Shown piece by piece: positions 1 to 35,052 of a stretch of 35,052 nt of DNA. Numbering within the stretch: the stretch's first letter is position 1; every line of letters begins with the position of its first letter. The notes below the pieces were generated by a model. The model worked only from the letters and a program-made list of their open reading frames with translations. It searched no databases and had not been told where the DNA came from. The translations under genes and the position numbers were made by a program. The DNA is from Nostoc sp. FACHB-280 (lineage in GTDB: Bacteria; Cyanobacteriota; Cyanobacteriia; Cyanobacteriales; Nostocaceae), in assembly GCF_014697615.1 (NCBI RefSeq), contig NZ_JACJSD010000061.1, positions 1 through 35,052 of the forward strand, given 5' to 3'.

Positions 1-65
1 TCCAGTTTTAAGGCTTTTTGTAGTTTCTCTATTTGCTGAGAAGTTAAATGATTTTTTGCTGGCAT
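1..65 (-). CDS. IS630-like transposase, N-terminal start only (runs off window)
   Basis: A minus-strand reading frame opens with ATG at 65 and continues without a stop to base 1. It encodes MPAKNHLTSQQIEKLQKALK. A ribosome site (AAAGGA) lies about five bases before the ATG. The short sequence resembles from memory the N-terminal helix-turn-helix start of IS630-family transposases common in Nostoc (MPAK..L...EK..LQKAL). Only about 21 residues are visible, so no catalytic DDE residues can be checked. It would be transcribed in the same direction as the large gene beside it. It may be an intact insertion sequence, a remnant or an unrelated DNA-binding protein. Confidence 0.5.
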   Translation of the reverse strand, partial: MPAKNHLTSQQIEKLQKALKL

Positions 66-86
66 TATTCCTTTTTTTTACTTAAT

Positions 87-3000
87 TCAGCTTTCTATTA
101 TACACAATTTAAATGCTGAACAGCTTACTCCCAACGGTTCCCCATTCAAAAATACGGCATCTCTGATTTGAGACTGCGGTACTTCTAGGGTCAATCTTCT
201 GTATTCAGTGTCATTAAATTTCTGACTTTGATAATCGTAAGAATTAGTTTTATCAATCTTTATTAAATTCCCATTTGGAGATTCGGCAATCACAAACGCA
301 TTATATTTATCTGATATAGTTGTCAGTTTTAGGTTGAGTGGATTGCCATCTTTAATATAATTTACTGATTGAAGTTGCTTAATCGAATCTGCGTCCAATT
401 CGCCCAGAGTTTTACCATCCAGTTGGATTTTTACTATCCCTGTTGGTACTGGTACTTTACCAATTTCTAGCGTCACAGATTCACCGTTCCATGTCTTAGA
501 AGCGTGGGCAAATTTCTTGATTTCTCTAATCGTAAAATCTATTGGCTCTGTCCCTGTCAGAGAAATTGTGGCATTCGCTGTGTAAGTTTCCCCTGGTAAT
601 AGATTAGCGATGGCCTTTGTACCGATGGGTAATTGTCCTGTTCTTGGTTCCAGTGGCGCGAACTCCTTATATCCCCCATCACCATCCTGGACAAACACTA
701 ATCTTGAGCCGTGGCGTTCATGTTCAGGCGGGTGGTGCGATGCCCTAATTTCAATTGAGCATTTCTCATCCTGATTCCAGGTTTTGCCTTTGAAGTTGTT
801 CGCCTCATTACTCAGCGTTCCCACTCGTAAATTAGTAAATTGCATTTCCCCTAACCGGGAGACAATCTCATCACCAAACGCTGCGAACACAAAGTTGGGA
901 TTTTTTTTGTAAATAGGGTCTTTATTTTGAATTTTGAATTTTGAATTTTGAATTGATTCCAATTCATCCTGTCGTGCCGCCCCAACACTCCACGCTGCCG
1001 CCGCCGCCGAGAGTCGTTCTTGTTCTGGTATGCTTGAGTGAAATTCTTCGGCAAATTTATAAGCTTGCGAAAACATTAGTTTGGTTTGCCCTGGGGTTAA
1101 TTCAGGCTTGAATTCAATCAGCTTCGCGTTCTGTGCCTTATCCCCCGATTTTAGCCCATATTCCTCAATTGATTGGCGGCTGACGATTCCCAGTGGACTG
1201 TACTTGGGTTGACTATTATCGTTAAGCTCGTTGTTGATTTGTGCGATCGCAATTAATTTTGAGGAGTGTTTATCTGTTTCCAACTTCAAGTTGATAGACT
1301 GTGCTTTCCAAATCAGGGGATGCTTGTAGCGTAAAAGATTCGTGATTTCCAGTTTCGTCCCCTGCTGTGTTTGGATGATGGCACTTGGGCCTCTCTCTGT
1401 TTCTCGCCGTCGCTCCATTGCTACTGCGGCGTTGTAGAGTTTGTCGAATTCATATTTAGCAGCGATCACACTAAATCTCTGTTGTGGGGTGAACTCGACC
1501 CCTTTAAATAAATCACCAAATTGAACTATGGGACGTGATTCCAGTTTCGATTCCTGAAAATATTTATTTGTTTGGTTAATTAATAATTCTACTGGCGAGT
1601 AACCCTCAGTTTTTATCCCTGAGTTTAAATAAGCTGTCGGGGATTTTTTATCTTTAATATAATCAACTTGACGATATAAATAACGATTATTTTCTCTAAT
1701 TAAGCCCATTGCTGGTTTTTTAGAACTTTTAAATAAATCTACAGCTATCTGGTTTTGGTAACAAGCCTCCTCAATCATGCTCCTGTACATCAAGCGATTC
1801 TTGTCCATTGCCTGAGAAATAATTTCAGGAGTTCTCTGAGGATTTTGAGACAGAGCTACAACAGATTGTATGTAAGGTTTATATTCTTCCCTAATTAGCT
1901 TAGGTTGTTCATAATTCTCGGCTGCTAATAATTTTTGATAATGTTCTAATACTCGGTCTAAATATTGTGATTTCTGTTCAGGATTTCCGTAGGTTTTTAA
2001 AATTTCTATTTCCGATTCTAATGCTTCTAAAGCAGTCACTTGATTACTAATCACGCCCACGCTGATACTATCGCTCATGTGTATGGCGATTTCTTCAAAT
2101 GGTGGTTGTTTCCCGTTTATATAAAATGATTGTTTCTTTTCTTTGACAGTAGGAAGATAAGCGTTGGCTGGCAGAGTCCTATACTCAGCTTCGGCTGTAA
2201 AATTAGGATACTTACTCGCAAGTGCTACCCCTATACAATCACCATCAAAATCGCGTCCTTGGCGTTGCGATTCGGTTTCTAGGGGGGCTGTTTCATCCGG
2301 TTGAAGTCTTGCTTTGATACGTTCGAGGTCTTCATCATTAACTACTATAATTCCTTCTAAACGTGTCCCGTCTGGAGCTAAACAATCATCAATAATTTTA
2401 TTGGTAGATACACACAAACCATTAGAGTTAAGAAACGGAGAGCGAAAGTTTAAAACTTTCTCTCCGTCATCCAACCAAGGCACACAGATTTCTCCATTCT
2501 TCAAGTCCTTGGATGGAATGATCATCCCTCTATCAAAAGTCAGCGTCCGCCCTAAAGCGATATCTCGCCACTCGCCTTGGACAAATTTACTAAGTTCTTT
2601 CCTCACCTTCTCTGTTTCTAAAAGCTGATTATGCCCTCCAATTAAGTCAGCCTTAATCAGTTTATACATTAAGAAATCATCTTTTTCTGATTTCTCATCT
2701 AAGTCATCACTTGTTTCAAATTTTTCTTCAGCTTGATTAAGAGTAAGTAATTCTAATTGTTTAGAAAGTGAACTATCAGCAATCTGTTCGGAAATCTCTG
2801 CTTTTAAAGATGATTTCTGTTCTTCAGTAAAAGCTTTGCGCTGTTCATACTTCTGACAGTAAAGTTGTGCAACTTTTCTAGGGTCACTTTGGGATTCGGC
2901 TAATTTTTGAGCTTGGGTTTCTAATTCTTCAGCAAAATCTTTAATGCCTTGGGGAAATGATGCCAGTAATTGAGATATCGCTGTTTTACCACGCTCTGAC

Positions 3001-3779
3001 TGTGATTTCTCGCCTAGCCAAATTTTCTGTCTGTACAGTCCTGGCTGAATCTGTGGCTTACTGGGGCCATCAGGGCGATCCTTGTCTGTACCCTTGAAAC
3101 TGGAGAGGGGGAGAATTAAGTCAATTTTCGGTTTATTATTTGAATCTAAATATTCTACATTACTTAAATTATTTGGGCGTAATGTCCCTTTACCAAACCT
3201 GTATTTACTATCTTCTCCATCTTCTTCTCTCCAACCAAAACGATGCTGAATGACACGATAACTTTTGTCTTGCTGTTCTTCCCTTTTAGCTAATTTGTTA
3301 TATAATTGTGTTGAAATTTGCCCATAACAGTCCCCTACTAATTTAAAGGCATCTTCCCTTTTAATTATTCCTCCATTTTCACCCGCTTTAGCTGCTTCTG
3401 AATCATCATTAACCACTAGAATATTTATGGTTTCGTTAATAGAATTCTTACAAGAGCCTAAAAATATTGAGCCGTAAGCCCCTCTATCTTTTCTATCAGG
3501 GCATAACTTATCGATTACTTCTAAACATTCTGGCGAACCATACAGTAATCTGGTTTTAGAAGACAATAAAAGAGTATAGCCATCTGGATGATTTTTTAAG
3601 TCTTCTGGTGTACTATATTCATCTAAATGTCCAAAAGAAAATTCCTTGCCAGGAAAATAAAATTCTAGTAGAGTATTATCCAGCTTTTCAGTTAAAATTG
3701 ATTGAATATTCTTGCTATCTCCGTCAATATGAATCCAAGTATTCAGTCTAGTGTCGAAGTGTTTAAATTCTAAAGTCAT
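87..3779 (-). CDS. Large protein with RNA-polymerase-type double-psi beta-barrel motif (DFDGD)
   Basis: This is a 1230-residue protein. Residues 510-514 read DFDGD inside RQGRDFDGDCIGVA, matching the metal-binding NADFDGDQ loop of the RNA polymerase beta-prime subunit and the DxDGD loop of two-barrel polymerases (phage YonO, eukaryotic QDE-1-type RdRPs). About 60 residues earlier is NFRSPFLNSNG, placed like the 'NRaPtLH' segment of beta-prime, and the stretch after the motif keeps a beta-prime-like 'AEAEYR'. This supports a catalytic barrel that binds Mg2+, so nucleic-acid synthesis is the best guess, but the template and product are unknown. The N-terminal 400 residues are charged and helical with no recognised domain. 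The C-terminal 250 residues look beta-rich. Residues around 943-952 are encoded by four TTTTGAA heptads, a repeat that has invaded the reading frame. The gene stands alone, divergent from the next gene 46 bases away. The motif is seen; the enzymatic role is inferred. Confidence 0.72.
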   Translation of the reverse strand: MTLEFKHFDTRLNTWIHIDGDSKNIQSILTEKLDNTLLEFYFPGKEFSFGHLDEYSTPEDLKNHPDGYTLLLSSKTRLLYGSPECLEVIDKLCPDRKDRGAYGSIFLGSCKNSINETINILVVNDDSEAAKAGENGGIIKREDAFKLVGDCYGQISTQLYNKLAKREEQQDKSYRVIQHRFGWREEDGEDSKYRFGKGTLRPNNLSNVEYLDSNNKPKIDLILPLSSFKGTDKDRPDGPSKPQIQPGLYRQKIWLGEKSQSERGKTAISQLLASFPQGIKDFAEELETQAQKLAESQSDPRKVAQLYCQKYEQRKAFTEEQKSSLKAEISEQIADSSLSKQLELLTLNQAEEKFETSDDLDEKSEKDDFLMYKLIKADLIGGHNQLLETEKVRKELSKFVQGEWRDIALGRTLTFDRGMIIPSKDLKNGEICVPWLDDGEKVLNFRSPFLNSNGLCVSTNKIIDDCLAPDGTRLEGIIVVNDEDLERIKARLQPDETAPLETESQRQGRDFDGDCIGVALASKYPNFTAEAEYRTLPANAYLPTVKEKKQSFYINGKQPPFEEIAIHMSDSISVGVISNQVTALEALESEIEILKTYGNPEQKSQYLDRVLEHYQKLLAAENYEQPKLIREEYKPYIQSVVALSQNPQRTPEIISQAMDKNRLMYRSMIEEACYQNQIAVDLFKSSKKPAMGLIRENNRYLYRQVDYIKDKKSPTAYLNSGIKTEGYSPVELLINQTNKYFQESKLESRPIVQFGDLFKGVEFTPQQRFSVIAAKYEFDKLYNAAVAMERRRETERGPSAIIQTQQGTKLEITNLLRYKHPLIWKAQSINLKLETDKHSSKLIAIAQINNELNDNSQPKYSPLGIVSRQSIEEYGLKSGDKAQNAKLIEFKPELTPGQTKLMFSQAYKFAEEFHSSIPEQERLSAAAAAWSVGAARQDELESIQNSKFKIQNKDPIYKKNPNFVFAAFGDEIVSRLGEMQFTNLRVGTLSNEANNFKGKTWNQDEKCSIEIRASHHPPEHERHGSRLVFVQDGDGGYKEFAPLEPRTGQLPIGTKAIANLLPGETYTANATISLTGTEPIDFTIREIKKFAHASKTWNGESVTLEIGKVPVPTGIVKIQLDGKTLGELDADSIKQLQSVNYIKDGNPLNLKLTTISDKYNAFVIAESPNGNLIKIDKTNSYDYQSQKFNDTEYRRLTLEVPQSQIRDAVFLNGEPLGVSCSAFKLCIIES
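925..952. repeat. Four tandem TTTTGAA heptamers inside a gene
   Basis: Four perfect TTTTGAA units lie head to tail within the coding region of the RNA-polymerase-like protein. Read on the coding strand they give the Asn/Lys/Phe-rich stretch QNSKFKIQN. Similar heptads occur in spacers near 15241, 15331 and 20462. Such short tandem repeats are typical of Nostoc-type genomes; finding one inside an open gene is less common. Its 28 bases are not a multiple of three, so copy-number change would shift the frame. Confidence 0.85.
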
Positions 3780-3825
3780 TTATCTTCAAATATTAAAAAT
3801 TTATCAATTTTGCGAGATGTTACTT

Positions 3826-4374
3826 ATGTCAAAAATAAATATGTCTAGAACCAAACGATGGTTCAATATGCACAAAAAAGAATTTTTACCTGATGGCACA
3901 ATGAGGGATGAAGTCAGGCAACAAAAAATATCTTCAGGGAGAAATCCGGCAGCTGTTGATGACTATGCTCGTAGATTAAAGGCAGAATTTGATGAATGGA
4001 AACACCTAGACGAAACACAACCAGAAGAATGGATAGAGTATACTGCCGAAGATTTCTTTACTCCTACAGAAAAACAACAGTTCAACTCTGATGGTTCTCT
4101 TAGAGCCGAATACGTTGAATCTGAACTTAGAAAGGGGACTAGTCCGGGGTGGCTAGAAGAAATGGAAAGGCGCAAGAAGATTGAGGTTGATAACTATAAT
4201 CGGGTATCAGAGCGAGAAGCAGCAATAGGCATCAATTTTGGTGAGCAAGAAATGAATAGACTCCGTGCTTCGAGCCGAACATACTTACAACGCCGTCAAC
4301 AAATGGAAGTGGACTTGAGAAACAACGAAGAACCCAGTAGTTTACCGTTTGACAAAGATACACCTTACTTGTAA
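3826..4374 (+). CDS. Hypothetical protein with two copies of a ~42-residue charged repeat
   Basis: The product is 182 residues, highly charged and probably cytoplasmic, with no signal peptide or membrane segment. It contains an internal duplication: residues 17-58 (KKEFLPDGTMRDE...) and 83-124 (KQQFNSDGSLRAE...) share the pattern F..DG(T/S)(M/L)R.E followed by a helical, Arg/Lys/Glu-rich tail. The family is not recognised. The reading frame is open back to 3751, but that start would lie inside the divergent neighbour, so ATG 3826 (or 3841) is preferred; neither has a strong ribosome site. The 3' end overlaps the convergent lipoprotein gene by 10 bases. Confidence 0.7.
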   Translation: MSKINMSRTKRWFNMHKKEFLPDGTMRDEVRQQKISSGRNPAAVDDYARRLKAEFDEWKHLDETQPEEWIEYTAEDFFTPTEKQQFNSDGSLRAEYVESELRKGTSPGWLEEMERRKKIEVDNYNRVSEREAAIGINFGEQEMNRLRASSRTYLQRRQQMEVDLRNNEEPSSLPFDKDTPYL

Positions 4375-4997
4375 CTAGCAGGAATTGCAGGTGCGTAAAC
4401 CGAAGTCCATTTTTGTTCAGACTGGCAATCATCGGGAGTGACGACAGGAGAAAATGTCTCTGGCGGATTGGTGATCAGATCAGCAATGGCATCTTCCTTT
4501 TCTTTATCCGATAACTGGGTAAGTTTTACCTGTGCTGTTGGCTTAAATTTATCTTTTTCCTCTATTTGTCCAACTAGAAATGTTCTAGCTTTGTAATATT
4601 GAGCAGTATCACTTGGTTCATCTAATCCAAAACATCCCTTTGATTCAATAAACAGATGAGATTGAAACCCACCAACATACTGGTGTGTAGGGATTAACTT
4701 ATGTGCGCCAGTCGCTCCCCAAAGCAACATCAGTCGGCTTGATTGAGTATCAACACACTGATTCTTAACAGTCTTGCCAATACTTACTCTTTTCTGTACA
4801 CCGCAGACATTCCATGATACTCGGTACAATGGAGGGTATTTTTGAGCGATCGCTTTAACTTTTTGAGTAAAATTATCTGCCACAGGTATAGAGTTATTTT
4901 GCTCATTTGAGCCAGCCCCAACGGTCGATTGACAGGATACAACAGCTAAAGCCAAGCTCAAAATCAGGCTCTTACGAGTGAAACTAATAGCTTGCAT
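4365..4997 (-). CDS. Putative lipoprotein of unknown function
   Basis: The 210-residue product begins MQAISFTRKSLILSLALAVVSCQ: positive residues, a hydrophobic core and a VVSC lipobox with Cys at 22, which suggests a lipid-anchored exported protein. The mature part has several Cys residues (near CGVQKR, CVDTQS, GCFGLD, DDCQSE) that could form disulfides in the periplasm. No enzymatic motif was recognised. It is convergent with the upstream plus-strand gene (10-base tail overlap). Upstream, between it and the response regulator, lies a purine-rich repeat. Export is supported by sequence; the function is unknown. Confidence 0.7.
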   Translation of the reverse strand: MQAISFTRKSLILSLALAVVSCQSTVGAGSNEQNNSIPVADNFTQKVKAIAQKYPPLYRVSWNVCGVQKRVSIGKTVKNQCVDTQSSRLMLLWGATGAHKLIPTHQYVGGFQSHLFIESKGCFGLDEPSDTAQYYKARTFLVGQIEEKDKFKPTAQVKLTQLSDKEKEDAIADLITNPPETFSPVVTPDDCQSEQKWTSVYAPAIPASYK

Positions 4998-5064
4998 TGT
5001 CTTTCTAAAGTAGAAATTGCATAATCAGATAAACTAAGTAGGTCGGTGTTAAAAATTGTCGTTA

Positions 5065-5106
5065 TGGCAAGGCAGGAGGCAGAGGGCAGAAGGCAGGAGG
5101 GAAAAG
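5065..5106. repeat. Purine-rich GGCAGGAGG/GGCAGAAGG direct repeats
   Basis: The plus strand reads as almost uninterrupted purines built of GGCAGGAGG, GGCAGAGG and GGCAGAAGG variants. The tract lies in the 165-base spacer upstream of the lipoprotein gene and downstream of the regulator gene. Similar GGCAG-type tracts are scattered in cyanobacterial spacers. The role is unknown. No other feature was seen in this spacer. Confidence 0.7.
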
Positions 5107-5162
5107 GTTTTCAAGTCGCTTTACTTTTCGTTACATAGTTCGGTTTATTTGCACCGTTCTAC

Positions 5163-5852
5163 TTAAACAGCTTCTAGATTTTCGCTCCCAGAAATTTCAC
5201 TAAACAGAGATTTGTAATTTATGTAACCCAGACAAATAGCCCGAAAAACTGCATGGGTACGATTTTGCGCTCCCAGCTTGAGGTTGAGTGAATTTGTATA
5301 TCCTCGGATTGAACCAGAGGAAACGTGCAGATTGTCAGCTATTTGCTCATTTGAAAATCCAAAAGCCATCAGTTTAAGAACTTTCATCTCTATTTGAGTT
5401 AAAGATTCCCCAAACTTTTTTCCTTTCCTTAAAGAGTTGCCCTCCTCTTTGATATCTAAGATAGAGCGAGACAGCCTCGGATCTATCCAGCACTGTCCTT
5501 GATAGGACATTTTGATCGCATATAGCAAAATATCTGGCTCTGTATCACTTAGCAGGTAGGAACTCGCACCAGCATTAAAAGCCATCTTGAGTAATCCTTC
5601 ATCTGAGTGCTGGCTTAAAACGACTATTTTGACATCAGGGAACTCTTGATTAATTTCAGTTATCAAGTCAATGCCACTGACATCAGGTAAGTCTATTTTG
5701 AGAATTACAAGATCGGGATGAGTGCCTCTAAGGAGTTGTAAGCCTTGTTCCCCTGAATCCGCTTCCTGCACTTCTATATTTGCGCTCTCTAGAGCTGTCT
5801 TTATTCCCAGGCGTAAAATTGGGTAGTCATCGATTATCAGTACACGCATCAT
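5163..5852 (-). CDS. NarL/FixJ-type response regulator with degenerate receiver domain
   Basis: The 229-residue protein has an N-terminal receiver fold (residues about 3-120) and a C-terminal LuxR-type helix-turn-helix (about 155-220, LTQIEMKVLKLMAFGFSNEQ onwards), so it should bind DNA. The acidic pair D8-D9 is kept. At the phosphorylation site the family pattern is D-x-x-x-P, but here it reads K52-I-D-L-P56, so the acceptor aspartate is lysine. The conserved lysine of 'GYLLKD' is also gone (SYLLSD). Normal phosphorylation is therefore unlikely, and the protein is probably always active, or controlled by binding or abundance. No histidine kinase gene is adjacent. The target is unknown. Confidence 0.85.
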   Translation of the reverse strand: MMRVLIIDDYPILRLGIKTALESANIEVQEADSGEQGLQLLRGTHPDLVILKIDLPDVSGIDLITEINQEFPDVKIVVLSQHSDEGLLKMAFNAGASSYLLSDTEPDILLYAIKMSYQGQCWIDPRLSRSILDIKEEGNSLRKGKKFGESLTQIEMKVLKLMAFGFSNEQIADNLHVSSGSIRGYTNSLNLKLGAQNRTHAVFRAICLGYINYKSLFSEISGSENLEAV

Positions 5853-5886
5853 AATTTTTATGCCTTCAAAAAGCAGGAATGCGGAA

Positions 5887-6006
5887 ACAATTTGTAAGGA
5901 TTCAGAATCCAGAATTCAAAATTAATATTTAGGAATCAAGACATACAAGAAAATAAAATTTCTATTTCAGAGAATCTTACAAATTGTCTACTAATTCTGG
6001 ATTCTG
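5887..6006. repeat. Inverted-repeat spacer element (GAATTCTGGATTCTG family)
   Basis: The 187-base spacer between the regulator and the DUF192 gene holds two inverted pairs. ACAATTTGTAAGGATTC (5887-5903) pairs with GAATCTTACAAATTGT (5972-5987) with one bulge. CAGAATCCAGAATT (5903-5916) pairs perfectly with AATTCTGGATTCTG (5993-6006). The two pairs cross, so they cannot form one simple hairpin and could be alternative folds. A related element is at 34245-34391. Probably a small non-autonomous repeat; a transcription end function is possible. Confidence 0.65.
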
Positions 6007-6039
6007 GGTACTGACTCCTGAATTTTCACAACAATCTTG

Positions 6040-6570
6040 CTAAATTTTATCACCATAACCTGATTCTTGCTGCTTATAAAAAGTTAATTTATCCCGGATT
6101 TTAATATTAGTTAACTTAGCCTTTCCTGAAGGTAGTTCAAGTACATGAGTAGCAATTGGAGCAGTATATAAAGGACAAGGTTGTTTTCGGCAGGGAGTAG
6201 CATTATGTACGATTCTTGTCACTATTCCTTGGTGAATAAATATTATATCGAGGGGAAAATTTACCCTATACATCCAAAACGCCGCATCTTTATAAGGCTT
6301 TCCCAAATTAAACAACATTCCGCGATCACCCTCTAAATGAGAGCGATATTTCAATCCCTTTTCTAATTCGGTTGGCGAATTAGCCGATTCTAAATAAAAG
6401 GTGTGATTATTGCGAGTCAGTTTGTATTTAATTGGCAAATGCTGTGGGCGAGAAGCTAAAAAACTCAGAGTTAAAGTCCCAATTATTACAGATATACCCG
6501 CAATAGAACCTAGTATCCTTAAACCATTGATGGCAGCATAATCTAGTTTTTTTGAGATGAAGAACAACAT
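6040..6570 (-). CDS. DUF192 family protein with N-terminal membrane anchor
   Basis: The product is 176 residues. Residues about 14-40 (GLRILGSIAGISVIIGTLTL) form one membrane segment; the rest would lie outside the cytoplasmic membrane. The remaining ~125 residues match the DUF192 (COG1430) pattern: 'ELEKGLKYRSHL...GMLF', 'FWMYRVNFPLDIIFI', and a terminal 'VLELPSGKAK'. The biochemical role of this family is not established. The ATG follows the TAG stop of the upstream AAA+ gene by two bases (TAGTTATG), so translation is likely coupled and the two proteins may work together. The inverted-repeat element just downstream may end the transcript. Confidence 0.85.
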   Translation of the reverse strand: MLFFISKKLDYAAINGLRILGSIAGISVIIGTLTLSFLASRPQHLPIKYKLTRNNHTFYLESANSPTELEKGLKYRSHLEGDRGMLFNLGKPYKDAAFWMYRVNFPLDIIFIHQGIVTRIVHNATPCRKQPCPLYTAPIATHVLELPSGKAKLTNIKIRDKLTFYKQQESGYGDKI

Positions 6571-6572
6571 AA

Positions 6573-8189
6573 CTAACTAAAAATATTAATATTGCCGTGA
6601 CTGTAAACAGAATCATCAATTGGGCTTGCTGGTAGCCCTTGTAAAGAAGCTCTGTTTCGCATCCTCTCAACTTTGTCCGCCTCTCTAATTGCCAACGGAT
6701 TAATGTTTTGTCTGGCCTCTAATAAGGATGCGACAGTAATTTCTAATCGTGGGAGTGAAGAATGTTGATGAGTGTTCTTATCTCCCCCAAACATCAGACA
6801 GAAAGTTGAAGCTGCGGCTTTTTCAACAATAGCTCCGATTTCTGCGCCGACACAACGATAGGTTTCTTTTAAGAGTCTGCGCCATTGTTCTTCACTATAA
6901 GCATCCCCACCATTACGAAAACGCTCATCAAATCTTGCCAAGTGGATTTTGAATATTTCGTGTCTTTCGCCGTTATTAGGTAAATCTACTTTAAAGATGT
7001 CATCAAACCTTCCACATCTGGTCAGTTCTGGCGGCAGTAGTTCTAGATTGTTAGCCGAGGCAATAATTAAGACATTACTCGTTCGCTCTTGCATCCATGT
7101 CAATAGCATTCCTGCAAGTCTTCTGCCTAAGTCATCGTCTCCCGCAAAGCCCTTGTCAAAATCGTCCAAATAGAAGATAAGTCGGTCTATTCTATCTACC
7201 AACGCTAGTAGTTTTTTGAGCTTAAACTCGGCTTGATTTCCGTAACTGCGGAAGTTGCCCCACTCCACAATCATCATTGGTATACCCAGCAATTGAGAAC
7301 AGACTTTAGCCGAGTAAGATTTTCCGGTTCCAGGTGGGCCAATCAGCAGAACACCTTTTGGAATCCGCAGATTATAGGCTTGTGCTAGTGGAGTCATTAG
7401 TTGTTTATACTTCAGGAATGACTCTTGCATCAATTCTAGCCCCCCTACTTTGATCGACGGGGACTGGAGAAATTCTACGTGATAAACCCGCTTTAATAGG
7501 TTGATTTTGTAAGCCAATAGGCATTTAGTCAATATTAACGGCTCAAACACACCAGAAGCAATTATTTGTTTAATACCATATTCGATATCTGCAATGTACA
7601 ATCCTACAGCCGCGATCGCTGCTTTATCAATTTCTGAAGCATCATATTCTGGTAATAGTTTTTTTAAACAGCTTCTAATTTCTAGAATGGTTGGCAGTTG
7701 GTGAGTAATACTCGGAACAAACGCCGCAATATCTGGCAATATACTAGCGTTCGGCCCTAACAGCAGGACAGCTTTATTAGAATTAGAATTGTGCAGTTTG
7801 ATGTTGATGAGTGCTGACTTAATCCACTCGCTAGTCAGAAATTCAGAATTAGTGGTTAGCCAAGAAAATATCCCTTCTAGTATAAGAATACCTTGTAAGT
7901 CCGTGAATTTCCAAAAGCGCAGGATTTCAAAATAATGTTCCTGTCGAGATTTATCTTTAATAGGTTGATACTCATTAACATTAGAAAATGTAATCTTTCC
8001 TAAACTAATTTTTAATTGATACAATTGGTCATCCTCCAGCGACCACAAATAACATTTGATATTTTGTAACTCGCATTCAACAGCAATCTGGAACAAAAGT
8101 TTTTGTCGCTCTTGCAAGGGTGATTCTAGAGATATTATTGGATGTTGTAGGTTAATTAATCTAAAAACTTGCTCAATTAAATCCTTCAT
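6573..8189 (-). CDS. Ycf46-like AAA+ ATPase
   Basis: The 538-residue protein has an N-terminal region of about 250 residues similar in layout to Ycf46 (PIISLES..., ILEGIFSWL..., KAVLLLGPNASILPDI). A C-terminal AAA+ module follows: Walker A GPPGTGKS at 284-291, Walker B with D342-D343 in FYLDDFDKG, a sensor-1 'SANN' and an arginine-rich 'TRCGRFDD' second-region-of-homology segment. ATP binding and hydrolysis are therefore well supported; the substrate to be remodelled is unknown. Chromosomal Ycf46 relatives in cyanobacteria have been linked to regulation of photosynthesis, but a plasmid copy may have another job. It is coupled to the DUF192 gene, and its start codon overlaps that of the divergent gene at 8188. 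Confidence 0.82.
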   Translation of the reverse strand: MKDLIEQVFRLINLQHPIISLESPLQERQKLLFQIAVECELQNIKCYLWSLEDDQLYQLKISLGKITFSNVNEYQPIKDKSRQEHYFEILRFWKFTDLQGILILEGIFSWLTTNSEFLTSEWIKSALINIKLHNSNSNKAVLLLGPNASILPDIAAFVPSITHQLPTILEIRSCLKKLLPEYDASEIDKAAIAAVGLYIADIEYGIKQIIASGVFEPLILTKCLLAYKINLLKRVYHVEFLQSPSIKVGGLELMQESFLKYKQLMTPLAQAYNLRIPKGVLLIGPPGTGKSYSAKVCSQLLGIPMMIVEWGNFRSYGNQAEFKLKKLLALVDRIDRLIFYLDDFDKGFAGDDDLGRRLAGMLLTWMQERTSNVLIIASANNLELLPPELTRCGRFDDIFKVDLPNNGERHEIFKIHLARFDERFRNGGDAYSEEQWRRLLKETYRCVGAEIGAIVEKAAASTFCLMFGGDKNTHQHSSLPRLEITVASLLEARQNINPLAIREADKVERMRNRASLQGLPASPIDDSVYSHGNINIFS

Positions 8190-8754
8190 GGAAAACCGTC
8201 CTTGTTATCCCATCATACTGATTCCTCAAGGTGTTAAAGTCGGCAATTTAGAGCCGATAATCTTACCTTCAAAATCAACCGAAAGCACAAAGCTAGGTGC
8301 TTCTGAGATTGAGTTTGGCTTGATACTGCGAAAGTATTTTGACCCTCAGATTTTTTCTCAACAACAGTTGCTACCTTTGAACCATAAAGCCGCTTACAGT
8401 GCCGATTTTCTGTTCGTGGAACCAAATACAAACTTGCACATTGACTTAGAGATTGATGAACCATTTACTTTTGAAACTCGTGAACCAATCCACTGTGTAG
8501 GCATGGATGACTACCGGAACCAGTGCTTTGTTCAAGCCAACTGGATTGTTCTTCGTTTTGCTGAAGAACAGGTGAAAAGTCAACCGCTACGATGTTTACG
8601 CGTACTGGCTAATATTATTTACCAGTACACATATAATGACGCTTGGCAGTTGTTATTCAAAGATGTTGAAAAACTTACTCCTTTATGGCAATGGACTACT
8701 AAAAAATCTCGTAAACTTTCAAAAGATAACTATCGCAATCGTTATCTTAATTAG
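8188..8754 (+). CDS. Putative PD-(D/E)XK-fold protein
   Basis: The product is 188 residues, starting MENRPCYPIILIPQG. The middle reads YSADFLFVEPNTNLHIDLEI, then DEP, and later 'RNQCFVQANWIVLRFAEEQV'. This has the arrangement of DUF559/Vsr-like nucleases of the PD-(D/E)XK superfamily: D before a strand, then E-x-D, then R...W.VLRF.EEQ. The usual Lys of the E-x-K motif is not present (EID), as in DUF559-like members, so catalysis is uncertain. The frame is open back to 8056, but that stretch is antisense to the AAA+ gene, so ATG 8188 is chosen. Its ATG and that of the divergent AAA+ gene overlap in CATG, so each gene's promoter must lie inside the other's coding region. Confidence 0.62.
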   Translation: MENRPCYPIILIPQGVKVGNLEPIILPSKSTESTKLGASEIEFGLILRKYFDPQIFSQQQLLPLNHKAAYSADFLFVEPNTNLHIDLEIDEPFTFETREPIHCVGMDDYRNQCFVQANWIVLRFAEEQVKSQPLRCLRVLANIIYQYTYNDAWQLLFKDVEKLTPLWQWTTKKSRKLSKDNYRNRYLN

Positions 8755-8895
8755 GATGTGGTGTATAAGGTGTAGCGTAAGTCAAAAATACTTTCGGTTT
8801 TTACATTCCATTGATTAAGTAATTTAAAGCTCCTCCCTTTACTAGTGAAAAAATTAATCTTATTTCGCAATGATTACCCTACACCCTACACCCTT
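8754..8895. repeat. Inverted-repeat spacer element (GGGTGTAGGGT family), copy A
   Basis: The spacer between the PD-(D/E)XK-like gene and the small membrane-protein gene is bounded by GGTGTATAAGGTGTAGCGTAA on the left and ACCCTACACCCTACACCC on the right, which are imperfect inverted repeats. No gene was seen inside. A second, better-preserved copy lies at 16243-16419. Both sit between convergent genes. Probably a miniature inverted-repeat element, perhaps acting as a bidirectional transcription barrier. Confidence 0.62.
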
Positions 8896-8902
8896 TTCAT
8901 TT

Positions 8903-9244
8903 TCACTTCTGAATAGATTTCGGTGGTAATTGATTTAAGAGATTGGCTGATGGATTTTGAACTTTAGCCAAGAATATAATCATCCCTAAAATAGCAAAAG
9001 CCGTAATAATTACCCTTTGTACAGTTTCAAAGGTTTGCCTCTCTTTTGTTTGGCCGTAATAAATTTTGTTCCAATACTGGTCATTGTTACTATTTTGAAA
9101 GTATTCAAGTGCCTGAATCGTCCCTGTTACATCTTCTCCTCGTTGCGCTTTCTCAACCAGAAGCATTTCTAGATTCTCTACTTGGTTTACAGTCGGCTTT
9201 ATAACTTTCGGTTTGTCCCACGACGCAATCGTTTGTTGCAACAT
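8903..9244 (-). CDS. Small membrane protein, last gene of the ParM-like operon
   Basis: From ATG 9244 the product is 113 residues (MLQQTIASWDKPK...). The first ~75 residues are hydrophilic and probably helical. One membrane segment follows near residues 83-98 (VIITAFAILGMIIFLA), then a short Pro-rich tail. The frame extends upstream to a TTG at 9352, but that codon lies inside a perfect hairpin and has no ribosome site, so the internal ATG is preferred with modest confidence. The gene follows the segregation-type operon on the same strand. The family is not recognised. It may anchor a neighbour to the membrane, which is inference from position only. Confidence 0.6.
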   Translation of the reverse strand: MLQQTIASWDKPKVIKPTVNQVENLEMLLVEKAQRGEDVTGTIQALEYFQNSNNDQYWNKIYYGQTKERQTFETVQRVIITAFAILGMIIFLAKVQNPSANLLNQLPPKSIQK

Positions 9245-9326
9245 ACTGGTTGATACAGAAAGAAAATTATGTAAATTGTACGGACTTCTGCTGCTAATTA
9301 CATCCAGCGAAACGCTATTGTTTGAG

Positions 9327-9359
9327 TGACATTTTGCAGCGAAATACTGCAAAATGTCA
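9327..9359 (-). other. Perfect 13-bp stem-loop at the operon junction
   Basis: TGACATTTTGCAG (9327-9339) and CTGCAAAATGTCA (9347-9359) are perfect inverted repeats around a 7-base loop. The stem includes the TGA stop of the upstream gene and covers the alternative TTG start of the downstream gene. No T-run follows, so it is not a classic intrinsic terminator. It may mark an mRNA processing site, slow downstream translation or bind a protein. Confidence 0.75.
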
Positions 9360-9731
9360 TAAATCTAGTTCCATTTGTCGTGAAGTTTTGCATATTTGCG
9401 GACGGCTATCTACTCCAAACGGGTCAGTATCATCCTCAAAAAGCTCTTGGGATAAGCTTCTGCCGTCTTTGTCAAGATCGCTATTGAGAATGTGGTCTAT
9501 CACATAAAGAGGCATTCCCTTTTGTAGAGAATAGCTCAAGAGATTTTTTACAAACTCTGGTGTGGCCTCATTATGCTTGAGTACTTCTATCAAGCAATTA
9601 CCTTGTTTCACGGTTGTTTGTGGAAGATTATTAATCCCGGCATCTTGACAAACCGCTCCAAAAATTTGCACTATGCGCTCATCAAAGTGCTGTTGGTTGG
9701 CGAATTGTGCCAGTTTTTCAGTTTTATTCAT
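9357..9731 (-). CDS. Small protein with thrombospondin type 3/EF-hand-like calcium loop
   Basis: The product is 124 residues with no signal peptide. The first ~85 residues are helical with no recognised domain. Near the C-terminus DLDKDGRSLSQE fits the 12-residue DxDxDGxxxxxE calcium loop, and the continuation LFEDDTDPFGVD fits the 'D.DGDG.sD..E...TDP...D' pattern of thrombospondin type 3 repeats. Those repeats are usually in secreted proteins, so a cytoplasmic one within a plasmid-segregation-type operon is odd. Its ATG overlaps the stop of the ParM-like gene (ATGA), so it is probably made with that protein and may regulate or bind it. The motif is seen; calcium binding and the partner are inferred. 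Confidence 0.72.
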   Translation of the reverse strand: MNKTEKLAQFANQQHFDERIVQIFGAVCQDAGINNLPQTTVKQGNCLIEVLKHNEATPEFVKNLLSYSLQKGMPLYVIDHILNSDLDKDGRSLSQELFEDDTDPFGVDSRPQICKTSRQMELDL

Positions 9732-10963
9732 GAGGGTGAAGATGAAGAAGGAGAATCAACCAGCATCGGTAAAAAGTTTTTCCAGCGATCTGGGTGGCAA
9801 CGTTGAACTGTGTTAACTGGTTTAGCTGGTTGGGGGATTAAAGGTTGCTGGCGGTGATACCTGAAATTCATATCCAACATATTGATGTAATTGATATGTG
9901 AACCCCAAACATCAGCTAACCTATTACCTAATTTATGAATATCTAGAGTAGCAGGTATATCTACTCCACCGTTCCAAACAATAAGTATTGTTTCTTTTTC
10001 AAAAAACTGGGTCAATTCAGGGCGAACAAATTCTCCTGTACCGCCACACAGAAGAACTTCATCTACAGATGCAATAGTTCTTATCCATCTAAGTAATGCG
10101 CGGCAATACTCCCGACGCACAAGTTTTAAGGCCTTTTGAAACAAAGTTAAGTCAGACTCTATATCAGAAGATTTGGTTTTGCGTGATAATGACCGCAATG
10201 CTTCAACATTTCCTAGATTTGCTTTTACTAAAGCTAATGGTATACATAAATCATTTTTAGATAGCCCTACAGATGCCTGTTCCACAAATCTTTCCACCAA
10301 CCAATTCATTCCCAAATCTGTGGATTCAGCTTTAATTTGGTTTTTGCCTTTAACTATAGTAAAGCTGGCATTGCGATAACCCAACATCAGCATTCCTATT
10401 GTTCTTGTAGAATAAGCTTCTCCCAAAGTGCGTCGGCGGGCTGCTAAAACACCAGACCCTTCTATTGAAACTACGAAATTGCACGGTTTGAGCTTTAATC
10501 TACCTGTTGGTGTGTTAATTCCCGCTTTTAGTGCTGCTGACAACTGTTTGCCTAAATTTTTACCATCTCTGTATTCATTGGAAGGCAGTAACAAATGTAG
10601 AAAAACATCAGCTTCTTCCAAACCCAATTTTTGGCAAGCGAACCAAAGTAACCCTGCCAGCTTAGGTACAGCATATTGATATTTTAAGTCTCGGATTGCT
10701 GATGTCCCGGCAAATTTATTTTTAGCCAAACTACCCAAGGCATAGTATTCGGAGCCTATACCTACCCATGTGGCATCACTAGTTAGAGGGTCAACGTCTA
10801 GCCCAACAACAGATTCTCTTTCCACATCTGCCACTTCTGGAGTCATAGTAATGACCTGCGGCGTGGCATCTGGATAGATTTGGGCCACTATCTTAATCAA
10901 ACTCGCTCCCAAATCACAAGTTAAAACGAGCTTTGTGGCATCAGAGTTATCTTTGTCAATCAT
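9728..10963 (-). CDS. ParM/StbA-like actin-type ATPase (plasmid segregation)
   Basis: The product is 411 residues. It has actin-fold phosphate-binding motifs: phosphate-1 near residue 15-25 (TCDLGASLIKIV), a second phosphate loop region IGMLMLGYRNASF at mid-length, and an adenosine motif VLLCGGTGEF near 300. ParM-type proteins form ATP-driven filaments that push plasmid copies apart. The gene lies between a possible ParR-like gene (ATGA overlap upstream) and the calcium-loop gene (ATGA overlap downstream). Direct repeats upstream of the operon could be the centromere. It could instead be a different actin-like family member; filament formation is inferred from the family. Confidence 0.8.
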   Translation of the reverse strand: MIDKDNSDATKLVLTCDLGASLIKIVAQIYPDATPQVITMTPEVADVERESVVGLDVDPLTSDATWVGIGSEYYALGSLAKNKFAGTSAIRDLKYQYAVPKLAGLLWFACQKLGLEEADVFLHLLLPSNEYRDGKNLGKQLSAALKAGINTPTGRLKLKPCNFVVSIEGSGVLAARRRTLGEAYSTRTIGMLMLGYRNASFTIVKGKNQIKAESTDLGMNWLVERFVEQASVGLSKNDLCIPLALVKANLGNVEALRSLSRKTKSSDIESDLTLFQKALKLVRREYCRALLRWIRTIASVDEVLLCGGTGEFVRPELTQFFEKETILIVWNGGVDIPATLDIHKLGNRLADVWGSHINYINMLDMNFRYHRQQPLIPQPAKPVNTVQRCHPDRWKNFLPMLVDSPSSSSPS

Positions 10964-11394
10964 GAATCAACTCCTACAATTGCTTCATTAACGTCCATCA
11001 TTTCTTCTGACAACTGTATATCCATATTCCAGATGTCTTCATCTTCTTGTTCCTGCTGCTGTGGCAGGGGCGAAACTAGTTGTTTAATTTCTGGAATTGC
11101 TTCTGTAAAAGAAGGTACTGATGTAATTGTATTCAACCCAGCCATTCTTTGAATCGAAGCCAACTTTTTTGAGAGATTTTCAATAGCTTCCCGGCAAGCC
11201 TGACGAAATTCTTCATCACTGACTTTACCCTCTAATGCTTCAACCAGATAGTAAGCACTAAGGGCTTCCAATATCAATTCAGGGCTATTTCTTTTTGATG
11301 GATGATTCAACAGATAATCAATTACTTTACCATCCCAACTATCTAATACTCTTTTTACTTTTGGTAACTCAACACTTTTTGCTTGTTGTCTCAT
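10960..11394 (-). CDS. Putative ParR-like partner of the ParM-like protein
   Basis: The 144-residue product is helical in its first ~95 residues, starting with basic stretches (MRQQAKSVELPKVKRVLDSW) that could bind DNA, and acidic and disordered in the last 45 (QQQEQEDEDIWNMDIQLSEE). No clear ribbon-helix-helix can be assigned by eye. The call rests on position: it is first in the operon, its TGA overlaps the ATG of the ParM-like gene, and 21-bp-spaced direct repeats lie just upstream. An acidic C-terminal tail that contacts the filament is known in ParR. If correct, it would bind the repeats and repress its own operon. Confidence 0.5.
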   Translation of the reverse strand: MRQQAKSVELPKVKRVLDSWDGKVIDYLLNHPSKRNSPELILEALSAYYLVEALEGKVSDEEFRQACREAIENLSKKLASIQRMAGLNTITSVPSFTEAIPEIKQLVSPLPQQQEQEDEDIWNMDIQLSEEMMDVNEAIVGVDS

Positions 11395-11460
11395 AAATTT
11401 TCAGCTAAGTATAGCTGTCCGAAAGTTTACATTTATTGTACTTGGATTTTTTGGCGGTAA

Positions 11461-11581
11461 AAGAGGGTCTAGTGGCGGTAAAAATGGGTCTAGTGGCGAC
11501 TAGAAATCCAACCTCCGTCGAAAATGAAGAGAAAAAAGAGGGTCTAGTGGCGGTAAAAATGGGTCTAGTGGCGACTAGAAA
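11461..11581. repeat. Iteron-like direct repeats (GGGTCTAGTGGCG x4), candidate centromere/operator
   Basis: GGGTCTAGTGGCG occurs four times, at 11465, 11486, 11540 and 11561: two pairs with 21-bp internal spacing. A 46-base block is duplicated exactly 75 bp apart. The second unit of each pair continues into a small dyad, CTAGT-GGCG-ACTAG. The array sits about 70 bases upstream of the ParR/ParM-like operon and on the other side faces the relaxase operon. Layout and helical phasing (21 bp is two turns) suggest binding sites of a segregation or replication protein: a parC-type centromere, an operator or origin iterons. Confidence 0.8.
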
Positions 11582-11590
11582 ATCGCTCAA

Positions 11591-11754
11591 AAATCGGGTT
11601 TTCGGGTAGTTTAGGATAAAGGTGTACTCACTTTACTTTCGCGCCCTTCGGGGTGGCTTCGCCATTCCTCGCTTCGCTCGGAACGCAAAAGTAGTTCGCC
11701 CTGCCGGGAGCGCGGAAGTTGTTCAAAGACACTCGTTGCAGCGAGAATAAATCA
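11591..11754 (+). other. Noncoding control region before the relaxase, candidate oriT
   Basis: Together with the repeats this is a 360-base gene-free stretch (11395-11754). This part is noticeably GC-richer than its surroundings. It contains an imperfect dyad: CTTTCGCGCCCTTCGG near 11633 against CCGGGAGCGCGGAAG near 11704. Smaller dyads include AAAGGTGTACTCACTTT (11619-11635) and TTCC/GGAA around CGCTTCGCTC. Origins of transfer often lie directly upstream of the relaxase gene and contain such dyads. No exact MobV nick consensus could be identified, so the oriT call is inference. The relaxase promoter should also lie here. Confidence 0.4.
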
Positions 11755-13542
11755 ATGGTAGCGTTAGCAATACTACGAGTCGAGAAATTAAAATCATTCG
11801 GGAATATTGGGGGAAGTGAAAAACATACTGCCCGACTTCAGGATACTCCCAATGCAGATCCAACAAAACAAAATATTCGATTGATTGGATCAAAAGATGA
11901 GAGATCGCTCGAATCAGTCGTCAAAGAACTGATAAAATCAAAGACAAACTACCAGCCCAGAAAAGACGCAGTGCTGTGCAGTGAAATATTTTTGAGTGCA
12001 AGTCCAGAATACTTTCGACCCGATGACCCATCAATGGCGGGTACTTGGGACAATCAGAAGATGGAGGATTTTACGAATGCTTCCCAAAAATGGCTGTTAG
12101 AAAAATATGGAAATAAGTGTGTCAGAGCCGAATTGCACTTGGATGAATCGACCCCACACATTCATGCCTATATCGTGCCACTCAACGAAAAAACCAAACG
12201 ACTTAGTTATAAGGAAATGTTTGGCGGTTCTGTGGCACAGGGACGACTGAAAATGTCACAACTTCAAGATAGTTATGCGCTTGCACTTGCTCCTTTAGGC
12301 ATTCAACGGGGAGTTAAAGGCTCAAAAGCTAAACATATCCAGATTCAAGAATATTATCAGGCGGTCAATTCTCAACCCCTGAGTTTGGAGTTAGAACGAT
12401 TTGCACCTTTACCAGGAGAAACAGCCCATGAGTTGCTTGAGCGCATTAAGAAAGACCGACGCATCCAACAATTAGATCACCAATTAGCTGACCGTCGCCG
12501 AATTACCCAGTTGGAAAAACGGGCTTCTTTATCATCAATAGCCTCAGAGAAACTTCGACAGAATTTAGAAACACGCGTAGTTCAACTAGAACAGGAGAAT
12601 TTAGAATGGCGACAAAAAGCTGATTTAATGCGCGACTTACCTTTGGCTGATGTGGCTTGGGCGTTAGGTTTAGATTGTATTGATGGGCGATGGAAGGGCT
12701 ATGGACACATCATTAGTATAGATGAGTCGAAGTTCTATGATTTTTCACCTGATCAGCAGAAGGGTGGCGGCGGTGCGATTGATTTGGTCATGCACGTACA
12801 GAGGTGCAATTTCACAAGGGCGATCGCGTGGTTATATGAATCATCTGGCAAAACCGGAGTCCAAAAAGCAGCGATCGCGCACTCACTAAATCTGACAAAT
12901 GAGATTATTCACTCTCAACCCTGCCCTAAATTCCAGCAACCAGTTGAGGATAAAGCCCACTGGTCAGAAGTTGCTCAATATTTAACGACTAAACGGGGTA
13001 TCCCACCAAATCTTGTACAAGCTCTTTATTTACGGGGCTTAGTTTATGCTGATGCTCATCAAAATGCTGTATTTGTCATGCGAAATTTCAATGACCAAAC
13101 TAATGGTGCGTTTTTGAGAGGGACGAAGGGGGAGAATAACACTTTCAAGGGCTACCACAAAGGTACAAAGCGCAGTGATAGCTGGTTTTACTTTTACTTA
13201 GGAGGACAAGCTCAAGGTAAGGTAGAAAGAGCAGTATTGTGTAAATCTCCGATTGAGGCATTATCATTCGCCACGCTCGAATTGAAAGCCTATAAAGAAA
13301 TACCGCCACAAAGAACAATGTATTTAGCAGTAGATAATCCCAAAAGTCTACCAGTAGATTTTCTTTCAAGAGTTCCGGTAGTAGAAATGGCATTTGATAA
13401 TAATGTTTGGGGGCATGAAACTGCCCTGACTATTCAGAAGCTGTTGAAGGACGCAACTACTCTCAGAACTAAAGCCAAAGGTAAAGATTGGAATGAACAA
13501 CTTGTCCAAAAACTTTCGTCACAGCAGGATATTGAAATCTAA
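11755..13542 (+). CDS. MobV-family relaxase fused to a DUF3991/TOPRIM-like primase module
   Basis: The product is 595 residues from ATG 11755; a TTG at 11719 would add 12 residues, but MobV homology starts only just after the ATG. Residues 4-40 (LAILRVEKLKSFGNIGGSEK, then HTARLQDTPNADP) match the MobV/Pre N-terminal motif. The metal-binding motif HLDESTPHIH is at 128-137. This domain nicks the plasmid at oriT and carries the strand into the recipient. After a coiled region (about 240-290), residues 298-360 (DVAWALGLDCIDGRWKGYGH... GGGGAIDLVMHVQ) and 400-590 match the primase-type DUF3991/TOPRIM arrangement. In the TOPRIM part the expected Glu is K497 (CKSPIEALS) and the DxD is D548-N-N, so the active site looks altered. 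Two HIP1 sites lie in the gene. Confidence 0.88.
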   Translation: MVALAILRVEKLKSFGNIGGSEKHTARLQDTPNADPTKQNIRLIGSKDERSLESVVKELIKSKTNYQPRKDAVLCSEIFLSASPEYFRPDDPSMAGTWDNQKMEDFTNASQKWLLEKYGNKCVRAELHLDESTPHIHAYIVPLNEKTKRLSYKEMFGGSVAQGRLKMSQLQDSYALALAPLGIQRGVKGSKAKHIQIQEYYQAVNSQPLSLELERFAPLPGETAHELLERIKKDRRIQQLDHQLADRRRITQLEKRASLSSIASEKLRQNLETRVVQLEQENLEWRQKADLMRDLPLADVAWALGLDCIDGRWKGYGHIISIDESKFYDFSPDQQKGGGGAIDLVMHVQRCNFTRAIAWLYESSGKTGVQKAAIAHSLNLTNEIIHSQPCPKFQQPVEDKAHWSEVAQYLTTKRGIPPNLVQALYLRGLVYADAHQNAVFVMRNFNDQTNGAFLRGTKGENNTFKGYHKGTKRSDSWFYFYLGGQAQGKVERAVLCKSPIEALSFATLELKAYKEIPPQRTMYLAVDNPKSLPVDFLSRVPVVEMAFDNNVWGHETALTIQKLLKDATTLRTKAKGKDWNEQLVQKLSSQQDIEI

Positions 13543-13614
13543 ATTAGCTGTTCTTTATCCTGACTGGGATTAAGTAAATTAGATAGAATACGTTCATCAA
13601 TAGGTTGCCATCAG

Positions 13615-14517
13615 ATGGGCAAAAGAAGAATGACAGACAACACCAATAATCTAACCCCTACTAAAAGCCGTAGATTAGTAATTGTGACTGGAGATAAGGG
13701 CGGTGTAGGAAAGTCCACATTTTCTAGAGCTATGATCCAAACTTACCTCGACAACAATCAAAACTTCGCCGCGTTTGATGCTGATATGTCCAACCCACAA
13801 ATCAAACGATTCTACGAAGCTGAATGTACTGTTATGCCTTTAGATATTTTTAGAAGAGGAGAAGCTGATATTTCTTTGTTGGATGAACTCAAAGGCTTTA
13901 TTTACCTAGCAGAGGAAGATGAGAACAAGTCCCTCAAAAAGGATTTAATTGAATCACCTGACTACAATGTAATTGACTCACTACAAAAAGATGAACCTCT
14001 ACGTCCTGATGCTAAGTCTTTATTTTTGCTAGAATTGCCACCTCAGTCAATTCAGTTTTTTCGCTCTTTTGAAGAAGAGATGGGCTTCTTTAAAATGGTA
14101 GGTAAGAAGCTGGATATGAGAGTCACGATGGCTACTGTAATTAATCGCACGAAGGACTCGGTTAACCAATTTATTCATTTGCGCGATTTTTGTGGGGATA
14201 AGGTAGATTACGTTGTCGTCAAGAATTTATTTTTTGGAGAAAAGGATAGGTTTGAAAGATATGACAATTGCCCATTAGTTAAAGAACTCAAAAACCTTAA
14301 CAAATCAATTCCAGAAATTTATATGCCAGATTTGATTGCACACGCTTATGATTATCTGGATGAGAATAATCTCTCCTTTTCTAAGGGTATAGAACAGAGT
14401 AAGAAACTGTCTGTTCAAGGTCGAGTTGAGAAATGGATGGAGAACTTTAAAAAATCTATTGAGCCAGCTAAACACTTACTAGGACTAGCTGATGTCAACT
14501 TACAGTCCGAATCCTAA
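13615..14517 (+). CDS. ParA/MinD-like P-loop ATPase (first of tandem pair)
   Basis: The product is 300 residues. The deviant Walker A KGGVGKST is at 28-35, with the signature lysine K28; A-prime is FDADMSNPQ near 54. The Walker B position reads LFLLELPPQS, with Glu where ParA usually has Asp. Members of this superfamily dimerize on ATP and position DNA or protein complexes. An ATG at 13630 is an alternative start. The gene follows the relaxase by 72 bases and overlaps the next ParA-like gene by 26 bases, so it likely acts in mobilization or partition of this plasmid rather than as the main ParA, since a ParM-like system is also present. Confidence 0.8.
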   Translation: MGKRRMTDNTNNLTPTKSRRLVIVTGDKGGVGKSTFSRAMIQTYLDNNQNFAAFDADMSNPQIKRFYEAECTVMPLDIFRRGEADISLLDELKGFIYLAEEDENKSLKKDLIESPDYNVIDSLQKDEPLRPDAKSLFLLELPPQSIQFFRSFEEEMGFFKMVGKKLDMRVTMATVINRTKDSVNQFIHLRDFCGDKVDYVVVKNLFFGEKDRFERYDNCPLVKELKNLNKSIPEIYMPDLIAHAYDYLDENNLSFSKGIEQSKKLSVQGRVEKWMENFKKSIEPAKHLLGLADVNLQSES

Positions 14518-15241
14518 ACGCCTGATTATGACTGTAGGCGATTCTCGTGTGGGCAAGTCTACAGTCATGCGCTTGCTGATTGACTTATTTTGCTCTCTGG
14601 GATATCGATTGAGAGCTTACGATCACGATAACCGTAAAAGGCTCGAACCATATAAATGTCTTGTTGGGGTTGAAAGTATCAATTTTGATGAAGGTACTGA
14701 TTGGGTCATTGAAGAACTCCGCAATGGCTATGATACTCTAGCTGTTGATATGCCAGGACAACACATAGAAGGCATTTGCAACTATATCGATCAAGTAAAG
14801 TTGTTTAAAATCTTGGGCAAGGTTGGCTGGCGACTCACTTTTGTACAACCCATTTCACACCGATTAGATTGTGTTGAATATTTGTCCCAGCTTCTGGCCT
14901 TTGCCGGAAATCAGGCTGATTATGTAGTCGTCAAAAACCAACACTTTGATCTCATGTTCAAACTTTATCAAACTTCAGGCTATCCCAAGCTTAAAGATGT
15001 GGGTGGATGTGATATTGCTTTGTCCGGCTTGAACAAGTACAGCTATGAGGCTATCGAAAGCATTGGCTTACCTTATTCACAAGTCAGGAATAACATTAAG
15101 ATTTTTTCTGTCTACAGAGCATACACTTACAGGTGGCTGAACAGTTTCTATCAATCTATTAAGTCTAATTCTTTAGCCTCCGAATACTTGGGGCTGCTAC
15201 AGATACGCCAACAGCAGGAGTCTGTACATGACGATTTTTGA
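14492..15241 (+). CDS. ParA-like P-loop protein without signature lysine (second of tandem pair)
   Basis: The 249-residue product resembles its upstream neighbour in layout (YVVVKN is shared by both). Its nucleotide loop is GDSRVGKST at 16-24, a classic GxxxxGKS without the ParA signature lysine. DTLAVDMPGQ near 85 is the Walker B-like strand with Asp. The ATG lies 26 bases inside the upstream gene, so translation is coupled. The pair looks like a duplication followed by divergence and may form a heterodimer in which only the first partner has the activating lysine; this is inference. The spacer behind it is filled by heptad repeats. Confidence 0.75.
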   Translation: MSTYSPNPKRLIMTVGDSRVGKSTVMRLLIDLFCSLGYRLRAYDHDNRKRLEPYKCLVGVESINFDEGTDWVIEELRNGYDTLAVDMPGQHIEGICNYIDQVKLFKILGKVGWRLTFVQPISHRLDCVEYLSQLLAFAGNQADYVVVKNQHFDLMFKLYQTSGYPKLKDVGGCDIALSGLNKYSYEAIESIGLPYSQVRNNIKIFSVYRAYTYRWLNSFYQSIKSNSLASEYLGLLQIRQQQESVHDDF

Positions 15242-15370
15242 ATTCAAAATTCACGCATTCAAAATTCAAAATTCACGTAGGAAGAATCAGAATTTTTTTG
15301 AATTTAAAAATCTTGGAAGCTCCTACTAATGGTTTTTAATTTTGAATTAATAATTTTTAATTTTGAATTG
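15241..15370. repeat. Inverted clusters of ATTCAAA/TTTGAAT heptads
   Basis: The left arm (15241-15275) repeats ATTCAAA units and the right arm (15334-15370) repeats TTTTAATTTTGAATT, so the spacer can fold into a long A/T-rich stem. GTAGGA (15277) and TCCTAC (15321) add an inner pair. The right arm is translated by an open frame in front of the next gene, but that is likely fortuitous. It may separate the ParA-like genes from the membrane-protein genes by partial termination. Confidence 0.75.
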
Positions 15371-15382
15371 GAGCGAAGCGAC

Positions 15383-15994
15383 TTGACGATTTCTAAATAC
15401 ACCGAAGCCGAAATTGACCGAATTCGAGAACTTTCCGAAGAAATCGGGTTTGACCCCAACGATCCGATGTTTCAAATTATGAGCATCCTGGGGAATTTTG
15501 AAGAGATGATGATTCAATTCCCCACCCAGATGGAAGCCTTAATGGAAGCTGGGGCTTTAATGATGGACAAAAAGCTCACTGATGCGACTAAAGCTGCACA
15601 ACTGATGCAACACTCTATCATTACTGATGCTGTACAAACAAGCCTTAAAGAAGAACTCCCGAAACTTAAGCCGACTTTTTCTCTGCCTTTGGAAACACCA
15701 AAAATTGGCAAATTTAAACTGGGGATTTGGTCAATTGGTGGCATTCTTGGCGGTATGATTGCTGTTGGCGCAATACTTGGTTCTCTTACTACTTGGAATG
15801 TCATCTCTAACTATGTCGGTATCGGCAATACTGACATTACTGCTAATGACCTCAAGCTTTTAGAATGGGCTAAATCCTCCGAAGGTAGACAAGCCCGACA
15901 ACTGTTTGTTGATAATCAAGCTGATCTTGAATTTTGTCAGAAAAATAATCGTTTATTGGGTCGTTGTGTGGTTAAAATCAGAAGATCCAAATAA
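15383..15994 (+). CDS. Membrane-anchored protein of the mobilization operon, unknown function
   Basis: The start chosen is TTG 15383, preceded by GGAG nine bases upstream; the open frame reaches ATG 15329, but that extension only translates spacer repeats. The product is 203 residues. Residues 5-105 are acidic and helical (YTEAEIDRIRELSEEIGFDP, then repeated Met/Ala-rich helices). A Gly-rich membrane segment lies near 122-145 (IGGILGGMIAVGAILGSL). A ~55-residue tail with two Cys (EFCQKN, GRCVV) follows. No known domain was recognised. Its place after two ParA-like genes suggests a partner that tethers them or the relaxase to the membrane; this is inference. Confidence 0.72.
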   Translation: MTISKYTEAEIDRIRELSEEIGFDPNDPMFQIMSILGNFEEMMIQFPTQMEALMEAGALMMDKKLTDATKAAQLMQHSIITDAVQTSLKEELPKLKPTFSLPLETPKIGKFKLGIWSIGGILGGMIAVGAILGSLTTWNVISNYVGIGNTDITANDLKLLEWAKSSEGRQARQLFVDNQADLEFCQKNNRLLGRCVVKIRRSK

Positions 15995-16007
15995 CTAGGT
16001 TAAAAAT

Positions 16008-16241
16008 ATGCGCGGCTCCAAAACTGTGCTAGATAAAGCCGAAGATTTTGTAGAAATTGCCATCTTAATCTGCTTGATAGTTATTGCTTACGCATCACTT
16101 CAAAGTGATTTTTTGGAGTCCGCATTTTATATACTTTTAGCTGCAATTATCTCGCCCTTTACAACAATCAATAAACCAGCCAAACGTTTATTGCTTGTTT
16201 CTGGTTTTGTGTTGGGTTTAAAGATAGGATACTTCAATTAG
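16008..16241 (+). CDS. Small two-helix membrane protein
   Basis: The product is 77 residues with a hydrophobic region at about 15-50 (IAILICLIVIAYASL and AFYILLAAIISPF) and another at 60-75 (LLLVSGFVLGLKIGY). No family is recognised. The ATG is 13 bases after the previous stop with AGGT in front, consistent with the last gene of the relaxase operon. An inverted-repeat element follows directly. Confidence 0.62.
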   Translation: MRGSKTVLDKAEDFVEIAILICLIVIAYASLQSDFLESAFYILLAAIISPFTTINKPAKRLLLVSGFVLGLKIGYFN

Positions 16242-16242
16242 C

Positions 16243-16419
16243 AAGGGTGTAGGGTATAGGGTGTAGGGAAATTAGTTAGAGCTTCTATTTACTAATTAAG
16301 AATTGGTAAATTAAAGATTAGAGTCATGACTTGTACTCAATTAATTCTATATCTCTGTGTTGTACAAAAATAGAATCTTTCTCATTTACTACACCCTACA
16401 CCCCACACCCTAAACCCTA
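16243..16419. repeat. Inverted-repeat spacer element (GGGTGTAGGGT family), copy B
   Basis: The left end (16244-16268) repeats AGGGTGTAGGG; the right end (16389-16418) carries ACACCCTACACCCC and ACACCCTAAACCCT in inverted orientation. The ~120-base core has no gene. It fills the space between the convergent relaxase operon and the transfer-region genes. Compare copy A at 8754-8895, also between convergent genes. Confidence 0.75.
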
Positions 16420-16421
16420 AT

Positions 16422-17219
16422 TTAATCAATTTCTGGGCCATTGTTTTTCAGATCCCGTTTCGGCTGAATTCGTTGTGGTAGTTGTATTTGCTGCTGATTG
16501 GGAGCAATTATATCTTGAGTTTCTTGTTCGGTTAGATTGTCTTCTAAAATCTGAAAGTCACTCGCTCCCAATTTTTCCGCTTTAAAAGCTGGATTAGATT
16601 TATCTGGTTGTGGTTGCTTCCGGTCTATGCTGAGAATTTGTTTAGTATCATCAACTTGTAGTAAAGCTTTATAACCCTGATTTTCAAATGCACTAATTTG
16701 ATTGCCCAGGCTACTACCCTTTGTAATGATTTTATCGAGAACTAACCTAATAAATGACTTCTTATCAGACTCTTGATTTTGGGTATTTTCGGGAATATTC
16801 GTGGTTAATTCAATTGGTTTTCTAGAGGAATTATTTCTTTCAGTAGGCGATAATACAGCCTTTTGAATTTCCCTGAATTGTTGAAGTTGAGTTATTAATC
16901 TCTGGTTAGTCTGGGACTCTTGTAATTGGGGTTGCTCTAAACCAAATGTGGTCAAATACTGCTGAACATATTGCTGTTTTAGCTGTTGTTTGTAGTCTTC
17001 AATATTGCCTTTAGACAATAACTGCCCTAATTCTTCTCGTGCTTGTTGTTGACGATTAGAGTCTGTTTCTTGATTAGAGGGAATTATTGATAAATCTTTT
17101 TGTTGGGTAGTGGATTGATTAAGTACGCGAGACAATCTCGCTATCATCATATTATCTGAGATCCCCCCTGGATTTATTGCTCTAATTTTCTCCAATGTTG
17201 AAGTCTGATTGGCTGACAT
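16422..17219 (-). CDS. Gln-rich hypothetical protein, last gene of the transfer region
   Basis: The 265-residue product is hydrophilic and rich in Gln, Asn and Lys, with probable coiled or disordered stretches (QQKDLSIIPSNQETDSNRQQ; YKQQLKQQYVQQYLTTFGLE). A more compact part spans about 150-215 (SFIRLVLDKIITKGSSLGNQ... GYKALLQVDD). There is no signal peptide, membrane segment or known motif. It lies 73 bases downstream of the DUF3854 gene and is probably cotranscribed, so it may be an accessory of DNA processing. Gene reality is supported by length, position and lack of an opposing frame. Confidence 0.65.
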   Translation of the reverse strand: MSANQTSTLEKIRAINPGGISDNMMIARLSRVLNQSTTQQKDLSIIPSNQETDSNRQQQAREELGQLLSKGNIEDYKQQLKQQYVQQYLTTFGLEQPQLQESQTNQRLITQLQQFREIQKAVLSPTERNNSSRKPIELTTNIPENTQNQESDKKSFIRLVLDKIITKGSSLGNQISAFENQGYKALLQVDDTKQILSIDRKQPQPDKSNPAFKAEKLGASDFQILEDNLTEQETQDIIAPNQQQIQLPQRIQPKRDLKNNGPEID

Positions 17220-17292
17220 AGGTTTTACCTTTAGGCATCAATAACAATTCGCAATTTAAAATGAATCTATATTAAGCTTTTAATACTAGTAA

Positions 17293-19947
17293 TTATAGCT
17301 CTATATCTGGAGATGATGATTTACTATTCTGGCGTAATGGTGGACGTTTATTTTCTTGAGCTTCTGGATTCGCGGGTGAATATTTAGCATTTGCATTAAC
17401 ATGAGGCGGTGTTGTTTTCACAGCCGCATTCTGCCCAGATGGAGAGGGAATATAATTAGGAATTTCTTGCTCTTGATGAGAGTATTCTAACTGTATTCTT
17501 TTCGCTATTAACCTGAGATTTTCTATATCCTGCTGGGACACCTTCATGACCGCAGCTTCTTTTGTTCTTAAGTTGATTTTGATAGCTTCTCTATCTAAGC
17601 CATCGTTTTCTTTTTTGATTAGTCGAATATTTTCATCACCTGTTTGTTGATTAATTTCTAATTTAATTCGGTAGTTTCCTATTTTTAGATGTTTAGACTG
17701 TGCAGTTTTTAGTGAATAACTCAATAATTGAGACACTTCGGTTATTTCTAACCTTTTAATCACTGCTTGAGTGCCTAGTGGGGCTAAAGAACCTAGTTGA
17801 GTTTTTAGTGTTACTGCATCTTCATAAAATGATGGTAACTTTTCAACTGTTTTTAAGTTATTATTCACCTTTAGGAATTCCTGACGCTCTACCATCAGCA
17901 TTCTTTCCGGTTTTTTAGTAATTACTGCTTTTCCTTTTTTATCAATTTCAAACTGCATTAATGGATTTGAGAAATAGCTATTTTGTTCATCATCAGCACG
18001 GTGAATGCTATAAGTGTCACGAAATTTTCTTACACTAAAAGCTTCACTCCTATAGACCATACTGCCATCGTCTAATTCCACCCCGTAATTATCTAAAAGT
18101 TGCTTGGCTGTTAAAGCAATATCTTTATTTTCTTTTTCTACTAATAACTTTCTCGGAATTGTCAGCGCATAATTTGGTACTTTCTGCTCGTTAGCCCAGT
18201 ATTGTGACGCAACAGTTACCGACTGAGGTGGAGAAACAGCCCCTGTGGTTGAGGAGAAAGAAGAGGCACTTGTGCAGGGGTGCGCTTGTGCAGGGGAGAA
18301 AGTACCTTCATTTCCCCCCTGCTGTTTTTCTTCGGCGGGAGTTTGAGGAATAGCTTGTGCGATTTCTTCTTCTTTTAAGTTAGCTGGATTTGATGTTACA
18401 GTTCCATCTAACTGCTTTTCATATAGATTCAAAATTTGTCCATTTTTCAGCTTGATCAAAAATCTCAAATCAAGCGGCGGATTGTTTTCATACCACTCTT
18501 TTAACAGTTGAGCTTTCGAGACTAAATCTTGAAGCTTTTCACTGCCATTATTCACAATAAAATCATCTACACCTTTATCCGGCCCTGGCAAGTTGATCAC
18601 ACTCACATTAGCCCCGGCTCGTTGCAATAGTAACCCAGTTTTTAATAAAGCTTGATGAACATTGACAATAGTTTTTGGCTTGGTATCGTGGTCAAAGCAT
18701 AGTTTGATGTCTCTACCAGGGGTGGCAAACATCGCAAATTCTTCACGTAACTGTATTGGAATTGGATTAGATTGCTCATCTTTCGTCTGGTAGCCAGCAT
18801 TTATCCCTGGTAATCCTATTGCTGCATGACCCTGCGACAATAAACTTGCCGCTTTTTTGGCTCCCTCTGTCACAATAATCGGTACATTGTGTTTCCATAC
18901 ACAGTACCAAAATCCACTGCGGCGATCGCTCTCGCTTGGCGAAACACCTGCTCTTTGATATATAAGGTTAGCCGTATCATCTGGCACATCTAGCAAAAAA
19001 ATACTTAATGGTGTTTTTGGTGGATGCTCGTATTTAATAAATTCCTTTGGTTTATTCGAGTGTTCGGCAGGACTGGGAGAGGGTTTATCGTCTTGAAGAA
19101 ACTTGAAATAATGAGGAGAGTCAATATGTTGCTCAGGTTTTTCTCTCTTCTGGTTGGGTTTCAAGCAACCCCAAAGCTTTTGAGGTGGTACTTCTCCTGG
19201 CTTGAGCGTGGGGAATGAGCGCGGATCTACACCGGAGCTACACCACCAACCCCCAAACTCAATATGAGAATATGTCTTTATATTCTTCAACCGCCCATCG
19301 TTCCGTCGCTCAAGACTTTTGCTATACATCAAATATTCCCAAGCTTGGTTTACACCTTCAACCGAATCTTGATGCAAACTTTTGAAATTAAGGGCAGCAA
19401 TCTCCTCTTTAACCGCACTATTGACTACTATTTCATGCCAATGCTCAGGATCTATATGTTCTGGGGCAGGGACAGGACTTGAGCTTGTGGCGGTTTGTTC
19501 TGTTTGTGCTGTTGATTCCTCTGTTTGGGGTGTTGAGCTTGAAGCGGTCTGTTCTGTTTGAGGTATTGAGCTTGAAGCGGTTTGTTCTGCTTGTACTGTT
19601 GATTCTTCTGCCTGGGGCGTTGAGCTTGAAGCGGTTTGTTCTGTTTGCACTGTTGATGAGGAGGCTGATTCTTCTGGTTCTAAATCAGCCTCCTCATCCC
19701 ATTCGGTGTCAGTCAATGGGTCAATTTCTGACCACACATACGCTCCTGACTCATCTTGTTTTAGTACAAATGTATTATAGCCGATCTCGATTTTCGCTTG
19801 CTTGTCCCACTCGTATTGCAGCCTCTCCATTGCTGCTTCTATCAATGGCACAAGTGCTTTTTTCCATATTTGACGAGTTTGCTGTAAATCCTGCCTTGTG
19901 AACAAGATGTAATCACTTGTTAAGTTAACACTCCGTTCATCAAACAT
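17293..19947 (-). CDS. DUF3854 TOPRIM-type (primase-like) protein
   Basis: The product is 884 residues. After a ~90-residue N-terminal part comes a Ser/Thr/Gln linker built of tandem repeats (94-151). Residues about 165-450 form the DUF3854 region, including a TOPRIM-like fold: E361 in VTEGAKKA, D419-H-D421 in LCFDHDT and DD in KGVDDFIVNNG. These acidic residues are those that bind metal in primases and topoisomerases. The remaining ~430 residues show no Walker motif. Some cyanobacterial plasmid replication proteins combine DUF3854 with a helicase; as no helicase is visible, a primase-like role in replication or in conjugal DNA conversion is more cautious. It lies in the transfer gene cluster downstream of the coupling protein and pseudo-relaxase. 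Confidence 0.78.
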   Translation of the reverse strand: MFDERSVNLTSDYILFTRQDLQQTRQIWKKALVPLIEAAMERLQYEWDKQAKIEIGYNTFVLKQDESGAYVWSEIDPLTDTEWDEEADLEPEESASSSTVQTEQTASSSTPQAEESTVQAEQTASSSIPQTEQTASSSTPQTEESTAQTEQTATSSSPVPAPEHIDPEHWHEIVVNSAVKEEIAALNFKSLHQDSVEGVNQAWEYLMYSKSLERRNDGRLKNIKTYSHIEFGGWWCSSGVDPRSFPTLKPGEVPPQKLWGCLKPNQKREKPEQHIDSPHYFKFLQDDKPSPSPAEHSNKPKEFIKYEHPPKTPLSIFLLDVPDDTANLIYQRAGVSPSESDRRSGFWYCVWKHNVPIIVTEGAKKAASLLSQGHAAIGLPGINAGYQTKDEQSNPIPIQLREEFAMFATPGRDIKLCFDHDTKPKTIVNVHQALLKTGLLLQRAGANVSVINLPGPDKGVDDFIVNNGSEKLQDLVSKAQLLKEWYENNPPLDLRFLIKLKNGQILNLYEKQLDGTVTSNPANLKEEEIAQAIPQTPAEEKQQGGNEGTFSPAQAHPCTSASSFSSTTGAVSPPQSVTVASQYWANEQKVPNYALTIPRKLLVEKENKDIALTAKQLLDNYGVELDDGSMVYRSEAFSVRKFRDTYSIHRADDEQNSYFSNPLMQFEIDKKGKAVITKKPERMLMVERQEFLKVNNNLKTVEKLPSFYEDAVTLKTQLGSLAPLGTQAVIKRLEITEVSQLLSYSLKTAQSKHLKIGNYRIKLEINQQTGDENIRLIKKENDGLDREAIKINLRTKEAAVMKVSQQDIENLRLIAKRIQLEYSHQEQEIPNYIPSPSGQNAAVKTTPPHVNANAKYSPANPEAQENKRPPLRQNSKSSSPDIEL
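19495..19668. repeat. Minisatellite encoding a TASSS-PQTEQ linker
   Basis: Within the DUF3854 gene an 11-residue unit (TASSSIPQTEQ-like) and an 18-residue unit (TASSSTPQAEESTVQAEQ-like) alternate twice, giving an 87-bp higher-order period. All units stay in frame. It should form a flexible linker whose length can vary between strains by slippage or recombination. Confidence 0.85.
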
Positions 19948-19967
19948 TATCTTCTAATAATATTTAC

Positions 19968-20411
19968 TTACGCCGAACTACTTAAAATTTCTTCTGATGC
20001 TCTGTGCAGCATTTTATATTGTTTTTTGCCAGCTTTTAAGCACTTTAAATCTATAATTTTTGTCCCAGATATTACCCGATTTAAAATAATTTCTATTTGG
20101 GCATAATCCGAACTATAAGTAATAAATGCTATATATTGTAAGTCGTCCCAGCCTATATATTTGAGATATCTATCTAGCATTTGCTGATAAACTTCTTCTT
20201 GAGATAAATTTTGTATATCCTTAAATATCAGCTTGACATATATCCCAAACTTTCTCAGCCTTGGTCTAAGCTTAGACCGCTTATTAAACGCATTGATAAT
20301 GTACGGGGTAGCCTCTCTAACATTTACTAAATTTGCCATTAGTCTTTGCTGCTTTCTATCCAATTTATTAATAATCAGAAAATCGGTAAGAGCAGATTCT
20401 ATAATTATCAC
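19968..20411 (-). CDS. Relaxase-fold protein lacking all catalytic residues (pseudo-relaxase)
   Basis: The start is GTG 20411, six bases after GAGG; the frame opens at TTG 20423. The product is 147 residues. Its layout follows MobP/VirD2-type relaxases: ALTDFLIINKLD at the position of 'gLlnYL', RLRKFGIYVKLIF at 'p+..vyH.~lS', then LSQEEVYQQMLDRYLKYIGW, then DYAQIEIILNRVISG at 'dH.HiHivaNRv..G'. The Tyr becomes F11, the first His V59 and the HxH motif Q105-x-E107. A nicking activity is therefore very unlikely. Active relatives are usually longer. It sits directly behind the VirD4-like gene, where a relaxase gene is expected, so it is either a decayed relaxase or a reused DNA- or partner-binding subunit. 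The intact frame argues for function. Confidence 0.62.
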   Translation of the reverse strand: MIIIESALTDFLIINKLDRKQQRLMANLVNVREATPYIINAFNKRSKLRPRLRKFGIYVKLIFKDIQNLSQEEVYQQMLDRYLKYIGWDDLQYIAFITYSSDYAQIEIILNRVISGTKIIDLKCLKAGKKQYKMLHRASEEILSSSA

Positions 20412-20461
20412 TTTCACCCTCAATCAACTCACTAAATTTATGCAGCATACAGTGACTTTTT

Positions 20462-20566
20462 GAATTCAAAATTTAAAATTTAAAATTACTAAAAAGTCTA
20501 AGCTATAATTGCGACCTCCGATTTCCGACCTCCGACCTCCGACCTCCGACTTGCGACTTGCGACTT
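20462..20566. repeat. Heptad repeats: TTTAAAA run and eight SCGACYT units
   Basis: In the 146-base spacer after the coupling-protein gene, 20463-20487 holds TTTAAAA-type heptads. Positions 20511-20566 hold eight consecutive heptamers: GCGACCT, CCGATTT, three CCGACCT, CCGACTT and two GCGACTT. The array stops three bases before the coupling protein's stop codon. The units change gradually from one end to the other, as expected of expansion by slippage. There is no gene in this spacer. Confidence 0.9.
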
Positions 20567-20569
20567 GCC

Positions 20570-22342
20570 CTAAAGCATTGATCTCATCCCATCAACGGGT
20601 AATGCTTCTACTCCTGCTTCTACTGGTTCTTGGGGAATAGGCAAGCGGCGATCTACTTCTTTTATTCTGATATCTAAGTCTTGCTGTGTTGGATATTTTT
20701 GAGTGCTATGCAGTGCCAGATTTTTTACTAGCTTTTGCCATTTTTTTTGATTATATTTTTCAGTATTGTCTGCATAATCACCAATTTTTATCGTTTTTAA
20801 CAACGGCACTGAACCTTCCTCTTTATTGGCATACGCCGGATTAATGAATACACATTTACCAGCAGGTAACTTTAAGAATTGCGCTGATTCAAATAACTTT
20901 TTAGTTTTTTCTTGTTCACTGGTTGTTGTACTTGGTTTACCGCCACCCGTTGACCTACTCTTGTGCTTGTACTTAATTTCTTCATCACCGAGGAAGCTGG
21001 AGAATAATTGTGCTGATTCATTTTCACCAGGATTAAATACAAACTTAGTGCTACAAGCCCCCAAGATAGTTTTCGCTACTTCTTTACCGTAGTTCTTTTC
21101 TAACTGCCCCATATTCTGCCACCCCAAAATTCCGCAGAATCCTTCACTTCGTGACTCATTCAGCCATCTATATAAATCCGGCAAATAAATCGACGGTAAT
21201 TCATCTAAGGCAACAATTAATGGCCCAGAGTCCACTCGTTTAGAAGCAATATTCCGCGCTATTGTCATGTGTAAAATGCTCGTCATTAAAGGAGCTACAG
21301 CATCACGGCGTTCTCTATCCAGCCCAAAGATAATCATCTGCTTTCGCTTAATTTCTAACGGCAGAGTAGTTTTACCCACAAAACACCCCAGCGTATTTTT
21401 CGCCATAAAACGAGTGAACATTAAGCTGGCGGTCGCTGTAATCCCTGCCACCGTCTTTTCAGAAGCCGCAGAACTGAACAGTTGACCGAACGCTATCCTA
21501 ATCCAGGGATTTAGTGATGCCCCCATCAGTCGGTTAATCATTTGTTCGCTAGAAAGAATGGCCGCCGCAGTCATTATGTCTGCATATTCCCCAAACTCTT
21601 TAGTCAGCATCAATATCGCTTGGGTCAGTTGATCCCCTGACGGGCCAAAAAATCCATCTTCACTGGCGTTAGTTAATATTCGGAAATTCTTGTTAATTAC
21701 TGTTGCTAATTGCCTTGCTGTTTCCGCATCAGACGAATCTCTTAAAAAGTCCAGCGGGTTGCATACTTCTGATTCAGGGAACCCAGGAGCAAATATGTGT
21801 ACATCATACCCCTTTAATCGGGCATACGCCGCAATTTTAGCTTGTGACGCATACTTAAAATCGTATAATACAATCCCAAACCCTTGGTCAATTGCTGAAT
21901 ATATCATCGGGTTGATTGCACTATAAGTTTTACCACTTCCCGGTGCGCCAATCGCTGCTGTTCCCCTTTGGGCATCTGGTATGTATAAAGGGATTACATT
22001 GCTTTGCCGTGGGGCTTTTGAATCTTTAAATCGATGCTGCCCAATGTATAATGCTGCACTATCACATTTGGGATTAGCTATTTGTTGAAGTGCTTTTTTC
22101 TTGGCTGTAGCAATTTCTTTACTTCCCCCCCAATAAGAAGTGGCTATTTTCTTTTTCTTCGAGCCATCTCCTAACACCACTTTCATTACCAGATAAACCC
22201 CTAATGCCCCTAATAGTGCTAATCCATTAGGTGTGAGAAAGTGATGTGTATACTTGCCAACATCATGGTTGGGGTTTTGTAATTGCTCAACACGAAATAG
22301 TTGATTATCATTAATCAACTGTGATTGAGTATTATTTCTCAT
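20570..22342 (-). CDS. virD4: VirD4/TraG-type coupling protein
   Basis: The product is 590 residues with one N-terminal membrane helix (about 37-56, LTPNGLALLGALGVYLVM). Walker A GAPGSGKT is at 132-139 and Walker B LIVALDELP with D380-E381. The LGWQNMGQLEKNYG and 'STKFVFNPGENESAQLFSSF' segments are typical of the TraG/TraD C-terminal part, with a Ser/Gly/Thr-rich insert (about 478-495). Such hexameric ATPases bring the relaxase-DNA complex to the secretion channel. Family members often have two N-terminal helices; here only one is clear. It is the last channel-linked gene in the row and is followed by the pseudo-relaxase. The symbol marks family membership, not orthology. Confidence 0.92.
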   Translation of the reverse strand: MRNNTQSQLINDNQLFRVEQLQNPNHDVGKYTHHFLTPNGLALLGALGVYLVMKVVLGDGSKKKKIATSYWGGSKEIATAKKKALQQIANPKCDSAALYIGQHRFKDSKAPRQSNVIPLYIPDAQRGTAAIGAPGSGKTYSAINPMIYSAIDQGFGIVLYDFKYASQAKIAAYARLKGYDVHIFAPGFPESEVCNPLDFLRDSSDAETARQLATVINKNFRILTNASEDGFFGPSGDQLTQAILMLTKEFGEYADIMTAAAILSSEQMINRLMGASLNPWIRIAFGQLFSSAASEKTVAGITATASLMFTRFMAKNTLGCFVGKTTLPLEIKRKQMIIFGLDRERRDAVAPLMTSILHMTIARNIASKRVDSGPLIVALDELPSIYLPDLYRWLNESRSEGFCGILGWQNMGQLEKNYGKEVAKTILGACSTKFVFNPGENESAQLFSSFLGDEEIKYKHKSRSTGGGKPSTTTSEQEKTKKLFESAQFLKLPAGKCVFINPAYANKEEGSVPLLKTIKIGDYADNTEKYNQKKWQKLVKNLALHSTQKYPTQQDLDIRIKEVDRRLPIPQEPVEAGVEALPVDGMRSML

Positions 22343-22403
22343 TCTATTTATGGTATTGGAAATTTTTGGTTGTTTTGTTGAGCTATAACTTCAAAGCAAT
22401 TTC

Positions 22404-23771
22404 TTAGTCAGGGAGTGTTGATGGTTTACCAAAAATAATTGGATCTTTTTCTCGATACTCAATGAAAGGCACTGGCCCTATAAAGTAAGGCGAACAGGTG
22501 CGACCAATGAAGGGGATGGTTTTGCAGATTCTAAAAAACATCGCCGTTTGCATCGAGCCTGTTGATTCATCAATCTCCCAAATCACTTGTTTAAAAGCCG
22601 AACCAAAAGGATTGCGCCCTGTTGGTTCTTTGCCCCCATTGAGAGCTTTAAGTATGCCAAATCCGCCTCTTACCTTCTGAACTTTGCCGGAAATCCACTG
22701 TACACCTGTTGTTCTCCCGATGCCTGCCATCTCTGCATGAGCGCAATTATCCTGTAGGCAAGGTACATTAAACCCTTGTTGATAACTCCCAGAGATCGAG
22801 CGAATCCGGTTCGCTTCAATATCTCTTAGTACAAGATCAACTTTACCGACAAACGATAAGTCAACATTTAATAAACCCGGAAAATTATCCCAGGTTAAAT
22901 CTGTTAGCCCAGGTACACCATCAATAAAACTTTCTTGCCAATTACCGAACCCGTCAAATCTCGCCCGCTCTAGTCCAGGTATATCTGTAATTTTGTAATT
23001 TTTTAAATTAATCCCCTGACCTAATCTTGCTCGTTGTAATGTAGGAATCTGAGCTAAATCACCAATTCTTCTGTTAGAGGCAAAAATCCCTTGTCGCTTC
23101 AGAAAATCGTCAAGCGGTTTCACATCTTTTACTGATTTATTGGCAAGTCCTGGCACTGCCCTAGATAAACTTGGTACTGTTTGCCAATTCATCAGTTGAA
23201 AATCTGACAATCTCAAATTATTTAATCTCAAATTTTGAGCGCGAGAGATTTTTCCTAAATTTAGTGTTTCTAAATTTAACTCTGTATCTTCAAAATCCCC
23301 AAGTTTTAAAAACTCTGCAATACTTTGTCCTGATTTCCACGCTCTAGTTTCGGTTCTACCATTAACTCGATAGGTAATTTTTCCATCTTCTCTTATTACC
23401 ATATCGCTAAATTTTAAACGTGACCATTCAGGGATAAATCCTCCTTCTGACTCAACAAAGGGTACTTGCGCTGAAGCTGAAGGTAAAATAAATCCAATTG
23501 CTTGATTAAGGATTCCGTACTTCCAAAAGCTATGGATGAATAAGAAAAAAATCAACCCAAAAAATATTAAATATTTAATTCGGGCATCATAATTTCTCTG
23601 AAGATGTTTTTTATCAACTAAAACTCGCTGAGCATGAATGTTATTATTAGCTTCTAATCCCGGATTTTTGTCTGATTCAGGTATGAAATTTGAAGGCTTT
23701 ATCATGCTCAACAGGAAATAAATTAATATTTGATTTGGGATTTTAACTGATATCTCTTGTTGCTGATTCAT
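22404..23771 (-). CDS. Membrane-anchored transfer protein with (V/I)PGL repeats, unknown
   Basis: The product is 455 residues; ATG 23705 (MIKPSNF) is an alternative start. A hydrophilic N-terminal region is followed by a hydrophobic segment at about 67-90 (KYLIFFGLIFFLFIHSFW) and an AxA-like site SASA|Q, so the remaining ~350 residues are likely outside the membrane. That part has leucine-rich strands and six (V/I/F)P(S/G/T)L motifs (VPSL, VPGL, IPTL, IPGL, VPGL, FPGL), suggesting a repetitive solenoid. Two Cys-containing stretches (CLQDNCAHAEMAG; CKTIPFIGRTC) near the end may form disulfides. No known VirB family was recognised. Its place between VirB9-like and VirD4-like genes suggests a structural part of the transfer apparatus. 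Confidence 0.72.
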   Translation of the reverse strand: MNQQQEISVKIPNQILIYFLLSMIKPSNFIPESDKNPGLEANNNIHAQRVLVDKKHLQRNYDARIKYLIFFGLIFFLFIHSFWKYGILNQAIGFILPSASAQVPFVESEGGFIPEWSRLKFSDMVIREDGKITYRVNGRTETRAWKSGQSIAEFLKLGDFEDTELNLETLNLGKISRAQNLRLNNLRLSDFQLMNWQTVPSLSRAVPGLANKSVKDVKPLDDFLKRQGIFASNRRIGDLAQIPTLQRARLGQGINLKNYKITDIPGLERARFDGFGNWQESFIDGVPGLTDLTWDNFPGLLNVDLSFVGKVDLVLRDIEANRIRSISGSYQQGFNVPCLQDNCAHAEMAGIGRTTGVQWISGKVQKVRGGFGILKALNGGKEPTGRNPFGSAFKQVIWEIDESTGSMQTAMFFRICKTIPFIGRTCSPYFIGPVPFIEYREKDPIIFGKPSTLPD

Positions 23772-23804
23772 AGGTTTTGAAATTTATTTCCATTGAAGTG
23801 ATTA

Positions 23805-24563
23805 TCAAAACTTTGTCAACCTTGGCTTAATGTATTCTCGATTCTGGATTCTTGCATTCTCTCCCATTAAAGTTAATTTATTAACTAGTTCCATTGAAAC
23901 AATAGCCTTATCAGCTGCCGCAGCTAGGTCATCACCTTGTTGTAAATAAGTAATCAATTTTTGCAGACGTTGATGTAATTCATCATCAGGGTTAAGCCAT
24001 TTATTTCTAATAGCTATAGCCAGACCATTCCTGAGACTGTTAACTGTTTTAATCGTGGTGACTAATGGTTGTAGTTGAGGACGTGGTTCTTTCTTACTAT
24101 CAACATCATTACTAATTACAACTTGGCTGTATTTAGGAGTGCCGTTAGCAATTGCCAAACGAAAACTGTAAGCCTTACGCTCACCCGTTGATGATTGTGT
24201 TACCACCGTTAACAAAGTTGTTGATGCTTGCGGTAAACCAGGGATGTTGACTTTTTTAATCCGCCGCAGATGAATTAGTCCCGCACCTGGATTTTGGCAA
24301 TTTTGGTTGAGCCCTTCTAAACAACCATCTGTATCAACCAAGATTTGTGACGGGTCATCTAACCAGACTCGTTGTATCCTTTCCCCTACTTCATAAAATG
24401 AGATTGCTATACCATGACCATTCCAGACGTTGATAGTTTGGAGTAGGGCAGTTTCACCCGATGCTTGCGATTGCCTAATGGTACGAACTACTGGTGCGGC
24501 AAGGGTCATTACTGGACTAAGACAAACAAGCGCACTCATCCAGCCAATAATGATGTTTTTCAT
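23805..24563 (-). CDS. VirB9/TraK-like periplasmic channel component
   Basis: The product is 252 residues with a clear signal peptide (MKNIIIGWMSALVCLSPVMTLAA). Residues 40-160 follow the VirB9/TraK pattern: WNGHGIAISFYEVGERIQRV with 'DDPSQILVDTDG', then 'TTLLTVVTQSSTGERKAYSF', a beta-rich domain with a glycine-containing strand before 'Y.F.L'. The C-terminal ~80 residues are helical. In known systems VirB9/TraK joins VirB10/TraB in the outer core of the channel. Its ATG overlaps the TGA of the VirB10-like gene (24560-24563), which supports co-assembly. No VirB7/TraV lipoprotein was seen. Confidence 0.75.
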   Translation of the reverse strand: MKNIIIGWMSALVCLSPVMTLAAPVVRTIRQSQASGETALLQTINVWNGHGIAISFYEVGERIQRVWLDDPSQILVDTDGCLEGLNQNCQNPGAGLIHLRRIKKVNIPGLPQASTTLLTVVTQSSTGERKAYSFRLAIANGTPKYSQVVISNDVDSKKEPRPQLQPLVTTIKTVNSLRNGLAIAIRNKWLNPDDELHQRLQKLITYLQQGDDLAAAADKAIVSMELVNKLTLMGENARIQNREYIKPRLTKF

Positions 24564-26107
24564 GGCAACTCCAGGCTACGGTTAACGATAAAAGTAACTT
24601 TCGTTCCTTGTGGAATGTGCCAAACATTCGGTCGCGCCAGTATTTCTTGGGAGGCTCGTGAAGCGCGATCGCTTACAATATCGCCTAGCTTGTCAAATGC
24701 TCCTTCTAAAAATGCACCACCGAGATTACGTCGATTGTTTTGTGTTACCGCACTGCTAAAGCTGCCAATAGTAGAATTGTGGATTGTACTTTGGCTATCT
24801 GGCTGATTGATAATCTCACCAACCTTGGCAAGTCCCCCAACTAATCCCACCGTTATGTCGTAAGATGCGATCGCACCACCTTTGTCTTGAAATTTTTTAG
24901 CAATTAGGGGTTTTCCCTTTTCTCCCTGTACAGAAATTGCACCAGCAGTTAGAGGATATTCCGTATTATCTTTGATAATGCTCCGAACATTGGCAGTTGC
25001 ATAGTTCCCGCCATCAACTCCTACCAATTCCACTGCAAGTAATGTACCCTTTGGAATGGCTACTTCACCATAATTGTCACGAAAGTCTTGGGTTAACTTG
25101 GCAACAAAACGCCTACCATCTTCAGTTTGTTCCTGGTTATTTTTGCTGTCCGTTTGTTGTTGGACTAGTGGTGTAACTAGGATACCAGTGGCGAATTCAC
25201 CCACACTCAGGTAACGAGTTTTATGTTCTGTAAGGATTTGGCTTTCTTGCGGTAGGTAGTTATTGGCTATAAGTTTTTTGTCAACTTTAGATTCCACTTG
25301 CCACCGTGGGCGGATTTTTTCAATCCTATTAGATGTGTTTTCTTCTGTAATACTGGATGTAGGCTCACTATCAATATCTATGGGTTGGGGTTGCACCTGA
25401 TTTGTTTGCAATGATGAGGTGTCTGCCGGATCTAGTAAGGTCGATTCACTTACCGAACTATCCGCATAAGCTATCAATCCGTATGAACCAATAGAACGTA
25501 GTCGGTTAAATTCATCAATAGGGTCTACAGTTTTTTGTACTCTTGTAATACTGGGATTACTGACTCTCGGCAGCACAAAACTACGTCTTTGTGCTATTTG
25601 GGGACGAGTTACTGGCTGATACCTCCGGGGTGATGAATAGGTCACGGGTGGTGTTGGCCTTGAAGGCATTTGCGCCGCAGATGGTTCTCTCTGTATAGGT
25701 TTTGCGCTTTTAGCTTCTGGCTGCGCTTTAACTGACAATTTTTCTTTTTGTTGTTTGATTTTATCTAACTCTTCTTGTTGTTTTGACAGCGCCAACTGTG
25801 CATAAATGTCGCCATCTTTATTTTCAGCAGATGGCGTTAATTGTGCTGATTTATCTTGAGTCTTTGTTTCGGGTTTATTAACGCTCGAATGCCCATTGAT
25901 GATGTTGTTAAACATCAAATAGAAAATCAAAAATCCTATTCCCAATGGCACACCGATTATTCCTATCCTTGACCAAGGAGATGTTACTACCGTGTGTTGA
26001 GTTAATAATTCTTCATCTTCTATCTCGGCTTTTTGATTACTACTTATTTCTGATGGTTCATCGTCAAGCTTTAATATTTCATCTACTGTTAATGGGTTTT
26101 CACTCAT
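24560..26107 (-). CDS. virB10: VirB10/TraB/TrbI-like channel protein
   Basis: The product is 515 residues. It has an acidic cytoplasmic N-terminus (1-43), one membrane helix at about 46-66 (IGIIGVPLGIGFLIFYLMF), a long Gln/Lys/Pro-rich periplasmic linker (80-190), and a C-terminal TrbI/VirB10 domain: 'GEFATGILVTPLV', 'AIPKGTLLAVELVGVDGG', an alanine/glycine-rich stretch with the antenna-like region and final IPQGTKVTFIVNRSLEL. This family spans the envelope and forms the channel core. Start and stop overlap neighbours (1 base with the VirB8-like gene, 4 bases with the VirB9-like gene), so the three should be produced together. The symbol denotes family. Confidence 0.88.
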   Translation of the reverse strand: MSENPLTVDEILKLDDEPSEISSNQKAEIEDEELLTQHTVVTSPWSRIGIIGVPLGIGFLIFYLMFNNIINGHSSVNKPETKTQDKSAQLTPSAENKDGDIYAQLALSKQQEELDKIKQQKEKLSVKAQPEAKSAKPIQREPSAAQMPSRPTPPVTYSSPRRYQPVTRPQIAQRRSFVLPRVSNPSITRVQKTVDPIDEFNRLRSIGSYGLIAYADSSVSESTLLDPADTSSLQTNQVQPQPIDIDSEPTSSITEENTSNRIEKIRPRWQVESKVDKKLIANNYLPQESQILTEHKTRYLSVGEFATGILVTPLVQQQTDSKNNQEQTEDGRRFVAKLTQDFRDNYGEVAIPKGTLLAVELVGVDGGNYATANVRSIIKDNTEYPLTAGAISVQGEKGKPLIAKKFQDKGGAIASYDITVGLVGGLAKVGEIINQPDSQSTIHNSTIGSFSSAVTQNNRRNLGGAFLEGAFDKLGDIVSDRASRASQEILARPNVWHIPQGTKVTFIVNRSLELP

Positions 26108-26913
26108 TATCTTTTCCCTAAATCTAAATCTACAATTTGTGTAATCTCTAATCCACTGGAGCGAATTGCATAGATTTTCTTTGCTAATTCTGAAATATCT
26201 TCTGGTGGCTTTTGCGGTGTTGTAACTGCTTCTAGCGTTACTGTTTTGTTAAACGCTATTGCATCTCCGGCATTATCTAATTTTTTAAACGTCACTAAAG
26301 TTGATTGAAAATCTACTTCCCACTTCCCTTCTTTTATTTTTCTCGCAGATGATATATAGTTGGGAATAATCGCTACTCGCATATTCCCACTAAACACTTC
26401 AGAGGGAATCATTTGCGCTAATCTCCGCACAAATGCTGCGCGAAATCCTTGTTTTTCTGATAATGCAAATGCCGCTTCGTAAGCCCTTGTCGTTACTTTT
26501 AATGTTGATTGGTTTTCTAATCCCTTAACTTCTACTCCAGGGTCTGCTTCTACTATTAGTTTCCCTTGAGCATTGTTTTTCTGTATTAATCCGTCCCAGT
26601 TAAACATCCCTACAAATGTATCTGACACAAATCTTTTGATAGTTTCATTAGAGCGATAGGCTGGTTCTACTGCTGTTGCTGTTATTGTTTCTCCATTCGA
26701 TAACTGCACTAGGGATGGTACTTCCTGCTTTGCTAGTCTCCTAATCGCTCCATAGTTAAGAAACTGTACCATCAGCGATATACAAGCAACACTACAACCC
26801 ACTACCGCCATTATTGCTATTCTTGTCGGCACGGCGGGGCCACTACTCAAGAACGAATTTAATTCGGGCTTATAAGCTTGAGATTCTAATTTCGGTTTAC
26901 CAGTTCTCAACAT
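26107..26913 (-). CDS. VirB8/TraE-like inner-membrane assembly protein
   Basis: The product is 268 residues with a cytoplasmic N-terminus, one membrane helix at about 32-54 (IAIMAVVGCSVACISLMVQF) and a periplasmic alpha/beta domain. 'TIKRFVSDTFVGMFNW' and the closing beta strands fit TraE/VirB8 proteins, which help assemble the channel and contact VirB10. The ATG is preceded by an AGAAGAGAG ribosome site. It directly precedes the VirB10-like gene. Identity is moderate because this family is divergent. Confidence 0.75.
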   Translation of the reverse strand: MLRTGKPKLESQAYKPELNSFLSSGPAVPTRIAIMAVVGCSVACISLMVQFLNYGAIRRLAKQEVPSLVQLSNGETITATAVEPAYRSNETIKRFVSDTFVGMFNWDGLIQKNNAQGKLIVEADPGVEVKGLENQSTLKVTTRAYEAAFALSEKQGFRAAFVRRLAQMIPSEVFSGNMRVAIIPNYISSARKIKEGKWEVDFQSTLVTFKKLDNAGDAIAFNKTVTLEAVTTPQKPPEDISELAKKIYAIRSSGLEITQIVDLDLGKR

Positions 26914-26959
26914 ATTTACTCTCTTCTCTACCTCACCTGCTTCCCCTGCTTCCCCTGCC

Positions 26960-28081
26960 TTACCTCGGACGAATCAACTTCGTTATCCCGCCAGCACCGC
27001 CTGTGACTACTGTTACCGCAATATCCTTGGCTACATTTTTGGCCTCATCTGCGGCTTTATTAATTTGCATTAACAGTGTTAATCCACCTCCTGCCGCTAT
27101 CCCTGTGGCCAGTGCTGGTGCAAATATTCCGATTGTTAATAAGAAAAATAGCGGTTGATCTGAGCGCGAATTAGCTATTAACTCCCCTGCAAAACCCGCG
27201 ATGATATTAAAGCTCAATTTTGCCATTCCGACTGAGAAATATCCCACCAGCCACGCCAGTATTGCTTTGGAGCCGTATGGTAATAAACTTCCTCCCACAG
27301 CCAACGGCCCAAGATACGCCGTCAACAGCATTGTTAACTCTATTCCCCACTGATATGCGCCTGATAGACCTACCAGAATATTCGTTACGTTATCCGCTAT
27401 CAAAGAACCGACAAACGCACTGAAAGGAGATAGTAATACCTGTACCGGGTTTGCTCCAGATTGTATTGCCTGTTGTGGTGCTGATAAAACTCTGTTAATT
27501 CGATCTACTAAATAAGCAAATGGGCCTCTAGCTCTAAAGTAGTTGGGGTAGTCATTACTCAGCCTTTGTTTGGCCTGTTGTAGACAATCAAGTGCTTCTT
27601 GCGGATTCGTCAGTGAGCGACAAGCCTCAATTTCTCTGCCAATTGCTGCCCTGACTGCTGCTACTCCCAACGCTCTGGAATATGCTTCTCTTAAATCAAC
27701 ACCCACCGCTGTCCTTTCTAGTACATAGCCATTGACATTATTGATGTAATCTTTAATTGCAACTGTAGTTCTTCCTAACAGTTGTCCGTTGTTATACAAC
27801 AGTGCCGAAATCAGCAATGGCCAAATAAATGATTGGAATGCTCTTTGTTCTTCATTATTAATTACCTGCTTTGTCCATTCCAAGATATAAAATCCCAACG
27901 TGGCTATCGCAAATAATGTCCCAACTTTACAAAGAGAACCATATAATTCTCCGCCTAGCACTTCTGTCCATAATTCATTAAAGCCTATAGATATCGATTG
28001 CGATATTTGGGCGGCTCTGCTTGGTATATTCTCATTAGAAATTACACCATTCGGTATTTGTGCTATGAAATTATTCATCAT
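26960..28081 (-). CDS. VirB6/TrbL-like polytopic membrane protein
   Basis: The product is 373 residues with hydrophobic segments near 50-70 (LCKVGTLFAIATLGFYILEW), 85-100, 215-235, 240-262 (IELTMLLTAYLGPLAVGGSL), 270-290 and 305-335, ending in a basic tail. A central loop (about 105-205) includes two Cys. Polytopic composition, the Gly/Ala-rich C-terminal half and the position between VirB5-like and VirB8-like genes match VirB6/TrbL. Its first 11 bases overlap the end of the VirB5-like gene. Confidence 0.75.
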   Translation of the reverse strand: MMNNFIAQIPNGVISNENIPSRAAQISQSISIGFNELWTEVLGGELYGSLCKVGTLFAIATLGFYILEWTKQVINNEEQRAFQSFIWPLLISALLYNNGQLLGRTTVAIKDYINNVNGYVLERTAVGVDLREAYSRALGVAAVRAAIGREIEACRSLTNPQEALDCLQQAKQRLSNDYPNYFRARGPFAYLVDRINRVLSAPQQAIQSGANPVQVLLSPFSAFVGSLIADNVTNILVGLSGAYQWGIELTMLLTAYLGPLAVGGSLLPYGSKAILAWLVGYFSVGMAKLSFNIIAGFAGELIANSRSDQPLFFLLTIGIFAPALATGIAAGGGLTLLMQINKAADEAKNVAKDIAVTVVTGGAGGITKLIRPR

Positions 28082-28796
28082 TTCTTGCCGGATCTAATAA
28101 AGACATCAACACTAATTCTTGAGTTAAGGATGCTTGCCCTGTTAGTCTCAATTCGTCTTTTGTCGCTGAAGATGCCAGATTTTCTGCTACCTGCGTCAAC
28201 ATCAAGTTTGATTGGGCAGTATCAAGGCGTGCCACTAATGAATCAGCATGAAAGCGGGATATTGCACTTACCATTTGTGCATTTTGCGCTGCTATCACTT
28301 TCAAAATATTTTGTGACGCATCCAATCCTTGTGCTTGTTCGGCTAAATCCTTAACTTCCTGCGATATTTGGATTGTTGCGAGTATTTTTTCGGTGGTATT
28401 TTGTTGTCCTTGGTTTCCCAATGTTGAAGATACTGACGCACGAGCTAAATCTCTTTCCAATAATTGAGCTAATGACTTAGTTTCTGGTATCCCTCTGCTA
28501 TTCTTTAATCTTCTTATCAAATCTTGTGTACTTTTCTCCGGGTCTGGTGTTCCCATTTCTCCTTTTGATGATTCAATCGCCTCACTCGCATCTTCTGCCA
28601 AATTCGCCCATGTTTTTCTTATTTTTTCTTGAGCTTTTTCTTCTACAGTACTGTACTCTTGTCGCATATCTTCTAATACTGAACCCAAGAAATCTTTAAT
28701 TGACACAAATCCAAAACTTGGGGTAGCCGTCAACAATAAGGGAATCATAACTGTCACTGGTATCAGTAGCTTTTTCAATTTATTTTTCATGATCAT
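28071..28796 (-). CDS. VirB5/TrbJ-like periplasmic helical protein
   Basis: The product is 241 residues with a signal peptide (KNKLKKLLIPVTVMIPLLLT... SFG) and a mature part that is almost wholly helical, rich in Ala, Gln and Glu. 'ILKVIAAQNAQMVSAISRFH' and neighbouring helices resemble VirB5/TrbJ proteins, which act at the pilus tip or in channel assembly. The call relies on predicted structure and on its position between VirB4-like and VirB6-like genes. Its ATG overlaps the TGA of the VirB4-like gene. Confidence 0.7.
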   Translation of the reverse strand: MIMKNKLKKLLIPVTVMIPLLLTATPSFGFVSIKDFLGSVLEDMRQEYSTVEEKAQEKIRKTWANLAEDASEAIESSKGEMGTPDPEKSTQDLIRRLKNSRGIPETKSLAQLLERDLARASVSSTLGNQGQQNTTEKILATIQISQEVKDLAEQAQGLDASQNILKVIAAQNAQMVSAISRFHADSLVARLDTAQSNLMLTQVAENLASSATKDELRLTGQASLTQELVLMSLLDPARNDE

Positions 28797-31567
28797 GATG
28801 CCTTTACTAGCTTAAATCTAACTAACAATTCTTGCGCTTCATCTGATAATTTTTCTCCTCTAATCATCTTTATATAATCCTCACTAAACTTATATATTCC
28901 TAGTAAAATATTGTGATTATATTTATGCAAAAATGCCTCTCTTAATTCTTGTTCTGCTGGATTATTCGCCACTGCTGCCAATAAACAATACGCTGGATAA
29001 TAACGGCAGAATGTTAGCTTGCCATTGTCGTCTAATAACCACGATGAATATATCAGAGATTTTTTGGGATAAAATGCTTCTGTACTGTTTTTACTAATAA
29101 TCGAATAAGGATATTTAAATCTTTCTACAAATGGATCTATTGCTGATGATTGAATCCGACCCACTAACCGCGTCGTGATATTTGCAAATATTTTCGCTGC
29201 TGCTTTACTTTGGTATATACTTTCCGGCTCTTGCGCTGATAGAATTACACGTATCCCAGCTTTTGCACCGTTAGCACACAGTCTTCCAATTAAATCAGCG
29301 ACCGCTTCAAACTGGAATAAGATCGGTGCTTCATCTAAAAAGAATATTGAAGCTTTTGAACTTAAAGCGCGACGCAGGGCTGCTGCATACGCACTTAACG
29401 CCAGAATTGCTGCATCTGCATCGCTTGATAAATTCCTGAGTGCAAATACTAATAACTTTGCATCCGCCCTAAAGCTCGACGGCGACGAGATTGATTGCCC
29501 TACCTTTGACGATAGCCAATACTTTAATCTCACCTGTATATGCCCTAATGCTTGGGTTACTTCCGTGCTACTTGTAGATAGTGAATCTAGATTTATGTAC
29601 CCTGGTGAGCAATACTGACAAAAATCTTTGAGTGTTGGTGTATCAAGCCATTGCACAGTCCCTATTCCTGCCCTCAATGCTGCTTGATATCGCAGTTTTA
29701 TTTCTTCATCATTAAAAAATGTTTGTAGTGCCAACGATAACAACGATTCGATGATTGACACCATCGAAAAACTTACTCCTATTGAGTTCGTCCCTATAAT
29801 CATCGTCATCAACACTGATTTCAAAAATTCTTTAAAATCTGACATTCGCTCTTTGATGATTTCTTCATCCATTGAGCGTAAGTCTGGTAACTCAAACAAG
29901 TTGTTATATTCTTTAGCTATGTCAAAGTATGCCCCATCTGCGCCTAATAGTTTGGTGTAATCTGTAAACGTCGATGTCCCATCTGGTTTTGGGTAATCTA
30001 GGGCTATTACTGGTATCTCTTGCGCGATCGCTGGGGTCAATATTCCTGCCACTAGCACTGATTTTCCAGATCGCGTTGTCCCAAACACCGCTAAATTCTT
30101 ATGGTTTTGGTACAAATCTAGATGTACGGGAGTTCCTCCTTCTGAGGCAATCAATTCAAAACCAGTGCGATCTCCTGTGGCTGTGCGGATTAGCGGTATT
30201 ATCCCAGGAGCCTCCGATGTGAAATACATTAACCTTCTATTAAATGGTTTGGTTAATAACGCTTCCCACACTATCGGTGTACATTGCAACCATACCTTCC
30301 ACGCATATTCCCTTTCTCTGTCTACTACTGCTGGCCGCAGAAAGCAACTTGCTAAATATCTGCAATCCTCTTCTAGTTGTGCCAGATTTTTTCGGTGTAC
30401 TAAGAACACTACTGCTGTATGTAATACCGCACTTCCCTTGTATAACGTTCTTTGCGCTTCTACCGATTCTTCTATGTTTAATCCTGCCTTCACATCTATA
30501 CTGCCTGAATCTGTTGACATTGCCGTTGATGTGATTGACTGTTTTGTTAATCTCTGTAAATTTTTTTTCGTTATTGTCTCGTTTGCTTTGCTAATTTGGC
30601 AAATAATTTCTGTATTTGCTATCTTCTCACGAGACATTACTTCCCATAGGTATCTCAGTTGTGAATATTCATCCACCCATCCCCCTGGCTTTTGACTAAA
30701 ATTTAACGCCCCAATATATTTATCCTGGATTTTTACCCACTTTTTATCAAATACTGGTACTGAGAACTCATTCTCTAGTAAATGATGTTTTATATGAAAA
30801 TCACTCGTTTGGTTTTCATTTAATTCATCCGACGTTAGTTTCAAAGGATTGGGTACAGGCGTTGGCAGCGAATTATTAAATATTTCCCATACCGTCCCCC
30901 AGATTTCTTCACTGCTCAACGGCGTTACTGACAATCCCATCTTATTTGAGATTATTTGCTCCCAACTTTGAAATCCATCTAAAAATGAATTTCTTAATAT
31001 ATTTTCAATTCGATTTTTATTTAATTTATGAATCTCTCCTGTGAATGAGTACCAAATTTTTTGCAGTTTTTTTAGTCCTATTTCTGCAAAGTCTTCTAAT
31101 TTCTCATCCTCTTCTACTGTATATGTACACCATAATCTCAGAAACTTATTCTTCCTCACCCCCGACTGGGTAAGTTTTCTAATACGTATTCTTTCTGAAC
31201 GTAACAATAATTTTATTGGCTCTAGGGCGCATTGTTTTTCTATTGCACATATTTCCCTTTGTCTTGTTTCATCTGATGTAAATGAGCCAAAATGTATTGT
31301 CAGTCTTTCTCCTGATGGTATTTCTTTTAATCCTCCTTCTATTCCTTCAAATATTGGCACTATTTGTTCTGCTGCTAAGTTTGGGTGGATTCCTAAGCAA
31401 TCAAAGGCGAATTTTATTTGGATACTTCCTTTTTTTTGAATTATTAAAGCTCCTACTCCTTTTCTCCCTCCTACCTCCATTTCGCATATCCCTGCTAGGT
31501 TTACCACATCTTCAAATGGGGTCAACGTTAATGTTTTCTTCCCTAAATTCTCGGCTTGTTTAATCAT
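28793..31567 (-). CDS. virB4: VirB4/TraC-type ATPase
   Basis: The product is 924 residues. Walker A GTTRSGKS is at 496-503 and Walker B IFFLDEAP with D745-E746, followed by 'GAKAGIRVILSAQEPESIYQ'. The N-terminal half (about 1-470) has the usual VirB4/CagE-type layout and no clear membrane helix. VirB4 proteins power pilus assembly and substrate transfer at the inner membrane. No VirB11 gene was seen in the window, so this and VirD4 may be the only transfer ATPases. It is the third gene of the row, after the VirB3-like gene. The symbol marks family. Confidence 0.92.
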   Translation of the reverse strand: MIKQAENLGKKTLTLTPFEDVVNLAGICEMEVGGRKGVGALIIQKKGSIQIKFAFDCLGIHPNLAAEQIVPIFEGIEGGLKEIPSGERLTIHFGSFTSDETRQREICAIEKQCALEPIKLLLRSERIRIRKLTQSGVRKNKFLRLWCTYTVEEDEKLEDFAEIGLKKLQKIWYSFTGEIHKLNKNRIENILRNSFLDGFQSWEQIISNKMGLSVTPLSSEEIWGTVWEIFNNSLPTPVPNPLKLTSDELNENQTSDFHIKHHLLENEFSVPVFDKKWVKIQDKYIGALNFSQKPGGWVDEYSQLRYLWEVMSREKIANTEIICQISKANETITKKNLQRLTKQSITSTAMSTDSGSIDVKAGLNIEESVEAQRTLYKGSAVLHTAVVFLVHRKNLAQLEEDCRYLASCFLRPAVVDREREYAWKVWLQCTPIVWEALLTKPFNRRLMYFTSEAPGIIPLIRTATGDRTGFELIASEGGTPVHLDLYQNHKNLAVFGTTRSGKSVLVAGILTPAIAQEIPVIALDYPKPDGTSTFTDYTKLLGADGAYFDIAKEYNNLFELPDLRSMDEEIIKERMSDFKEFLKSVLMTMIIGTNSIGVSFSMVSIIESLLSLALQTFFNDEEIKLRYQAALRAGIGTVQWLDTPTLKDFCQYCSPGYINLDSLSTSSTEVTQALGHIQVRLKYWLSSKVGQSISSPSSFRADAKLLVFALRNLSSDADAAILALSAYAAALRRALSSKASIFFLDEAPILFQFEAVADLIGRLCANGAKAGIRVILSAQEPESIYQSKAAAKIFANITTRLVGRIQSSAIDPFVERFKYPYSIISKNSTEAFYPKKSLIYSSWLLDDNGKLTFCRYYPAYCLLAAVANNPAEQELREAFLHKYNHNILLGIYKFSEDYIKMIRGEKLSDEAQELLVRFKLVKAS

Positions 31568-31618
31568 CTTTTTATCGGAAATAATCCTCTAATTTAAATT
31601 TTAAATTTATAAATTTGT

Positions 31619-31978
31619 TTAATTTATTTTTTTTATTTTCTTAGTTCTTTTAACTTTCTTTTGATTATTTCTTTGCTTGGGTTGAACCGAATCATTAATT
31701 AAGGAGATGAATTGCATATATCCTCTACTGATGCGTGGTGTACCTACAAACTTCCCTAGAAAACTTTTATTACTCGATACAAACCACCATGTTGCACATC
31801 CCCATAATGATGCAAACAGCGTTGCTAACCACCCCCAATTCAACATATAGTAAAATCCAAATATGCACCCCATCGTTATTACTAACCACGGAAATATTTG
31901 CTCTGCTGGTAACGGCCCTATTTTTGGTTGCGTTCCTAAGCTTTGATTTACTACACGGAATTTTTTTTCTGGTAACAT
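31619..31978 (-). CDS. VirB3/TraL/TrbD-like small membrane protein
   Basis: The product is 119 residues with a short hydrophilic N-terminus, two adjacent membrane helices (about 29-46 WLVITMGCIFGFYYML and 49-67 ATLFASLWGCATWWFV) and a strongly basic tail (KKVKRTKKIKKIN). Size, two-helix hairpin and position directly before VirB4 fit VirB3/TrbD. In the family it works with VirB4 and the pilin. Confidence 0.8.
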   Translation of the reverse strand: MLPEKKFRVVNQSLGTQPKIGPLPAEQIFPWLVITMGCIFGFYYMLNWGWLATLFASLWGCATWWFVSSNKSFLGKFVGTPRISRGYMQFISLINDSVQPKQRNNQKKVKRTKKIKKIN

Positions 31979-32006
31979 CTTCTTTTACCAATTCGCTGTT
32001 TGCAGT

Positions 32007-32035
32007 TAATTGGCTTGCTCTTAGCAAGCCAATTA
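32007..32035 (-). other. Strong stem-loop between pilin-like and VirB3-like genes
   Basis: TAATTGGCTTGCT and AGCAAGCCAATTA form a perfect 13-bp stem with a 3-base loop in the 99-base gap behind the pilin-like gene. The minus-strand sequence after it has no T-run, so full intrinsic termination is doubtful. A stable stem here could protect the pilin mRNA 3' end after processing or reduce downstream expression, as is common for abundant pilins. This role is inferred. Confidence 0.8.
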
Positions 32036-32077
32036 TTAATTCACAGTTAGTAATTGCTACTCACTGTCCACTTGTTT

Positions 32078-32758
32078 TTAGGTAATTAATGTTGTTAAAA
32101 AATCGGCTCCAAACACCCCAACTAGAATAATCAATGGCGTTCTGGCTGCTGATGCCCAGTCTTCATCTCTTCTGACTGCTTGAATTACGTTGACTACTGA
32201 CACTGCTACATACAACAAAAACAATATCCGCAGAATATTGAAAATTCCTACTACCGTTGCTGCCGTATCCGGGTTTAGCGCACCTCCAAAACCTGTCGTT
32301 GTTATCCAATTTTGCGCTTGTTGAAAAAACTGGGCGTTGGCTGGGGCTGCCGCAAAGTCCAGCATGAACACTAATGACAATATCGCAAATAGTATTCCGT
32401 AAATATTTATCCTATAGGAGCGCCCTTTCTTGTCCCATAAGTTCACTAATTCATTTATTTGCTTTTGGAATATTACTGCCATTGATGCTGATAATATTAG
32501 CCCTCCTAGCATCACTCCATGCAAGCTCATTTCTGATATCATCAATACACCATTCACCCACATTAATCCGATTGTTACCATTTGGGCTACTTTATTCTTG
32601 GGCTTCATTACTGGTACTGACTGATATTCTGGCTGCTCTTTTTCTCTATCTAGATAGTATGTTTGCATACCCACGCTCGAATCATGAGAAAGTATTCCCC
32701 TAGTATTCATTCCCCATGACCGGATTTCAACTGACAAACTGCTAAACTTTCTCTGCAT
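32078..32758 (-). CDS. VirB2-like pilin precursor with long N-terminal extension
   Basis: The product is 226 residues. The last ~84 residues look like a VirB2/TrbC pilin: a signal-type helix (118-138, ILFAILSLVFMLDFAAAPAN), a peptidase site ANA142|Q143, a short loop, then two membrane helices (about 166-192 and 208-224) joined by a charged turn (RRDED). In front there are ~115 extra residues: a hydrophilic segment and two more membrane helices (58-72, 78-97). The usual prepilin is only ~120 residues. Starts at MNTRG (32710) or MQTYY (32668) would shorten but not remove the extension. It is first in the transfer operon, the usual pilin position. A polytopic protein of another type is possible. 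Confidence 0.65.
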   Translation of the reverse strand: MQRKFSSLSVEIRSWGMNTRGILSHDSSVGMQTYYLDREKEQPEYQSVPVMKPKNKVAQMVTIGLMWVNGVLMISEMSLHGVMLGGLILSASMAVIFQKQINELVNLWDKKGRSYRINIYGILFAILSLVFMLDFAAAPANAQFFQQAQNWITTTGFGGALNPDTAATVVGIFNILRILFLLYVAVSVVNVIQAVRRDEDWASAARTPLIILVGVFGADFLTTLIT

Positions 32759-32807
32759 ATTTGCAGTCTTATCCCTACTTTTTTTAGGTTTGATGAGTGA
32801 CTTTTTG

Positions 32808-33536
32808 TTATGAATAGGGCATGGGGGAATGGTACTCAGAAATAGTATGACAATGTAAATCCCCTAATCTGGTGTAACGCTGCTGGTCATTAGTAGTTCG
32901 CACAGCCAGGGATATCGCTTTCTTCGACCCAATCACAATTGCCAACTTCCTAGCACGAGTTAGCCCAGTATAAAATAAGTTACGTGACAGCATCACATAA
33001 TGCTGCATATACAATGGCAGTATCACCACTGGATACTCTGAGCCTTGCGACTTATGGATTGAGGTGGCAAATGCCAAGGTAATCTCGTTCAAGTCTGCAT
33101 AATCATAGACTACGGAGCGACCATTGTAATCAACTGTAACTTCTTGCTCCTCTGTGTCGATATTCAGGATGGTTCCTAAATCCCCGTTAAATACTTCGCG
33201 GTCATAGTCGTTGGTTTGTTGAATTACGCGATCGCCTACACGCAAAGTCATCCCTCCTCTGGCGATCGCCACTTTGTCGGGTGCAGCCGGATTGATCAGC
33301 CCCTGTAACACCATATTTAGGTTACGAGTTCCTACCAATCCCCGCGACATAGGGCATAGCACTTGCACATCAAATGCCGGATTAAAACCCAGTCGGGGAA
33401 TAAAATCACTAATTAACTCACAAATTGCTTGTACTCCGTGTTCTGCTTCATGTCCCCCACCATGCTACAAGCAATCTGATGCTGGATTATCTGAGATTGG
33501 TTCCAAATTTGGGTAATCTCGTTGTATGTCGCTCGT
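32808..33536 (-). pseudogene. RecD-like helicase, decayed C-terminal fragment
   Basis: The open part (186 codons from GTG 33368) reads like the C-terminal UvrD/RecD helicase region: RNLNMVLQGLINP, GDRVIQQTNDYDREVFNGD, LAFATSIHKSQGSEYPVV, MLSRNLFYTGLTRARK. In the same frame the homology continues upstream (ICELISDFIPRLGFNPAFD, then HGGGHEAEHGV) to a TAG at 33465-33467 and beyond it (PNLEPISDNPASDCL) to 33536. The TAG stands where the sequence context DCL-stop-H would suit a Trp codon (TGG to TAG). Walker motifs are missing, so an active helicase is impossible from this piece; the open part might still be expressed. It lies directly upstream of the transfer operon and could be the remains of a larger gene. 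Confidence 0.78.
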
Positions 33537-33571
33537 TTAGGTTCTTTTAACCGCAATAACTAGGCTAAATA

Positions 33572-33664
33572 TCATATAATAGTTTCACCTTTGCGGTCGA
33601 GGTCAGTCACTAAAACCACCTCTGAAACTTGTTTAGCGGCGGACTTCAGGTGTTGGAGCAAAAA
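33572..33664 (-). pseudogene. Topoisomerase-type TOPRIM fragment
   Basis: The minus strand from 33664 reads FLLQHLKSAAKQVSEVVLVT followed by DLDRKGETII and a TGA (33572-33574). This matches the core of the TOPRIM domain of type IA topoisomerases ('..aTDpDREGEaIawH'), and the TGA falls where Trp is usual. It is in a different frame from the RecD-like fragment. Only about 30 residues remain. Together with the RecD-like fragment it shows that a replication or transfer-type gene or gene pair decayed here. The 33369-33786 stretch has no intact gene. Confidence 0.6.
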
Positions 33665-33740
33665 GCAGCTTCTCAAAATTGAAGTTTAGGTTATCGCTCA
33701 CGACCCCCAAGAGATCGCTCCATAATAGCTTAATAAGTAC

Positions 33741-33774
33741 ATTAGTACTAATAAATAACATTATATTTTATAAT
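33741..33774 (+). promoter_or_regulatory. Possible promoter with overlapping palindrome
   Basis: TATAAT at 33769-33774 lies 12 bases before the ATG at 33787. A perfect palindrome ATTAGTACTAAT (33741-33752) covers the place where a -35 element would be, so it could be an operator. The leader would be very short. Inferred from sequence only. Confidence 0.4.
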
Positions 33775-33786
33775 ACTGATACAACG

Positions 33787-34242
33787 ATGCTGTCACAAGC
33801 CGAACATCAAAATCGAGTAGAGGAAATTTGTCTTGGAAAAGTTATTCGCCTGTCACCAGGCGAAATCCAAGATTGTCAAATTACACCAGAACAACTTCTC
33901 CAATTACTTGATGAAGGGTTAGTTCATCCCCAGTCTTCTTACAACAATCGACCCACAATTCAGGATTTTATGCGGTTTCTTGAGACTATCGAACCGTTTC
34001 GCCAAGAAGATTTAGATATTCAAGTTGTAGTTTGTGGGCATTTAAGTAGAGGCTTGGGAATCAATGAATGTTCTAATATTCAACTTGTAATCGAATCATT
34101 CGAGATTAAAAATCAAAGTGGCTGTAACATTGATCAAGCAGTTTTAATTTTGCCAATTGTCTCCCAGTTTATTACTCAGCCAGGGAGAACTGCTGATGAA
34201 TTTAAACTCATGAACAATCTCTTCACTGCATGGTGGGATTAA
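33787..34242 (+). CDS. Hypothetical protein
   Basis: ATG 33787 is chosen (MLSQAEHQNRVEEICLGKVI), as the open frame from 33679 translates promoter-like A/T-rich spacer. The product is 151 residues, acidic, soluble, without signal peptide. The C-terminal part alternates strands and helices (IQVVVCGHLSRGLGINECSN; AVLILPIVSQFITQPGRTAD). No family is recognised. It is transcribed away from the decayed RecD/TOPRIM region and is followed by an inverted-repeat element. Confidence 0.68.
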   Translation: MLSQAEHQNRVEEICLGKVIRLSPGEIQDCQITPEQLLQLLDEGLVHPQSSYNNRPTIQDFMRFLETIEPFRQEDLDIQVVVCGHLSRGLGINECSNIQLVIESFEIKNQSGCNIDQAVLILPIVSQFITQPGRTADEFKLMNNLFTAWWD

Positions 34243-34244
34243 TA

Positions 34245-34391
34245 CATACGTAAGAATTCAGCACTCAGGAGTCAGAAGTCAGAATTTAAAAGCAATGAGC
34301 GTATGATTTATATATTAGTCCAGAAGAAATTTGCTTAATTTCCCAATATTCTGAATTCTGGATTCTGGCTCCTGAATTCTTACATACATAC
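34245..34391. repeat. Inverted-repeat spacer element (GAATTCTGGATTCTG family)
   Basis: The left end TACATACGTAAGAATTCAG (34246-34264) is inverted at the right as GAATTCTTACATACATA (34374-34390), and the inner parts CAGGAGTCAGAAGTCAGAAT and ATTCTGGATTCTGGCTCCTG extend the imperfect inverted repeats. A related element lies at 5887-6006. The core (about 60 bases) has no gene. This looks like a small non-autonomous mobile repeat. The rest of the spacer to 34469 is A/T-rich with nothing recognised. Confidence 0.7.
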
Positions 34392-34469
34392 CAATTACTT
34401 CAAGGCTTTTAATTACCAAAAATTAATTTAAAAAAAATTAGAACTAGGTAAATAATATTTAAGTAATAT

Positions 34470-34964
34470 ATGCTAATTAATAAAATTATTTTTCGTTTGA
34501 ATAGTTTCTGCTTATTATTAATTATCGCCTTTATTATTTATAATAAAATATTTGATATATCAGTTGGAGGATTGTTCTTACCTCCTGCCGCACCACCATA
34601 TTTTGGTGCAGGAATGTTTACACTTGGATTTCAAATACTGTGTTCGATACCACCTATAATTTGTGCTTTTAGTTTTACCTTACTAAAAACTCTTAAACCT
34701 AATAATATATCTAATCAATTTTTGCTTTACTCCGCAATTTTAACAGCAGGTTATTTATTGAATGAAATTTATCGACTCCATATAATTTTTTTGCAATTTG
34801 GCATTCCCAAGCTAGTAACTATTTTTTGCTACGCGATTATTTCTAGCTTGTATGGGTTAGCTTTTAGACGACAAATCAAATCCACACCTTATATTATTCT
34901 TATTGCTAGTTTAGTTTTATTATTTGGCGTGGATCTAGCGAAGCTGTCACTAGGGGCAAGATAA
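34470..34964 (+). CDS. Polytopic membrane protein, unknown
   Basis: The product is 164 residues with about five hydrophobic segments (near 10-26, 48-72, 85-97, 115-128 and 140-158), short loops and few charges (SFCLLLIIAFIIYNKIFDIS; GMFTLGFQILCSIPPIICAF; YIILIASLVLLFGVDLAK). No motif or family is recognised. Base composition is more A/T-rich than in neighbouring genes. It stands alone on the plus strand; the last 88 bases of the window contain no further gene. Confidence 0.65.
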   Translation: MLINKIIFRLNSFCLLLIIAFIIYNKIFDISVGGLFLPPAAPPYFGAGMFTLGFQILCSIPPIICAFSFTLLKTLKPNNISNQFLLYSAILTAGYLLNEIYRLHIIFLQFGIPKLVTIFCYAIISSLYGLAFRRQIKSTPYIILIASLVLLFGVDLAKLSLGAR

Positions 34965-35052
34965 GCTGAAAATACTGATATGAAAGGCTTTCAGACTATA
35001 AGTGTCTCGGATAGAATAACAAAGCGTATTTTTAGACACATTCACCCCGTCT

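Follow-up and report, generated by a model that had tools for sequence, protein, structure and literature searches.

Introduction

Single-chain two-barrel polymerases bridge cellular RNA polymerase and the polymerases of RNA silencing and, to our knowledge, few of them have been tested so far. The window, i.e., the whole stretch of 35,052 nucleotides from Nostoc sp. FACHB-280 analyzed here, has a long open frame at one end, and the question is whether this frame encodes such an enzyme. An earlier note had raised the idea from a DFDGD motif, which resembles the metal-binding loop of the beta-prime subunit. Its reading of a plasmid-encoded polymerase was supported by the Asp triad, by lysines upstream, by a profile match to YonO, and by matches of relatives to RNA-dependent RNA polymerase (RdRP) families. 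From these comparisons it is quite likely that the product of the gene is, or was until the gene was truncated, a single-chain two-barrel RNA polymerase akin to YonO and QDE-1, and that a conjugative element carries the gene. New enzymes for learning the minimal needs of transcription would come from a plasmid family whose active site is intact, whose tails are modular and whose hosts can be cultured; such a family would also suggest that plasmids are equipped with transcription or priming machinery of their own.

The window gene and its truncation

The open frame at 87-3779 does exist, and lies on the minus strand, which the earlier note had left unstated. Its translation contains RQGRDFDGDCIGVA, with DFDGD at residues 510-514, FRSPFLNSNG at residues 445-454 and AEAEYR at residues 529-534 of the window protein. 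At its 3' end the gene is cut short by a repeat that lies at the end of the contig (Table 1). Homology with the relatives ends at residue 1218; the truncation falls after the core, and the core alone is present in this copy. Contig C105 (10607-11725) carries a 362-residue match to the tail of the relatives, and in the same strain contig C35 carries an open paralog of 2584 aa.

Table 1. Features of the window and of the putative polymerase gene, in window positions
Feature	Coordinates	Strand	Remarks
Repeat truncating the polymerase gene	1..127	.	also begins four other contigs and occurs in further contigs
Putative single-chain two-barrel RNA polymerase, truncated gene	87..3779	-	1230 aa from ATG; ~last 12 aa read from the repeat
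Residues 675-690, QIAVDLFKS	1710..1757	-	aligned with YonO FTIDFAKT; D681 and K684 near invariant
Residues 560-590	2010..2102	-	invariant G575; aligned with YonO GEYSN; putatively bridge-helix-like, by position
Putative second (catalytic) barrel region, residues 380-560	2100..2642	-	RSP at 446-448; conservation and YonO alignment
DFDGD, residues 510-514, putative catalytic metal-binding loop	2238..2252	-	conservation
Putative first (basic) barrel segment, residues 170-250	3030..3272	-	K197 (KGT), K229 (SSFKG); invariant lysines
Divergent ORF adjoining the polymerase gene	3751..4374	+	similar ORF in 52/93 family loci compared
Relaxase (Mob_Pre + DUF3991)	11719..13542	+	Pfam
Type IV coupling protein (TrwB/TraG type)	20570..22342	-	
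TrbI-like conjugation protein	24560..26107	-	

Conserved residues and selection

The motifs D[FY]DGD, KGT and S[SA]FKG were found in 60/60 spanning ORFs from the relative loci L001-L080, where spanning ORFs are those covering query residues ≤60 to ≥1000, and the partial or broken ORFs of the remaining loci among them lie outside the count. Because all 60 carry the three motifs, DFDGD is beyond chance. The three Asp, whose conservation the earlier note had proposed as a check, are kept throughout this set, and one degenerate paralog was found. When 29 rows reaching down to 18% identity were aligned, D510, D512, G513, D514, K197, G198 and K229 were invariant. A conserved Lys had also been asked for, and K197 and K229 lie upstream in the same chain, as two-barrel enzymes need; their placement in a barrel is putative. 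As to the beta-prime-like flanks that had been described, both segments are present and P448 of RSP is invariant in the 29 rows, but AEAEYR is only partly conserved among the closer relatives, and in the 29 rows it has no invariant or near-invariant position.

We infer that the first double-psi barrel would comprise residues ∼170-250 and supply the basic K197 and K229, and that the second would comprise residues ∼380-560, with the catalytic magnesium ions bound by D510, D512 and D514. The stretches near G575 and 675-690 may contact the template and the nucleotide, in a manner like that of the bridge-helix region.

The window gene is under purifying selection, with dN/dS values of 0.097-0.135 against six relatives (dS >1 in 3/6). 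Together with the Asp triad and the two lysine motifs, which every spanning ORF keeps, these values argue against an inactive two-barrel relic that acts as a nucleic-acid binder or regulator. Such a relic would fit the truncation in Nostoc sp. FACHB-280, as well as the degenerate paralog of Leptolyngbya boryana (L106), which has FGGD instead of DFDGD and has lost the lysines, but we hold it to be very improbable.

Alignment A1 was built without L106, L089 (split), and L007 and L028 (whose rows were neighbouring ORFs). The enlarged family profile has 61 rows, in which five genes occur twice (L117/L145, L118/L134, L119/L146, L121/L143 and L122/L138). Since 32 of its rows (L116-L147) were chosen by the pattern D.DGD, Asp counts in this set are circular, and the unbiased count is that of the 60 spanning ORFs.

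Homology with YonO

YonO of Bacillus phage SPbeta is described as a single-chain DNA-dependent RNA polymerase that transcribes late phage genes and strongly prefers a DNA template, and replacement of its three Asp by Asn is described to abolish RNA extension (PMC5467207). The enlarged family profile matched a profile of seven YonO-type sequences (hhalign; Prob 96.3, E 1.7e-9, score 89.6, 429 columns), far above the reversed target (18.2) and 30 column shuffles (≤20.3); these controls were run with realignment off and on the full family profile only, masked profiles not included. The likeness to YonO expected by the earlier note was thereby recovered, at the level of the family only. The alignment paired SSFK with SQFK, RSP with RSP, DFDGD with DNDGD, GVISN with GEYSN and VDLFKS with IDFAKT (family and YonO, respectively). 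With the DFDGD loop masked the score was 60.6, and the catalytic side alone (residue 421 onward) gave 61.6 (Prob 89.2). The lysine side alone scored 40.2 (E 0.00094, Prob only 22.4), and for KGT no YonO lysine counterpart was paired by the aligner.

No match was obtained by hhalign between the family and the single YonO sequence, nor between the window subfamily alone and YonO (A2 against Y, Prob 0.2; A5 against Y, 0.2). A2 matched A4 with Prob 100, and A4 matched Y with Prob 90.5. The window subfamily is thus connected with YonO only by way of the A4 subfamily. Like YonO, the family members are single polypeptides of mobile elements, with S..K, RSP, DxDGD and VDxxK in the same order. YonO differs in size (839 aa, against 1566-3255 aa for the spanning ORFs of the relatives, which have variable tails), shares 15-16% identity with the family in the hhalign alignments, and is phage-borne, whereas the hosts of the family are cyanobacterial plasmids. 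Judged by these profiles, the family is a distant cousin of the Bacillus phage RNA polymerase.

Library searches and predicted structure

The earlier note had stated that the flanking ∼900 residues match nothing, which held for library searches with the window protein but not for searches with the family. The window protein matched no Pfam family at E≤10, including PF05183 and the beta-prime Rpb1/RpoC models; its likeness to multi-subunit beta-prime is in the DFDGD loop. It gave one weak irrelevant match to PHROGs, and no relevant match to the PDB. The window subfamily alone reached neither the Pfam RdRP, the PHROG RdRP nor the YonO profile. A1 gave zero matches in the PDB, A4 and P0005 gave only noise there, and NCBIfam gave nothing meaningful. 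For YonO itself, no match was obtained in PDB sequences, in Pfam or with PHROG 4291; on PHROG 8308 it scores 1220 bits.

Among the relatives, L087 matched PF05183, the family of QDE-1 and the eukaryotic cell-encoded RdRPs, with 25.2 bits (cut-off 23.8), and the matches of family members above the cut-off lie around the catalytic loop. PF05183 was detected in 7/292 genomes of the phylum (5 above the cut-off), in 0/14 control genomes, and not in the strain's own genome; at E≤1 it was reached by only 2/29 family members. At E≤0.1, PHROG 4291 ('RNA-dependent RNA polymerase') was matched by 5/29 members (best E 6.2e-11) and PHROG 8308 by 3/29 (best E 0.0015). RNA_pol_Rpb1_2 was matched by one of 29 relatives (E 0.12). 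Weak Pfam matches to SUKH_5 and NAPRTase_N among the relatives were judged spurious.

Some relatives reach named families of the RdRP type, and the enzyme could be an RNA-dependent RNA polymerase whose product is double-stranded RNA, perhaps serving defence or counter-defence, instead of a reader of DNA. QDE-1 is described to take RNA as well as ssDNA, but to be far more active on ssDNA (PMC2950127), and the family aligns with YonO, for which the preference for DNA was noted above. In addition, Pfam scans of 20 window ORFs gave 0 dicer- or Argonaute-like matches, and no RNA-silencing gene was recognised among them. We consider an RNA-templated enzyme improbable; the plasmid-encoded enzyme probably uses DNA as template.

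The structure model of residues 1-850 (pLDDT 52.6) and a second model (pLDDT 61.3) were both too weak to prove the barrels. In fold searches with the second model RNA polymerases ranked top, with all matches at E >0.001 and TM-scores of the RNA polymerase rows ≤0.19. The top viral match was an 'RNA dependent RNA polymerase' (E 0.006, prob 0.95). In the PDB the RNA polymerase P23-45 gp96 ranked second (E 0.22, not significant), and RNA polymerase II ranked 13 and 17. P23-45 gp96 is described as a single-polypeptide two-barrel phage RNA polymerase (PMC10770324); unlike the family, this phage enzyme is fused to a tape measure protein.

Mobile setting, tails and possible role

The window ORF belongs to a cyanobacterial plasmid family present on 79 plasmid records (E≤1e-5), annotated mostly as 'hypothetical protein' in the record rows listed. 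Intact homologs include a 1216-aa protein on pSTA7437.01 of Stanieria cyanosphaera (L100) and a 2581-aa protein on plasmid C of Trichormus variabilis ATCC 29413 (L112). The relaxase, the coupling protein and the TrbI-like protein of the window support a setting that is mobile and conjugative. These genes and the plasmid records agree with the plasmid-borne location proposed earlier, and support that the polymerase gene is carried by a conjugative element. Viral contig scans with P0001, P0006, L108 or A4 gave no relatives, and a scan with A5 gave one (L123). In phage records the sole match, to an Erwinia phage, was weak (E 0.2, residues 493-559), and there was none for L108.

We propose that ribonucleotides would be joined on the DNA template of the enzyme's own plasmid, and that its role would be transcription or priming of plasmid DNA, most plausibly while this is single-stranded during replication or transfer. 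A narrower version, offered tentatively, is that a two-barrel polymerase coupled to conjugation would act on single-stranded plasmid DNA during transfer and produce the earliest transcripts or primers, ahead of any action by host enzymes, some members having helicase, RNase H or SLOG domains fused to it; it would be, on plasmids, the equivalent of the virion RNA polymerases that are injected.

Thirty tails were scanned with Pfam, revealing SLOG (cpYpsA) in five, an SF1 helicase in two and RNase H in one. Together with the relaxase and T4SS genes of the window, the latter two domains are also compatible with a conjugation or replication primase, which would prime single-stranded plasmid DNA with short stretches of RNA like the plasmid Toprim primases, assisted in some cases by the fused helicase or RNase H; TraC1 and SogL are described as plasmid primases that are transferred (PMC5512222). 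However, few members have these domains, 27/79 plasmid records are typed non-mobilizable, some copies lie >3 Mb into contigs of chromosome size, and YonO is described as a transcriptase (PMC5467207). A dedicated primase is possible but rather unlikely.

Whole long relatives gave only weak matches in Pfam. AlkB, macro and NADAR domains had been guessed in the tails, and were not confirmed (2OG-Fe(II), E 0.078; macro, E 0.047; NADAR, no match). The polyvalent proteins known from conjugative elements and phages resemble the family in being large, in belonging to mobile elements and in having enzyme domains that vary, but their RNA polymerase module is described as of the N4/T7 type (PMC5512222), unlike that of the family. 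The polyvalent trait of several enzyme domains in one protein was seen in a minority of the relatives, and the window copy is core only. The record label 'ribonuclease H' found no support from Pfam for L084, and was borne out by Pfam for L110.

Conserved residues in a family of plasmid-borne proteins

The large ORF in which the earlier note had seen an RNA-polymerase catalytic motif, DFDGD at residues 510-514, is present, and encodes 1230 amino acids from its ATG. The search of genome contigs gave 109 stretches matching a pattern, of which 100 encoded relatives and 80 loci were retained. In all 60 ORFs from these loci that cover query residues ≤60 to ≥1000, the three Asp residues are conserved as D[FY]DGD, and the upstream lysines that a two-barrel enzyme would call for are found in KGT (K197) and S[SA]FKG (K229), also in 60/60. 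Residues invariant in a 29-row alignment, which reaches down to 18% identity, include D150, Q178, R180, K197, G198, K229, G247, D378, P448, D510, D512, G513, D514, K549 and G575. A degenerate exception is a Leptolyngbya boryana plasmid paralog (L106:3806-6580), which has FGGD in place of DFDGD and has lost the lysines. Over six comparisons dN/dS was 0.097-0.135, with dS >1 in three of them.

Relation to YonO and other RNA polymerases

A profile of the family (61 rows, of which the program kept 47) was compared with one built from seven YonO-type sequences. The two matched over 429 columns (Prob 96.3, E 1.7e-9, score 89.6), whereas the reversed control scored 18.2 and 30 column shuffles scored ≤20.3. 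With the DFDGD loop masked, the score was still 60.6 (Prob 85.5). Residues 421 onward alone scored 61.6 (Prob 89.2) and residues up to 420 alone 40.2 (Prob 22.4, E 0.00094). On the catalytic side the signal is strong; on the lysine side it is weaker, yet above the full-profile shuffles. The program aligned K229 with the lysine of YonO SQFK and paired no YonO lysine with the family KGT, which, read by eye, would be the counterpart of YonO WVKG. Judged from these profiles, the homology to YonO holds at the level of the family: the subfamily of the window protein (A2) did not reach YonO on its own (Prob 0.2), nor did subfamily A5 (Prob 0.2), whereas subfamily A4 did (Prob 90.5), and A2 matched A4 with Prob 100 and A5 with Prob 99.2.

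The Pfam RdRP profile matched 2/29 members at E≤1, one of them (L087) above the cut-off, and was found in 7/292 genomes (5 above the cut-off; control genomes 0/14); the genome of the window is not among the seven. PHROG 4291, 'RNA-dependent RNA polymerase', matched 5/29 members and PHROG 8308 3/29, both at E≤0.1. YonO falls in PHROG 8308 by score, and gave no match to PHROG 4291 or Pfam RdRP.

AlphaFold2 models had a pLDDT of 52.6 for residues 1-850 and 61.3 for residues 90-700. A fold search with the latter, weak model returned nothing below E 0.001. Among viral models, an entry named 'RNA dependent RNA polymerase' ranked first (E 0.006). Among solved chains, the first rank went to the tobacco PEP-PAP entry, a plastid RNA polymerase (chain C, E 0.063), and the second to P23-45 gp96 (E 0.22); RNA polymerase II stood at ranks 13 and 17. 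These rows had TM-scores ≤0.19 and rmsd of 12-25 Å. From a model this weak, the search leans towards an RNA polymerase fold and does not prove it.

Distribution, fused domains and possible role

By tblastn (E≤1e-5), relatives were found in 79 plasmid records (37 conjugative, 15 mobilizable and 27 non-mobilizable), in 58 of which a single place covers ≥80% of the query. All relatives with a name come from cyanobacteria, with Nostoc closest, which suggests that the host of the window is a cyanobacterium as well. The family profile is present in 32/292 genomes of the phylum, at most two candidates having been scored per genome; two of the copies, G064:C1:4107312 and G091:C3:3222711, are on chromosome-size contigs. 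Lengths of the 60 spanning ORFs range over 1566-3255 aa; the distant members L105 and L107 are short (787-884 aa) and keep both motif sets, and in a Cyanobacterium aponinum plasmid (L089) the short form is split into ORFs 5659-6525 (lysine motifs) and 7718-9475 (Asp triad). PHROG 34895, of unknown function, matched 12/29 members (best E 1.6e-68), which suggests phage or prophage relatives. A short-form relative is also encoded on an IMG/VR contig (L123:5001-7628), and together with PHROG 34895 it hints at phage or phage-plasmid members, although direct phage searches found almost none.

Among 30 tails scanned at E≤0.001, cpYpsA (SLOG) was found in five, an SF1 helicase (AAA_19/AAA_30/PIF1) in two and RNase H in one; the majority had no named domain. 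The 3246-aa L046:6001-15741 joins a polymerase-like core, SF1 helicase and cpYpsA SLOG in one chain (slices: AAA_19, E 1.9e-25; cpYpsA, E 2.1e-31), and L110:5902-13410 carries a fused RNase H (slice search, E 8.9e-33).

By analogy with YonO (in part of PMC5467207) and QDE-1 (in part of PMC2950127), the protein would make RNA on plasmid DNA, for transcription or priming. As described in that part of PMC2950127, QDE-1 is robust on ssDNA and not on dsDNA. Single-stranded plasmid DNA as the work site would fit the conjugative setting and the occasional, though rare, helicase and RNase H fusions. In the portions consulted, PMC7824862 mentions YonO and NCGL1702-like RNA polymerases of mobile elements, and PMC5512222 has N4-type polymerases as its subject; among the titles and abstract openings searched, none was recognised as describing the present family.

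A conjugative element and a truncated gene

The window is the entire contig C72 (35,052 bases) of a 7.64-Mb assembly in 113 contigs. Its Pfam matches show the setting to be a conjugative element: a relaxase and a coupling protein, together with a TrbI-like protein, a ParA-like ATPase and the end portion of a RecD-type helicase. The divergent ORF, with a similar ORF in 52/93 family loci, is a possible partner or regulator.

Features of the window
Feature	Bases	Strand	Evidence
Terminal repeat	1-127		
Polymerase-like ORF	87-3779	minus	DFDGD
Divergent ORF, 207 aa	3751-4374		no Pfam match
ParA-like ATPase (CbiA), first of two overlapping genes	13615-15241 (pair)		Pfam
Second gene of the overlapping pair	13615-15241 (pair)		no Pfam match
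DUF3854 protein, 884 aa, conjugation region	17293-19947		Pfam
Mob_Pre relaxase			Pfam
TrwB/TraG-type coupling protein			Pfam
TrbI-like protein			Pfam
RecD-type helicase, end portion only			Pfam

The polymerase gene is cut short by the terminal repeat: homology with relatives ends at residue 1218, where the repeat starts. The same repeat opens contigs C76, C65, C41 and C1, and is also present in C76, C29, C27, C30 and C95. A tail match of 362 residues, 70% identical to the tail of locus L001, lies at C105:10607-11725, beside an incomplete repeat copy of 34 bases (C105:11721-11754). We infer that the repeat is an insertion element, or that the assembly broke at such an element. Contig C35 carries an open paralog of 2584 aa.
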